Shown piece by piece: positions 1 to 64,000 of a DNA stretch of 64,000 bases. The number at the start of each line of letters is the position of its first letter. Positions within the stretch are counted from its first letter, which is position 1. The translations under genes were made by a program, and so were the position numbers. Location: contig JAZBRI010000003.1 in the NCBI GenBank assembly GCA_036874045.1, positions 6,894,501 to 6,958,500 of the forward strand, in the 5' to 3' direction. The notes under the pieces are model-generated. The model was not told the DNA's origin. It ran no database searches and was given only the letters and a program-made list of their open reading frames with translations. The DNA comes from Cymodocea nodosa (Eukaryota > Streptophyta > Magnoliopsida > Alismatales > Cymodoceaceae).

Positions 1-295
1 GCAAACTTGTCTTTTGGGTATCACCAACCGTTACCCCTATATATGTAAGGGGTCATCTATGTCCAAGGGATGTCATGCTAAACCATCCCTTGATTTTGTT
101 CTCTCCCTTCTTTGTACTAGCAACCATACAGCAAGGAATCACGATAGATTGATCACCCGTGGACGTACCCGTGTTGGAGAACCACGTAAATTTGTTGTTC
201 TTCGAATTCTCCACTCGCAATCCTCTCTTCCACACAGATCTCTTCTCCACGCCACCCCTAGATGCTCCACGTTTGTTTGATCTTTTCGCACAACA
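1..295 (+). repeat. 5' LTR (partial) of the Tork-like element
   Basis: The segment repeats at 5127-5421 without indels and ends in CA at 294-295, two bases before the primer binding site. The matching start (TG, 5049) in the other copy shows that about 78 bases are cut off by the window edge. A CTATATATG element at 37-45 is a TATA candidate. Open frames inside it are LTR by-products. Confidence 0.93.
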
Positions 296-297
296 AT

Positions 298-309
298 TGG
301 TATCAGAGC
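298..309 (+). other. Primer binding site, initiator tRNA-Met
   Basis: TGGTATCAGAGC immediately after the LTR is the standard plant copia primer site, complementary to the 3' end of initiator methionine tRNA. Confidence 0.92.
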
Positions 310-344
310 TAGGTTGGACATCTCTGGGTTTGCATATGAAGTTT

Positions 345-718
345 CGAAGAGTTTCATCAAGGTTCAAGCCATTTCTGGAAGGGATCTCTCCATTGTTGTA
401 ACTGCCGTCGTCGCCGGCGCCTGTCTGCACACTCCAACGCCAAGTCGTGCGCCTTCCTCGTCCATGCTCCGTTGTATCTCAAATTTTTAGGACAAGTAAT
501 AAGATTCCTGAAATTCCTTCCTTTAAATTTTCAAAGATATTGATCAAGATTCAAGCCATTTCCGCAAGGATATCCCCCATTTCCGCAATTGCCGTCATCG
601 TCGGCGCCAGTCTACACAATTCGACGCCAAGTCGTGCGCCTTCCTCGTCTGTGCTCTGTTGCATCTCAAATTTTGAGTACATGTAGTAAGCTTCCTGAAC
701 TTCCTTGCTTTGAAATTT
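345..718 (+). repeat. Two-copy tandem duplication (about 187 bp) in the copia leader
   Basis: The leader contains two diverged copies of one unit. Landmarks such as TCAAGGTTCAAGCCATTTC (357) and TCAAGATTCAAGCCATTTC (544), and GCCAAGTCGTGCGCC in each copy, lie 187 bases apart. It is GC-richer than its surroundings and holds no convincing coding sequence. The rest of the leader to the gag ATG at 1047 shows nothing else recognisable. Confidence 0.8.
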
Positions 719-1046
719 CGTGGTCAGAAGTTTCGTATTCAGAGAGATACGGTAGGAGGTGTCTGGCTAGGGCATAGTAGTTTTCTAGACGAGTGACTCT
801 TTGATTGTCAGATTTTGGGCATTTTGTGATTGTGGTTTTGTGCTTGGTTTGTGTGAGTATTTGCTATTGTTTTGTGATAAGTAGTGTGCTTGGCTTATGG
901 CTGATTGCATTTCGTTGAAATTAGTAGTTTCAGTAGCATATTGATGTTGAGATATTGCTCCTATTGTGTACCTTGCCACAGAATTGTGTTTGTTGAAATC
1001 ACATTGTATCTCGTGTGTATTGCTGGTTGTTTGTTGTTTTGAAAAC

Positions 1047-1880
1047 ATGAATACTTCAGGGTTGAAGATAGAAAATTTTGATGGTAAGAATAGCTTCAGC
1101 TTATGGCAAATTAAGATGAAAGCACTTCTAAAGCAACAAGGTATTTGGGCTCATTTAAATAAGGAAACTACTCTAAACAGAAATTCGCTAGAGTTTGAAT
1201 TGCAGGAGGAGAAAGCTCACTCCACCATCTTGTTGTGTTTGTCTAATGAAGTTATAATAGAAGTTGCTGATGAATCTACCTCGTTAGGTCTTTGGCAGAA
1301 ACTTGAGTCATTGTATATGACTAAGTCTTTAACAAACAAATTGTTGTTAAAGCAGAGATTGTTCTCTTTAAAGATGATAGAAGGTGTACCTCTTAAGCAG
1401 CATTTAGATCAGCTAAATGCTATTCTGATGGAACTCAAGAATATTGGAGTAATCATAGAAGATGAAGATGCAGCTCTTATCTTACTTTATTTACTCTCAT
1501 TGAGTTATGAAAACTTTGTTCAGTCTTGTGTAGTTGGAAGAGATTCAATTACATTGGAAGAAGTGAGGTCTAGCCTTCATTCTAGGGAGCTCAGGCACAT
1601 GGTGCATGGTAGAAACGAGGCAAGTGGTGTTGGCCTCTCAGCTCAGCAGCAAGAGAACAGGGGAAGAAGCTAGAGACAAGGTGGAGGGAAGAATAGAAGC
1701 AGAAGCAAGTCGAAGGGCAAGTACTCTAGGGATACTTGCCATTACTGTAAGGAGAAAGGACACTGGAAATCACATTGTCCCAAGCTTATGAACAAAGGAA
1801 AGGTTGCTGTGGCAGAAACCAGTTCTACGTTAGGTGATGACTTTTCTCTTACAGTTTGTTGCAGTGCCTATTCAGATGAT
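1047..1880 (+). pseudogene. gag: gag of the Tork-like element
   Basis: The ATG at 1047 opens a Gag of the copia UBN2/Retrotran_gag type (start MNTSGLKIENFDG, then LWQIKMKALLKQQGIW) that forms the particle packaging element RNA. The frame is open for 209 codons to a TAG at 1671-1673, then continues in the same frame through a basic stretch and a CCHC zinc knuckle (CHYCKEKGHWKSHC, about 1737-1778). An upstream open stretch from 966 exists, but homology begins at 1047. Length and order fit Tnt1/Tork Gag. The single stop before the knuckle would remove RNA binding and all of Pol. Confidence 0.88.
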
Positions 1881-4800
1881 TAGTGGATTATGGACTCAGG
1901 AGCTTTACATCATATGACTCCTATTAGGGAGTATTTTGACACCTACGAGCAGGTGGAGAGTGGTCAAGTGACCTTGGCCATGACGATGTGTGTTCTAGAG
2001 TTGGTGTGGGCACTATAAAATTTAAACTGCATGATGGCACAGTTAGAATTCTGGAGGACGTTTGGCACGTCCCAAAGCTTGGAAAAAGTCTGATCTCACT
2101 AATGGCCCTTGATGCTAAGGGTTATAGATATACAGGTGGTGAGGGGAAGATCAGCATACTGAAAGACTCATTAGTTGTTATGAAGGGAACCAAATCTGGT
2201 CCCTTATAAATTTTGTAGGGCACTCCAATTGTTGGCGCAGTTACATCAGCTATATCTGGTCAGTAGGATTTTTTTGTCATGTGGCACTCAAGGATGGGTC
2301 ATTTGGGGCAGAAAGGAATGCAAAAACTAAGTAGTCTGGGCAAGTTTGATGGGCACAAGGTTGCTTATATTGACATGTGCAAGCATTGTGTCTTTGGCAA
2401 ACAGAAAAGAGTGTCATTTACACGCAATCAGCATAGCTCCAAGGGAGTTCTTGATTATATTCATGCTGATTGTTAGGGGCCTTCACGTCAGCCTTCTATT
2501 GCAGGTTCCAGATATTTTCTTTCCATCATTGACTGTCATTCAAGGATGAACTGGGTTTTCTTTTTGACACACAAAAGTGAAGTTTTTCCTTGCTTCAAGC
2601 ATTGGAAGAAGCAGGTAGAAAACCAAACAGACAGAAAGGTAAAATATCTTAGAACTGAAAATGGTCTTGAGTTTTGTTCTCAAGAATTTGATAACTTTTG
2701 TAAAAATGAAGGCATTACACGACATAACACTGTCAGGCATATCCTTTAGTAAAATGGAGTGGCTAAAAGATTGAGCAGAACACTCCTAGAAAAGGCACGT
2801 TGTATGCTGTCTCATGCAGGTTTGAGCAAAAAGTTTTAGGTAGAGGTTGGTAACACAGCTTCCTATCTGGTGAACAGGTCCCCTTCTAGTGCCTTAGATG
2901 GGAAGATACCTCTTGAGGTATGGTTGAAAAGATCTGCTAGTTATTCAAAGCTTAGAATTTTCGGGTGTCCAGCTTACTATCATGTGAACAATGGCAAGCT
3001 AGAACCACATGCCAAGAAAGGCATATTTGTGGGCTATGGTGTTGGTGTAAAGGGATACAGGATATATGATATTGAATCTCACAAAGTAATATATAGCCGT
3101 GATGTTACTTTTGATGAGAATTCTCTTTTGTAGGCAATAGATAAACTAGCAAGTGAAACACCAGAAATTGAGCACACCCTTCTTGAACAGATGGAGATAG
3201 ATGACGCATAGCAGCCGCCTATCACTGATCAAGTTGAAATTATAGAAATCTCATCTGAAACTCAGGAAAATGAAGTTGAGGAGGAAGAAGTGGAGCAACC
3301 ACCACCAAGAACCATTGGCAAAGATCATCCTAGAAGAGACGTTAGACCTCTGATTAGATATGGCTACGATAGTTTGGTTGCTTTTGCGTTACAAGTAGCA
3401 GTTGAGGTGGAGGATTCTGTTGATCCACCTACATATGAAGCTGCAATGAAAGATTCAGAAGCTGGTCTTTGAATGTCTACTATGGAAGAGGAACTCCAAT
3501 CTCTCCATAAGAACAAGACTTGGGAACTAGTGAAACGTCCAAAGAACACAAATATTGTTGGTTGCAAATGGGTCTATAAGAAGAAGATTGGGACTCAAGG
3601 CAACGCAGGTGTGCAGCACAAGGCAAGATTAGTCGCCAAAGGTTATTCACAGCGAGAAGGAGTTGACTTCAATGAGGTATTTGCTCCTATTGTACGTCAT
3701 ACATCTATTAGAATTTTGTTATCCATTGCTGCAGCATAGAATTTAGAATTGGAACAACTAGATGTAAAGACGGCCTTCTTGCATGGTGAGTTGGAAGAAA
3801 ATATTTGGATGGAACAACCACAGGGTTTGTGGTGAAAGGTAAATCTAATTGGGTGTGCAAATTAAATAAGTCCTTGTATGGACTTAAACAGTCACCACAT
3901 CAATGGTACAAAAGGTTTGATGCCTTTATAATTAAAGTTGGTTTTAGACGCAGCAACTATGATTCATGTGTATATGTTAAAACTCTTGATAAGAGTACAC
4001 ATGTTTATTTGTTATTGTATGTTGATGATATTCTTATAGCTGCGAAGAATATCGAAGTGATACAGGAGTTGAAGGACACATTAAAATCAGAATTTGATAT
4101 GAAGGATCTTGGTCCAGCTGGCAGAATTCTTGGAATGGAGATTAGGCGTGAAAGAAATTCTGGTAAGCTGTTTTTGAATCAACAGAAGTATATTGAGAAG
4201 ATCCTTAGCAAATTTGGTATGGCTTCATGCAAAGCCATTAGCATGCCTTATGACAAAAATGTCAAATTGTCATCTGCGATGTGTCCACAAACTGATTCTG
4301 AAAAGCTTGATATGCAGCGAGTTCCTTATGCACAGGCAGTTGGAAGTCTTATATATGCTATGGTATGCACTAGGCCTGATCTGGCATATCCTTTGAGTGT
4401 TGTTAGTAGGTTCATGTCCAATCCAGGCAGGGAACATTGGAAAGCAGTTAAAAAGATATTCAGATATTTGAAAGGAACTCCAGGTGTTAGCTTGATGTAT
4501 GCAGTAGATCAGGGTTGTACTATGGTTGGTTATACAAACTCAGACTATGCAGGTGATGTTGACAGAAGGAGATCATTATCTGGTTATGTGTTTACATTTG
4601 CAAGTTCTATTGTGAGTGGGAAATCAACTCTTCAGCCTATGGTATCTCTGTCCACAACTGAGGCTGAATATGTGGCTATGATAGAAGCTACAAAGGAAGG
4701 GATTTGGTTGAAAGGCTTACTTGGAGACTTTGGTTGGCACATTGATAAAGCTGATATCTTCTGTGATAGTCTTATCGCTATTTGTCTCTCCAAAGATAAT

Positions 4801-4980
4801 GTCTTTCATGATAGAACTAAACATATTGATGTTAAGTATCACTTCCTCAGGAATGAAGATAGGATAAAGATTATAAAGGTCAACACAAAGGACAATCCGG
4901 CTGATATGTTTACAAAGGGCGTTATTGAAAGCAAGTTCAAGCATTGCTTGGACTTACTCAACGTCTATTGCTGCTGCTGA
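1881..4980 (+). pseudogene. pol: pol of the Tork-like element (protease, integrase, RT, RNase H)
   Basis: Domains in copia order. The protease site DSGA is at about 1893, right after a TAG that replaces a Trp codon. The integrase zinc region (WHSRMGHLGQKG) starts near 2280. The integrase core follows, with RTENGLEF where RTDNGxE is usual and NGVAKRL where NGVAERM is usual, so two catalytic acids are changed. Reverse transcriptase starts near 3480, with YVDD at about 4018-4029. RNase H (GYTNSDYAG, STTEAEYVAM) ends at the stop 4978-4980. Frameshifts fall near 1985 and 3825. Stops near 2474, 2748, 2838, 3131, 3208, 3471 and 3737 often replace Trp or Gln codons. The last 391 codons (from 3805) are open. 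Confidence 0.92.
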
Positions 4981-5048
4981 CCTAAGTTGGGTCTTGGTGA
5001 TCCATCACCTGCTCGTGGTGAAGATTGATGAAAGACAAGTTGGAGATT

Positions 5049-5421
5049 TGTGATGCGTGTGTCTTCCATCAAGTATATGTATGTGTCATTGAATATGGTT
5101 GTATTTCTTTGATAATTTGTACAGGGGCAAACTTATCTTTTGGGTATCACCAACCGTTGCCCCTATATATGTAAGGGGTCATCCACGTCCAAGGGATGTC
5201 ATGCCAAACCATCCCTTGATTTTGTTCTCCCCCTTCTTTGTACCAGCAACCATACAACAAGGAATCACGATAGATTGATCACCCGTGGACGTACCCGTGT
5301 TGGGGAACCACATAAATTTGTTGTTCTTCGAATTCTCCACTCACAATCCTCTCTTCCACGCAGATCTCTTCTCCACGCCACCCCTAGATGCTCCATGTTT
5401 GTTTGATCTTTACGCACAACA
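5049..5421 (+). repeat. 3' LTR of the Tork-like element
   Basis: 373 bp bounded by TG and CA. It follows a purine-rich stretch (AAGACAAGTTGGAGATT, ending 5048) that fits the copia polypurine tract, and it matches 1-295 over its last 295 bases. Sirevirus-like coding sequence starts directly after it, which fixes the right border. Confidence 0.92.
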
Positions 5422-5429
5422 ATGATAAA

Positions 5430-6404
5430 GATCAGATTGTTGTTCAAATATATGTGGATGATATAATCTTTGGAGCAACTTCTAAAAAACTGATAAAAAT
5501 ATTTTCTGAAGAGATGGCTAGTCAGTTTGAAATAAGTATGATAGGAGAACTTTCATATTTTCTAGGACTTCAAATTAAGCAAATGGATAAAGGTATATTT
5601 TTAAATCAAAAAAAATATGCAGATGAAATGCTTAAGGAATTTAATTTTAATGATACAAGGATTTGAGGAACTCCTATGAGTACTTCTTTAAAGTTAGATA
5701 TTGATGACATAGGAAAATCAATAGATCAAAGAAAATATAGATGTATGATTGGTTCTTTACTTTATTTGATAGCTAGTAGTAGACCTGATATTATGTTTGT
5801 TGTGTGTGCTTGTGCTAGATTTCAATCTAATCCTAAAGAATCACACTCAATTGTTATTAAAAGAATATTTAGATTTATACAAGGTACTAAAAATTTCAGA
5901 CTGTATTATTCTAAGGATAGTTCAATATATCCTATAGGATATACTGATGCTGATTACGTAGGATCTAAATCTGATAGAAAAAGTACCAGTGGCACATGTC
6001 AATTATTGGGAAATAATTTGGTGTCATAGTTTAGTAAAAAGCAAAACTGTGTAGCACTTTCAACCACTAAGGTTGAATATGTTGCTGTTGCACTGTGTTA
6101 CACTCAGATTCTGAGGATAAGGCAAACTTTAAAAGACTTTGGATTATCTTATGATACAATTGAGATTTATTGTGATAGTAGTTTTGTAATAAATCTTTCC
6201 AAAAATCCTGTATTGCATTCTAGAGCAAAGCATCTAGAGGTTAGACATCATTTTCTAAGAGATAACGTAATTAAAGGAAAAATTAAATTAGGATTTGTGT
6301 CTAGTAAAAATCAATTAGCTGATATATTTACAAAACCTCTAAAGGAAAATACATTCTACAACATAAGATTGAATTTGGGTATTTGTAGGCTATGTGATGT
6401 ATAA
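5430..6404 (+). pseudogene. Sirevirus-like copia pol fragment: end of RT and RNase H
   Basis: One frame reads from QIYVDDIIFGATS (reverse transcriptase catalytic motif, about 5440) through FLGLQIKQ and RNase H motifs (GYTDADYVGS, STTKVEYVAV, AKHLEVRHHFLRD, ADIFTKPL) to a TAA at 6402-6404. Internal stops at about 5664 and 6027 lie in frame; the second (LGNNLVS, stop, FSKKQN) falls where Trp is usual. The motif wording is typical of Sirevirus/Maximus copia elements, unlike the element at 1-5421. The rest of the host pol lies left of the window. The fragment passes into noncoding sequence by about 6470. Confidence 0.88.
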
Positions 6405-6479
6405 AATGCTTAGACTCCACAAAAGATAAATTTTGTTGATGATGTTGTTTACCTCATAGATATTATATACTTATCATAA

Positions 6480-7500
6480 ATAACTAAGTAATATCTAAAC
6501 TGCTGCATAAGATACTATGTATTTATTGTAATATTATAGTAGTATCTTATTGATTTTAAGTATTTTGTCAAGTTTGATGGCTTTCAAAATTTTAAGTGGA
6601 AGTGTAAATGAAAAACATTAAATACTTCTAGAATCCTGAAATTTTGATTAAATGTTTTCTTTGGATCAATGACAGTACATATGATCATGCATGAATTTGA
6701 CTTGATTGATTAAACTTGTAGAATAATTTATATGTAAATCATCTTAAACTTCTAATCAAAAGTATGAGCTTATTGAAATTGATTCATATTTTCAGTAAAA
6801 TCATAGACGTAAAAATTATATGAGATTTGCGTTTTATTGCATCTGTATTAATGGAATACATATATACTATGCTTAAAATGAAAAGTGCTTACAAAGTGAA
6901 AATCTTTGAGAGTTTATTGATTAGTTTGATCACGAGCCTTTTGTACCTAAGCAAATAGGTATGTAAGGATTGTTGTCTTGAAAAAGGATTCTTTAAATCT
7001 GGCAACATAAGGTTCTGATCAGATTTAGGATTGTTGACTAAAAGCTCATTACACAGGTACATTAGAAAGCTCTTGCATGATTCAAACTTTTCAAACTAAC
7101 TTTTAAAGAAAATTATTAATATTTACTATTTTGAAAAGAAATAGTTGTTTCGTTAACTACAGATATCTTTGAATCAAATATAGTTTCTACCAATATGACT
7201 ACTGATTTATTGAATCAACATTAGTACTTTTGACTATGTTTATTTGAGATACATTCCTTTATTCTTTTTGTGTTAATCATATTAAGTTTAAAGTTATGTT
7301 TTGATTCATATATGAATGAAGTTGATTCTTGAAATCATTCATGATGAATTAAGGATGACAGAAATCGTCTGAAAAGAGAATTTAAAGTGTAGTTATAATT
7401 AACATCTATCTTATACAAATATATTTTGTATGTAATTAAATATATTTGAAGTATATTTGTAGGGGGAGGAATAACAATGTCCAAAACAGATTAATATAAT
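6480..7500 (+). repeat. Diverged copy of the Athila-like 3' noncoding region
   Basis: This stretch aligns by eye with the region before the 3' LTR in the other Athila-like copies (about 17160-18130, 34560-35500, 55860-56850; reversed at 63200-64000). The best-kept part is 6905-7085, beginning GAGAGTTTATTGA and containing TTGATCACGAGCC. It is the most divergent copy, so probably the oldest. A GTAGGGGGAGGA tract at 7460-7471 resembles a polypurine tract but no recognisable LTR follows. I see no gene here. Confidence 0.7.
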
Positions 7501-7996
7501 TCAGAATACAAAGCTTGGTTAATTTGAGTTTAGTCCTCTTAACGTCTTGATGAAATAATTTAAAAGATAAACAAGCTATTTTAGATTCATAAAAACAATA
7601 TTAGAATAGTTTACAATGTTCTCAAGATGATGTTTTATATATGTTAATTATAGCTTGTGAGTTGTCTTCAGAATGTTTCAGTTGAAAGCATTCGAAACTT
7701 ATTTTTGGTAAAGTGTACTAACTAATCATTATGTTATGTAAGGTAACGTGTAAAACTACCTGTAAACAATATTTTACTCGTTAGGTTAGTTAACTCAACG
7801 AGTTATGCTTAAATATTTCGGGTACCTTGATTGAATAAACTTTATTCAATATTCATTTAAAATCCAAACCCGACTTCTATACACATTGAGTTAGTCGCCT
7901 AAAACCCTATTTAAACACTTATTACACGGGCTCTTAGGTTATTTGTAAACTTTGTCTGAAAATCTTTCCCATTTGTTCTTGTTACAACCTGCGACG
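7501..7996 (+). other. Unassigned AT-rich region, possible LTR or leader remnant
   Basis: No ORF of note. It carries one GTTAACTCAACGAGTTA palindrome (about 7789-7805), a TAAGGTAACGTGT segment like those in the Athila and Sirevirus LTRs, and a TATTTAAAC TATA-like box at 7908-7916 about 90 bases before an ATG. It may be the promoter part of an LTR from a family not otherwise complete in this window. Confidence 0.4.
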
Positions 7997-8260
7997 ATGG
8001 TCTCTAAGTATTACAAAGGTCATGGCAGAGGAAAAGGCAAAAGCAGAGGAGATGGAAAAGGAAAAGAAATAGATACTAATGAAGTTCCACGAGCTTAGTT
8101 TAAGAAAATACTTCAAGTAGATAAAAGGTTAGCAAAAATTTATAGTGAATACTTCTTTCCTAAAGGAATACTGAATGAAGTTAGATTAGAGCTTCATAAC
8201 ACTGATGAAAGTATTAAATACATGGGTATTCGAAGTAGGTTTGATAGAGAATCTAAGTAA
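7997..8260 (+). pseudogene. Short basic ORF upstream of the Athila LTR tip, unknown
   Basis: The ATG at 7997 opens an 87-codon frame with one internal TAG (8096-8098). The N-terminus is very basic and glycine-rich (GHGRGKGKSRGDGKGKE), as in nucleic-acid-binding leaders. After the stop it reads YSEYFFPKGILNEVRLE, which has the general look of the start of a PTPP-type ORF; that link is a guess. Its stop lies just inside sequence shared with Athila LTR ends (AAGTAAAAATAGAAGTAAC), so the ORF end comes from a join. I do not recognise the protein. Confidence 0.4.
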
Positions 8261-8348
8261 AAATAGAAGTAACAAATCCAAGTTTTTCTGGTACGTTATT
8301 GGAGATCTAATCAGATATTCTGGTGTCGTGTTGGGAAAATACAAACAA
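8256..8348 (+). repeat. 3' tip of the 5' LTR, element A
   Basis: Nearly identical to 20385-20477, the end of the 3' LTR. It ends in CAAACA at 8348. The remaining 5' LTR, over 2 kb, has been lost or replaced by the unassigned sequence on the left. Confidence 0.82.
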
Positions 8349-8355
8349 GTTTTAT

Positions 8356-8373
8356 GGCGCTGTTTCTAGGGAA
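8356..8373 (+). other. Primer binding site, tRNA-Asp-like
   Basis: TGGCGCTGTTTCTAGGGA, eight bases after the LTR end, resembles the Athila-type primer site TGGCGCCGTTGCCGGGGA with a few mismatches. Similar copies occur just upstream inside the LTR tip. Confidence 0.75.
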
Positions 8374-8452
8374 TTGAATTAATATAAGCAATTGTTAGAG
8401 TTGTTTTGTTTTAATAGCCAAAGTGTTGTGTGTTTCTTCTGTAATTGAGAAT

Positions 8453-9230
8453 ATGGCATATGCTTATGCTCAAAGATTTCTGAAACCTGTAATTAGCATA
8501 TGTGAATTCTGCAATTCTGAAGGACATGACATTTTTGACTGTTTGAAACTAAAACGCTTACAGATGATTAGATACCATGAACAACAAATGAATTATCCTC
8601 GCCGAGTATGAGAATCCTATAGTTTACCCAACTGATGGTCAGTATAGAATGTGTAATATGTTGAGAGACACTGAAGTTTGGGATAGGTATGACAAACTGG
8701 AACGTAGTATAGAGCAAAACCTGGACAAACTAGAATACTTTATGTGTCAGTAACAAGAAGTCAATCAATTAAACTATAAGGAAGCATATTCAGAACCTAA
8801 AATGGATATAATTTACGAAACTAAAAAAACCATAATGAAAATTGATCAAAAATTGAATGTAATGAGATTAGATTATCTGGAAAGAAAGCTAAAAGCATTA
8901 GACAAATATACAATCAAAATACAAGTTATACAACAAGACAATGAAAATTATAATGTTATAAACCTGCATAATTTGCAAAATATACAGCAAACAGAAAATA
9001 TTAATGCAAGAGAATTTAAAGAATGCACTTTAAAACTAAAAACAATTGAAGATCATAAACGTGAAAATGATATACAAAAACATCATGAGAGTAACAAAAA
9101 TCTGGAAGATGTTTGTGTAACATTAAGATCTGGAATTGATATATCATCAAGAACTCAAAATGAAAATGATATGAAGGTGGATAAGAGTAAAAATCAAAAT
9201 GATAATGAAAATGTAATAGCTAAAATCTAG
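8453..9230 (+). pseudogene. gag: Gag C-terminal part with zinc knuckle, element A
   Basis: From the ATG at 8453 the frame quickly reaches a CCHC knuckle (CEFCNSEGHDIFDC, about 8502-8543). After a frameshift near 8605 it continues as a lysine- and asparagine-rich linker, partly coiled-coil-like, to VTLRSG (about 9118), the conserved Athila motif between Gag and protease. A TAG stop lies at about 8751 and the frame ends at 9228-9230. No capsid domain fits between the primer site and the knuckle; a capsid ORF lies instead 6 kb downstream at 14702. Either the capsid was deleted here or Gag is split in this family. Confidence 0.7.
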
Positions 9231-10996
9231 AAATCACTGAAGAACAATCTGAATCTGCTAATGAAGCTAAAAATAATCAAACAAATCAAACGAAAGAAAA
9301 AGAATCTTTTAAATCACAATCTTTAGCACCATATCTTGAAAGATTACAACAAACAATACCTAAAAAACAAGAAAAAATCAGAAAAATTTCTAAAAAAGAA
9401 CTATTAGCTGTTGTGTTTGCCTTAGAAAAGTTTAGATCATATCTGATTGGAGCTAAAGTGATAGTATACATGGATCATTCAGCTTTAAAACATCTAATAA
9501 AGAAAAAAGAGACTAAACCTAGATTGATTTAATGGATATTATTATTACAAGAATTTGATCTAGAAATTAAAGATAAAAAAGGTTGTGAGAATGTAGTAGC
9601 AGATCATTTATCAAGATTACAAATAGAAAAATCAAATATTGAAATTAAGGATAATTTTCCTAATGAACAATTAATGACCATCAACACAATGCCTTGGTAT
9701 GCAGACATAGTTAATTACTTAGTAACTAGTTTAACACCTAAGGATTGGAATAGACAGGATAAGAAATTATTTTTCTCGAGAGTAAAATATTACCATTGGG
9801 AAGACCCTTACTTATTTAAGAAATGTCCAGATCTGGTTTTAAGGAGGTGTGTTCCAGAAACTGAATATCCAAGCATATTATCTTTCTGTCATGACCAAAC
9901 TTGTGGAGGGCATTTTGGTTCAAGGAAAACTACTGCAAAAATTCTACAATGTGGGTTTTATTGGCCAACACTATTCAAAGATGCTCATAAATATTGCTTA
10001 AGTTGTTTAAGATGTCAACAAATAGGAAGAATATCAAAGAGGAATATGATGCCTCTTAATCCTATTGTTGAGGTTGAAATCTTTGACGTGTGGGGAATAG
10101 ATTTTATGGGTCCATTTCCTATGTCTAATCAATTTAACTACATATTGTTGGGGGTGGATTATGTATCTAAATGAATAGAAGCTATTCCTACAAAAACTAA
10201 TGACAACAAAGTGGTAATACAATTTATAAGAACCAATATATTTGCCAGATTTGAAATACCTAAAGCTATTATCAGTGATAGAGGAACTCATTTCTGTAAT
10301 AGAAGTTTTGAAGCCTTAATGAAGAAATATGGAGTAAACCACAAAATTGCAACATCATATCATCCGCAAACAAGTGGACAATTAGAAAGTGCTAATAAAC
10401 AAATTAAGTTAATCTTAGAAAAAGTAGTAAATCCTACTAGAACAGATTGGGCTAATAGATTAATAGATGCACTTTGGGCTTATAGAACTGCTTATAAAAC
10501 AAGCTTAAGTATGTCACCTTTTAGGCTAGTATATGGAAAAAGTTATCATTTACCTGCTGAAATAGAACATAAAGCTTATTGGGCATTAAAAACTCTGAAC
10601 AATAATTTAAATCAAGCTGCTGAAAATAAAACAATGCAACTAATTGAATTAGAAGAATTTAGAAATGAAGCTTATTCGAAGACTGTAAGAGAAAAAGAGA
10701 AAATAAAATCCTAGCATGATAGAAAAATTATTCCAAAAAGCTTTGAAATAGGACAAGAAGTATATCTTTATATGGCTAGACTCCATAACCATCCAGGAAA
10801 ATTAAGATCTAGATGGGCATGACCTTACATAGTTCGAAATATTTACCCTTATGGAGCTATTGAAATTGAAAATCCTAAAAATCAGAATATATTTAAAGTA
10901 AATGGACAAAGACTTAGACCTATTCTGAAAACACCAAAAAGCTCATTTGGAATTGTAGAAGAAGTCAGAGTAAAAGATTACTTAAGCTTTACTTAG
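9230..10996 (+). pseudogene. pol: Athila pol fragment: RNase H and integrase, element A
   Basis: One frame runs from 9230 to the stop 10994-10996. It starts with a lysine-rich linker (APYLERLQ) and jumps directly to RNase H ([29 protein letters not shown], about 9389), so protease and reverse transcriptase are deleted. RNase H ends near VADHLSRL. The integrase follows, with its HHCC region (CHDQTCGGHFG to CLSCLRCQQ), catalytic D in GIDFMGPFP, D in ISDRGTHFCN and E near SGQLESANKQ, then MSPFRLVYGKS. Stops at about 9529, 10172, 10712 and 10820 replace Gln or Trp codons. Enzymatically dead. Confidence 0.92.
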
Positions 10997-11537
10997 TAAG
11001 AAATCAGTTTTTATGTTTATATAAAAAAAAATTAAAAAAAAAATACATTAAAAAAAAATATATATATATAAAATATAGAAATCATTACGGTTCAACCGAC
11101 CGGATCCATCGGTATGATCGGAACATAAAAAAATATGTATATTAATTTTAAGAAAAAAATTAGGTTTGATCGAAACATAGTATCGGTTAAACCGATAAAA
11201 AAAAAAAACAGAAAAACTATTATCTATAGTATTTTTATTATTATATCAATTTCTATAGGGAGTCCGTTGAGTTACGCTTAACTCAATGAACTTACTCCAT
11301 TGAGTCTTGAGTTAGTCAACGAGCTTATTCTGTTGAGTAACTGTAACTCAACGGAGTACTGTAGCTAAGACCGCGGATGAGATAGTAATAGTTGGTTCGG
11401 GAAATGACCCGATTACCCGCCTAAACTTAGGGCTTATTTATCTTAAAGCTAGGGTTTTGGGGGCATTATCCGGAAAATTATTTAGAATCTAGAACAGTAG
11501 AAATCAGAGCGATTCCGTTCTGTTGAGTAACTCCACG
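10997..11537 (+). other. Noncoding spacer with palindromes, element A
   Basis: A-rich runs and a TA repeat (11020-11075) are followed by CGACCGGATCCATCGG and related CCGAT-containing inverted motifs (about 11096-11195). Then comes a set of CGTTGAGTT/AACTCAACG motifs at 11262-11356. TAGGGCTTATTTATCTTAAAG near 11430 could hold a weak TATA box before the ATG at 11538. No coding sequence seen. Confidence 0.55.
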
Positions 11538-13774
11538 ATGAGGAAGATGACACCTGAATTCTAGGAAGATACAGTTGACACAACACAATTTCTGAAGGAA
11601 TCTGAAGAATGGCACACGAGGTAGAAGATCAGAAATACGACGTGAGAAAAAGAGTTACAGAAGGTAGAATCTGAACTTTTTAGATTAAGAAGAATATTAG
11701 TAGATTGTGGAATACAAATACCCCAAATAATGGAGACACAAATCAGAGTAGCAACAGAAATTGCAGTTAGTAAAGAAAGAAGAATCAGGCCAAACAATGA
11801 AGTAGCCCTAGTGCTAATCCAGCGCAAGGCCAGATTATGGTTCAAAAGGTGCATTGTTGGTCGTGGAAGTTTGGAAATATGGCGGTAGGAACAACAAGAG
11901 CCAATTGAAGAACAAGATGAGTCGACTGCTGAAAGACCTATTCCTGAGGAACAACAACCAGGACCTTCAGTTCCACCATTTAAGCCGTTGGCACGAGTAG
12001 AAATGATGGGGCCTTCGACTGAAGAAGAGTTAAAGGAATTTCAAGCATTAGTTCAAGTTGGGAAAAACCAAGGAGAATCAGAAGATTTGGTAGTGGCTAA
12101 AGCACACCTAGTGTTTGATGCACTTTACAAAAAGAGGGCTGTAGAAAAGTTGAAAGCCCAATATAAAATCAAAATGGAACAGCATCAAGAAGCTACTGCC
12201 AAACCTACTGCAAAAAGAGATGAGGCTGGTCCTTCGAGACTAGTAATTATAGAAAAAGTTAAACAGGAAGAGCCAGTACCTGTGGCTCGAAGGCCTGTAG
12301 AGCCTACTTCTGTAGATTTAATCTCAGAAGAAGAAGAGGAAGAACAGGCACAATTAATCAGAAAAAGGAAAGGAAAAGAGATAGTGCCTGACTATCAAGA
12401 AGAGATTAAATCAGATATACCAATGTCAATAGGGCCTGTGGAGCCAATTTTATAAACCTACTATCCGATTCTGAGGAGGAGTAGGAGGAGCTGCAGCAGG
12501 AGCTGTAGCTGGAGGAGCAAAGACAAGAAGAAAATCAGGCTGAAATTAGTCTACAGCCTGTACAAGAAGAAATAGAAATTAGGGCAGAAACTGAATTGCC
12601 CGTGACTCCGTCCCAATCTGTTACAGAATCAGAAAGAATAGTAATAGAACAAATTGGTAGTCAGGAGGAAGAAGAAATGGTAGAAAATGAAGAGGCTGAA
12701 AGAAGCCATTTGGACAAAAATAACTTCATAGATTCCACTAAAGAGCAAGAAACTCTTTAGCAATTTATGGAAAGAATTCAAAACAGAGTGGAGAGTTCTG
12801 TCGGCTCACCACAACAAACATAAGCAAAAGCAAAAATTCAGGAATCTGTAGAGAATGTTCAAATGTAGCCTATAGAAGAGGAAGAGCAAGAACAAACCCC
12901 TCGGGAAAAACAAAGTCACCTTCCTGACCCGACTGAAACAACAATTTTGAATGAAGTACATTTTTGTAGTCAAGAAGCTTATACCAAATATCAAGAGATA
13001 AGGGGTTACAATATTATTTACAGTAGACCAGTAAATTGGGATGGGATGCAAGAAATCAAAGATTTATTTGAATTCCAAGGTCTACTCCAATTCATTTCTC
13101 AAGAAAGAGGGCATGCAGTATATGAGAATTTAGTGTCCTGTTTTTATGCAAATTTAAGAGAAGGAGAAGGAGGATTAATTTCCAACATGGAGGAAGCTGA
13201 TGTACAGATAACACTAGAGCTTCTCCATAACATTTTTAGATTGAAGAATGAAGGATTAAAAATTTTGGAAGACACAACTGCCATCGAGTGGATTGAATAG
13301 GAAATCAAAGATTGTTTAGCTATCAATCCTGGTGTACCTTTATTAAATAGATTGAAGCATTTAAGTGGTAAAGCACACATGGTAGCTAACATTCTGATTA
13401 AAAATGTCTATCAACGATAGGGCCATGACATAGAATTAAGTCAATTTGTCAAATGGGTCACATATGCAGTTGTAAACAAGATTCAAATAAATTGGTTTGA
13501 AGTTTTTATCTCCAAGCTGAAAGCAATAAAGAAAAAATTGTTTTATGGAGATTTGATTCCACTACTGATGGTGGATTGTATTGATTTCACAAATTGGACA
13601 TCAAAAATGATCAGATCAAGAACCATTTCAGTGAAAAAATACAAAAATTTTGTAGCTACAAAGATAGTTGTACCTTCTAGAGGAATTACAGGAGCTATAG
13701 AGAGAATTAATCAATTAGAACTTCAATTAGAAAAACTCTAGAAGGAATTAGATGAACTTAGGAATAGAGATTAA
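11538..13774 (+). pseudogene. PTPP-type (putative plant transposon protein) ORF, element A
   Basis: The ATG at 11538 opens a frame with early stops (11562, 11622, 11643, 11886) that is open from 11988 to 12455. A frameshift near 12450 leads into the second frame, which runs to 13772-13774 with several stops. The N-terminal half is acidic and Glu/Gln-rich, likely coiled coil. The C-terminal half holds the domain I assign to PTPP: FCSQEAYTKYQEIRG, IIYSRPVNWDG, LLHNIFRLKNEG, KAHMVANILIKNVYQ, LFYGDLIPLLMVD. It occupies the env-like position after integrase. Its function is not known. The same ORF recurs at 28910 and 50500, and relatives lie in Sirevirus remnants. Confidence 0.7.
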
Positions 13775-14184
13775 AAATTAGATGTATTGTGTATGAAATT
13801 GTATGATGTATTTACACTGTAAATTGATTCATATGAATGAATATAATTTTTCAGATGCAATTTTCATACATGTTTTGGATATGAAATGAATGGAATTTAT
13901 TGAATATTCTGTAATTTATGGAACTTTATGAATGAATATGTAATAGATTTACAATTTGCTGAATGACAGGATAAATGCTTAAAAAATTTCTACATGTTGC
14001 AAGGTAAAATGTAAATTCTGCATAACATAAAATGACCTACAAGTTTAATCTTTATATAATGTTCAGATTTAAATGAATTTTGAATAGAATGATGCATTAA
14101 TGACATAGATTTAACTTTATTTTAGTTAGCAAAATAAAAAAAATAAAAACAAAGAGGAATTTACGAGAGTAAAACTTAGAGGTT
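13775..14184 (+). other. AT-rich spacer between PTPP ORF and palindrome array
   Basis: No ORF. It is colinear with 30110-30530 and 51594-52020 in the other copies; shared words include ATGAATGAATAT and GATGCATTAATGACAT. No motif I can assign. Confidence 0.6.
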
Positions 14185-14189
14185 GCTAA

Positions 14190-14365
14190 GTGTTAACTCA
14201 ACGAAGTAAGTTCGTTGAGTTAACTGTAACTCCACGAGGTTAGTAATGTAATATAAGGTCACTCCGTTGAGTTATCTATAACTTAATAATGTTAGTCCAT
14301 GGAGTTAGCAACGGTAACTTGTTCTGTTGAGTTATCTGTAACTCAACGAGGTTAGTTCGTGGATT
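14190..14365 (+). repeat. CGTTGAGTT/AACTCAACG palindrome array, element A
   Basis: Repeated inverted motifs of the form AACTCAACGAAGT...TCGTTGAGTT, with spacing of about 30-60 bases. Some copies read ACTCCACGAGG. The array recurs at the same place in elements B (30537-30775) and C (52025-52205) and in many LTRs of the window. Confidence 0.85.
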
Positions 14366-14399
14366 AAGCAGAATGGTTATTCTTTTAACCACGAACGAA

Positions 14400-14701
14400 A
14401 CTTCGTCGGTTTAGCGGTTACCAAAAATTTGAAATTAATAGTGGTACACGTACCCATAAAAACAAGAACCATGATGCACGTTGCAAGACACATTCTTGCA
14501 ATGAGATTTATTCACTTTATGGATGTACATTATATATATAAAACAGAATGTTATTTACGAGTTACCAGCACTTATAAAAGAAAGGAGAATGCGTTGGAGG
14601 AATTGGAAGAAGAAGCAGTTGATTCAACTTCATCCGACAACAAATATTTACTGAATGGAAAGCTTCAGACTGGTATGTAATTAATCTTCTGCTATTTATT
14701 T
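14400..14701 (+). promoter_or_regulatory. Internal leader with TATA-like box and splice donor, element A
   Basis: This segment is strongly conserved in three copies (also 30790-31128 and 52230-52542). It includes TCGTCGGTTTAGCGGTTACC (about 14403), a TATATATATAAAA run at 14531-14543 and, about 130 bases later, a consensus donor CTG|GTATGTAATT (GT at 14673-14674), with the Gag ATG 29 bases beyond. It looks like an internal promoter and first exon for the Gag and F-box unit, or an RNA-processing site of the genomic transcript. A short open frame inside (14429-14680) is not clearly conserved. Confidence 0.5.
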
Positions 14702-16044
14702 ATGAGCACATAGACTCATTCTCTAAGCACTAAGCGATTAGTAAGAACACCTACCTAGGAATTTTCATCACAGAGGAGTACTAAAAAATTTTCTAAACTA
14801 AACTTTAACGAAATTCTTTGGGGTGTAGCTAGCCTTTCTTTAAAAAAGAACGTAGAGATGACTATTCCAGTAGAAAAACCATTAGCAGAAATTCTATATC
14901 CGGAATTAGTTGATGAACCTTCATGTATTCGATTGCCAAACTTTGAGGGAGATAGGTTTGAACTGAAATCTAATTATATTAGTTAATTGCCACATTTTCA
15001 TGGATTAGAAAGAGAGGATGCCTATTATTTCCTTAGAGAATTTAATGAAGTCTGTCAAATGATGAAAATGCCGAACATGTGTATAGATGCTATTAAACTA
15101 AGATATATACCTTTTTCTTTAAAAGACACAGCTAAGAGATGGTTATATACTCTGTCGCCTGATTCAATTTCTACATGGACTGAATTTTGCTCTATTTTTC
15201 TAGAAAAATATTATCCAACACATCAAACGATTAAAAAGAAGAAAGAAATCTTAATGTGTAGCCAAAAGTAGGGTGAATCATTCTGGAAATATTTTGAAAG
15301 ATTTAAAGATTTACTGACTCAATGTCCATATCATGCAATGAGTAAAGCATAATTAATAGGTATAATTTATGAAGGCATAGATGTTTCAACGAAATCTTTA
15401 TTAGAATCTACTTGTCAAAATGGATTTTTAAAGTTATGTAGTGAAGAAGCATGGGCATATTTAGAAAACCTTGCAAAAAGAACTGCACAGTGGGAAAACT
15501 CAGCTGAAGCTATTGTAGATAAAAAAGTATTGCCAAGAGGAATGCATGAAATAGATTCAAGTACTATGCTTGAGGTGAAATTAAATGAATTAACAAAGAA
15601 AATAGAAGAGTTATCATTAAATCAAAAGCTAGCAGAAAAGAATGCAAACATAAATGATTTAGATATTATTTATACTAGAAACTAGAGATATAACTTGGGA
15701 AATTCTTATAATCCTAATTGGAGAAATCACTCGAATTTATCTTGGAGAAACAATAATTTCCAGGGAGGAGAAAATGTAAATGAGAAGAATATAAGTTATG
15801 AAGCATTACTGGAATAAGGATCTAGAATAGAGAAATTAGAAAAGATAATCCAATAATTAAACAATCATCTAAATTTTGTATTTGGAAGTACTGCAATTCA
15901 AAATCAAATAGAAATATACCACTTAGACAGAAGGAACCAATGGAAGTTAGACCTACTAGAGAATTGCCAATACAAGCTATACCTAATCCTGTCAATAGAA
16001 CGGTTAATGAAATTGATACCTCTTCTAGAAGGATAGCTGAATGA
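14702..16044 (+). pseudogene. gag: Gag capsid ORF downstream of pol, element A
   Basis: ATG at 14702, chosen because copy C opens at the same place (52543). The protein is an Athila Retrotrans_gag: LPNFEGDRFELKSNYIS, LPHFHGLEREDAYYFLREF, IKLRYIPFSLKDTAKRWLY, TEFCSIFLEKYYP, FWKYFERFKDLLTQCP, then a coiled-coil tail and NPNWRNHSNLSWRN. It ends at TGA 16042-16044 with no zinc knuckle and no VTLRSG. Internal stops near 14711, 14756, 14984, 15269, 15350, 15683, 15816 and 15855, and a frameshift near 15910, make it a pseudogene. Unusually, it lies after the integrase and PTPP ORFs. Confidence 0.85.
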
Positions 16045-16236
16045 AGCAGCATATCTGAAGCAACTATCTGTATGTATATATGTTTTTATTTTTTTAGTTA
16101 ATAGTATCGTAGAGTTAGTCCTTAACTCAACGAACTTAGTCCGTTGAGTTATGCCTTAACTCCACGAGGGTGTGCAGTAGTTATGTTAATTTTTTGTCTC
16201 TGTTAAATTTGTGTTTGTGTTATACAGAATCAACAA
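16045..16236 (+). other. Intron-like spacer between Gag and F-box ORFs, element A
   Basis: It holds a donor candidate CT|GTATGTATAT at about 16069, a palindrome AACTCAACGAACTTAGTCCG...GAGTT at about 16109-16138, and an acceptor TTATACAG (AG at 16226-16227) ten bases before the F-box ATG. The same layout occurs in elements B and C. The leader donor at 14673 could also splice to this acceptor and give an F-box mRNA that skips Gag. That is an inference. Confidence 0.5.
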
Positions 16237-16677
16237 ATGGAATTGATGCAATTACCGTTGGATGCACTAAGGGAAGTACTGAGTAATTTGTCAGCTAAAG
16301 ATCTGTACAAGCTGTGTTATGTATCAAAGGAAATTAAAGACTATATTGAAGAAAAATATTTTCAGGGACTACAAGCTGCAAAAATGACTAAGATTAAAGA
16401 TGGATTCATATGGAGGTCATTTAATCGTAGTTCAAATACCTATGAATATCTTGCTATGGAAGAAACTACTGGAATTCCACCCAATACATTAGAAGGAATA
16501 AATCATATTATGGGGATAGATGAAGGATTAATCATATACAGGACGAGACCAATGTATGCAAGTTTATTATTACCTGATATTTTGATAAGAAATCCTATAA
16601 CAGGAGAAGAATGGAATATAGGAAGACCTAATATCAATCCAGTTTGTTGGTATCTGTTTTGGGAAAAAATTTTATAA
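16237..16677 (+). pseudogene. F-box protein, C-terminally truncated, element A
   Basis: 146 open codons from the ATG at 16237. Residues 5-45 form an F-box (LPLDALREVLSNLSAKDL, then CYVSKEI), the motif that binds SKP1 in SCF ubiquitin ligases. Residues about 108-131 read LLPDILIRNPITGEEWNIG, the start of an F-box-associated (FBA-like) domain for substrate binding. After GRPN the frame runs into a duplicated downstream segment (AATATCAATCCAGTTTG, again at about 16735), so some 210 C-terminal codons kept in copies B and C are lost. The F-box part itself has no stop. Confidence 0.82.
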
Positions 16678-18235
16678 GAAAATTTTTTTATTTAAGTTTT
16701 CATGTTTTATAAAAGAAAAAAAAAACAAAAACAAAATATCAATCCAGTTTGTTGGTATCTGTTCTGGGAAACCAACTGGCTTGCTTGTGAGTCACCAAAG
16801 GCATAGGAGCCTGGGTTCCACACAAGACACTAAATTATCAATATCTGTTAAATGTTATTTTGTTATATATTTTTTTGCTTTTATCTGTGAATGAAAAGTT
16901 TTCAGAATTAAAAATCATAATATGTAGGAGATACAAACAAAACAAGGTATGTAACTGATTACTTGTCCTGAATTTTAATCAACAAAATTGTATTCATGCC
17001 TACTACAATTACTGTATTTATTTTCAAATCTTTTACATTGAGGACAATGCAAAATGTAGGTATCTTATGTTATATTTAGAAGGCTATATATGATGCTATA
17101 GAATTTACTATTTTTGCAAATCTACATATAGTATCTTATGTTTTTTTCTGAATTTCATGAGTTTAACAATTTCACGATTTTAAAATGAAATTAGAATGAT
17201 TAATGAAAAATCAGTAAATTATTTGAAGTCCTGAAGGAGCTGAGATGTGAATTCTAGATTAAATGAAACATATATGATTAAAGATACATTTAATTTGACT
17301 GATTGAACTTGTAGAATGATTTATGTGTAGATCTTATTAAACTACAAAAAAAGTATGAGCCTATTGTTATGGATTCATATTTTTAGTAAATGATAGAAGC
17401 AAGACTATATGAGATTGGTGTTTTACTGCATCTGTATTAATGAAATACGTACATATACAGTATGTGATTAATGTTTTGTTTTGTGTGTATTTTGATTGAA
17501 AAAACAAAAAACAAAAAAAACAAAAAAAAAAACTTTTTAAGAGTTTATTGACTTGTTTGATCACGAGCATTTTATACTTAAGCAGATAGGTATGTAAGGA
17601 TTGTTGACCTGAAAAGGACTCTTGAAATATGGCAACCTAAGATCCTGATTAGATCTGGGATTGTTGATTGAAAGCTCGTTACATGAGTACATTAGAAAGC
17701 TCCTGTATGATTCAAGCTTGTCAAATTAACTTTTAAAGTATAAATATATATATATATATACTGTTCTGAAAAGGTACAAGTGTTTTGTGAAATACAGGTA
17801 TCTTATGAATCGAGTATATTTTCTGTTATCTAGAATTGCTGAAATGTGAATCTGGAATTGACTTTTGAAGTTATTTTTATAGAGATACAATTCTTTATTC
17901 TATTTGTCTTAATCATATTGAATTGGATTGTACTTTGATTCGTATGTTGTTGAAATTTCTTCTAGAAATCTTATTAGAAAATTCAGGATGACAGATGATG
18001 AAAAGAAGAACAAACGATAATATAATTAACACTTATGTGATGATGATATACTTCGTATGTAATTTGCATATATTCTAAGTATATTTGCAGGTTGATTACT
18101 GAAACATACAGAATATATATTTTTATGCTGAACAGAAGAAAAAAAGAAGAAGAATTAATTCTAGCACTTTTTGAAAAACCAATTAATTAGATCTTAGTTT
18201 GCTAAGGGACTAGCAAAATTTAGGTATGGGGGAAG
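16678..18235 (+). other. 3' noncoding region of element A, ending in polypurine tract
   Basis: No coding ORF. It contains a block shared by copies A-C (about 16738-16830: CCAGTTTGTTGGTATCTG, TGTGAGTCACCAAAGGCATA, GGTTCCACACAAGACACT), an ACATTGAGGACAATGCAAAATG segment (17036-17057), the better conserved block at 17535-17720, a TA run (17742-17760) and GGTATGGGGGAAG (18223-18235) as the polypurine tract next to the LTR. Confidence 0.75.
17535..17720 (+). repeat. Conserved about 180-bp block of the Athila 3' region
   Basis: Kept in five copies (6905-7085, here, 34935-35115, 56263-56445, and reversed at 63595-63780). It contains TTGATCACGAGC, GGTATGTAAGGATTGTTGAC and a second ATTGTTGA..GAAAGCTCGTTAC half-repeat. 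On the antisense strand several copies keep an open frame of about 50 codons; this copy has a 1-base deletion in it. Confidence 0.7.
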
Positions 18236-20477
18236 TGTTTAGAATGAAAAAGTGCATATTATTAACGGTTAAATGATGGTTAATTGCATAATATTTAGCT
18301 TATCATATAAGAATTAAGCCATTATGTTATAATTGCACTATTATATGCTTTAATTAGAATTACTACTTAATTTTGGGGAATTAATGTCAATTTAGTACAT
18401 TTCTGAATTGTTGGTAAGTTGCAGGTTGTGAAATTCTTAAGTATCCGAATTTTCTGATATTTCGGACAATTATGTTTAACATACCGAACATATTTCGAAC
18501 AGTTATGTTTAACAAACCGAACATGTCGGATAGTTATGTTTAAATTGCCAAACAGTTATGTTTTGAAAGAATATTTTATTATTTCCTAAAGTACACGTGT
18601 CAAAACCATAATGCATGACTTAAGTGAACTTTCAGTGATTTAGGTGTAACTATCCGAAATGCATCTGAGCATCGGATAGTTAGACCTGTAACTCTCTGAA
18701 ATATGTATTTTATTATTAAACTACTACTGACATGTGTCGAGATCTGGAAGATTGACTTTAATTATATATCGGTGAGTTATCTATAACTATCCGAAATGCA
18801 TCTAAGCATCGGATAGTTAAGTTTGTAAGTATCTGAAATGCACCTAAGCATCGGATAGTTAAATTTATGCACGCGTTGAATTTAAATGCTTTAGTATATC
18901 ACGTAAGATGCACATGTTTAACTCATTAAGTTAGCATAACTATACGCGTTGAGTTACATGAATACACACTAAGGTAACGTGTTATGTTAACGACTTATTT
19001 CTTTATTGCACGTGTTTTATAGTTAATTCAACGAAGCAAGTCCGTTGAGTTATCTGTAACACTACGAACTATTTATTTTCTAATATGCCACTATAGCGGT
19101 TGCAGAAACAGGATAGTTGGAAGAAAAACCATGATTGCATGTATTGCGCAGGGAGAAGAAATCATAGCTGTTGATATGAATGAAGGAAATCCAACCGAAC
19201 ATTCAAGCAGAAGTAATTACCACTGAAGAAATATAAAAGAAAAAAAGAAAAAGAAGTAGTGTGTGTGATCGATGGACGGCCAATGTGTATAGAGGAGGAG
19301 CACCGAGCTTTCTATAGGTAGTATCGGCGATTCTCCAAAGTACCACACCAACCATCGTTACCACCATCATCACCACCATAATCACCAACCATCAGAGGTA
19401 TGTGAGAATACTTTCTTGATGTCGAGTCGATTCCGAGCAAAACACAGTGCTTGACAACCATTGTGAGGAGTGATCGCGTTGCGGGAAGGGAATCTATTTT
19501 CACCAAGCACCGACTCATATTTCAGGAGATCGTAAAGCTTCTAGCCTTGACTTAGGGTTGATGCCTGTATGCTGAAGAGGAGATTATCTTGCAATTCTAG
19601 ACTCACGATTCTATAGGGAGAGGAGACAAGATTGTAAGTGGTTTAATTTTCAGTGGTGTAATCGTGTCATATGTAGTGACGGAAGTATTTATTGTTGATT
19701 GAGATTACTTTACATTTCACCTTTTGCCCATTTCCATGTTCATATTAAACCAAAAATACCAAAAACAACTTATCTACTATTGTATGTTGTATTTGAGTGT
19801 TGTATTGTTTGTGTTGTATCCTGATTAATGTTATCTTTGTCAATGTTGTGATTGTTTTATGTTTGTTTTAGTTTTACAGTTTACTGAAATTGGTTCGTTC
19901 AAAAGACTTAAAGATTTTAATGGTTACTATTAGAATTATCTGAATGTTAGTATTACTTAATGATAAATCCAGTGTTTACTAACATTAAAGAGCTTAATTG
20001 ATGTTATTTACAATCTGTGGAATCGCTTAATGGTTGGCTGAATTCCTCTGTAAATAGCAATATTAAAAAGAAAAGACAAGCTCGTGGAGTTAACTTAAGT
20101 CCACGAGGTTAGTCCGTTGAGTTAGCTATAACTCAACGAACTTTTTCCGTTGAGTTAACTGTAATTCAACGGAGAGCTTATTGAATATATAAATTTGATT
20201 GTTAACAAATGAACAGTTCTCAAGTTCTTCAGCAATTCCCTATGGGATCGACCTGTACTTGCACACTAATACAATAGACACTGTGCACTTGCAGTTAAAG
20301 TACAAATTGGAATTAATATCTACATTGTATTAAAGGTTGTTTGTTTACTTCTAAAAGAAAAAGAATAGGCATAAAGATAAATTAACTAAGTAAAAATAGA
20401 AGTAACAAATCCAAGTTTTTCTGGTACGTTATTGGAGATCTAATCAGATATTATGGTATCGTGCTGGGAAAACACAA
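18236..20477 (+). repeat. 3' LTR of Athila-like element A
   Basis: Begins TGTTTAGAATGAAAAAG directly after the polypurine tract and ends near CACA at 20477; its last 93 bases match 8256-8348. Inside are four CAGTTATGTTTAA-type repeats (18468-18560), hairpins AACTATCCGA...TCGGATAGTT (about 18648-18682 and 18785-18820), a segment also present in the Sirevirus LTRs (18898-19012), a TATA box at 19232, the sequence GTACTTGCACAC near 20255, and CGTTGAGTT palindromes (19020-19065, 20086-20175). Antisense open frames at 19203-19518 are by-products of this sequence. Confidence 0.88.
19232..19239 (+). promoter_or_regulatory. LTR TATA box, element A
   Basis: TATAAAAG, conserved at the same LTR position in element B (36472) and element C (57968), is followed by an A/G-rich stretch. 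It is probably the core promoter for the genomic RNA. Confidence 0.6.
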
Positions 20478-21133
20478 ATAGCCTCCTAAATTAATTTTTA
20501 AAGTTTTAGGATTGAAGAAAGAAGGTTGTTGTAACTAATAGATTTGATATGATTAGACAATTGGAATGGGACATTCACTCGCTATCAAAGATTCTAGATG
20601 TATATAGTGAAATGAGATTAATGGAAAATTTGAATGTAGGGGCAAGGTTTATTGCAAATATATTGCATGCTAATTTATTTTAGAGAGTCAGACATAATAT
20701 GGAAGTCAGTAGAAGCTATTTATATGCAACTTATGGCTTGTTGAATAGAATTCAAATCAATTGGTTTGATGTTTTCATTTCTCAACTACAGCATATGAGT
20801 TCAAAGTTATTTTTTAGTGATGTTGTATGTAGACTCCTTGCAAACTAATTAAATTTATCCGACTGACCTTCTGAAACTGAAGGCATGAGAGCTTTTAGTA
20901 TAAAAGATTTGCAAAAATTCCAAGCTATGCATCAACCTCAACGACAACAATAACAACCTGACTGTACAGGACAGATACAACCACAATAGCCAAGTTATTC
21001 AATTCAAGTAGAACAGCAACCCCAGCTACCTCCTTCCATAGATGATGTGCTTAACGAAATCAGAAATGATATTAGGCATCTAGGAGATAAAATATGTAAT
21101 GCTATAAGTGATATACTTAGGAGGGATAGATAA
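20478..21133 (+). pseudogene. PTPP-type ORF remnant at a Sirevirus 3' end
   Basis: Starts right after the Athila LTR. Broken frames give LLNRIQINWFDVFISQLQ, SKLFFSDVVCRLLAN and a Gln-rich tail ending IRNDIRHLGDKICNAISDIL at TAA 21131-21133. This parallels the end of the Athila PTPP ORF (NKIQINWFEVFISKL, KLFYGDLIPLLM) but is clearly a different lineage. The purine tract and LTR that follow are of Sirevirus type, so this is probably the env-like ORF of a copia element. Confidence 0.55.
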
Positions 21134-21651
21134 ATATCTGTTTGCTTGTTTCTGAATACAAAATGTAATGTTTGTATTTATTGTTTGATTGTTTGAACGA
21201 TACATTTTTTTATAAATGGTTCAATTCTTATTTATGTTTATAGAAAGTTGAGCTATATATAGTTATCTCTTGATTTATATACTGTGTAATCATCTTTTTG
21301 ATTAATGACAAAAAGGGGGAGAAATGTAGAAGATGATTATGTTTTTAATTGCATATATTATAAAGGGAGATGATATTTATGTGGTTATTGTAATCTGATA
21401 GATGATAATGTAATCTGAAAGAGAATTATGTGGTTATTAAAATCTAAAAGATACTTATGTAATTATTGACATCTGAAAGTTTTATTTTTGAGAGGTGAAT
21501 TTTTACATAAATAATAGAAATAAGCTTAAGTGAGCTTAAGTTAACAAACTTGTTTGTTGAATTAAAAATTAACCAAACGAAGGTGCTTTGTTGAGTTATA
21601 TATTTCATAATTGATTTAATATGGTTTTGTCATCATCAGAAAGAGAGAGAT
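21134..21651 (+). other. Sirevirus 3' noncoding region with purine tracts
   Basis: GACAAAAAGGGGGAGAAATG at about 21307 and TTTTGTCATCATCAGAAAG at about 21625, next to the LTR start, match the typical Sirevirus pattern of repeated purine tracts after a GATGA..ACAAAA motif. No gene seen. Confidence 0.65.
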
Positions 21652-22311
21652 TGTTGAGTATTTTGTTTTGATGATGTGTGCTGAATGAAAGTAATCATAT
21701 TTGCTTAATTACTATTGCTTGTGAAAAGAAATTAAAAACATCAATTAATACAGAAAAAGCTTACTGATATAAATACTTGTCTATATTAGATCTGAAATTA
21801 TACTAAGTTAAATAACTAGTCGTTTCGTTGCATTAATTTCTCATTTAACTAAATGTTAAGTTAACGTCTGTTTTTATTGAAAAGCATGATATGTTTTAAA
21901 GTTATATTTTCTATATCATGAATAGTGCATGTTTAGACAACTCGTTAAGTTAGAGTGTTATTTGTATAGAGATCACGTGACAACTCGTTAAGTTAGAGGC
22001 TTAAAGGTTAAAATAGGTCACGTGAGAACTCGTTAAGTTAGTGAGTAAAAGAAGAGATGAACTTATTACGTTAGTGTTGTACACATGGTGAATTAAAGGT
22101 TACAAATGTTATATTGTATCATGTGAGTTGCACATGTTTAACTCGTTAAGTTAATATAATTAAACGTGTTGAGTTGCTATATTGAACACTAAGGCAATGT
22201 GTTAGGTTAGCGTTATAAACTTAAGTTGTTATTATTGCACGTGGTAAAATTCTTATTATAAAAACATTTATTTATTACTGATTCGTTAAGTTATTTGTAA
22301 CACAACGAAGA
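21652..22311 (+). repeat. Sirevirus-like LTR, 5' part only
   Basis: Begins TGTTGAGTATTTTGTTTTG and aligns with the first 650 or so bases of the LTR at 23710. It holds repeated CACGTGA(C/G)AACTCGTTAAGTTAG units (about 21964, 22019). It breaks off at 22311 in ACAACGAAGAT, where Athila RNase H sequence begins; AGAT is shared by both sides of the join. Confidence 0.82.
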
Positions 22312-23709
22312 TAAAAAAGGTTATGAGAATGTAGTAGTAGATCATTTATCAAGATTACAAATAGAAAAATCAAATATTGAAATTAAGGATAATTTTCCTG
22401 ATGAACAATTAATGACCATCAACACAATGCCTTGGTATGTAGACATAATTAATTACTTAGTTACTGGTTTAACACCTAAGGATTGAAATAGACAGGATAA
22501 GAAATTGTTCTTTTCAAGAGTAAAATATTACTATTGGGAAGACTCATACTTATTTAAGAAATGTGCTAATCTGGTTTTAAGGAGGTGTTCTAGAAACTAA
22601 ATATTAGAGCATATTGTCTTTCTGCCATGACCAAGTATGTGGAAGGTATTTTGGTTCAAGAAAAACTGCTGCCAAAATTCTGCAATATGAATTTTACTGG
22701 CCAACACTATTCAAAGATGCTCATAAATACTATTTAAGTTGTTTAAGACGTCAACAAATAGGAAGAATATCAAAGAGGAATATGATGCCTCTGAATCCTA
22801 TTGTTGAGGTTGAAATCTTTGATGTGTGGATAGTAGATTTTATGAGTCAATTTCCTATGTTTAATCAATTTAATTATATATTATTCGGGGTGGATTATGT
22901 ATTTAAATGGATAGAAGTTATTCCTACAAAAACTAATGACAACAAAGTGGTAATACACTTTATAAGAACTAATATAATTGTCAGATTTGGAATACCTAAA
23001 GCTATTATCAGTGATAGAGGAACTCATTTCTGTAATAGAAGTTTTGAAGCCTTAATGAAGAAATATGGAGTAAATCACAAAATTGCAACATCATATCATC
23101 TTCAAACAAGTGGACAAGTAGAAAGTGCAGAAAAACAAATTAAGTTAATCTTAAAAAAAGTAGTAAATCCTACTAGAACAGATTAGGCTAATAGATTAAT
23201 AAATGCACTTTGGGATTATAGAATTGCTTATAAGACAAGCTTAGGTATGTCACCTTTTAGGCTAGTATATGGAAAAAGTTGTCATTTACCAGCTGAAATT
23301 GAACATAAAGCTTATTGAGCATTAAAAACTCTGAACGCTAATTTAAATCAAGCTGTTGAAAATAGGAAAATGCAATTGATTGAATTAGAAGAATTTAGGA
23401 ATGAAGCTTATTTGAAAACTGTAAGAGAAAAAGAGAAAATGAAGTTTTGGCATGATAAGAAAATTATTCCAAAAACATTTGAAATAGGACAAGAAGTATA
23501 TCTTTACATGACTAGACTCCATAACCATCCAGGAAAATTAAGATCTAGATGGGTAGAACCTTACATAATTCGAAATATTTATTCCTATGGATCTATTGAA
23601 ATTGAAAATCCTAAAAATCAGAATATATTAAAGTAAATGGACAAAGGCTTAGACGAATATTCCAAAAAGTTCCTTTGGAATTATAGAAGAAGTAAGGGTA
23701 GAGGACTAT
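22312..23709 (+). pseudogene. Second Athila pol fragment: RNase H end and integrase
   Basis: Parallel to 9570-10980 and very similar to it. It runs from DKKGYENVVVDHLSRL through the integrase (HHCC region damaged near 22590; VVDFMSQFP, ISDRGTHFCN, SGQVESAEKQ) to EEVRVEDY at 23709. The longest open stretch is 22614-23186, then 23370-23636. Stops replace Trp (23185, 23318) and other codons. It ends exactly where a Sirevirus LTR starts, so that LTR marks an insertion into an Athila element or the edge of a join. Confidence 0.9.
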
Positions 23710-25245
23710 TGTTGAGTATTTTATTTTGATGATGTGTGATAAATGGAAATAATCATATTTGCTCGATTACTATTGCTTGTGAAAAGAAATTAAAATCATC
23801 AATTGATACAGAAAAAGTTTACTGATATAAATACTTGTCTGTATGGGATCTGAAATTATACTAAGTTAATAACTAGTCGTTTCGTTGCATTAATTTCTCA
23901 TTTAACTAAACGTTAAGTTAACGTGTGTTTTTATTGAAAAGCATGATATATTTTAAAGTTATACTTTCTGTATCATGTATAGTGCACGTTTAGACAACTC
24001 GTTAAGTTAAAGTGTTATTTGTATAGAGGTCACGTGAGAACTCGTTAAGTTAGAGGCTTAAAGGTTAAAATAGGTCACGTGAGAACTTGTTAAGTTAGTG
24101 AGTAAAAGAAGAGACGAACTTGTTAAATTAGTGTTATACACGTGGTGAAATTATAAGTTATAAATGTTATATTGTATCACGTGAGGTGCACATGTTTAAC
24201 TCGTTAAATTAACATAACTAAACGCGTTGAGTTGCTATATTGAACACTAAGGCAACATGTTAGGTTAGCATTATAAACTTAAGTTGTTATTTTTGCACGT
24301 GGTAAAATTCTTATTATAAAAACATTTGTTTATTACTGGTTCGTTGAGTTATTGTAACACCACGGAGATGGTTCGTTGAGTTAGCGTAACACCACAGACT
24401 TAGTTCGTTGAGTTAGCTATAGTACTTGTCACGTGAATTGGCACATGAGGAACTCGTTAAGTTAGAAACGTTAAGTTATATATATACTTGTGTTACTTGT
24501 TTAGTTAACATTAAAGTAACGACTTCTTGTTACACTGATGAGAAATTTTGGATGAGAAAGTTTATTTTGCAGGAAATTTTTCAGAAATACAGGATTGATG
24601 ATTAAAGAAAATTTGAAATATAAACGTGGGTCAAAACGTATGTATTTCGAAGAAGGAAAAAGAAAAGATGCGAAGAAGTGGAAAACTAGTAGTGATTAAA
24701 CATGGAGGATATACATGAAAAGAAAATACAGTATAAAAGGCATAGAATTCTCGTTGATCAAATTATCCTTGCACATCAAACGAAAAATCTTTTTAGGGAT
24801 CAAAAACACCTCTTTAGAGAAAATCTCTCAGGTGGAAGAAAGTTCAGTGAAGCTAAAAAGGTAAGATTTATGTCACTAAATATTTGAAGTATCAGGAGAA
24901 AGCAAAGTCAGTGAAGCAAAGAAAGTATATATATTTGTCATTGAAGAATTATTGAATAAGAAAAAGAAGAAGAAGAAGAAAGATCTCAAACAGGGAGAAA
25001 TGTTTTAAATTCTGCAAATTAGTTTTCTCTGTTTGTAGTTATGAAATTGTATAGATGAAACATGATATTGATATATAATTGCATCTACAATTTCTGAGGA
25101 GAATTGAATTGTATATTGTAATTGAAACCTTGAATAAAAATGATTTTATGAAAATAGTGTCTCGACTTGTTTTTGAGGTTTAAAGTTTCAATTATATTTA
25201 AAAATATTGAAAAACACAATTCACCCCTCTCTTGTTTATTCTACA
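23710..25245 (+). repeat. 5' LTR of a Sirevirus-like copia element
   Basis: 1536 bp from TGTTGAGTATTTTATTTTG to CTACA, followed by a tRNA-Met primer site. It contains several TCACGTGAGAACTCGTTAAGTTAG units (24029-24110), a stretch very similar to the Athila LTR at 18900-19012 (here 24178-24310), CGTTGAGTTA motifs (24341-24415) and a TATATATATA box at about 24477. Open frames inside it (such as 24702-24887) look accidental. Confidence 0.88.
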
Positions 25246-25247
25246 AG

Positions 25248-25262
25248 TGGTATCAGAGCTTT
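25248..25262 (+). other. Primer binding site, initiator tRNA-Met
   Basis: TGGTATCAGAGCTTT two bases after the LTR end is the usual plant copia primer site. Confidence 0.92.
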
Positions 25263-25444
25263 GTTAATAATCTTTGATATAAAATCGATACCAACATATT
25301 TAATATCATTGCTTATTCTGACTTCCTTATTTTTAAACAGACATTAATATCTGAGCATACGTTTAACTTTCTTGATTTAAGGCTCAAGTTGTTTTAAAGT
25401 TTTAAACTATTTAAAATCAAATAGGTTGAAAAATCTAAGATAAG

Positions 25445-27449
25445 ATAGCTACTGGAAATGGTAATTTTTCTTTGTATGAAGGCCAAAATCTTAATCGTCC
25501 TCCTTTATTTGATGGAATACATTTTGAATATTGGAAATATAGGATGACTGTTTTTCTTCAAAGTGTAGATCATAAGTTGTAGTTCATGATTTCTAAACCC
25601 TATACTCCTTTATCTACCCCTTATAATTCTTGGACAATTACTAAAAAAGAAAATGAAACTCTGAATGCTAAGGGCTTAAATATTTTATTTTGTGCATTGA
25701 GTTATGAATAGTTCAGTAAAGTGTTAGCATTATAAATCTACTTATGAGGTGTGGCATGCATTAGAAGTTTCACATGAAGGTACTTCTCAAGTTAAAGAGA
25801 CTAAAATAAACATGTTGATTCATAAGTATGAACTCTTTAAGATGTATGAAGACGAAAGTATTTCTGAGATGTTTTCCAGATTTCTTGATATCATAAACTC
25901 TTTAAAATGCTTAGGAAAGAATTTTAAACAGAAAGATTTAGTGAGGAAAATTCTCAGATCCCTAAGTTCTAAATGGTCTCAGAAAGTAACATCAATTGAG
26001 GAATCACGAGATTTAAATGTTTATACCATGAATGAACTTATAGGAAACTTAACAGCTTATGAAGTTCAATTAAATAAATCACTGAGTCATAACAAACCAA
26101 AAATGAAGAAAGAAATAGCCTTCGAAATTAATTCAGATTCTGATATATCTACTGATTCTGACGAGGATTTGATCTTGCTGGCTAGGAAATTCAAGAAATC
26201 ATGGAAAGCTAGGAAACAGCAAAGGAATAGAAATGATAAACCCTCAACGTCAAAATCATTGAATGACAAGAATTCTTCATCTAGAAAGTATGTATGTTAC
26301 AATTGTAAGAAACCTAGACATCTTTCTTCAGATTGTCCTATAAAGAAAAATGAAAAACAAAGTAAGACAAATCAGAAGAAGACAGCTCAAAAAACTCAAA
26401 AAAAGTTTTACAAGAAAAAGGCTTTGAAGGTCACTTGGGATGACACGTCTGAAGAGTCTGAATTTGAGTAATCATCATCCAAATCTTCACATTCAGAAGG
26501 AGAACAAGAGTTAGAAGACGTTGCTCATGTGTGCTACATGGTAGATGAGTCTGAGGTAATATCTGATCTTGAAAGTCATTCAGATTTTAACTTTGATGAA
26601 TTATTATGTGCTTATCATGCATTATTACAAAAACTTAAATTTTGTAAACTGGAAAATAAGAATATTAGAAACTCTTTATCCATTGTGGAAGAAGAAAATT
26701 GTTTCCTGTTTACTACTTTAGAAAAGTTTAAATGTGATAATGAAAATCATGCTATAGTATTGCATAAATTAAAACTGAGAGAGCTAGATTTAAATTCTAC
26801 CATTGAGAAATGGAATTTAAGTCAAACTAAGTTAGACAAACTAACTAGTACCCTTGTGGTGTCATATAAATTTGGCTTAGGATTTGATTACCCTGAATCT
26901 CAAGCCAATAAAAGATTTATTAGTTCCAGTTCAAGTAAATCTAAGACTAAAATTCCTTTTATCATGAAACAAGGTAATAAATATATAGAAGTAGGTACTT
27001 CAAAGGATGAATCATGTAGTAATAATACAAATCAATGTGATTTGTCAAATTGTACTTCTATCATGACTATTAATGTTTCTAAAAATCTTGTTTCTTGTTC
27101 TGGAAATTCAGTTTCTAATGTCCCTAAAATTTCAGACAATTGTAGTAAACTGAAAATTCAGAAAGCCGAGCATGTAATTCAAAACATTGGTGTTAGACCA
27201 ATTACTCATTCTGCATGTGATAAATCTGGAAATTCTTGTGTAGAAAAAGATTTTGTATGTACAGAAAATGTTAATACTAGTACAAAATCTTGGTATGAAC
27301 TTACTGAAATGTATGAGCATGACCAAAATAAATTAACATCTGATAAAAATCGGTTTGGTCTTGGTTATACTACATCTGAAAACAAAAAGAATGATTATAA
27401 GAGCAATAATGCTATAAGTATGATGTTAAAAATAAGTCTATGGTACTAA
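25445..27449 (+). pseudogene. gag: gag of the Sirevirus-like element
   Basis: Long Sirevirus-type Gag. Homology starts at 25445, where ATA stands in place of the expected ATG (ATA GCT ACT GGA), so the start codon is lost. FDGIHFEYWKYRM follows, with stops near 25578 and 25710 and a shift near 25740. The frame is then open 25749-26468, with a CCHC knuckle (CYNCKKPRHLSSDC, about 26296-26337) and a lysine-rich region. One TAA at 26469 interrupts it before a further 306 codons to 27449, acidic then Ser/Asn-rich. The protein would coat the element RNA. Confidence 0.85.
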
Positions 27450-27472
27450 GAAAAAGTTTTTCTTAATTTGTT

Positions 27473-28978
27473 TTGCAGGAGGAAACAACATCAAAATGGA
27501 TCTTGGACAGTGGAGCGTCAAGTCACATGACCAGACAAAAAAGTATACTACAAAATTTTACAAATACCATGAAAGGTATTGTAACATTTGGAAACAAAAG
27601 CAAGGATAAAATCATAGGTATGGGTAATGTTCAAATAACTCCTACTTGTGTTATTTTAAATGTACTAAATGTAGAAAACCTAGGATTTAATTTGCTGAGT
27701 GTTATAAAACTAACTAAAAATGGATATTATGTAGTGTTTGAAAATAATGTATGCAAAATTATTGATAAAAATACAGATGAAATTAAGTTTATTACTAAAA
27801 GAAAAGGTTCTGTATGTATTTTATCTTTACCTTCTGATGTAGTTGATTTAAATTCATGTTTGCTAGTTGAAACTAGTGATGCATATCGGTGGCATAGAAG
27901 GATTGGGCATATAAATATGAAACTGTTACATAAACTATCTAGAAAACATTTAGTGAGAGGTTTACCAAAGATTAAATACTCAAAGGACTTTATGTGTGAT
28001 GCATGTGAGTTAGGTAAACTTCACAAAAACTCTTTTAAATCCAAAACTGATATTTCAAGCAAGAGAGTCTTAGAACTTATACATATGGATTTATTTGGAC
28101 CAACAAGAATCATGAGTCTTGGTGGTAAACGGTATGTATTTGTTTTAGTAGATGACTTCTCTAGATACACTTGGGTATATTTTCTAGCATCTAAGATAGA
28201 AGTTTTTGAAAAGTTTAAAATGTTTTACAATCTTGTTCAAAATGAACAAAGTATCTCTATTCAAAAACTTAAGAGGGATTATGGTACTGAATTTGATAAT
28301 GATCAAATGAATAATTATTGTAATAAACATGGCATTAATCATAAATTTTCTTTTCCAAGAATACCGTGTCAAAATGGTGTTGTTGAGAGAAAGAATAGAT
28401 CACTTCAAGAAATAGCCAAAACTATGTTGAATGAACATAAGTTACCTCAAAATCTTTGGGCTGAAGCAGTGAATACAACTTGTTATGTTATTAACATAAG
28501 TCCCTTAAGACCTCGTGTTAATAAAACTCCTTTTGAAATTATGTTTAATAGGGTTCCAAAAATTTCCTATATGAAACCATTTGGCTACAAGTGTTTTATT
28601 TTTAATACTAAGGATAAAAGGGATAAATTTCAAGCCAAAGCAGATGAAGGAATTTTTGTAGGTTACTCTACTAGAAGTAAAACCTATAAAGTATATAACA
28701 AGACTTCTAGAACTATTGAAGAAACCCTCTATGTAAGCTTCAATGAAAATTCTTTTAGAGAATCTCAATCTAAAGCTAATAATGATGATATGATCAATTT
28801 CTCAAAAGAGTTAGGGATCAATAAAGAGATTGAAGATTTATTTGAGAAAATCAAAAATATGAACTTAAATGATCAAACTCATGATGAAAGTGATGGACCT
28901 TCAGATGTTGAATCAGAAAGAACAGTGACAATGCAGATTGGTAGTCAAGAGGAAGAAGAAAGAGAAGAAAATGAATAA
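27473..28978 (+). pseudogene. Sirevirus protease-integrase, fused in frame to a PTPP tail
   Basis: 501 open codons. Protease motif WILDSGASSHMT is near residue 10. The integrase zinc region (WHRRIGHINMK...CDACELGK) is at about 141-185. The catalytic core has D in HMDLFGP, D in KRDYGTEF and E in VERKNRSLQE, all intact. The C-terminal part holds PFGYKCFIFN and GIFVGYSTRSKTYKVYN. From about 28910 the reading changes without a stop into the acidic part of an Athila PTPP ORF (ESERTVTMQIGSQEEEE). Reverse transcriptase and RNase H are missing. It is the best-preserved ORF of the window, but a chimera. Confidence 0.9.
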
Positions 28979-30109
28979 GAAGTTGAATAAAAGCATATGG
29001 AACAAGAAGGAAATATCTCAATAGATTCCACTAAAGAGGGAGAGACTCTTCAGCAAATTCTTGAGAGGATTCAAGAAAGAAGAGTGGAAAGTTCTACTAG
29101 CTCTCCACCATAGATAGAAGTAGAAATAAGAATGTAGGAATCTCAGGATCATTTCCAACAAACTCAAGAAAAGCAAATGGAGGAAGAAATTCAAGAATAA
29201 ACCCCTCTAGAGCAACAAATTCAAATTCCTAACCTAGCTGAAGTAATAGTTCTAAATGAAGTACACTTTTGGAGTCAGGAAACATACAATAAATATCAAG
29301 AGATTAGGGGTTATGATATTATATACAGTAGACCAATAAACTGGGATGGTGTGTAGGAAATTAAAGAATTATTTGAGTTGCAAGGTCTACTACAATTTAT
29401 TTCTCAACAGAAAGGGCATGCAGTATACAAAAATCTAGTGCCTTGCTTTTATGCAAACTTGAGAGAGGAAGAAGGGTAATTAATTTCTAACGTGGAGCAA
29501 GCTGATGTACAGATAACACTAGAGCTTCTCTACAACATTTTTGGATTGAAAAATGAAGGAATAGAAATTCTAAAGAGCACAATTGTAGTTAAGTGGACAG
29601 AACAGGTAATAAAGGACTGTTTAGCTATCAATCTTGGTGTGCCATTATTAAACAGATTAAAGCACTTAAATGGTAAAGCACACATGGTAGCTCACATTTT
29701 AATTAAAAATGTTTACCAATGACAAGGCCATGATATTGAACTAAGTCAGTTTGTTAAATGGGCCACATATGTAGTTGTGAACAGAATTCAAATTAATTAG
29801 TATAAAGATTTTATCTCCAAGTTAAGAGTAGCAAAAAAGAAATTATTTTATGGAGATCTGATTCCACTACTAATGGTGGATAGTATTGACTTCACGAAAT
29901 AGACATCTAAAAAGATAAGATTTAGAGCCATTTCAGTGAAGGAATATAGAAATTACAATGCTACAACTACTGAGATATCTATACCTTCTGGAGACATTAT
30001 AGGAGATGTTGAATGAATAAATCAATTAGACCAACAACTAGAAAGGCTCCAAAAGGAAGTAGATGAACTTAGGATAAATGTATTGTTTGTTTACTTATAT
30101 TTATATTGA
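28910..30109 (+). pseudogene. PTPP-type ORF, element B
   Basis: Same frame as the preceding copia integrase. Stops at 28976, 28988 and many later points. Recognisable parts are NEVHFWSQETYNKYQEIRG, IIYSRPINWDG, ADVQITLELLYNIFGLKN, KAHMVAHILIKNVYQ, LFYGDLIPLLMVD and a C-terminal QLERLQKEVDELR coiled coil ending at TGA 30107-30109. The longest open stretch is 29492-29719. No function can be assigned. Confidence 0.72.
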
Positions 30110-30536
30110 AAAATATCTGACTGTATGTAAATATAAACTATTTATATAAATGAATGTTTGAATTTCAGATGTTTTTGAATTCGTGTTTGAGAATGAATGA
30201 TATAATTGAGAACTATATTGAATATTATATAATTGTTTAAAAGATGTGCAAGACTATTTAGAAGAGTTACAATTTTATAAATGACATGATTAAATGCACA
30301 ATGATTGGTTGATGCATGAATATATCTACATGTTGAAAAGTAAAATGTAAAGTCTGCATAACAGGAAATGAACTATAAGTTAAATATGCATATAATGTTT
30401 AGATTTAAATGAGTTACATTAGAACACTACATTAATGACATGCATTTAACTTTAATTAAGTTGACAAAATGCAGGAGAAGAAAAAATATATAGAAGTTAA
30501 TACGATGAGTAAGTTTTAGAAAAATTTGCTAAGTGT
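30110..30536 (+). other. AT-rich spacer, element B
   Basis: Colinear with 13775-14184; contains ATGACATGCATTTAACTTTA near 30435. No ORF or site recognised. Confidence 0.55.
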
Positions 30537-30775
30537 TAACTCAATGAAGTAAGTCTGTTGAGTTAACTTTAACTCCACAAGGTCAATAATAAAATATAAG
30601 GTCACTCTGTTGAGTTATCTGTAACTCAACGAAGTTAGTCTGTGGAGTTAGCAAGTAGGCAACGAAGCTAGTTCGTTGAGTTAGCTGTAACTCAACGAGA
30701 TTAGTTCGTTGAGTTAGAAACAATAACTGAAGCTAGTCCATTGAGTTAGCTATAACTCAACGAGGTTAGTTCGTG
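30537..30775 (+). repeat. CGTTGAGTT palindrome array, element B
   Basis: At least six half-palindrome pairs (AACTCAACGA...TTCGTTGAGTT and TGTTGAGTT variants). It is longer than the matching array in element A, so copy number varies between elements. Confidence 0.82.
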
Positions 30776-30789
30776 GTTTAAGCTGAACG

Positions 30790-31128
30790 GTTATTCTTTT
30801 ATCCACAAACGAAACTTCATCGGTTTAGCGATTACTGAAATTTGAAATTAAAAGTGGAACACGTATCCATAAAAATGGAAACCATACTGCATGTTACAAG
30901 ATACATTCTAGCAACAAGATTCATTTGCTTTATGGACGTACATTATAAATATAGAATAGAATGTTATTTACGAGTTACCAGCACTTGAGGAAGGAAAGAA
31001 AATTCGTTGAGGAATTGGAAGGAGAAGTAGTTGATTCAACTTCATTTGTCAACAATTATTTACTGAAAACAAAGCATTAAGCTGGTATGTAATTAATCTT
31101 CTGCTATTTTACTTTATGTTAAGAGTTT
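30790..31128 (+). promoter_or_regulatory. Internal leader with splice donor, element B
   Basis: Matches 14400-14701. The TATA run is degraded to TTATAAATATAG (30943-30954), while the donor CTG|GTATGTAATT is kept (GT at 31085-31086). Confidence 0.45.
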
Positions 31129-32478
31129 ATAAGCACATACATTCATTCTCCTAGCACTAAATGATTAGTAAGAACACCTACGCAGGATTATTCAACATAG
31201 AGGCGTATTGAAATATTTTCTGAATTGGACTTTGACAAAATCCTTAGGGGTGCAGCTAACCTTTCTTTAAAAGAGAACGAAGATATGGCTACTCCAGTAA
31301 AAAAACTATTAGGGGCAATTCTATATCCTGAATTAGTTGATGAACCTTCATGTATTTGATTGCCAAACTTTGAGGGAGATAGGTTCGAACTGAAATCTAA
31401 TTATATTAGTCAATTACCACATTTTTATGGATTAGAAATAGAAGATGTCTATTATTTCCTTAGAGAATTTAATGAAGTTTATCAAATGATGAAAATGTCG
31501 AACATGAGTATTGATGCTATTAAACTTAGATATATCCCTTTTACTTTAAAAGACACAGCTAAGAGATGGTTATATACTCTATTGCCTAATTCGATTTCTA
31601 CATGAACTGAATTTTACTTTGTTTTTCTAGAAAAATATTATCCAACACATCAAACGATTAAAAAGAAAAAAGAAATATTAATGTGTAGCCAAAAACAGGG
31701 AGAATCATTTTGAAAATATTTTGAAAGATTTAAAGATTTACTAACTCAATGTCCACATCATGCAAAGAGTAAAGCACAATTAATAGGTATAATTTATGAA
31801 GGCATAGATGTTTCAATGAAATCTTTATTAGAATCTACTTGTCAGAATGGATTTTTAAAACTGTGTAGTGAGGAAGCATTGGCATATTTAGAAAACTTTG
31901 TAAAAAGAATTGCATAGTGAGAAAACTCGGTTGAAGCTATTATAGATAAAAGAATATTGCTAAGGGGAATGCATGAAATAGATTCAAGTACTATGCTTGA
32001 AGTTAAATTAACTAAATTAACAAACAAAATAGAAGAGTTATCATTAAATCAAAAACTAGCAAAAAAAAATACAAACATTAATGATTTAGATATTATTTAT
32101 GCTAGAAACTAGAAAGATAACTTTGGAAATTCTTATAACCCTAATTGGAGAGATCACCTAAATCTATCTTAGAGAAATAAGAATTTCTAGAGAGGAGAAA
32201 ATATAATTGATAAAAATATAAGTTATGAAACATTAATTGAATAAGGATCTAGAATAGAGAAGTTAGAAAAGATAATTCAACAATTAAACAATCGTTTAGA
32301 TCTTGTATTTGGAAATGCTGCCATTCAAAATCAAAATATAAATAGAAATATACCTCCTAGATAAAAGGAATCAATAGAAGTTAGACCTATGGGAGGACTG
32401 CCAATGCAAGTAGTACTTAATCCTATCAATAGAACTATTAATGAAATTGATACTTCCTATGGGAGGGAAGCTGAATGA
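31129..32478 (+). pseudogene. gag: Gag capsid ORF, element B
   Basis: Homologous to 14702-16044. The start codon is lost (ATA at 31129, where element C has ATG). The open stretch 31360-31602 covers FEGDRFELKSNYISQL to DTAKRWLY; later parts read TEFYFVFLEKYYP and FERFKDLLTQCPHH. About ten stops and small shifts precede the end at TGA 32476-32478. As in the other copies, no zinc knuckle is present. Confidence 0.83.
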
Positions 32479-32690
32479 AGCAGTATAACTAAAGTAACTA
32501 TGTATAATATGAAAGTAGAAAAATATTAAAAAAAATATGTAAGTTTAATTATAGTTAGTAATATCGTAGAGTTATTACTTATCTTAACAAACTTAATCTG
32601 TTGAGTTATGACCTAACTCCACGAGGGTAAGTGGCTATGTTAATTTTATCTCTGTTAAATTTTTGTTTATGTTATATAGAATCACAATAG
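32479..32690 (+). other. Intron-like spacer, element B
   Basis: Contains the palindrome remnant CTTAACAAACTTAATCTG...GAGTT (32582-32604) and an acceptor TTATATAG (AG 32678-32679) before the F-box start. Confidence 0.45.
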
Positions 32691-33829
32691 ATGGAATTGA
32701 TGAAATTACCACTAGATGCACTAAGGGAAGTATAAGTAACTTCCCTTAGCTAAAGATCTATGCAGATTGTGTTGTGTATCAAAGGAAATTAAAGAATGTG
32801 TTAGAGAAAAATATTTTCATGGACTACAAGCTGCAAAATTGACTAAGATTAGAGATGGATTTTTATGGAAGTCATTTAATCATAGTTCAATCAGCTATGA
32901 ATATCTAAATATGAAAGAAAATACTGGAATTCCACCCAATACATTAAAAGGAATAGATTATATTATGGGGATACATGAAAGATTAATTATTTACAGAACC
33001 AAACCAAGGTATGCAATTATGTTACCCAATATTTTGATTAGAAATCCTATCACTAGAGAAGAATGGAATATAGGAAGGCCTAATAAATTTGAAATACCAA
33101 TTGAAAATTGTGGGTCAGCTTTAACATTTTTTGATAAAAATTTGACCATTCCTGAAAAATTGTATTACTAGAGACCAACTGGAAATTGGGATGAGGATTT
33201 ATGCTTAAGTGTGTATAATTTTCTGAATAGATCTTGGATTGAAATTACTATGATATATCTAAGACAGAAAGCATTAATTAACAACATACATGTCATATTT
33301 GATGGATATATATATCTAGTCACAGATATATCAGTTGCATTTAGATCTGATTATACATAGTAAGCATAGATAGTTATGATGATGACTTTATAGAAATATT
33401 GCCTATACCGAGTGATATAGCTAAACCACTATTTGCAGAATATGATAAAATTTAATTAGGAATGTGGTATAATGAATATGATGATCCTACTTTATGTTTG
33501 ATAAGATAGTGGGATGAATTGATGAAATTTCAAATATAGATTATGAAATACCTAAATGAATGGAAGTGGGAAGAGTAATATATTGAAATATATGTAGAAA
33601 TAAAAATAACTACATTATCTTGGAACAGAAAATGATCCATTTCTGCATTTCATTTCATTAATGGAAATATACTTATATTTAGTATTGATAACATACTACA
33701 AGTTTATAAGTTAAAAAGGAAAGCAGATTGCATTAAAACAAAATTAATAGCAAGAAGAATTATACCAAAAAAGTTTGCTTGGACTAACACGTTTATTCCA
33801 TTTGTTACTACTTTCAATCATTTTCTTAA
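32691..33829 (+). pseudogene. F-box protein with FBA-like domain, element B
   Basis: The ATG at 32691 gives MELMKLPLDALREV, then a small insertion breaks the F-box (about 32733-32755). From 32767 the frame is open for 134 codons (CVSKEIKECVREKYFHGLQAA, NILIRNPITREEWNIGRPN) to a TAG at 33169-33171. The same stop at the same codon is present in copy C. The C-terminal half is recognisable (YNFLNRSWIEI, DGYIYLVTDI, TKLIARRIIPKKFAWTN) but frameshifted near 33355, ending at TAA 33827-33829. The intact protein type would recruit a substrate to an SCF ubiquitin ligase. Confidence 0.82.
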
Positions 33830-35657
33830 ATTGTGATTTTGTGCTTTTAATGTTGTGCGTAATCTGCATTTATTTTTAGAAAAGGAAGAAAAAATTTTAG
33901 TTTTTATTTTATTTTATAGAAATAAAAAGAAAAGAAAAACAAAATATTAATCCAGTTTGTTGGTATCTGTTCTGGGAAACCAAATAGCTAGCTTGTGAGC
34001 CACCAAAGGCGTAGGAGCCTAGGTTCCACACAAGACACTGATTTAACAAATTATGTTTTGTTATTTTGTTATATATTCTAGTTTTATTTGTGAATGAAAA
34101 ATTTTTCAAAATCAAAAGTTGAAAGATATTGAAGGAGATACAAAAGAACAATGTATGTAATTGATTACTTATCCTGAAATTACATTTAAACTCAGTTCGT
34201 GGAGTTATTCATTAACTTAACGAATTAAGATCATTGAGTTAGGTGCTAAGTCAACGAAACAATATTCATGTCTGCTAACAATTACTGTATTTACTATAAA
34301 ATATTTTACATTGACGACAATGCAAAATGTAGGTATGGGGGGGAGGTAATTAGATTAAAAGCCAAGTAATTTTGTTAATTAGAGGAATTAGAATGGTGAT
34401 GCAAATTTCTGTGGAAATTGAAATTGATTTTTTTTTTTATGAATTTACTGTAACTATCTGATAATTGAAACTGTAAAATTTTTAAGAACTATAACTACTT
34501 GAATGTTATATTTAGAATCTTATATAAGATGCTACAAAATTCTACTATTAATACAAATCTAGATATAGTATCTTATGTTTTTGTTGAATTTTATGAGTTT
34601 AATAGTTTCATGATTATAAAAAGAAATTAGAATGCTTAACTGAAATTCAATAAATTATCTGAAATCCTGAAACAGCTGAAATGTTGATTTTTGGATTAAA
34701 TGAAATACATAGGATCAAGGATACATTTAATTTGATTGATTAAACTTATAGAATGATTTATGTGTAAATCTTATTAAACTACAAAAAAAGTATGAGCTTA
34801 TTAATATGGATTCATATTTTCAGTAAATTATAGAAGCAGGACTATATGAGATTTGTGTTTTATTGCATCTGTATTAATGAAAAACGTATATATACTGTGT
34901 TGAAAAGAAAGAAAAAAAAAAAGAAGAGAAAAACTTTGAGAGTTTATTGACTTGTTTGATCACGAGCCTTTTGTATTTGAGCAGATAGGTATATAAGGAT
35001 TGTTGACCTGAAAAATGACTCTTTAAATCTGGCAATCTAAGATCCTGATCAGATTTGAGATTGTTGACTGAAAGCTCGATACATTGGTATACTAGAAAGC
35101 TCTTGTATGATTCAAGCTTTTCAAATTAACTTTTAAAGTACAAATATGCATATACTGTTTTGAAAAGATAAAAGTGTTTTGTGAAATACAGAAATCTTTT
35201 GAATCAAGTATATTATCTGTTATCTAAGATTGCTGAAGTATGAATCTAGAATAGACTTTTGAAGTTGTTTATTTGAGAACAATTCATTATTCTACTTATT
35301 TTAATCATATTGAATTGGATTGTATTTTGATTTGTATGTAGTTGAAATTTATTCTGGAAATCATATTGGAAAATTTAAGATAATAGATGTTAGAAAAGAA
35401 AAAGATAATATAATTAACACCTATGTGATGCTAATATATTTTGTATGTAATTTACATATGTTTTAAATATATTTGCAGGTTGAAGAGAAGAAAACAATGT
35501 TAAAATAGATTGCTGAAAAATACAAATATCTATATACTAATCTAATTTATGTATTCTAAAGATACAAAATGAAGAATTAATTCTAGTAACTTTAGAAAGA
35601 CCAACTAGTTAGATCTTAGTTTACTAAGGGACTAGCAAAATTTAAGTACGGGGGAAG
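33830..35657 (+). other. 3' noncoding region of element B, ending in polypurine tract
   Basis: Shares with copies A and C the CCAGTTTGTTGGTATCTG block (33952), a TGGGGGGGAGG tract (34337), the conserved block 34935-35115, and AAGTACGGGGGAAG (35644-35657) before the LTR. It carries an extra set of CTCAACG-like motifs at 34195-34260. The antisense frame in the conserved block has lost its ATG but stays open. Confidence 0.72.
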
Positions 35658-37620
35658 TGTTTAAAATGAAAAAGTGCATAATATTAATGGTTAAAAGATG
35701 GTTAATTACAGAATATTTAGCTTATCATATGAGAATTACGTCATTATGTTATAATTGTATTGTTATATGTTTTAATGAAAAAATCTACATAATTTTAAGG
35801 AATTAACATTAATTAGTATATTTTTGAACTATCGGTAAATTGCAGGCTTTGAAATTCCTAAATATCCAAATTTTCTGTTATTTCGGAGAGTTATATTGCA
35901 TGTACCAGACAGTTATGTTTTTAACGATTAAAGAATATTTTATTATTTCTTGGAGTACACGTGTTGAAACATCAATGCATGACTTAAGTGGATTTTTGGT
36001 AAGTTATTTGGTAACTATCCGAAATGCATCTGAGCATCGGATAGTTAAGTTTACAAGTATCTGTAATATCTTTTTATCATAAAACTACCTAAGGACACAT
36101 GTCACGTTTTGGAAACTTGACTTAAGTTATCTTTTGGAAGGTTAGGTGCTAACTATCCGAAATGCATATAAGTTTCAGATACTTATAGTTATAACTATCT
36201 GAAACATTTAAACTAGCTATTTCTTTATTGCAAGTGTTTTTATAGTTAAATCAATGAAGTAAGTTTATTGAGTTATCTATAACTCCACAGACTATTTATT
36301 TTCTAATATGCCACTGTAGCAATTGTAGAAATAGGAAATTCGAAGGAAAACTACGATTGCATGTATCTCGTAGGAATTCACTCGTGGAATGAAAAAGAAA
36401 TCACCATCGTTGATATGAATGAAGGAAATCCAACCAATCATCTAAGTAGAAGTAGTTACTATAGAAAGAAATATAAAAGAAGAGAAGAAAGACGAAGAAA
36501 GTGTGTGTGTAGTGGTGGAGAACCGCGCTAACTATAGGAAACATCGGAAGTTCCACACCACCACCAAAATCACCAACCATCAAAGGTCTGTGAGGACACT
36601 TTTCTAATGTCAAGTTGATTCTGAGCCAAACACGGTGACTAACAACCAATGTGAGGAGTGATTACGTCGTAGGAAGGGAAACCATTTTCACCAAGCACCG
36701 ACTCATATCTTAGGAGATCGTAAAGCTTCTAGCCTCAATTTCGGGTTGATGCTAGTATGCTGAAGAGGACATCATCTTACAATTCTTGATTCGCGATTCT
36801 ATAGGAAGAGGAGGCAAGATTGTAAGTGATTAAGTTTTCAGTGGTGTAATCACGTCGCATGTAGTGACGAAAGTTTTTACTATCGATAGAAATTTTTACA
36901 TTTCACCTTTCATTCATCTTCAGGAACATATTAAAACAAAAATACCAAAAACAACAAATTATCTGTGTTTACATTTAGTATTAAAGTGTTGTATTGTTTG
37001 TTTTGTATCGTGATTAATGTTATCATTGTCAGTATTGTGAATGTTTTATGTTTGTTTGATTCAGAAAATACAAAATAGTTTTATTGTTTAATGAAATTGA
37101 TTCATTCCAAATACTTGAAGATTTTAATGGTTACTGTTTGAAATATCTGAATGTTAGTATTGCTTAATGATAAATCTAATATTAACTAACATTAAAGAGC
37201 TTAATTGATGTTATTTACATTCTGTGGAATTGCCCAATGGTTAGCCGAATTCCTCTATAAATGACAGTATTTAACTAGGAAGGTAGGCTCATGAAGTTAA
37301 CTTAAGTCTACGAGGTTAGTCTGTTGAGTTAACTATAACTCCACGAACTAAGTCTGTTGTGTTAACTGTAACTCAACAGAGTGCTTAACTGAATACATAA
37401 ACTTCAATATAAAAATTGAAACAATACACAATTCTTACTCAATCTTTGTAGGATCGACCTATACTTGCACACAAATACAATATATACTGTGTACTTACAG
37501 TTAAAATACAAATTGAATTTAATATCTAATTTGTGTGAAAGGTTGTTTGTTTACTTCTAAAAATAATTATTTATATAAGCATAAAAACAAATTAAATAAG
37601 TTTATGATTTAACTTTTCAC
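35658..37620 (+). repeat. 3' LTR of Athila-like element B
   Basis: TGTTTAAAATGAAAAAGTGC start; end near TTTTCACA. It has one clear AACTATCCGA...TCGGATAGTT hairpin (36013-36048), TATA box TATAAAAG at 36472, and CGTTGAGTT-type motifs (36240-36290, 37300-37382). Its 3' end (TTTAACTTTTCACAA) differs from elements A and C but matches the reversed fragment at 47865, so two LTR subfamilies are present. Confidence 0.82.
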
Positions 37621-38930
37621 AACCCAAACGTAGTTCATTTACTACAAATTGAATCTTTAATAAAGAAGGTCAATAATATATTCATAGATTGTTAAATCCT
37701 TCCTTACCACATTAAACTTATAATTGTAGGAAAATATATAGAATGAGTCAACACATATTTATGAAATTTTGTAATTTGTTGAAAATGAAAGGAGTAATAA
37801 CAAATGTAAAGAATATGTCAATAGAAGAAAAATTTGGAATTTTCTTTGTTAAAATTGGTCAAAACCAAATGTATAGAATAACAAGAGAGTGATTCTCTCA
37901 TTCTACATGGTTAGTTAGTACTTATTTAAATGAAATGATTGATGTAATAATAAGTTTGAGTGATATATTATTAGCAAAACGTTACTTCTACTTGGATTTA
38001 GAATGATTGTAATGTCTTCCCATATTTTAAGGTATATTTCTATGATTATAATAGTAGTTATGTCAATGATTAATGCATTTTATTTTATGTAGCATGTTAT
38101 GTTTTTATTTGTATAAGATTGTATTGGTGCTACTGATGATACACATAAAAAAGTAACTATTTATAGAAGATAAATAATAAGTATTAGAAATTATAAAGGA
38201 GAATTATCTCAAAATGTTGTAATTACATGTAATTTTAATATAAAAATTACTTATGTTCTTACTGATTGGGAATGATTAATAGCAAATGTTTGAATATTAC
38301 AAGATACAATATTTAGACTAAATGGTCTTCAAATTCCATTACATATGATACTTAGATAATACAATTATAATTTCATAAAACATTAATAATACAATTATAA
38401 TTTCGTAAAATATTAAAATATATTTAAACTAATAGAAGTTAGTATGCAGGTAAATTTTATTTAGTAAACATTAATTATACAAATCGCCTAGAATTTACTT
38501 ATCTATTTTGAGGTATTCAATATCACTTAATAAAGTATGACATTAATAGACTTCTAATGTATGCTATTGAAAATTTTAATTATAGGCATTCACAATTAAG
38601 GATAATAATTGAACATACATTTGAGATTATAAATATTGATTTATAATTTTACGAGGTTACATGTCATTTCTTTTTGAGATATAACTAAAGATTATTATAA
38701 CATATTTCTTACTTTACAATTTCATTCATCAAGTAGATTCAACTGATTAACTTGAAGATTTATAAGATGAATTACCAAAAGTTGACATTGTTAATGAGAT
38801 ATCAAGTGCAGATAAATGAGAGAAAGAAATAAAAAATATTATACAAATGACTTAAGAAGAGAAGAAAGAAATGACTAATAGAATTCATGAAAATATTATG
38901 TATGCTATGTGAGAAGGATCAATGAGTTGA
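37621..38930 (+). pseudogene. PIF/Harbinger transposase pseudogene
   Basis: Translates in pieces to a HARBI1-like DDE transposase: NCRKIYRMSQHIFMKFC (about 37720), EEKFGIFFVKIGQNQ, an intron candidate AAG|GTATAT (about 38030) to TATAAG, DCIGATDDTH (first Asp region, about 38120), GELSQNVVITCNFN, YVLTDWE, LQIPL, a second intron, then NFNYRHSQLRIIIEHTFEI (catalytic Glu region) and MYAM..EGSMS to a TGA at 38928-38930. It is full of stops. Its 5' end is cut by the Athila LTR at about 37621, matching a position in the first exon of the gene at 59777. Confidence 0.85.
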
Positions 38931-40500
38931 AATTTTTGAAATGAATTTGTATCTAAACATTATAAAATAATTTTATAATATTTGTCATGTTGTAATGTTT
39001 ATTTTGTTTAATGAAATTATTGAACTTTCAAATAGTAATAATTTTTTATAATTTGGTTATCTTTTAAATATTTTTACTAATGTTATTATTCTTATTCATT
39101 ATTTTGTAAAAAAATTTTAAGTAATAAATTTATTTATTTATAACATGTATTCCTTTACTTTCTTCTAATTTTTAAATGTACACAAACATCTTCAAATCTT
39201 CTTAACTTTGTTGAACTTTTTATTTTTCATACTTTTTAGACTTTTCTCAACTTTCTTTTCTAGCATTTATGAAGGTACAAATATTATAATTTTTTTACTT
39301 TAGTTAGACTAATTAGACTGAATTTTGATTTAATTAGATTTGTATTTAATTTTAATTATTTTTTTATATTTATATCTTATACCTAAAATATTTAATTTCG
39401 TTTTAGAGATTATAAGATATTACATTTTATATCTATGACATTTTATTTTAAAATATCCAATTTCTTCTTTCATTACATATTTAAATCTTAATTCTTTCTG
39501 TACTTTACATTTTCATTTTCCTCATTTTAGATATTTGTGTTTTCGTATTTAAAGTATCCCATGTAATTTTTTTTGTTTTAGATTTTGTATTTAAAATATT
39601 TTAATTTTTTTCTTTTCTTTTATATTTATTATTATTATTTTTGAATACTTATATATTTCATGTCTAAAGTATTTTATTTCAATCTTAGTTTTAGTTATTA
39701 AATTTCATATCTAAAATATTTTAATTTCCTTTTATATTTTCATTTATTATTTTTATAGAGATTATAAGAACCGCTTTCTTTGTGCATTCGGTGTAACCAA
39801 ATGCCATCTTTGATTAAATGGACTTTTAATATATATATATATATATAATTTAATAACAATAATATTTTTTTTAAATATTTTATTAACCTTGGATGTTTTA
39901 CTTTACTTCTAAAACATTTTTATATTTTTACTTAGTTTCGAGCATTATATTTTGTATTTAAAATGTTTTACACTCTTTTGTATTTTAAATTTCAATTCTT
40001 CATCTTGGACATTTATATTCAAAGCATTTTGTTTTTACTTTATATTTTGTACTTTAAAATTTGTTTCTTTACTTTAAATATTTACATTTTTATTTAAACC
40101 ACTTTAGTTTTATTTTAGTTTTAGGTATGATATATTGTATCTAAAATAATTTAATTCCCTTTGTGTTTCATATTTAAATTTCATTTCTTTACTTTACACA
40201 TTTATATATTTTCACTTTAGTTTTAGATATCATATCTCATATCCAAAACTTTAATTTCTTTTGATTTTATAATTTTAATTTACTTTATTTTAAATATTTG
40301 TATTTAACATCTGAAGTATCTCGTACCGAAAACATTTTACTTTCCTTACCTTATATTGTTTTTTCTTTTTGATTAACCATTTCATTGCTTTTCATTGATT
40401 TTTTTCTTTTAATTCTTCACACTTTATTTTATTTTATTACTTTTAGCCTCTCATTCTCTCCTCTTTTTATTATATGCCTTTTGTATTATTATTACTTTTC
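38931..40500. other. AT-rich, quasi-periodic noncoding sequence
   Basis: Over 75% A+T by eye, with no ORF worth naming. From about 39290 to 40350, variants of a phrase such as ATATCTAAAATATTTTAATTTC, with TTTTAGTTTTAG, recur roughly every 80-120 bases, suggesting a decayed tandem repeat. A TA run lies at 39830-39847. A short sequence near 39775 (ACCGCTTTCTTTGTGCATTC) breaks the pattern. Confidence 0.55.
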
Positions 40501-41215
40501 CTTTTTTAGTTGTCTTCCTTAGATCTAGTAGCCATGTTTCACTAGATTTTGGTGGGGACATCTTTGGTTTTCTTATAGTAGATAAATGGTGGATGATGAA
40601 TGGTAGATGATAGTAGATGCATAACCACGATTGAGGGTCTATATGACATCATCAACGACTTACTTTTACCACAATTCAAACCCATGTTGGGGGCAAAGTA
40701 TGGTAGATGACTTTTTATCCACCTTGCAACAATTAGATTCCATATTAAGGGTGGAGTGTGGTGATAGGTCTTCGATCATCATCGTTGCAATTCGATCTCA
40801 TACTAACGATGAAGTGCAACAACAATGGTTCAATTACCATTACAAGCTAGTACCATAATAGGGGTGGAGTACAACAATGACACTTATCTTCCAACAAAAA
40901 CCCACATTTTCTCATGGATGACGATGCATAGAGGTTTGAAGGAGATTGTCAACTATGTGAGTTAATCTCCAAGGAATTGGATTTTTGAATGGTGCAGTGA
41001 ACTTGTTACTTGAAGGTAGAGTTGATAGATGTAGGTGCATCGATTGCTCTAGGGGAAGGAAGTGTTTGTGCTGGTTGAATCTCCTTTTACAACATTTGCC
41101 CAAGTGTTGTAGTAGGTGAACAAGCTTACAAAGATTATGGTATCATGGATGACATGTTGAGATGGGGTGATAGTCAAAGCATTTGAAGATGCACATATAG
41201 GTATAGAGTCATAAT
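40501..41215. other. Unassigned sequence
   Basis: Less AT-rich than its left neighbour. A 75-codon open frame (40631-40858) and short antisense frames show no family I recognise. ATGGTAGATGA words repeat near 40585-40612 and 40699. It could be old element or host sequence. Confidence 0.35.
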
Positions 41216-43262
41216 TGATGCATATTTCATATACTTAATGGATGCATTTTATGCTTTTAAAGATCCATATTCAGATGTGCTTAAATGAAATTCAATTTAT
41301 TGATGTATTTTGATGATTTATTTGAAAATGCGCTTAAATGGAAAAATATTGCATAAATGAGACTCTATCTTAGTTTTGTACTTCATGGAAACACAATTGT
41401 ATCTTGATTAGCCTTACATGAATCTTTGATATAGTTTTATTTATTAGGGTAATCTCATTTTAACACTTAGGTTGATTAGGGTGAATAAAGTATATGGGCA
41501 TTTCTAGAATTAAATGATATTGAACTTTTATCACTCACTCATTTATCTTAGTTGATTTAACTTTATTCCTTAAATGTTTTGATGGTTTTTAATTGAGTTT
41601 TGTAGGTGTGAATAAAAGAAAATAATGGAGGATGATTTTGGACCCTTGGATCAAATGAATGGTGGAGATCATTTCCACCACTTAGGGCTTCTATATAAAG
41701 ACACCCAAGGCCCTCTTCCACCCCTCTCTTCTCCACAACTTTTCCATCTTGTTGCCCTACAAGTTGTCAGCTCCTCCTCCCTTCTCTTGGACAAGCTTGG
41801 CTAGTGTTCTCTCCCCTACAATGGCCACTACAAGGTGAAGAAGGAAGGACACACCTCTCTCTCCTCCTCTTGGAAGCTTAGCGTGTGTAGGAAGACAAGA
41901 AGCCTCCTTGGTGAGTTTGTGGCTAGTGGTGGAAGCATGTCTTGACCAACTTAGCTATCTCCCCTCTTCGATGAACACTCTCCTAGTAGAAGAAAGGCAA
42001 GGGTTGCATTTGAGAGATGGACGGCTGCATTGGTTGAAGCTTTGGTGGTGATTGAAAGGCCTCTCGCTTTCAATGAAGACTTGTATGGTGATAGCCACAA
42101 GCATCTTTGTGTGGAGGACAATTAGGAGTTCATCTTCAACATCATTCTTCTTCAATTAGAGCTAGCACTTCACGATATCATGTGTTTCAATGGATTAGTT
42201 TAGTAGCTTTCATACTAGTTGCATATTTTGTAATAGCATTGGCATCATGTTAGGTTTTTGGGCTTACATTTGTAATGTTAGGTTTTATTGCATTAATAGC
42301 TTAGGATTCAAGTTTAGAACTTTAAATTTTAGTAGATGTAATGCCACTTTTCTTGTTAATGTTAGATCTTCTCTTGAATTCAGTTGAATCTTTTGCATAT
42401 ATGAATATTTTGTATACTAACAAATCTGATTTGGTGATGTATATCGTTGATTTAGAGTTCTGTATTTATATCGATTTTGTTTAGGTTCTAACTTGAGATT
42501 CCAGTAACGTTTTATTTTGGTTTTGATTCTATTTTATAGAGCTTCGAGGTAGTTTACTACTGTATAGTTTTTAGAATTTTTACAATTGATTTGTATAAGT
42601 TTTCAAATTTATTTTGTTGATGTCACATTTAGTGCATCTTGGCATTCTTCATCTGAATTTTGTTTTAGTGCCAAACTCGATACCTTATTGTCTATAGTTG
42701 GAATCAACTTTTGTATATTTTTGCTGTTAGATGAACGAGTTAACGTTCGAAGCACACTAGTTTCAACGTCTTTTATTATGATTTGAGAAAGTTATGCTAT
42801 TTTTAGTAATTGAGCGCTTTTTGGAATGTTATTTGACAATCTGCATGCTTGTATGAAAAGTGTTATTGACAGTTGCCTAGTTTGTAATTTTTGATGAAAT
42901 AACTTAATTTGTAAAGTTAATCCAATAAATACTTAGGATGGCATTTTTATTGTATTTTATTGTAAACAAATTGAGAATAGGATACGTGTGAAAATGGTTG
43001 AATTTTGTGATTTTGTTCTTTAGTGATTTATTGTCTTAGGATTAGAATTGAGAAAGTTGTGCTTTAATATTGAATTTCTGATAAATTTTGCCTCACTTGT
43101 AATTATTATTGTTTTGCACATTAGAAAGCATTTTAGTAAAAGCCAAGTCCTTGTGAATTCAACCCATACTTGTCGAAGTATATTATAATTGCACTGTGTG
43201 GTTGTAGTTATATTTTTAAAACGAGTTATGAGTTTATTTTTAAATTACATAAAATCGTTCCA
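41216..43262 (+). repeat. Probable solo LTR of another gypsy-type family
   Basis: TGATGCATATTTCATATAC start; a clear TATA box TATATAAAG (41692-41700) followed by a C/T-rich stretch; then a long AT-rich part ending with CTTGTGAATTCAACCC (43153) and GCACTGTGTGGTTG. The last features resemble the 3' ends of Tat/Athila-type LTRs. No internal region, primer site or second copy is present. The exact right end (43248-43262) is uncertain and I found no clean target duplication. Short ORFs inside are not supported. Confidence 0.45.
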
Positions 43263-43318
43263 ATAGGCATGAAGGAAGTGGAGCAAGTATGTGTGATCTT
43301 GCATGACAACAAACAAAG

Positions 43319-43405
43319 AGTAGATGGAGGGGGTTGCTTGGTGATGCATGATAGAGAGGGTTGTGTGAGAAGTCACTGATGAGTGAGTAGTCAGTCGAGC
43401 ATGAT
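43319..43405 (+). repeat. Direct repeat of about 86 bp, left copy
   Basis: AGTAGATGGAGGGGGTTGC...GAGCATGATAGA, repeated with few changes at 47302-47388 on the other side of the scrambled Sirevirus block. Confidence 0.85.
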
Positions 43406-43410
43406 AGATG

Positions 43411-45128
43411 TGTTAGTTCAATTATTTTTATCAATTAATTTTGATGATGAAAAATGTGTGATTTAATTATTTTTACAATAATTTGAGCAGTCATTTTACT
43501 AAAATGAAAATTGTCTAACTGCTATGTACTTAGAACTTTTTAAATTAGATTTTAACAGGTTGTTATTTCTACAGTGATTGATCAAAGAGTTAATATATAA
43601 GTCACCGAACAAAACAGGACAAATTGGATGGTTAATCTTCTCTCCTGGTTTTTTAGACAGTTATATCGGTAACTATCCGAAAAGTATTTATCTTCAGTGA
43701 GTTAAGCCTTTTTATGTCCGGATATATTTTTTATGCTAAGTATCTGAAATCCCTTTAGTTTCGGATAGTTAAGGGTTTACATTTCGGATAGTTAGTTATT
43801 TTTTCTGATTTAATGTATTTTCAGTTACTTTCTTCTTAAGAACACGTGTCATGCTCTCGTCGCTTGACTTAAGTGGCTTTTCGACAGGTTATAATGTAAC
43901 TATCCGAAAACTCTTAAGAATTGGAGAGTTATCTTTTGTAAGTATCTGATATTTGTTTTAAGCTTTGGATAGTTGATTTTTTATTATTTCTAACTTAAGT
44001 GACTTTTCAAAAGGTTATGTGTGTAACTATCTGAAATACCTTAAGGTTCGGAGAGTTATTTTTGTAAGTATCCGAAACACATTTTCTTAATCGGATAGTT
44101 TATTCTTAATATTTTATGCGAATGTTTTGGAAGGACATGTGTCTTTATTTAAATGCATAACTTAAGTGATCTTTCAGATTGTTAGCTTTAACTATCCGAA
44201 ATGTTCTTGAGTTTCAGATGGTTAGCCGTCTAAGTCTTTGATTTTCTAAAAGCATCTGAATATTTTATTTTTACAAAATCTACAATTATTATTGATTAAC
44301 TAACTGTTTTGGCAAGATATCTTTTGATTGCAGATCTCGACTTTATTATGATTGAATGTTGTTGGAAATGAATTACTGCATAAGGCATCTAACCATTTCA
44401 GAATTCTTTCCATCTATACAAATCTCGAAGGAAGAATAAAAATGATTTGTAGAAAACTGAAATATAGACAGATTTTTCAACACACAAAAGGAGAAATTTC
44501 AACAATTCTGCAAACACTCTAGAGATTCATCTACAACAAAGTTCAGAAGATTAAAAGGCTGCAGATCAATTAGGACTTCTCCTCAGAGCTTCATAAATCA
44601 ACTTTTCATAGGAGTTGACCTTGTGTTGTGTGTCTTCTTCATTTTGAGTCAATGACTCCTAGTTTAAACTATTTTCTCGTTTACTTTAAAACCCTAACTT
44701 ACAAGGGTGTTGTGAGTATACCTTCACAAGGTCGGGGCCTTAGTGAAGAGTGTGAAGTGTGATTCTTCACTTACTCAAGATTGAGGTCTTGAGTACACAA
44801 AGTTGGTGCTTTGTGTGAGGTTTTTGTTTAGCCTATAAAAACATTTGTAAGATTGTTGCTTAGCCTGCAAAAGCAACTTGTTTAAGGTTTGTGTTTAGTC
44901 TTAAAAGTACTTAGTGGAATTCTCAAGATTGTGGCCTTGAAGAGTAGACTACCCAGTTTAGGGAACCATTATAAATCTTTTGTGTCATTTACTTTATACA
45001 TTGCATTTTATAATTACAAAATCAATTAATTAGGGTTCATTAATGTCAACAACTTTCGAAAAATTTAAAAGCAAAATAAATTTTTATTAGGATACTATTC
45101 ACCCTCCCTCTAGTGTGTCATTCGATCT
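43411..45128 (+). repeat. Sirevirus-like LTR
   Basis: Starts TGTTAGTTCAATTATTTTT and ends near TTCACCCTCCCTCTAGTG, the usual wording of Sirevirus LTR ends. Between 43650 and 44240 it holds at least four units made of ACACGTGTC or similar, TGACTTAAGTGG-CTTTTC, and hairpins TAACTATCCGAAA...TCGGATAGTTA, the same cassette as in the Athila LTRs. TTTAAAACCCTAAC near 44680 precedes transcribed-looking sequence with TTG/CTTGAG repeats. No primer site follows. Confidence 0.65.
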
Positions 45129-45200
45129 TTTCAAGATCTCCTCCTTTTTGATGAGGACAAAATTGTAAATAGATATATTCTCCCCCTTTGTCAGAATTAA
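45129..45200 (-). other. Sirevirus purine tracts, reverse orientation
   Basis: On the minus strand: GACAAAGGGGGAGAATATA, then TTTTGTCCTCATCAAAAAGG, the 3' end signature of a Sirevirus. It points toward the preceding plus-oriented LTR and joins its 3' end, which is not a normal element order. Confidence 0.65.
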
Positions 45201-45379
45201 AAGGTGGAGAAATTTATTGAAAGATACAATGAGATAAATAAAATATAATTACATTGATGAGAAGTAAGAAACAAGATGGATACAAAAGGAAACAACCAAA
45301 AGAAAAATACATTAAAATAAGAAGAAAAAAAAACAGAACTAATGATCAGTTGACTATTTCTGTAACAAATTTTGAATTA

Positions 45380-46760
45380 AAGCATCACTCTCCCTCAGAA
45401 GTTGTTCTAAATGAGCTACTTGGTCCAAAAGCATCTGATTATGTTGAAGTAAAAACTCATTTTGTTTTAAGAGGGTAGCAAAACTGTCAACTGTTGAAGA
45501 TGGAGCTACTAGAGTTGGAGTAGGTGCTGTAGGAGGTGGAGTTTCTGTAGAATGAGGTGCGGCAGGAGGTGAAGTTGCTACAAAATGAGGTGCTGAATTC
45601 GGAGTTGCAAAAGGAGATTAGAGAAGGACATTCTCTAAAGATCCTTAAGCTGTAGTACTCTTCTTTTAATAGATTTCAGAGGTTTGCCCGATAAATCAAT
45701 ATATCTAGCCATCAGATGATAAATGAAATCTCCATAAAATAGAAAACTTTGCAAATGAGAAATCTGAGCAATAATTACTTTTGCCCAGTTAATCTTTATA
45801 CCAGTCATCACAACATAAGTGTCTTGGTAGACTTTCCTCTCCAATTCATCTGCATGACCTATTTTCTGAAATATAGAGGAAGACAGAATGGTGGCAATCA
45901 TTTGGGCCAAACCATGAAGATCAATTGTCTTAACTAGCTTAAAATGTTTATTAGGAATTTTGCCAATCAATTTATTCATCTCAGTTTCCTACCACCCTAG
46001 TTCTGATGGAGAAAGAGCAATATTGATACTAGTAGATGGTATTCCAAAAACGGTCTCCAAAAATTCTCCATTAATCCTTATTGTTTGATGTTGTAGGTGT
46101 AGGAGAAAATAATGGGGAAAAATCTCAAGATTAAAGTAGAAAAGGAGAATTAGGTCTTCAAAAACTGATAATCCAGATGGAGTAGAAATAAGACCTAAAG
46201 TCCTTGATGATTGAGCAGATTGTGAATTATATTCATTCCTTGAAAATTTACAGGTCTGCTGTAGATGATCTTCATGTTTTTATACTTGTGATAAAATGAA
46301 TCCCTAATTGCTGAAGATTTGAAAAAGTAGGCATCTGTAGGGATTTTAGAAGAAGATTTTGATTGCACCTCCTGATCTTCAAAAACTCTAGTTGCAGTAG
46401 GTGGAGGAGATGGAGGAACATGAGCAAAGCCCGAATCTACATACAATTCTTGTATAACTTTATGAGTGTGAGGAAAAGGAATTGGATGAGATTCTACATC
46501 AGATGAATGAGGATGTTCCTAAGGAGGGCTAGAAGGAGGAGGAGGTAAATTTTGAGTTATAGAAGGTGGGTCGAAAGGTGTATCAGTGTGAGGTGGAGAT
46601 AGTGGAGTAGAAACTTCTAGAAAGTCTGATATTCTATTTCCAACCTTCAGATGAGAGGAAAGAAATTTCTTTCTTCTCCTAGAATACATAAATTTTATGG
46701 TTGGAAGAGGAAATATTGAAGCTATAAGCAAAAATTGAGGAGGTGAAGAAATCAAACGAG
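45380..46760 (-). pseudogene. PTPP-type ORF of a Sirevirus, reverse strand
   Basis: Minus-strand pieces in order: a Pro/Ser-rich N-terminal part (46755-46519), then DAYFFKSSAIRDSFYHKYKN and IIYSRPVNFQGMNIIHNLLNHQGL (46446-46195), a damaged middle, and LVKTIDLHGLAQMIATILS, TGIKINWAKVIIAQI, LFYGDFIYHLMARYIDLSG (45979-45635). The order and motifs mirror the Athila PTPP ORF (IIYSRPVNWDGMQEI..., LFYGDLIPLLM). It is followed by Sirevirus purine tracts, so it belongs to a copia element. Function unknown. Confidence 0.6.
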
Positions 46761-46858
46761 GAGGACCAAGAGCAATTTGGTTTAAAGTGCCAATACTAAT
46801 CTTAGGAATTTGAGGATATGTTCTGTCAGCTACATGCCTGAAATCAACTCTTATTAAT

Positions 46859-47091
46859 TATGGCAGTAACAATGCAATCAATTTGTCAAAGAATCCTATG
46901 CTGCACTCTTGGGCAAAAGATATTGAGATAAGACACCATTTTTTGAGAGATAATGTTATGAAGGAGAACATTGAGCTGAATTTTGTTTCTACTCATGAGT
47001 AGTTGGCAGATATTTTCACAAAGCCTCTTGAAGAAAAATAGTTTATTAAATTGAGAAGAGATTTAGGAATATGATGCCTAAACGATTTTTA
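46859..47091 (+). pseudogene. Copia RNase H C-terminal fragment
   Basis: NAINLSKNPMLHSWAKDIEIRH, then HFLRDNVMKENIELNFV and ADIFTKPLEEK, with TAG and TGA stops, in Sirevirus style. It lies on the opposite strand from the neighbouring PTPP remnant. Only about 75 codons are left. Confidence 0.85.
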
Positions 47092-47301
47092 AACATTACT
47101 TACTATCTTTTATCTTCTACTTTTTCAATATTTGCTTCACCATCTTATTTTCTATTATTTGTTCATATTGAGTTATTTTGATGATCTATTTTAGTTTAGC
47201 TATTCTTGAGAATAATTACTAAATTTTTGCTCTTGTTTACTTATTTTCTTCTTTCAAAATGTTTTTCAAAATTTAAAAAAAAAATATATATATATATATA
47301 A
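47092..47301 (+). other. Copia 3' noncoding remnant with TA repeat
   Basis: T-rich sequence ending in an A run and (TA)n at 47270-47300. No LTR is visible. Confidence 0.5.
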
Positions 47302-47388
47302 GTAGATGGAGGGGGTTGCCTGGTGATGCATGATAGAGAGGGTTGTGTGAGAAGTCATCGACGAGTGAGTAGTCAATCGAGCACAATA
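47302..47388 (+). repeat. Direct repeat of about 86 bp, right copy
   Basis: Second copy of 43319-43405. AGATG at 47304-47308 repeats the AGATG at 43406-43410 just before the left LTR and may be a target-site trace. Confidence 0.82.
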
Positions 47389-47864
47389 GAAGATAGCTAA
47401 ATGTGGTGGTGTTGTGCTAATAGAGATGGTAATGGATGGTTTGGGGCTCCGCTAGTGGTGTTATTCTAGGTCATCAAAACTTTTTTAATTGATTAATTGT
47501 GTTAATCTCCTCTTATTATCCTATTTTATAGGTTGGGCGGATTAACTTCCTCCATCATCTCCACCCCTAGCCTCCTCTTAAATTTTTGGTAATCATTGGA
47601 AGATTCAAACTTTAAATTTGAATGAGATTTGGTCTTTTTAATCAATTCTAACATCTCTCACTTGGTCACAAAGGCCAATTATATTCTTCCATACTCCAAA
47701 CACAATAAGGTGTATCATATCTACATTTTGCTCCCACTATTTGTAGGTAGTACACTTTTAATCTTTCACTCCCACTATTCATGAGAATGTTCTTCATTTC
47801 TATTATCCATAGAAATGATCCTTAATCTCATTAAGTTTACAAACTTAATGTATTTTTGTATTGT
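47389..47864. other. Unassigned sequence, possible copia LTR remnant
   Basis: No ORF. Phrases such as AATTCTAACATCTCTCACTTGG and TTTGCTCCCACTATTTGTAG resemble copia LTR or flanking sequence, but I cannot place it in a family. Confidence 0.3.
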
Positions 47865-49001
47865 TGTGAAAAGTTAAATCAGAAACTTGTCTATTAGGTG
47901 ATGCTAGAAAACTTGTTTGATTTGTTTTTATACTTATATTAATAAATCCTTATAGAAGTAAACAAACAACCTTTGACACAAATTAGATATTAAATCCAAT
48001 TTGTATTTTAACTGCAAGTGCATAGTATATATTGTATTTGTGTGCAAGTATAAGTCGATCCCATAGAGATTAAGTAAGAATTGCGTACTATTTTTATTTT
48101 TATAATAGAGTTTATATGTGTTCAGTTAAACACTTCAGTGAGTTATAGTTAACTCAATAGACTTAGTTCATAGAGTTATGGTTAACTTAACAGACTAACC
48201 TCGTGGACTTAAGTTAACTCTACTAGCCTACCTTTCCAGTTAAATACTATTATTCACATAGGAATTCAGCCAACCATTAGGCGATTTCATAGAATATAAA
48301 TAACATCAATTAAGCTCCTTAATGTTAGTTAATATGAGATTTATCATTAAACAACACTAACATTTAGATATTTCAAATAGTAACCATTAAAGTCTTTAAG
48401 TATCTAAGACAAATCAATTTCAGTAAACAATAAAACTATTTTCTATTTTTTGAATCAAATAAATATAAAACATTCACAATACTAACAATGATAACATTAA
48501 TCACGATACAAAACAAACAATACAACACTTTAATACTAAACGTAAATATAGATAATTAATTGTTTTTGGTATTTTTGCTTTGATACGTTCTTGAAGATGA
48601 GCGAAAGGTGAAATGTAAAAATCTCTATCAATAGTAAAAAAACTTCTATTACTACATGCGATGCAATTACACCACTCAAAAATTAATCACTTACAATCTT
48701 GCCTCCTCTCCCTATAGAATCGTAAACCAAGAATTGTAAGTTGATCTCCTCTTCAGCATACTAGCATCAACTCGAAACCAATGCTAGAAGCTTTACGATC
48801 TCTTGAGATATGAGTTAGTGCTTGGTGAAAATGACTTCCCTTCCTACGACACAATCACTCCTTACAATGGTTGTTAGTCACCGTATTTGGCTCGAAATTG
48901 ACCCGACATCTGAAAAGTATCCTCACAGACCTCCGATGGTTGGTGATTTTGGTGGTGATGTAGAGCTTCAGGGAACTTTCAATGCTTCCTGTAGTTAGCA
49001 T
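47865..49001 (-). repeat. Athila LTR fragment (3' half), reverse strand
   Basis: Reverse complement matches 36528-37620 of the element B LTR, including the GTATACTTGCACAC region and the end TTTAACTTTTCACAA. It breaks off at about 49001 inside the LTR. CTCAACG motifs lie at 48130-48215. The rest of that element is absent. Confidence 0.78.
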
Positions 49002-49029
49002 GGAAAATGAGAGAAATAGAAACCTGGTG

Positions 49030-49140
49030 AAAGTTTGGGAAATTCAGAAAATTTGAAGGTATTAGTGTACATTCAAAAAGTTCAAGAAAGATTGAGAAAT
49101 TTCAAAAATTTGAAGGTGTTAGTGTATGTTCAAAAAGTGA
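49030..49140. repeat. Two-copy tandem repeat of about 60 bp
   Basis: Two units with AAATTTGAAGGTATTAGTGTA and AAATTTGAAGGTGTTAGTGTA spaced about 60 bases apart, between the Athila LTR fragment and the 3' end of the Harbinger gene. It may be part of the Harbinger 3' end. 49141-49379 is AT-rich with nothing recognisable. Confidence 0.65.
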
Positions 49141-49379
49141 AGGAAAGTAAAGTAATACAAATTATAAATAAATATTTTTTATACTTTAATAGATTTTTTA
49201 ATATAATAATAAAAGTCAAATATTATTATTAACAATATCTATGTGTTAATTAATTTATAAAAAATTCACAATATTTTTGAAAATTCAATATATTTTATTG
49301 AAATATCTTAAATATTACAACATACCAAATGAAATAAAATGTTACAACAATGTTCAAATACAAATAAATTTTAAATAAT

Positions 49380-50142
49380 TCAACTTCCTTGTCCTTCCCA
49401 CATAGCATTCATAATATTTTCTCGCGTTGTATCAACTATTTCTTTCTTCTCTTCTTAAGACATTCCAATAATATTTCTTATTTCTTCTCCTCCTTCATTT
49501 ATACTTAATATCTCATTAGCAATGTCAACTTCTGCTAATTCATCTTGTAAATCTTCAAGAAAGTCAGTTGAATCTACTTGACGAATGAAATTATGAAGTA
49601 AGAAACATGCAATAACAATTTTCACCTGTTTTGGATATGAAAATGGCATGCAACTACGTAAAATTGCGAATCGATGTTTTATAACCCCAAATGTACATTC
49701 AATCACTATCTTCAATTGTGAATGCCTATAATTAAAATTCTGAATAGTATTCGTTGGTTTTCTATTGCTATCATACTCTGTCAAGTGATATCTAATACCT
49801 CGAAATGGACAAATAAATTCTAGACGATTTGGATAACCAGCATCCACTAAGTAAAATTTACCTACATACCAACTTTTATTAATATACTAAAATGTAAGAA
49901 ATGATAAGTATCACATACATACTAACTTTTATTAGTACCTAGTGGAACTTGTAGTCCATTTGGTCTAGATATTGCATCTTGTAATATACAAGCATCGACT
50001 GTAGATCCCTCCCAGCCAGCAAGAACATAAGTAATTTCCATATTGAAATTACATGCAACCATAACATTTTGAGATAATTCTCCTTTCCTATTTCTAAACC
50101 TTGCAATTTGTTGTCCATAAATAGTTGCCTTGATATGTGTCC
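49380..50142 (-). pseudogene. PIF/Harbinger transposase, exons 2b-3 (C-terminal part)
   Basis: Minus strand. Exon 2 continues from the insertion (50142) with HIKATIYGQQIARFRNRKGE, GELSQNVMVACNFNMEITYV and GWEGSTVDACIL (second catalytic Asp region), to a donor at 49939. Exon 3 (49861-49380) has KFYLVDAGYPNRL, FRGIRYHL, NFNYRHSQLKIVIECTFGVI (catalytic Glu) and HNFIRQVD, with one internal TAA before the end at 49380-49382. It is a DDE_Tnp_4/HARBI1-like enzyme that cuts terminal repeats and integrates into TWA-type targets (family knowledge). The N-terminal part lies at 59154-59777, beyond the Athila insertion. Confidence 0.9.
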
Positions 50143-50499
50143 TGTTTAGAATGAAAAAATGCATATTATTAACAGTTAAATGATGGTTAATTGTATAATA
50201 TTTAGCTTATCATATAAGAATTAAGCTATTATGTTATAATTGCACTGTTATATGTTTTAATTGAAGAATTTGCTTAATTTGGGGGAATTAATGTTAATTT
50301 AGTACATTTATGAACTGTCGGTAAGTTGCAGGTTGTGAAATTCTTAAGTATCCGAATTTTCTGATATTTCAGACAGTTATGTTTAACATACCGAACAAAT
50401 TCGGACAGTTATGTTTAACAGACCGAATATGTATCGGATAGTTATGTTTAAATTACTGAACAGTTATGTTTTGAGAGAATATTTTATTATTTCCTGAAG
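50143..50499 (+). repeat. 5' LTR remnant (first 357 bp), element C
   Basis: Aligns base for base with 56973-57329. It includes the CAGTTATGTTTAACA repeats and TCGGATAGTTATG, and stops in TTTCCTGAAG at the deletion join. Confidence 0.9.
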
Positions 50500-51593
50500 A
50501 TTAGTAGTCAGGAGGAGCAAGAAAGTGAAGAAAATGAAGAGGCTGAAAGAAGCCATTTGGACAAAAATAATTTCACAGATTCCACTGAAGAACAAGAAAC
50601 TCTTCAGTAATTTATGGAGAGAATTCAAGATAGAGTAGAGAGTTCTGCCGGCTCACCACCATAAACAGAAGCAAAAGCAAAATGCCAGGAATTTGAAGAG
50701 AATGTCCAAATGCAGCCTATGCTAGAGGAAGATCAAGAACAAACCCCTTAGGAGCAACAAAGTCACCTTCCTGACCCGACTGAAACAACAATTTTGAATG
50801 AAGTATATTTTTGTAGTCAGGAAGCTTATACCAAATATCAAGAAATACGGGGTTATGATATTATTTACAGTAGACCAGTAAATTGGGATGGAATGCAAGA
50901 AATCAAAGAATTATTTGAATTCAAACGAGGGCATGCAGTATATGAAAATTTAGTACCTTGTTTCTATGCAAATTTGAGAGAAAGAGAAGGAGGATTAATT
51001 TCAAACGTGGAGGAAGCTGATGTACAAATAACACCAGAGCTTCTCCACAACATATTTGGGTTGAAGAATGAAGGAATAAAAATTTTGGAAGATACAACTG
51101 CCGTCAAGTAGACTGAACAAGAAATCAAGGATTGTTTAGCTATCAATCCTGGTGTGTCATTATTAAACAGATTGAAATATTTAAATGGTAAAGCACACAT
51201 GGTAGCTAACATTCTGATTAAGAATGTCTATCAACGACAAGGCTATGACATAGAATTAAGTCAATTTGTCAAATGGGCCACATATGCAATTGTAAATAAG
51301 ATCCAGATAAATTGGTCTGCAATTTTTATCTCTAAGCTGAAATAGTGAAGAAGAAATTATTTTATGGAGATTTGATTCCACTGCTGATGGTGGACTGTAT
51401 CGATTTCACTAAATAAACATCAAAAAGGATCAAATCAAGAACCATTTCAGTGAAAGAATACAGAAATTTTGTAGCTGTAGAACTAGCTGTACCTTCTAGA
51501 GGAATTACAGGAGCAGTAGAGAGAATTAATCAATTAAAGCTTCAATTAGAAAAACTCCAGAAGGAAGTAGATGAACTTAGGCATAGAGATTAA
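50500..51593 (+). pseudogene. PTPP-type ORF, element C (5' truncated)
   Basis: Begins in the acidic region (SSQEEQESEENEEAERSHL) directly after LTR sequence, so it has no start codon. Best part 50794-51108: FCSQEAYTKYQEIRGYDIIY, SRPVNWDGMQEIKELFEF (a small in-frame deletion follows), ADVQITPELLHNIFGLKNEG; then KAHMVANILIKNVYQRQG, LSQFVKWATYAIVNKIQINW. It ends at TAA 51591-51593 after a coiled coil, with several stops. The left break lies close to the one in element B. Confidence 0.72.
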
Positions 51594-52024
51594 ATTGTAT
51601 TGTTCGTCTACTTATGTAAAACTGTATGAAATTGTATGATGTACTTGTATTGTAATTGATTCATATTAATGAATGTAAATTTTTCAAATGCAATTCTCAT
51701 ACGTGATTTGAATGTGAAATGAATGGAAATTATTGAATATTATGTTATTGTGAAACTTTATGAATGAATATGTAATAGATTTACAATTTGTTGAATGACA
51801 AGATAATTGCTTAAAAATTTCTATATGTTATAAGGTAAAATGTAAATTCTACATAACATAAAATGACCTGCAAGTTAAATCTTTATATAAGATTTAGATT
51901 TAAATGAATTTTAATCAGAATGATGCATTAATGACATAGATCTAACTTTATTACAGTTAGCAGAATGAAAAAGAAAGAAAAAAGAACAAAGAGGAACTTA
52001 CGAGAGTAGAACTTAGAAGTTACT
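51594..52024 (+). other. AT-rich spacer, element C
   Basis: Colinear with 13775-14184. No ORF or site recognised. Confidence 0.55.
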
Positions 52025-52205
52025 AAGTGTTAACTCAACGAAGTAAGTTCGTTGAGTTAACCATAACACCACGATGTCAGTAATATAATATAAGGTCACT
52101 CCGTCGAGTTATCAATAACTCAACGAAGTTAGTCCATGGAGTTAGCAACAGTAACCGACTGTATTCTGTTGAGTTTTCTGTAACTCAACGAGGTTAGTTC
52201 ATGGA
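52025..52205 (+). repeat. CGTTGAGTT palindrome array, element C
   Basis: AACTCAACGAAGTAAGTTCG...GAGTTAACC, then TCCGTCGAGTTATC, AACTCAACGAAGTTAG and TCTGTTGAGTT, matching the element A array in order. Confidence 0.83.
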
Positions 52206-52229
52206 TTAAGCAGAATGGTTATTCTTTTA

Positions 52230-52542
52230 ACCACAAACGAAGCTTCGTCGGTTTAGCAGTTACCAAAATTTGAAATTAGTAGTGGTACACGTACCCCTAA
52301 AAACAGAAACCACGATGCATGTTGCAAGACACGTTCTTGCAACGAGATTTATTCACTTTATGGATGCGTAGTATATATATAAAACAGAATGTTATTTACA
52401 AGTTATCAGTAATTTTAAAAGAAAGGAGAAGGCGTTGGAAGAACTGGAAGGAGAAGCAGCTGATTCAACTTCATCCGATAACAAATATTTATAGAATGGA
52501 AAGCTTCAGACTGGTATGTAATTAATCTTCTGCTATTTATTT
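52230..52542 (+). promoter_or_regulatory. Internal leader with TATA-like box and splice donor, element C
   Basis: TCGTCGGTTTAGCAGTTACC, TATATATATAAAA (52372-52384) and donor CTG|GTATGTAATT (GT at 52514-52515) are in the same order and spacing as in element A; the Gag ATG follows at 52543. Confidence 0.5.
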
Positions 52543-53887
52543 ATGAGCACATGGACTCGTTCTCTAAGCACTAAACGATTAGTAAGAACACCTACCCAGG
52601 AATTTTCATTGCAGAGGAGTATTGAAAATTTTTCTGAACTGAACTTTAATGAAATTCTTTGGGGTGTAGCTAACCTTTCATTAAAAGAGAACGTAGAGAT
52701 GGCTGCTCTAGTAGAAAAACCATTAAGAGAGATTCTGTATCTTGAATTAGTTGATGAACCTTCATGTATTCGATTGCCAAACTTTGAGGGAGATAGGTTT
52801 GAACTGAAATCTAATTATATTAGTCAATTGCCACATTTTCATGGATTAGAAAGAGAGGATGCCTATTATTTCCTTAGAGAATTTAACGAAGTTTGTCAAA
52901 TGATGAAAATGTCGAACATGAGTATGGATGCTATTAAACTTAGATATATCTTTTTTTCTTGAAAAGACACAGCTAAGAGATGGTTATATACTCTGTCGCC
53001 GAATTCAATTTCTACATGGACTGAATTTTACTCTATTTTTCTGGAAAAATATTATCCAGTACATCAAACGATTAAAAAGAAGAAAGAAATATTAATGTGT
53101 AGCCAAAAACAGGGTGAATCATTCTGGAAATATTTTGAAAGATTTAAAGATTTACTAACTCAATGTCCACATCATGCAATGAGTAAAGCATAATTAATAG
53201 GTATAATTTATGAAGGCATAGATGTTTCAACGAAATCTTCATTAGAATCTACTTGTCAAAATGGATTTTTCAAAATCGTGTAGTGAAGAAGCATGGGCAT
53301 ATTTAGAAAATTTTGCAAAAAGAACTACACAGTGGGAAAATTCGGTTGAAGCTATTGCAGATAAAAAAATATTGCCAAGAGGAATGCATGAAATAAATTC
53401 TAATACTATGCTTGAGGTGAAATTAAATGAATTAGCAAAGAAAATAGAAGAGTTATCATTAAATCAAAAGCTAGCAGAAAAGAATGCAAACATAAATGAC
53501 TTAGATATTATTTATGCTAGAAAACAGAGAGGTAACTTGGGAAATTCTTATCATCCTAATTAGAGAAATCACCCGAATTTATCTTGGAGAAACAACAATT
53601 TCCAAGGAGGAGAAAATATAAATGAGAAAAACATAAGTTAAGAAGTATTAATTGAACAAGGAGCTAGAATAGAAAAATTAGAAAAGATAATCTAACAAGT
53701 AAACAATCATCTAGAATTTATATTTGGAAATGCTGCAATTCAAAATCAGAATAGAAATATATCACTTAGATAGAAGGAACCAATGGAAGTTAGACCTACT
53801 GGAGGATTGCCAATACAAGTTATACCTAATCCTGTCAATAGAACGATTAATGAAATTGATACCTCTTCTTGGAGGACAGTTGAATGA
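52543..53887 (+). pseudogene. gag: Gag capsid ORF, element C (best copy)
   Basis: The ATG at 52543 opens 139 codons (MSTWTRSLSTKRLVRTP; LPNFEGDRFELKSNYIS; LREFNEVCQMMKMSNMS). A TGA at 52960-52962 interrupts it before DTAKRWLYTL. A +1 shift near 53273 separates the next stretch, 53261-53563 (SEEAWAYLENFAKRT, LNELAKKIEELSLNQKLAEK coiled coil). The tail reads HPN, stop, RNHPNLSWRNNN and ends with RTINEIDTSS and TGA 53885-53887. It is the Athila Retrotrans_gag capsid with the GWRNHPNxSW-type tail but without the CCHC knuckle usually found before it. Confidence 0.87.
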
Positions 53888-54077
53888 AGCAGCATATCTG
53901 AAGCAACTATCTGTATGTATATATGTTTTTTATTTTTAGTTAATAGTATCGTAGAGTTAATTTTTAACTCAACGAACTTAGTCCGTTGAGTTATACCTTA
54001 ACTCCACGAGGGTGTGTAGTAGTTATGTTAATTTTTGTGTCTGCTAAATTTTTATTTGTGTTTTACAGAATCGACAA
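53888..54077 (+). other. Intron-like spacer, element C
   Basis: Donor candidate CT|GTATGTATAT near 53911, palindrome AACTCAACGAACTTAGTCCG...GAGTT (53965-53991), acceptor TTTTACAG (AG 54067-54068) ten bases before the F-box ATG. Confidence 0.5.
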
Positions 54078-55217
54078 ATGGAATTGATGCAATTACCAAT
54101 GGATGCAGTAAAGGAAATACTAAGTAACTTGTCAGCTAAAGATCTGTGCAGGCTGTGTTGTGTATCAAAGGAAATTAAAGACTGTATTGAAGAAAAATAT
54201 TTTCAAGGACTATAAGCTGCAAAAATGACTAACATTAGAGATGGATTCATATGGAGATGATTTAATCGTAGTTCAAATACCCATGAATATCTGGCTATAG
54301 AAGAAACTACTGGAATTCCACCCAATGCATTAGAAGGAATAAATCATATTATGGGGATAGATGAAGGATTAATCATATACAAGACGAGACCAAGGTATGC
54401 AAGTTTATTATTACTTGATATTTTGATAGGAAATCCTATAACAAGAGAAGAATGGAATATAGGAAGACCTAATAGATTTGAAGCACCAACTGTAAATTGT
54501 GGGTTAGCTTTAATATTTTCTTATAAAAATTCTGCAATTCCAAAAAAATTATATTATTAGAGACCTACAGGAAATTGGGGTGAAGATTTACGTTTAAGTG
54601 TGTATAATTTTCTGAACAGATCTTGGAATGAAAATATTATGATATATCTAGGACAGAAATCATTAATTAACCAAACACATGTCATACTTGATGGATATAT
54701 CTATTTAGTCACAGAGATATCAATAGCATATAGATCTGATTTATACATAGTGAGCATAGACAGTTATAAAGATTATATAGAAATTTTACCTGTACCGAGT
54801 GAAATAGCTAAACCACCATCTACAAAATTTAATGAAATTCAAATAGGAATGTGGTATAATGAAGAAGATGATCCTACTTTATGTCTGATAAGATGGTGGG
54901 ATGAACTGATGAAATTTCAAATATGGATTATGGAAGACATGAATGAATGGAAGTGGGAAGAGGAGTATATTGAAATAGATGTAGAAATAGAAACTGCTAC
55001 ATTACCTTGGAATCAAAAAGGATCCCTTTCTACATTACATATCATTAATGGTAATACACTTGTATTTGGAATTTATAATATATTACATGTTTACAAATTA
55101 AGAAGGAACAAGAACTGCATTAAAACAGACTTAATAGCAAGAAGAACTATGCCTAAAAAGTTTGCTTGGACTGATACATTTATTCCATTTGTTTCTACTT
55201 TTCAATCATGTTCTTAA
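54078..55217 (+). pseudogene. F-box protein with FBA-like domain, full length, element C
   Basis: A single 380-codon frame from the ATG at 54078 to TAA 55215-55217, interrupted by three stops (codons 46, 61 and 161). The F-box is at residues 5-45 (LPMDAVKEILSNLSAKDL, CCVSKEIKDCIEE). The FBA-like part starts with LLDILIGNPITREEWNIG (about 113-130) and continues with LSVYNFLNRSWNE, DGYIYLVTEISIAYRSD, TLCLIRWWDELMKFQIWIM, TLVFGIYNILHVYKL and KKFAWTDTFIPF. The last 218 codons are open. The length fits plant F-box/FBA proteins, which choose targets for SCF ubiquitin ligases. It lies between retrotransposon Gag and the 3' LTR, inside the target duplication, so it is element cargo. Confidence 0.87.
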
Positions 55218-56972
55218 GCTGTGATTTTGTGTGTTTAATGTTGTGTGTACTCTGCATTTATTGTTAAAAAAAAAAAGAGAAATTTTTTTTTTATTTTCAT
55301 TTTTATTTTATAAAAGAAAAAAAAATAAAATATCAATCCAGTTTGTTGTTATCTGTTCTGGGAAACCAATTGGCTTGCTTGTGAGCCACCAAAGGCATAG
55401 GAGCTTGGGTACCACACAAGACACTAATTTATTAATATCTGTTAAATGTTATTTTGTTTTATATTTTACTTTTATCTGTGAATGAAAAGTTTTTCAGAAT
55501 CAAAAATCGGAATATGCAGAAGGAAATACAAATGAAACAAGGTATGTAACTAATTACTCATCCTGAATTTTAAATCAAGCAAAACTGTATTCATGCCTGC
55601 TACAATTACTGTATTTATTGTCAAATCTTTTACATTGAGGACAATGCTAAATGTAGGTATGGGGGGAGGTAATTAAAGTAACATCCATGTAAGTTTGTTA
55701 ATTAAAGGAATTAAAATAGTACTGCAAAGTTTTGAGGAAATTGAAAATTTTATGAACTTGCTGTAACTATCCGATAAATGAGACTGTAAAATTTTTATAA
55801 ATTGCTTGACTGTTATATTTAGAAGGCTATATAAGATGCTATTGAATTTATTATTTATGCAAATCTAGATATAGTATCTTATGTTTTTCTGAATTTCATG
55901 AGTTTAACAGTTTCACGATTTTAAAATGAAATTAGAATGCTTAAAAAAAAAAAAAAATTAGTAAATTATCTGAAGTCCTGAAAGAGCTGAGATGTAAATT
56001 CTAGATTAAATGAAACACATATGATTAAAGATACATTTAATTTGACTGATTGAACTTGTAGAATGATTTATGTGTAGATCTTATTAAACTATAGAAAAAG
56101 TATGAACTTATTGTTATGGATTCATATTTTCAATAACTGATAGAAGTAGGACTATATGAGATTGGTGTTTTACTTCATCTATATTAATGAAATACGTACA
56201 TATACAGTATGTGATTAATGCTTTGTTTTGTGTGTATTTTGATTGAAAAAAAAAAAAAATTGAGAGTTTATTGACTTGTTTGATCACGAGCCTTTTGTAC
56301 TTGAGCAGATAGGTATGTAAGGATTGTTGACCTGAAAAAGGACTCTTAAAATCTGGCAACCTAAGATCCTGATCAGATCTGGGATTGTTGACTGAAAGCT
56401 CGTTACATGGGTACATTAGAAAGCTCTTGTATGATTCAAGCTTGTCAAATTAACTTTTAAAGTACGAAAAAATATATATATATATATATATATACATATA
56501 CTATTCTAAAAAGATACAAGTGTTTTGTGAAATACAGATATCTTATGAATCGAGTATATTTTCTATTATCAAGAATTGCTAAAATATGAATTTGGAATTG
56601 ACTTTTGAAGTTGTTTAATGGAAATACAATTCTTTATTCTACTTATCTTAATCAGATTAAATTGGATTGTACTCTGATTCGTATGTTGTTGAAATTTCTT
56701 CTAGAAATCTTATTGGAAAATTCAGGATGACAGATAATGAAAAGAAGAACAAAAGATAATATAATTAACACCTATATGATGATGATATACTTGGTATGTA
56801 ATTTACATATATTCTAAGTATATTTGCAAGTTGATTACTGAAACATATAGAATATATTTTTATGCTAAACAAAAGAAAACAAAAGGGGAAGAATTAATTC
56901 TAGCACTTTTAAAGACCAATTAATTAAATCTTAGTTTGCTAAGGGACTAGCAAAATTTAGATATCGGGGAAG
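55218..56972 (+). other. 3' noncoding region of element C, ending in polypurine tract
   Basis: CCAGTTTGTTGTTATCTG (55339), TGTGAGCCACCAAAGGCATA (55380), ACATTGAGGACAATGC (55631) and TATGGGGGGAGG (55658) form a decoy purine tract; then the conserved block 56263-56445, a TA repeat (56470-56495) and ATATCGGGGAAG (56961-56972) at the LTR. No gene on the plus strand. The minus strand holds a frame of about 50 codons over the conserved block. Confidence 0.75.
56263..56445 (-). repeat. Conserved 3' block with antisense open frame, element C
   Basis: Antisense from 56416: MYPCNELSVNNPRSDQDLRL, PDFKSPFSGQQSLHTYL, KYKRLVIKQVNKLS. Similar frames are open in the copies at 6905-7065, 34935-35100 (ATG lost) and 63623-63780, but shifted in element A. 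No family recognised. It may only reflect conservation of the DNA or RNA. Confidence 0.4.
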
Positions 56973-59153
56973 TGTTTAGAATGAAAAAGTGCATATTATT
57001 AACGGTTAAATGATGGTTAATTGCATAATATTTAGCTTATCATATAAAAATTAAGACATTATGTTATAATTGCACTGTTATATGTTTTAATTGAAGAATT
57101 TGCTTAATTTGGGAGAATTAATGTTAATTTAGTACATTTATGAACTGTCGGTAAGTTGCAGGTTGTGAAATTCGTAAGTATCTGAATTTTCTGATATTTA
57201 GGACAGTTATGTTTAATATACCGAACAAATTTGGACAGTTATGTTTAACAGACCGAATATGTATCGGATAGTTATGTTTAAATTACCGAACAGTTATGTT
57301 TTGAGAGAATATTTTATTATTTCTTGAAGTACACGTGTCGAAACCATAATGAATGACTTAAGTGAACTTTCGATGAGCTATCTATAACTATCCGAAATTG
57401 CAGTTGGGCATCGGATAGTTATCCCTGTAACTCTTCGAAATCTCTTTTTATTTATAAAATAGCTGAGGACACGTGACATGTTTTGGGAAATTGACTTAAG
57501 TGGATTTTCGCTGAGTTAACTGTAACTATCTGAAATGCATTTGAGCATCGGATAGTTAGACCTGTAACTCTCCGAAATGTTATTTTATGATTAAACTGTT
57601 GCTAACACGTGTCGAAATCTGGTAGATTTACTTAAGTTATATATCGGTGAGTTATTTGTAACTATCTGAAATGCATCTGAGCATCGGATAGTTAAGTTTA
57701 TAAGTATCCGAAATGCATCTAAGCATCGGATAGTTAAATTTATGCACGTGTTTTATAGTTAAATCAACGAAGAAAGTCCGTTGTGTTATCTGTAACTCCA
57801 CGGACTATATATTTTCTAATATGCCACTGTAGCGGTTGTAGGAACAGACAGTTAGAGGAGAAAAACCACGTTTGCACGTATCGCGTAGGGAAAGAAATCA
57901 TCGTCGTTGATATGAATGAAGGAAATCCAACCGACCATTCAAGTAGAAGCAATTACTACTGAAGAAATATAAAAGAAAAGAAGAAAAAAGAAGAAGTGTG
58001 TGATCGATGGACGAACAGTGTGTGCAGAGGAGGATCGGCGTCGCAATTCTCTGAAGTACCACACCAACCATCATCATCACCACCATAATCACCAACCATC
58101 GGAGGTCTGTGAGGATACTTGCCTAATGTCAGGTCAATTCCAAGTCAAACATAGTGCCTGACAACCATTGTGAGGAGTGATCGCGTCGTAGGAAGGGAAG
58201 CCATTTTCACCAAGCGCCGACTCATATTTCAGGAGATCGTAAAGCTTTTAGCCTTGGCTTCGAGTTGATGCATGTATGCTGAAGAGGAGATTATCTTGTA
58301 ATTCTAGACTCGCGATTCTATAGGGAGAGGAGATAGGATTGTAAGTGGTTTAATTTTCAATGGTGTAATCGCGTTGCAAGTAGTGTCAGAAGTATTTACT
58401 GTCAAGTGAGATTACTTTACATTTCACCTGTCGCCCATTTCTATGTTCATATTAAAACAAAAATACCAAAAACAATTTATCTATGTTTGTATGTTGTATT
58501 TGAGTGTTGTATTGTTTGCGTTGTATCGTGATTAATGTCATCTTTGTCAGTGTTGTGATTGTTTTATGTTTATTTTAGTTTTACAGTTTACTGAAATTGG
58601 TTCATTCAAAAGACTTAAAGATTTTAATGGTTAATGTTTGAATTATCTGAATGTTAGTATTGCTCAATGATAAATCCAATGTTAACTAACATTAAAGAGC
58701 TTAATTGATGTTATTTACAATCTGTAGAATCGCCCAATGGTTGGCCGAATTCCTCTGTAAATAGCAGTATTAAATAGAAAAGACAGGCTCGTAGAGTTAA
58801 CTTAAGTCCACGAGGTTAGTCTGTTGAGTTAGCCATAACTCAACGAACTTAGTCCGTTGAGTTAACTATAAGTCAACGGAGAGCTTATTGAATATATAAA
58901 TTTGATTGTTAACAAACAAACAATTCTCAAATTCGTCAACAATTCCCTATGGGATCGACCTGTACTTGCACACTGATACAATAGACACTGTGCACTTGCA
59001 GTTAAAAGTACAAATTGGAATTAATATCTAAATTGTATTAAAGGTTGTTTGTTTACTTCTAAAAGAGAGAATAGGCATAAAGATAAATTAACTAAGTAAA
59101 AACAGAAGTAACAAATCCAAGTTTTTCTAGTGTATTGCTGGAAAACCCAACCA
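56973..59153 (+). repeat. 3' LTR of Athila-like element C
   Basis: 2181 bp, complete, ending at the target duplication. From 57240 to 57740 it holds four hairpin units AACTATC(C/T)GAAATGCAT...GCATCGGATAGTT, alternating with ACACGTGTC or ACACGTGAC and TTGACTTAAGTG (W-box-like TTGAC). TATA box at 57968. CGTTGAGTT palindromes at 57765-57800 and 58790-58880; GTACTTGCACAC near 58962. It lacks most of the stretch that the element A LTR shares with the Sirevirus LTRs. Confidence 0.92.
57968..57975 (+). promoter_or_regulatory. LTR TATA box, element C
   Basis: TATAAAAG at the position conserved in elements A and B. Confidence 0.6.
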
Positions 59154-59777
59154 CGTCCCGTCGATTGCTCCAATGCAATCCTATATAAATTAAAACCCCA
59201 AACCCAAGTAACCAAATGAAATACATAAATCGTATACATACCTATTATGATAATGATATAAATGTATGTTGAAATATGGGAAAACATTTTCATCACTTTC
59301 AATCCAAGCAGGAGTCATAGTTGAATGTTTTACTAATAATGTATCACTCAAACATAATATTGCATCGACTATTTCATTAAAATAAGTACTAATTGTCCAT
59401 GAAGAACGAGAAAATCGCTCTTGTGTTACTTCTTACCTTTGATTTTGGCCAACTGTAACAAGGAAAATTTCAAGCTTCTCTTCCACTATTATATTTTTCC
59501 CATTTGCTATTACTCCTTTCATTCTCAATAAAGTACAAAATTTTAGGAATACATGTTGACTCATCCTATATATTTTCCTGCAATTATAAGCTTGATGTGA
59601 TAAAGAAGGATCTAACAACCTAGCAATGTATTCTTGACCTTCTTTGCTAAAAATTCTATTTGTTGCAATTGAAGTACTTGCAATAGCACAAATGTTATTC
59701 CAAACAGAAGTAAGAAATTGTTGTCTTGTTTTTGTATCCTCCTCTTCTTGCTCAAGTGCTATGTTGAATGAAGACAT
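59154..59777 (-). pseudogene. PIF/Harbinger transposase, N-terminal part
   Basis: Minus strand. The ATG at 59777 opens 114 codons (LLDPSLSHQAYNCRKIYRMS, QHVFLKFCTLLRMKG, EEKLEIFLVTVGQNQR), the usual N-terminal region of HARBI1-like transposases, to a stop at 59433. The frame continues, damaged, to CCATATTTCAA near 59269. There the first-intron donor (AAGGTATAT in the copy at 38030) is mutated to AACATACAT. After the acceptor TATATAG, exon 2 (59180-59154) reads DCIGAIDGT, where the Athila element splits the gene just before the His of DGTH. The gene resumes at 50142. Confidence 0.9.
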
Positions 59778-60048
59778 TATACTAATTATTTAACTTGAGA
59801 AGAAAATACATGGATAAGATGTTTTGAAGTTCACAGACATGAATAATAAATGTTCAACATATTATAACACAAGTTCATCATACCACTACATAACAAAAGT
59901 TAAACATGCTACAACATAAGAAATATTCATCATACTACTACAAATAACTTCAAGTAGACAAGTTAAACTGCAACCACATCACACGCATATCCATTGAAAG
60001 TGCAAGAAATTGATCCCGCATTCCATGATTTTGTAATAACTTCATTGA

Positions 60049-60462
60049 TTAAAAGATTTCCATATTTCTCAAACCTGGTAAATCAAGTAAAGTTTGAACA
60101 ACTAATGTTGCTTGTTTACTATTCCATTCCAACTTTTTTTCCTGCACATCACACAAACGTAGTAAAGCTTGAAGTCTTTCAGCCCTATTGATGTCTTTTC
60201 TTTCACAAAACATTTTAAAAACATCAGCCATGTCTCTAATTGCATTTGCAATTATTTCTTGAGATTCTACATGTGGCCTTGCCTACTTTGCCCTTCTTTT
60301 GCTATTTGTATTAATGCTTGAAGGAGAACATCCTCTTCCTAGATCAGAATTAGAAGGTTCATGTTCAATTTGTGCAAATGTTAGAAGGTCATCCTGTAAT
60401 GTCTCGTGTAATGTGTCCTCTTGTGAAATTGATTGATTTACATCAATGTTTGTATCCTCCAT
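60049..60462 (-). pseudogene. Probable Harbinger accessory (Myb/SANT-like) ORF, C-terminal part
   Basis: Minus-strand frame of 138 codons from the ATG at 60462 with one internal TAG (QEDTLHETLQDDLLTFAQIE; IIANAIRDMADVFKMFCERK; NRAERLQALLRLCDVQEKKL). It lies just upstream of, and in the same direction as, the Harbinger transposase. PIF/Harbinger elements usually pair the transposase with a Myb-like DNA-binding protein. No Myb repeat is visible in what is left, so the call rests on position and general composition. Confidence 0.45.
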
Positions 60463-60539
60463 TCCTTGTCTACTAAAGCTTCAGGTTGCCATACTTAATC
60501 CAAAAAGCACTTGTAGTTGGTCATAGAGCAATCGTGTGT

Positions 60540-60835
60540 AGCAAATGAAGGTGAGGCTGGGTGAGGATGGAGAGGGTGTGCGCATGTGCAAGCAAGAGTG
60601 GTGAGGGCGTGTGTGAGCGAGAGTGGCAAGGGCGTGCATGTGTGCGAGCGAGAGCAACCGTGTGTGAAAATCCCAACGTGCAAGCAGGAGCGAGAATGAA
60701 TCAGCTGTGTGCGAGCGAGAGCGGAAATGAATTAGTTGTGCGTGAGTGAGAGCGGAAATGGCCGAAGGCAAGGTGAGGGTGGCTGAAGGTGACAACGAGA
60801 GTTAGACAACGATGCGAGCAAGCAAGTGTGAGATT
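60540..60835. repeat. GC-rich degenerate minisatellite (GTGTGCGAGCGAGAG)
   Basis: Variants of GTGTGCGAGCGAGAGCGG repeat with irregular spacing. This is the most GC-rich part of the window, open on both strands with no protein family. It may lie near the Harbinger right end; I could not identify terminal repeats. Confidence 0.6.
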
Positions 60836-60964
60836 TCCAGAGCTTTCTCACCTCATCAGTGAGAAAATTTTTTAGGTAATGGGAGAAAAGTTGGAAACCC
60901 AGGGAATGTAATTCCCCAAGTTTCCTACATGCAACTAACATAAGAAGAAAAAAAAAAAAAAATT

Positions 60965-62172
60965 CCTTACCTTTCTCACCTACGCTAACCCCCCTAAAGG
61001 TTCCTTCCCCTTTCCAAGGCATTGGTCATTACTTAATCTTTTTCCTAAAACATAAGGTAAGGGGATTGAGAAATAATTGTCCATTCCAAACTTTTTTAGC
61101 ATTGTACATAGGTATGTTTCTTGATTTATACTCAATATTCTAGACTTCCAATCTCTCGAGATTTGAATTCCAAGAACAAAGGATGTTTCTCCCATATCCT
61201 TTATCTCAAATCTTCTACTAAGTTCTTCCTTTGTTTCATTCAATATGTCAATATCATTTTTAGCAAGTAAAATATCATCCAACTACAAGGATAATATAAT
61301 GAACTTACTCTCACTATTCCTAACATATGCACAATAATCTAACTTGTTTGAAACAAATCCCAATCTAACAATTATATCATGAAACTTGTAATACCATTGT
61401 CTAGATGCTTGTTTTAAATTATATATTAACCTTTTTAATTTGCACACCTTTTTCTCATGTCCTTCCACCTAAAATCCTCAAGCTGTGACATGTAGATTTC
61501 TTCCTACAAGTCTCCATTTAGAAATACAATTTTTACATCCATTTGAGGAAATTTCAAATTTAAATGTGTAGTTATAGGCAATATAATTCTTATAGATGCA
61601 AATTTCGCTACTGTTGAATATGTTTCATGAAAATAAATTCTCGATTTCTATGTATAACCTTTAGCAAATAAGTGAACTTTATATTTATCAATAGACCTAT
61701 AAACCTTTAACTTTTTCTAGAACATCTATTTGCACCCTGTAGCTTTCCTTCCTTCAAGTAAATCACACAATTCTCATACTTGATTCCTTTTCATGGAATT
61801 AATCTCATCATTCATGGCATCTAACTATAAACCTTTTACATGAGATTCAATGACATCGTTATATGTTATAGGTTCTATGTGATTTTCCTCTATATGTGTT
61901 GAGTATTTTATTTTGACATTCAATCCTACAATATGTATTAATAAGTGACAAAGCTCACAAGAATACATATGGTAATCATCCATCCATCCATACTAGTTGA
62001 TATCTCATCCTCTTGTTTTTAACAGGTACGTCTGGTTCTTCATGTTCTCCATTGCAATTACTTTTATCATTTATAGGCTCATTTTGGATTCCTCCCATGA
62101 TTTCCATGAGTTCATTTTCATTTCCATTGATAATTTCTATAGGCTCATTCATATTTTCAATATATTGTTCCC
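60965..62172 (-). pseudogene. Copia reverse transcriptase fragment, reverse strand
   Basis: Minus strand, from the acidic linker after integrase (NREQYIENMNEPIEI, 62170) through KVYRSIDKYKVHLFAKGYT, FPQMDVKIVFLNGDL and KVCKLKRLIYNLKQASRQWYY (61468-61283) to the catalytic region, where the usual YVDD is changed (LDDILLAKNDIDI, 61282). It then has RRFEIKDMGETSFVLGIQIS and ends in LGKGKEPLGGLA near 60983. Several stops. It is a different copia lineage from the elements above. The Athila LTR at 62173 interrupts its linker. An A run at 60948-60962 marks the left end. Confidence 0.85.
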
Positions 62173-63076
62173 TGTTTGGATCTCCAGCACAGCACCAGAA
62201 AACTTGTTTGGATCTCCAGCACGGCACTAGAAAAACTTGGATTTGTTAACTTCTGTTTTTACTTAATTAATTTATCTTTATGCCTATTCCTTTTTAGAAG
62301 TAAACAAACAACCTTTCACACAAATTAAATATTAATTCCAATTTGTATTTTAACTGCAAGTGCATAGTGTCTATTGTATTAATGTGCAAGTACAGGTCGA
62401 TCCCATAGGGAATTGCTTAAGAATTGAGAATTGTTCCATTTTTAACAATCAAATTTATATAGTCAATAAGCTCTCCGTTGAGTTACAATTAACTCAACGA
62501 ACTAAGTTCGTTGAGTTATGGCTAACTCAACGGACTAACCTTGTGGACTTAAGTTAATTCTGTTGTGTTCACTTAAGTCATTCTTCCAGAATATGACATG
62601 TGTCCACAGCTATTTTATAATAAAAGGAAATTTCAGAGAGTTACACATATAACTATCGATGCCCAGCTACAATTTCGGATAGTTAAAGATAACTCACCGA
62701 AAGTTCACTTAAGTCATGTATTATGGTTTCGACATGTGTACTTCAGGAAATAATAAAATATTCTTTTAAAACATAATTGTTCGACAATTTAAACATAACT
62801 CTTCGGTACATTAAGCATAATTGTCCAGTATGTTAAACATAACTGTCCGAAATAACAGAAAATTCGGATACTTAAGAATTTCATAGTCTGTAATTTACCG
62901 ACAATTCAGAAATATACTAAATTAACATTAATTCCCCGAAATTAAGCAGATTCTTTCATTAAAGCATGTAATAGTGCAATTATAACATAATGGCTTAATT
63001 CTCATATGATAAGCTAAATATTATGCAATTAACCATCATTTAACCATTAATATTATGCACTTTTTCATTCTAAACA
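62173..63076 (-). repeat. Athila 3' LTR with internal deletion, element D
   Basis: Minus strand. It starts TGTTTAGAATG at 63076 after a polypurine tract and ends near 62173-62205 with two tandem PBS-like units (TGCCGTGCTGGAGATCC and TGCTGTGCTGGAGATCC). Compared with 56973-59153, about 1.3 kb is missing between ACTTAAGT repeats near 62570. The TATA box is lost with it. CTCAACG motifs lie at 62470-62560. Confidence 0.85.
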
Positions 63077-64000
63077 CTTCCCCCATACCTAAATTTTGCT
63101 AGTCCCTTAGCAAACTAAGATCTAATTAATGGGTCTTTCTAAAAGTGTTAGAATTAATTCTTCTTTTTTCTTCTGTTCAGCATAAGAACTTGTATTATTA
63201 TATAGATATTCTGTATGTTTCAGTAATCAACCTGCAAATATACTTAGAATATATGCAAATTACATACAAAGTATATCATCATCACATAGGTGTTAATTAT
63301 ATTATCTTTTGTTCTTCTTTTCATCATCTATCATCCTGAATTTTTCAATAAGATTTCTAGAAGAAATTTCAACAACATACGAATCAAAGTACAATCCAAT
63401 TCAATCTGATTAAGACAAGTAGAATAAAGAATTGTATCTCCATAAAACAACTTCAAAAGTCAATTCTAAATTCATATTTTAGCAATTCTAGATAATAGAA
63501 AATATACTCGATTCATAAGATATCTATATTTCACAAAACATTTGTATCTTTTCAAAATAGTATATGTATTTTTGTACTTTAAAAGTTAATTTGACAAGCT
63601 TGAATCATACAAGAGCTTTCTAATGTACCCATGTAACGAGCTTTCAATCAACAATCCCAGATCTGATCAGGATCTTAGGTTGCCAGATTTCAAGAGTCCT
63701 TTTTCAAGTCAGCAATCCTTACATACCTATTTGCTCAAGTACAAAAGGCTCATGATTAAACAAGTCAATAAACTCTCAAAGTTTTTTTTTTTCTTCTTTT
63801 TTTTTTCTTTTCAAAACAAAAAACATTAATCACATACTATATATGTACATATTTCATTAGCACAGATTCAATAAAACACCAATCTCATATAGTCCTGCTT
63901 CTATCATTGATTGAAAATATGAATCCATAACAATAAGCTCATACTTTTCCTGTAATTTAATAAGATCTACACATAAATCATTCTACAAGTTTAATCAGTC
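63077..64000 (-). mobile_element. Athila-like element D, 3' internal region (continues past the window)
   Basis: Minus strand from the window edge: conserved block (63780-63595), then CTTAGTTTGCTAAGGGACTAGC and the polypurine tract ATGGGGGAAG (63077-63086) before the LTR. It is the same 3' region as in elements A-C. No plus-strand gene; the 68-codon plus frame at 63623 is the antisense frame described for element C. Confidence 0.85.

Follow-up and report, generated by a model that had tools for sequence, protein, structure and literature searches.

The DNA analysed here is a 64,000-nucleotide window of the Cymodocea nodosa genome (contig JAZBRI010000003.1, positions 6,894,501 to 6,958,500), in which reading frames for F-box proteins lie inside LTR retrotransposons. 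This raises the question of what such a gene is doing in an element of this kind. Our main reading, to which we assign a probability of roughly 0.64, is that the F-box ORF has apparently long served a very abundant Athila-like family as an accessory gene, that the RNA carrying it has a capsid-containing intron spliced out, and that its protein is likely an SCF adaptor that plugs into SKP1 and would mark a host protein for destruction.

F-box copies in the window

We identified three colinear plus-strand copies of one LTR element family in the window (copies A, B and C), and a fourth, partial stretch of LTR and UTR on the minus strand at 62184-64000. In all three, the env-like ORF is succeeded by about 0.9 kb of non-coding sequence bearing a TATA-like box. 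The capsid ORF comes next; a spacer separates it from the F-box ORF, behind which lie a long 3' UTR and an LTR of about 2 kb. The features are given below.

8321..8339, plus strand: copy A, sequence resembling a primer-binding site (PBS), behind the 5' LTR end
8501..8542, plus strand: copy A, zinc knuckle CEFCNSEGHDIFDC, beginning of the 5' ORF (NC-pol)
9533..10978, plus strand: copy A, RNase H end and integrase (PF17921 5.6e-15, PF00665 2e-9)
14702..16044, plus strand: copy A, capsid ORF with stops and a frameshift (PF03732, E 1.2e-8 on 14993-15271)
16237..16677, plus strand: copy A, F-box ORF (PF00646, E 6.5e-8); similarity stops after codon ~132
18236..20446, plus strand: LTR 3' of copy A, right end placed by eye; a PBS-like site is next, at 20454
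31129..32478, plus strand: copy B, capsid ORF with stops
32691..33829, plus strand: copy B, F-box ORF with stops and frameshifts; 71.8% and 70.3% amino acid identity to copy C in two pieces
50143..59153, plus strand: copy C from 5' LTR to 3' LTR; LTR start TGTTTAG, end ACCA
50138..50142 (TGTCC) and 59154-59158 (CGTCC), no strand: left and right target duplication of copy C, 4/5 bases matching
50143..50499, plus strand: copy C, 5' LTR remnant, 95.8% to 56973-57329
50500..51593, plus strand: copy C, decayed env-like ORF (Athila 3' aORF, PF20167-type), 79% amino acid identity to copy A
52372..52384, plus strand: copy C, TATA-like box ahead of the leader exon, recognised by eye
52496..52513, plus strand: copy C, leader-exon ATG, MESFRL, beginning of the spliced F-box message, with its splice donor, GTATGT, at 52514
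52514..54068, plus strand: copy C, intron of the F-box message with the whole capsid ORF inside; exactly absent in L012, L036 and 89 genomic junctions
52543..53887, plus strand: copy C, capsid (CA) ORF, zinc knuckle absent, interrupted by six stops and a frameshift
53913..54068, plus strand: copy C, shorter alternative intron from capsid stop to F-box; exactly absent in L045
54078..55217, plus strand: copy C, F-box ORF of 379 codons and stop, with 3 in-frame stops (PF00646, E 2.9e-11)
56973..59153, plus strand: copy C, 3' LTR, 2181 bp

The F-box ORF was broken in all three window copies, and that of copy B belongs to a more distant subfamily. An AT string similar to the TATA-like box was seen by eye in the 20 fetched copies that cover the box whole, and an Rfam search gave no matches. 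Copy C had lost most of its 5' LTR and pol by an internal deletion. The sequence-only reading of this DNA had placed one copy within a proven 5-bp target duplication. The insertion itself stands, because copy C splits a DDE transposon whose whole, uninterrupted relative is found at 37630-39221; the perfect duplication does not, as only four of the five bases agree. Remnants of the DDE (PF13359) transposon lie on both sides of copy C, at 49075-50142 and 59159-59680 (minus strand).

Several further arrangements were noted in the window. LTR copies are followed by PBS-like sequence at 8260-8340, 20446-20472 and 62184-62240 (minus strand), some with two tandem PBS-like blocks by eye, which suggests tandem or recombined elements. 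Copy B begins within a Copia ORF (25728-28975), directly past its integrase/SH3 part, and Copia RT sequence (60983-62180) lies next to the minus-strand stretch towards the end of the window; at both sites, the insertion may have gone into the same Copia region. The stretch 21650-24369 holds two 660-bp direct repeats with LTR-like beginnings, and fitted exactly between them is a gypsy integrase fragment of 1.4 kb (22308-23708, 91% to the copy A integrase); this may be a non-autonomous element built round an integrase piece. Diverged relatives of the PF20167-type env-like ORF (~30% amino acid identity) lie outside the three copies at 45640-46300 (minus strand) and 20552-20926.

We then asked whether the reading frame encodes an F-box, as the sequence-only reading had claimed. 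The Pfam F-box domain PF00646 was found at 54078-54212 in copy C with 43.2 bits against a cut-off of 20.5, and the match in copy A was also over the cut-off, while the open piece of the frame-shifted copy B gave 0.0092 and 16.3 bits, below it. Together with matches over the cut-off in all 10 open genomic copies submitted, this bears the claim out. The FBA domain named alongside it was not supported, since PF07734 (FBA_1) was below its cut-off everywhere tested: 0.013 in copy C, and listed for five of the 10 open copies with a best score of 17.5 bits against 21.1. 'FBA-like' is a plausible description of the downstream half of the predicted protein, for whose substrate-binding part no family was assigned with confidence. 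An FBA_1 family search of the genome matched none of 31 candidates, its control being silent as well. No match at 0.001 or 10 was obtained in a protein database with the F-box protein as a single query or as a 19-row alignment; this null is weak because the gag query got only nine matches in the same database, where plant cover is probably thin. A PDB profile search with the F-box gave no match at E 1.

A genome-wide family with a probably displaced capsid

We searched the genome (374.6 Mb, 28 contigs) with the F-box ORFs of copies A and B. The best 150 of 6267 first-look candidates for copy A were scored and all 150 matched at E<=1e-73, and the best 150 of 4964 for copy B all matched as well; the first-look figures are candidates and not counted copies. 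By eye, the 150 scored matches to copy A represented 23 of the 28 contigs, and at least 24 of them had an open frame of at least 379 amino acids without a stop in the match. This result excludes a gene present only in three local duplicates, an outcome that would have undone the sequence-only reading. The family is very abundant in the genome, with the F-box gene apparently a long-standing accessory gene and not a recent local capture.

Twenty loci were fetched for a long open F-box frame, and same-strand features were scored over 10 kb per locus; loci chosen in this way give no measure of the fraction of copies that are open. The 379-codon frame was free of stops in 18 of them, one codon shorter in another, and ended by a stop seven codons early in the last, and the start was ATA in place of ATG in two of the 20. 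Upstream of the F-box we found the capsid in 18, the env-like ORF in 14 and a pol piece in 10, and downstream the 3' UTR in 19 and the LTR start in 16. The full series of pol piece, env-like ORF (PF20167-type), capsid, F-box and 3' UTR was present in eight. Open frames of 379-380 codons occurred in both main subfamilies.

These data agree with what had been proposed for the window. The F-box lies between a Gag capsid ORF and the 3' LTR of Athila-like elements, an order repeated across the fetched loci, and the env-like ORF, capsid, spacer, F-box, UTR and LTR are colinear across copies. The gene has amplified with the element, and the same flanks were present at 18-19 of the 20 loci on many contigs. 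Since nested elements fill the region, one could picture a family of host F-box genes that nested elements have inserted into, but the recurrence of these flanks on both sides refutes that picture, which we consider hardly credible. Inverted pairs of F-box copies a few kb apart were also seen, at L022 and L012 (for L022, a second copy on the other strand; C17:5847844 and 5851836); such pairs could be a source of hairpin RNA and siRNAs.

The sequence-only reading had called the gene captured, and here we found no donor in the FBA_1 and F-box family searches. The F-box family search gave at least 150 matches, in which element copies and host genes are distinguishable by fetching alone, and the three rows fetched among the matches listed included one host gene. 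This gene (L056), the sole host F-box gene read, encodes an F-box/Kelch protein with a PF24750-like propeller, and its best match to the element protein was 26% over 62 residues at E 0.11.

The same family has a second oddity, a probable split gag with a displaced capsid. Athila elements are usually defined by a canonical order of capsid, zinc knuckle and WRNHPN motif in one ORF before pol, and the family departs from this order. Its 3' capsid ORF (PF03732 in copy A) has no zinc knuckle, keeps the motif WRNHPNLSW and has the same end in copies A, B and C. In copy A, the LTR end and PBS are followed by an ORF starting MAYAYAQRFLKPVISICEFCNSEGHDIFDC that continues to RNase H and integrase, with frameshifts and with protease/RT deleted; the RNase H and this deletion were recognised by reading. 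The zinc-knuckle piece was found in five of the 20 open-chosen loci (L012, L020, L024, L025 and L026). It lies ~90-110 bp past the LTR end and PBS in L012, L024 and L026, which leaves no room for a capsid, the piece in L026 belonging to a different element, which runs opposite to the F-box strand. L020 begins inside the knuckle piece, and L025 is rearranged with a capsid fragment ahead of the knuckle. Four of the nine database relatives of gag were opened: three had the full knuckle behind the capsid in one ORF, the knuckle of P0003 was missing its first Cys, and those long enough continued into a WRNHPN-like motif. We read these decayed copies as a gag probably split in two, with the capsid relocated 3' of the env-like ORF and the knuckle and pol staying 5'.

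LTRs, a PBS, gag, and H2C2 and rve integrase domains after RNase H place the family among the LTR retrotransposons (Metaviridae, Ty3/Gypsy order), the order of RNase H and integrase being taken by reading from copy A, where RT is deleted. PF20167 gave E 0.0044 and 17.4 bits in the env-like ORF of copy C against a cut-off of 45. The PBS resembles a tRNA-Asp site. A tRNA-Asp primer site is reported for the Athila lineage (PMC1142308).

Splicing of the capsid-containing intron

An intron-like spacer ahead of the F-box gene was among the earlier claims, and proved to be a real intron. Forty loci were examined for the leader, of which 33 were unspliced, two spliced and five without a leader match at two mismatches or fewer. 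GTATGT comes after the leader ATGGAAAGCTTCAGACTG in 31 of these 33 copies that retain the intron. The ATG of the F-box ORF lies nine bases past a TACAG-type acceptor, with the G or C lost in some copies. The leader and F-box exons were fused exactly in two of the 40 fetched loci, L012 and L036, and the shorter intron, from capsid stop to F-box, was exactly absent from L045. Across the whole genome, the exact junction of leader and F-box, with the capsid intron gone, was found in 89 copies (45 + 44 by strand) against none for a reversed-pattern control, and this number is a lower bound because matching was exact. Splicing is thus shown through its reverse-transcribed products in the genome, and we infer a promoter that makes the spliced RNA.

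The reading frame is kept across the junction (MESFRL-NRQ-MELMQLP), and the resulting ORF has 388 amino acids in L012 and 281 in L036, where a stop falls in the F-box. The gene shows the exact excision of an upstream GT-AG intron that characterises a retrovirus-like spliced accessory gene. An in-phase GT-AG pair that could join the leader to the capsid also exists; alternative splicing of this kind was dropped as a candidate, since the exact leader-capsid junction was found nowhere in the whole genome. LTR dating of L012 was likewise set aside, the 15% over 551 bp being unreliable as internal repeats misalign.

A small number of splicing events may lie behind all 89 of these copies. Such common descent would also allow that they form one non-autonomous subfamily started by a single freak retro-copy, with normal elements making no F-box message, and L012 is missing env and most of pol. 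However, L036 has kept its env region and has the same exons joined, so that the junction is present in two backgrounds; moreover, L045 has lost the other intron, and the donor is intact in nearly all unspliced copies with a good leader match. We therefore regard a freak origin as distinctly unlikely.

Under our main reading, unspliced RNA would give the capsid and spliced RNA the F-box protein, in the way that retroviruses divide structural from accessory proteins. The gene stands beside the capsid and is predicted to be made by removal of the capsid intron, which ties both outputs to a single RNA, and this would suit an SCF adaptor for the element's own proteins, trimming the capsid level or uncoating particles instead of countering host defence. 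The data fit this role and the host-target model alike; we judge it unlikely, though the capsid as client is equally testable.

Signs of selection on the F-box protein and its proposed role

We next examined the F-box ORF for constraint. Young copies are ~5% apart, with differences spread nearly evenly over codon positions, and their pairwise dN/dS was not lower than that of wrong frames, indicating no clear constraint by this measure. As the pairwise values were uninformative, we also used shared against single variants, and divergent copies. The variant test covered 41 copies, excluded C-to-T and G-to-A changes, and compared variants shared by at least two copies with singletons. Codons 134-379 lie outside the similarity ranking, but every second locus had been selected for a frame that is open in this stretch, so that stops could not occur in it. 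Within these codons, 35 of 51 shared variants were at third positions compared with 58 of 152 singletons (OR 3.55, p 0.00018), and silent against replacement changes gave OR 2.58 (p 0.005). The values over all 379 codons were OR 2.42 (p 0.002) and OR 1.93 (p 0.026), respectively. A further 20 loci had been taken from the ranking by codons 1-133. For the 20 loci not chosen for an open frame, with copy C, p was 0.013 for third positions and 0.14 for silent/replacement, and for the capsid in the same test (36/42 rows) it was 0.45 and 0.017.

The two main subfamilies were represented by 40 loci on one side and by seven loci plus copy B on the other, and had 26 silent and 44 replacement fixed differences compared with 68 and 210 among singletons (p 0.036), a weak silent excess, and third positions gave p 0.21. 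Pairwise dN/dS between them was 0.31-0.49, with a gap to wrong frames (0.38-0.87) that is not clear. Lower values came from two short divergent copies, L057 and L058 (147 and 156 codons, 66% identical to each other), which were picked by hand from the F-box family list and on which the low dN/dS rests. L058 compared with L010, L023, L050 and L051 gave 0.20, 0.27, 0.22 and 0.19 against 0.50-0.90 in wrong frames, at dS 0.98-1.32 and 59-67% amino acid identity; for L057, the range was 0.30-0.39 against 0.48-1.58. L058 adjoins a capsid tail and spacer upstream, and upstream of L057 there is an LTR end and then a short capsid tail and spacer. The dN/dS comparison proposed in the sequence-only reading was thus negative among young copies and positive for L058. 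Most simply, the F-box gene would already have been in the ancestor of the compared copies, and its protein kept for much of that time; these values are a statistical sign of purifying selection between divergent copies.

We do not claim that the F-box is better preserved than the capsid. In the further 20 loci, stops numbered 22 of 4877 in F-box codons 134-379 and 61 of 7301 in the capsid (19 of the 20 loci, L036 having no capsid). Per mutable codon, the values were 5.8% against 10.1%, or 7.6% without capsid codon 263. This codon is TAG in 14 of 19 copies (L029-L048), and is either inherited or a strong deamination hot spot.

The window copies are all broken and young copies show no clear dN/dS constraint, as would be expected if the F-box ORF were a passenger, a host gene acquired once and without function for the element. 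The low dN/dS of L058 over a dS of about 1.0-1.3, the third-position excess among shared variants and the open frames in both main subfamilies speak against this, and we give it little credence.

F-box domains of such quality normally serve to bind SKP1 and deliver a client to an SCF ubiquitin ligase. According to our main reading, the element's F-box protein would be made and bound to host SKP1, and the target of the adaptor would be a host factor for restriction or silencing and not the capsid of the element itself. Host silencing factors are a reasonable first guess as the client because some viral proteins of plants (P0, for example) bind SKP1 and counter silencing. We also put forward, as a tentative extension that is possible and short of probable, that the lineage moved its capsid 3' and made it the intron of the F-box gene, that splice choice would then decide between particles and an SCF adaptor against host silencing, and that the adaptor helped the family to its abundance. 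If this is true, a retroelement-encoded ubiquitin-ligase adaptor would arm the element against its host. With a domain that is clear, a message whose splicing can be seen in the genome and an indication of constraint, such counter-defence by a retrotransposon becomes directly testable.

To our knowledge, the extra ORFs of plant LTR retrotransposons are mostly without a known domain or role. Ulp1, which enters one of the comparisons below, is a SUMO-protease-type domain. PF20167 is located in the 3' additional ORF of sunflower Athila (PMC11728184). Athila elements with such an ORF (PF20167/PF03078) resemble the present family in the env-like ORF (here PF20167-like below the cut-off), the long LTRs and the PF03732-type gag, whereas the family here has a second 3' gene, the F-box, and a capsid found not ahead of pol but behind the env-like ORF. 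Orchid Ty3/Gypsy elements carry an AlkB (2-ODD) ORF (PMC9289625) and likewise represent a Gypsy family of plants in which an additional ORF, with a host-type domain, was acquired and retained; orchid AlkB is an RNA demethylase backed by biochemistry, whereas the F-box here is known from sequence. The word 'F-box' is absent from the main text of that paper. In Thlaspi arvense, the F-box 'LTR-gene' TaChr6G576 is a host F-box family gene that was then tandemly duplicated (PMC8764390). It similarly ties an F-box gene to LTR retrotransposition in a plant genome, but it is a host gene, while the C. nodosa F-box is a standing gene of an element family. Host-type genes transduced by Bs1 and other elements also lie inside the element, in one or few copies (review PMC7264820), compared with the very large family and divergent copies seen here.

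Vandal elements that escape silencing have VANC genes with a captured Ulp1 domain (KIU; review PMC13317346), and are again transposons bearing a gene with a host-type protease domain, but they are DNA transposons and the product is not a ubiquitin ligase adaptor. The polerovirus protein P0 has an F-box-like motif and binds SKP1, and some P0 proteins target AGO1 (PMC6593998); the same source names autophagy as contributing to the loss of AGO1 and describes what SKP1 binding does as unclear or debated. P0 is thus a SKP1-binding silencing suppressor of a selfish plant agent, to which the element F-box may be likened by description. Spliced subgenomic RNAs are described for EVADE, Ogre, BARE and C. 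elegans Cer1, the last making a nuclear protein from its spliced mRNA (review PMC12786077). These LTR retrotransposons also obtain a second product through splicing, but in EVADE and BARE it is a short Gag, whereas here it would be a predicted F-box protein, with the capsid gene forming the intron. In the titles and abstract starts of the open-licence literature, we found no paper that describes an F-box gene as a fixed constituent of a family of LTR retrotransposons. Taken together, we class extra ORFs, captured domains and spliced RNAs in LTR elements as already known, and the F-box variant with its unusual genome order as new.
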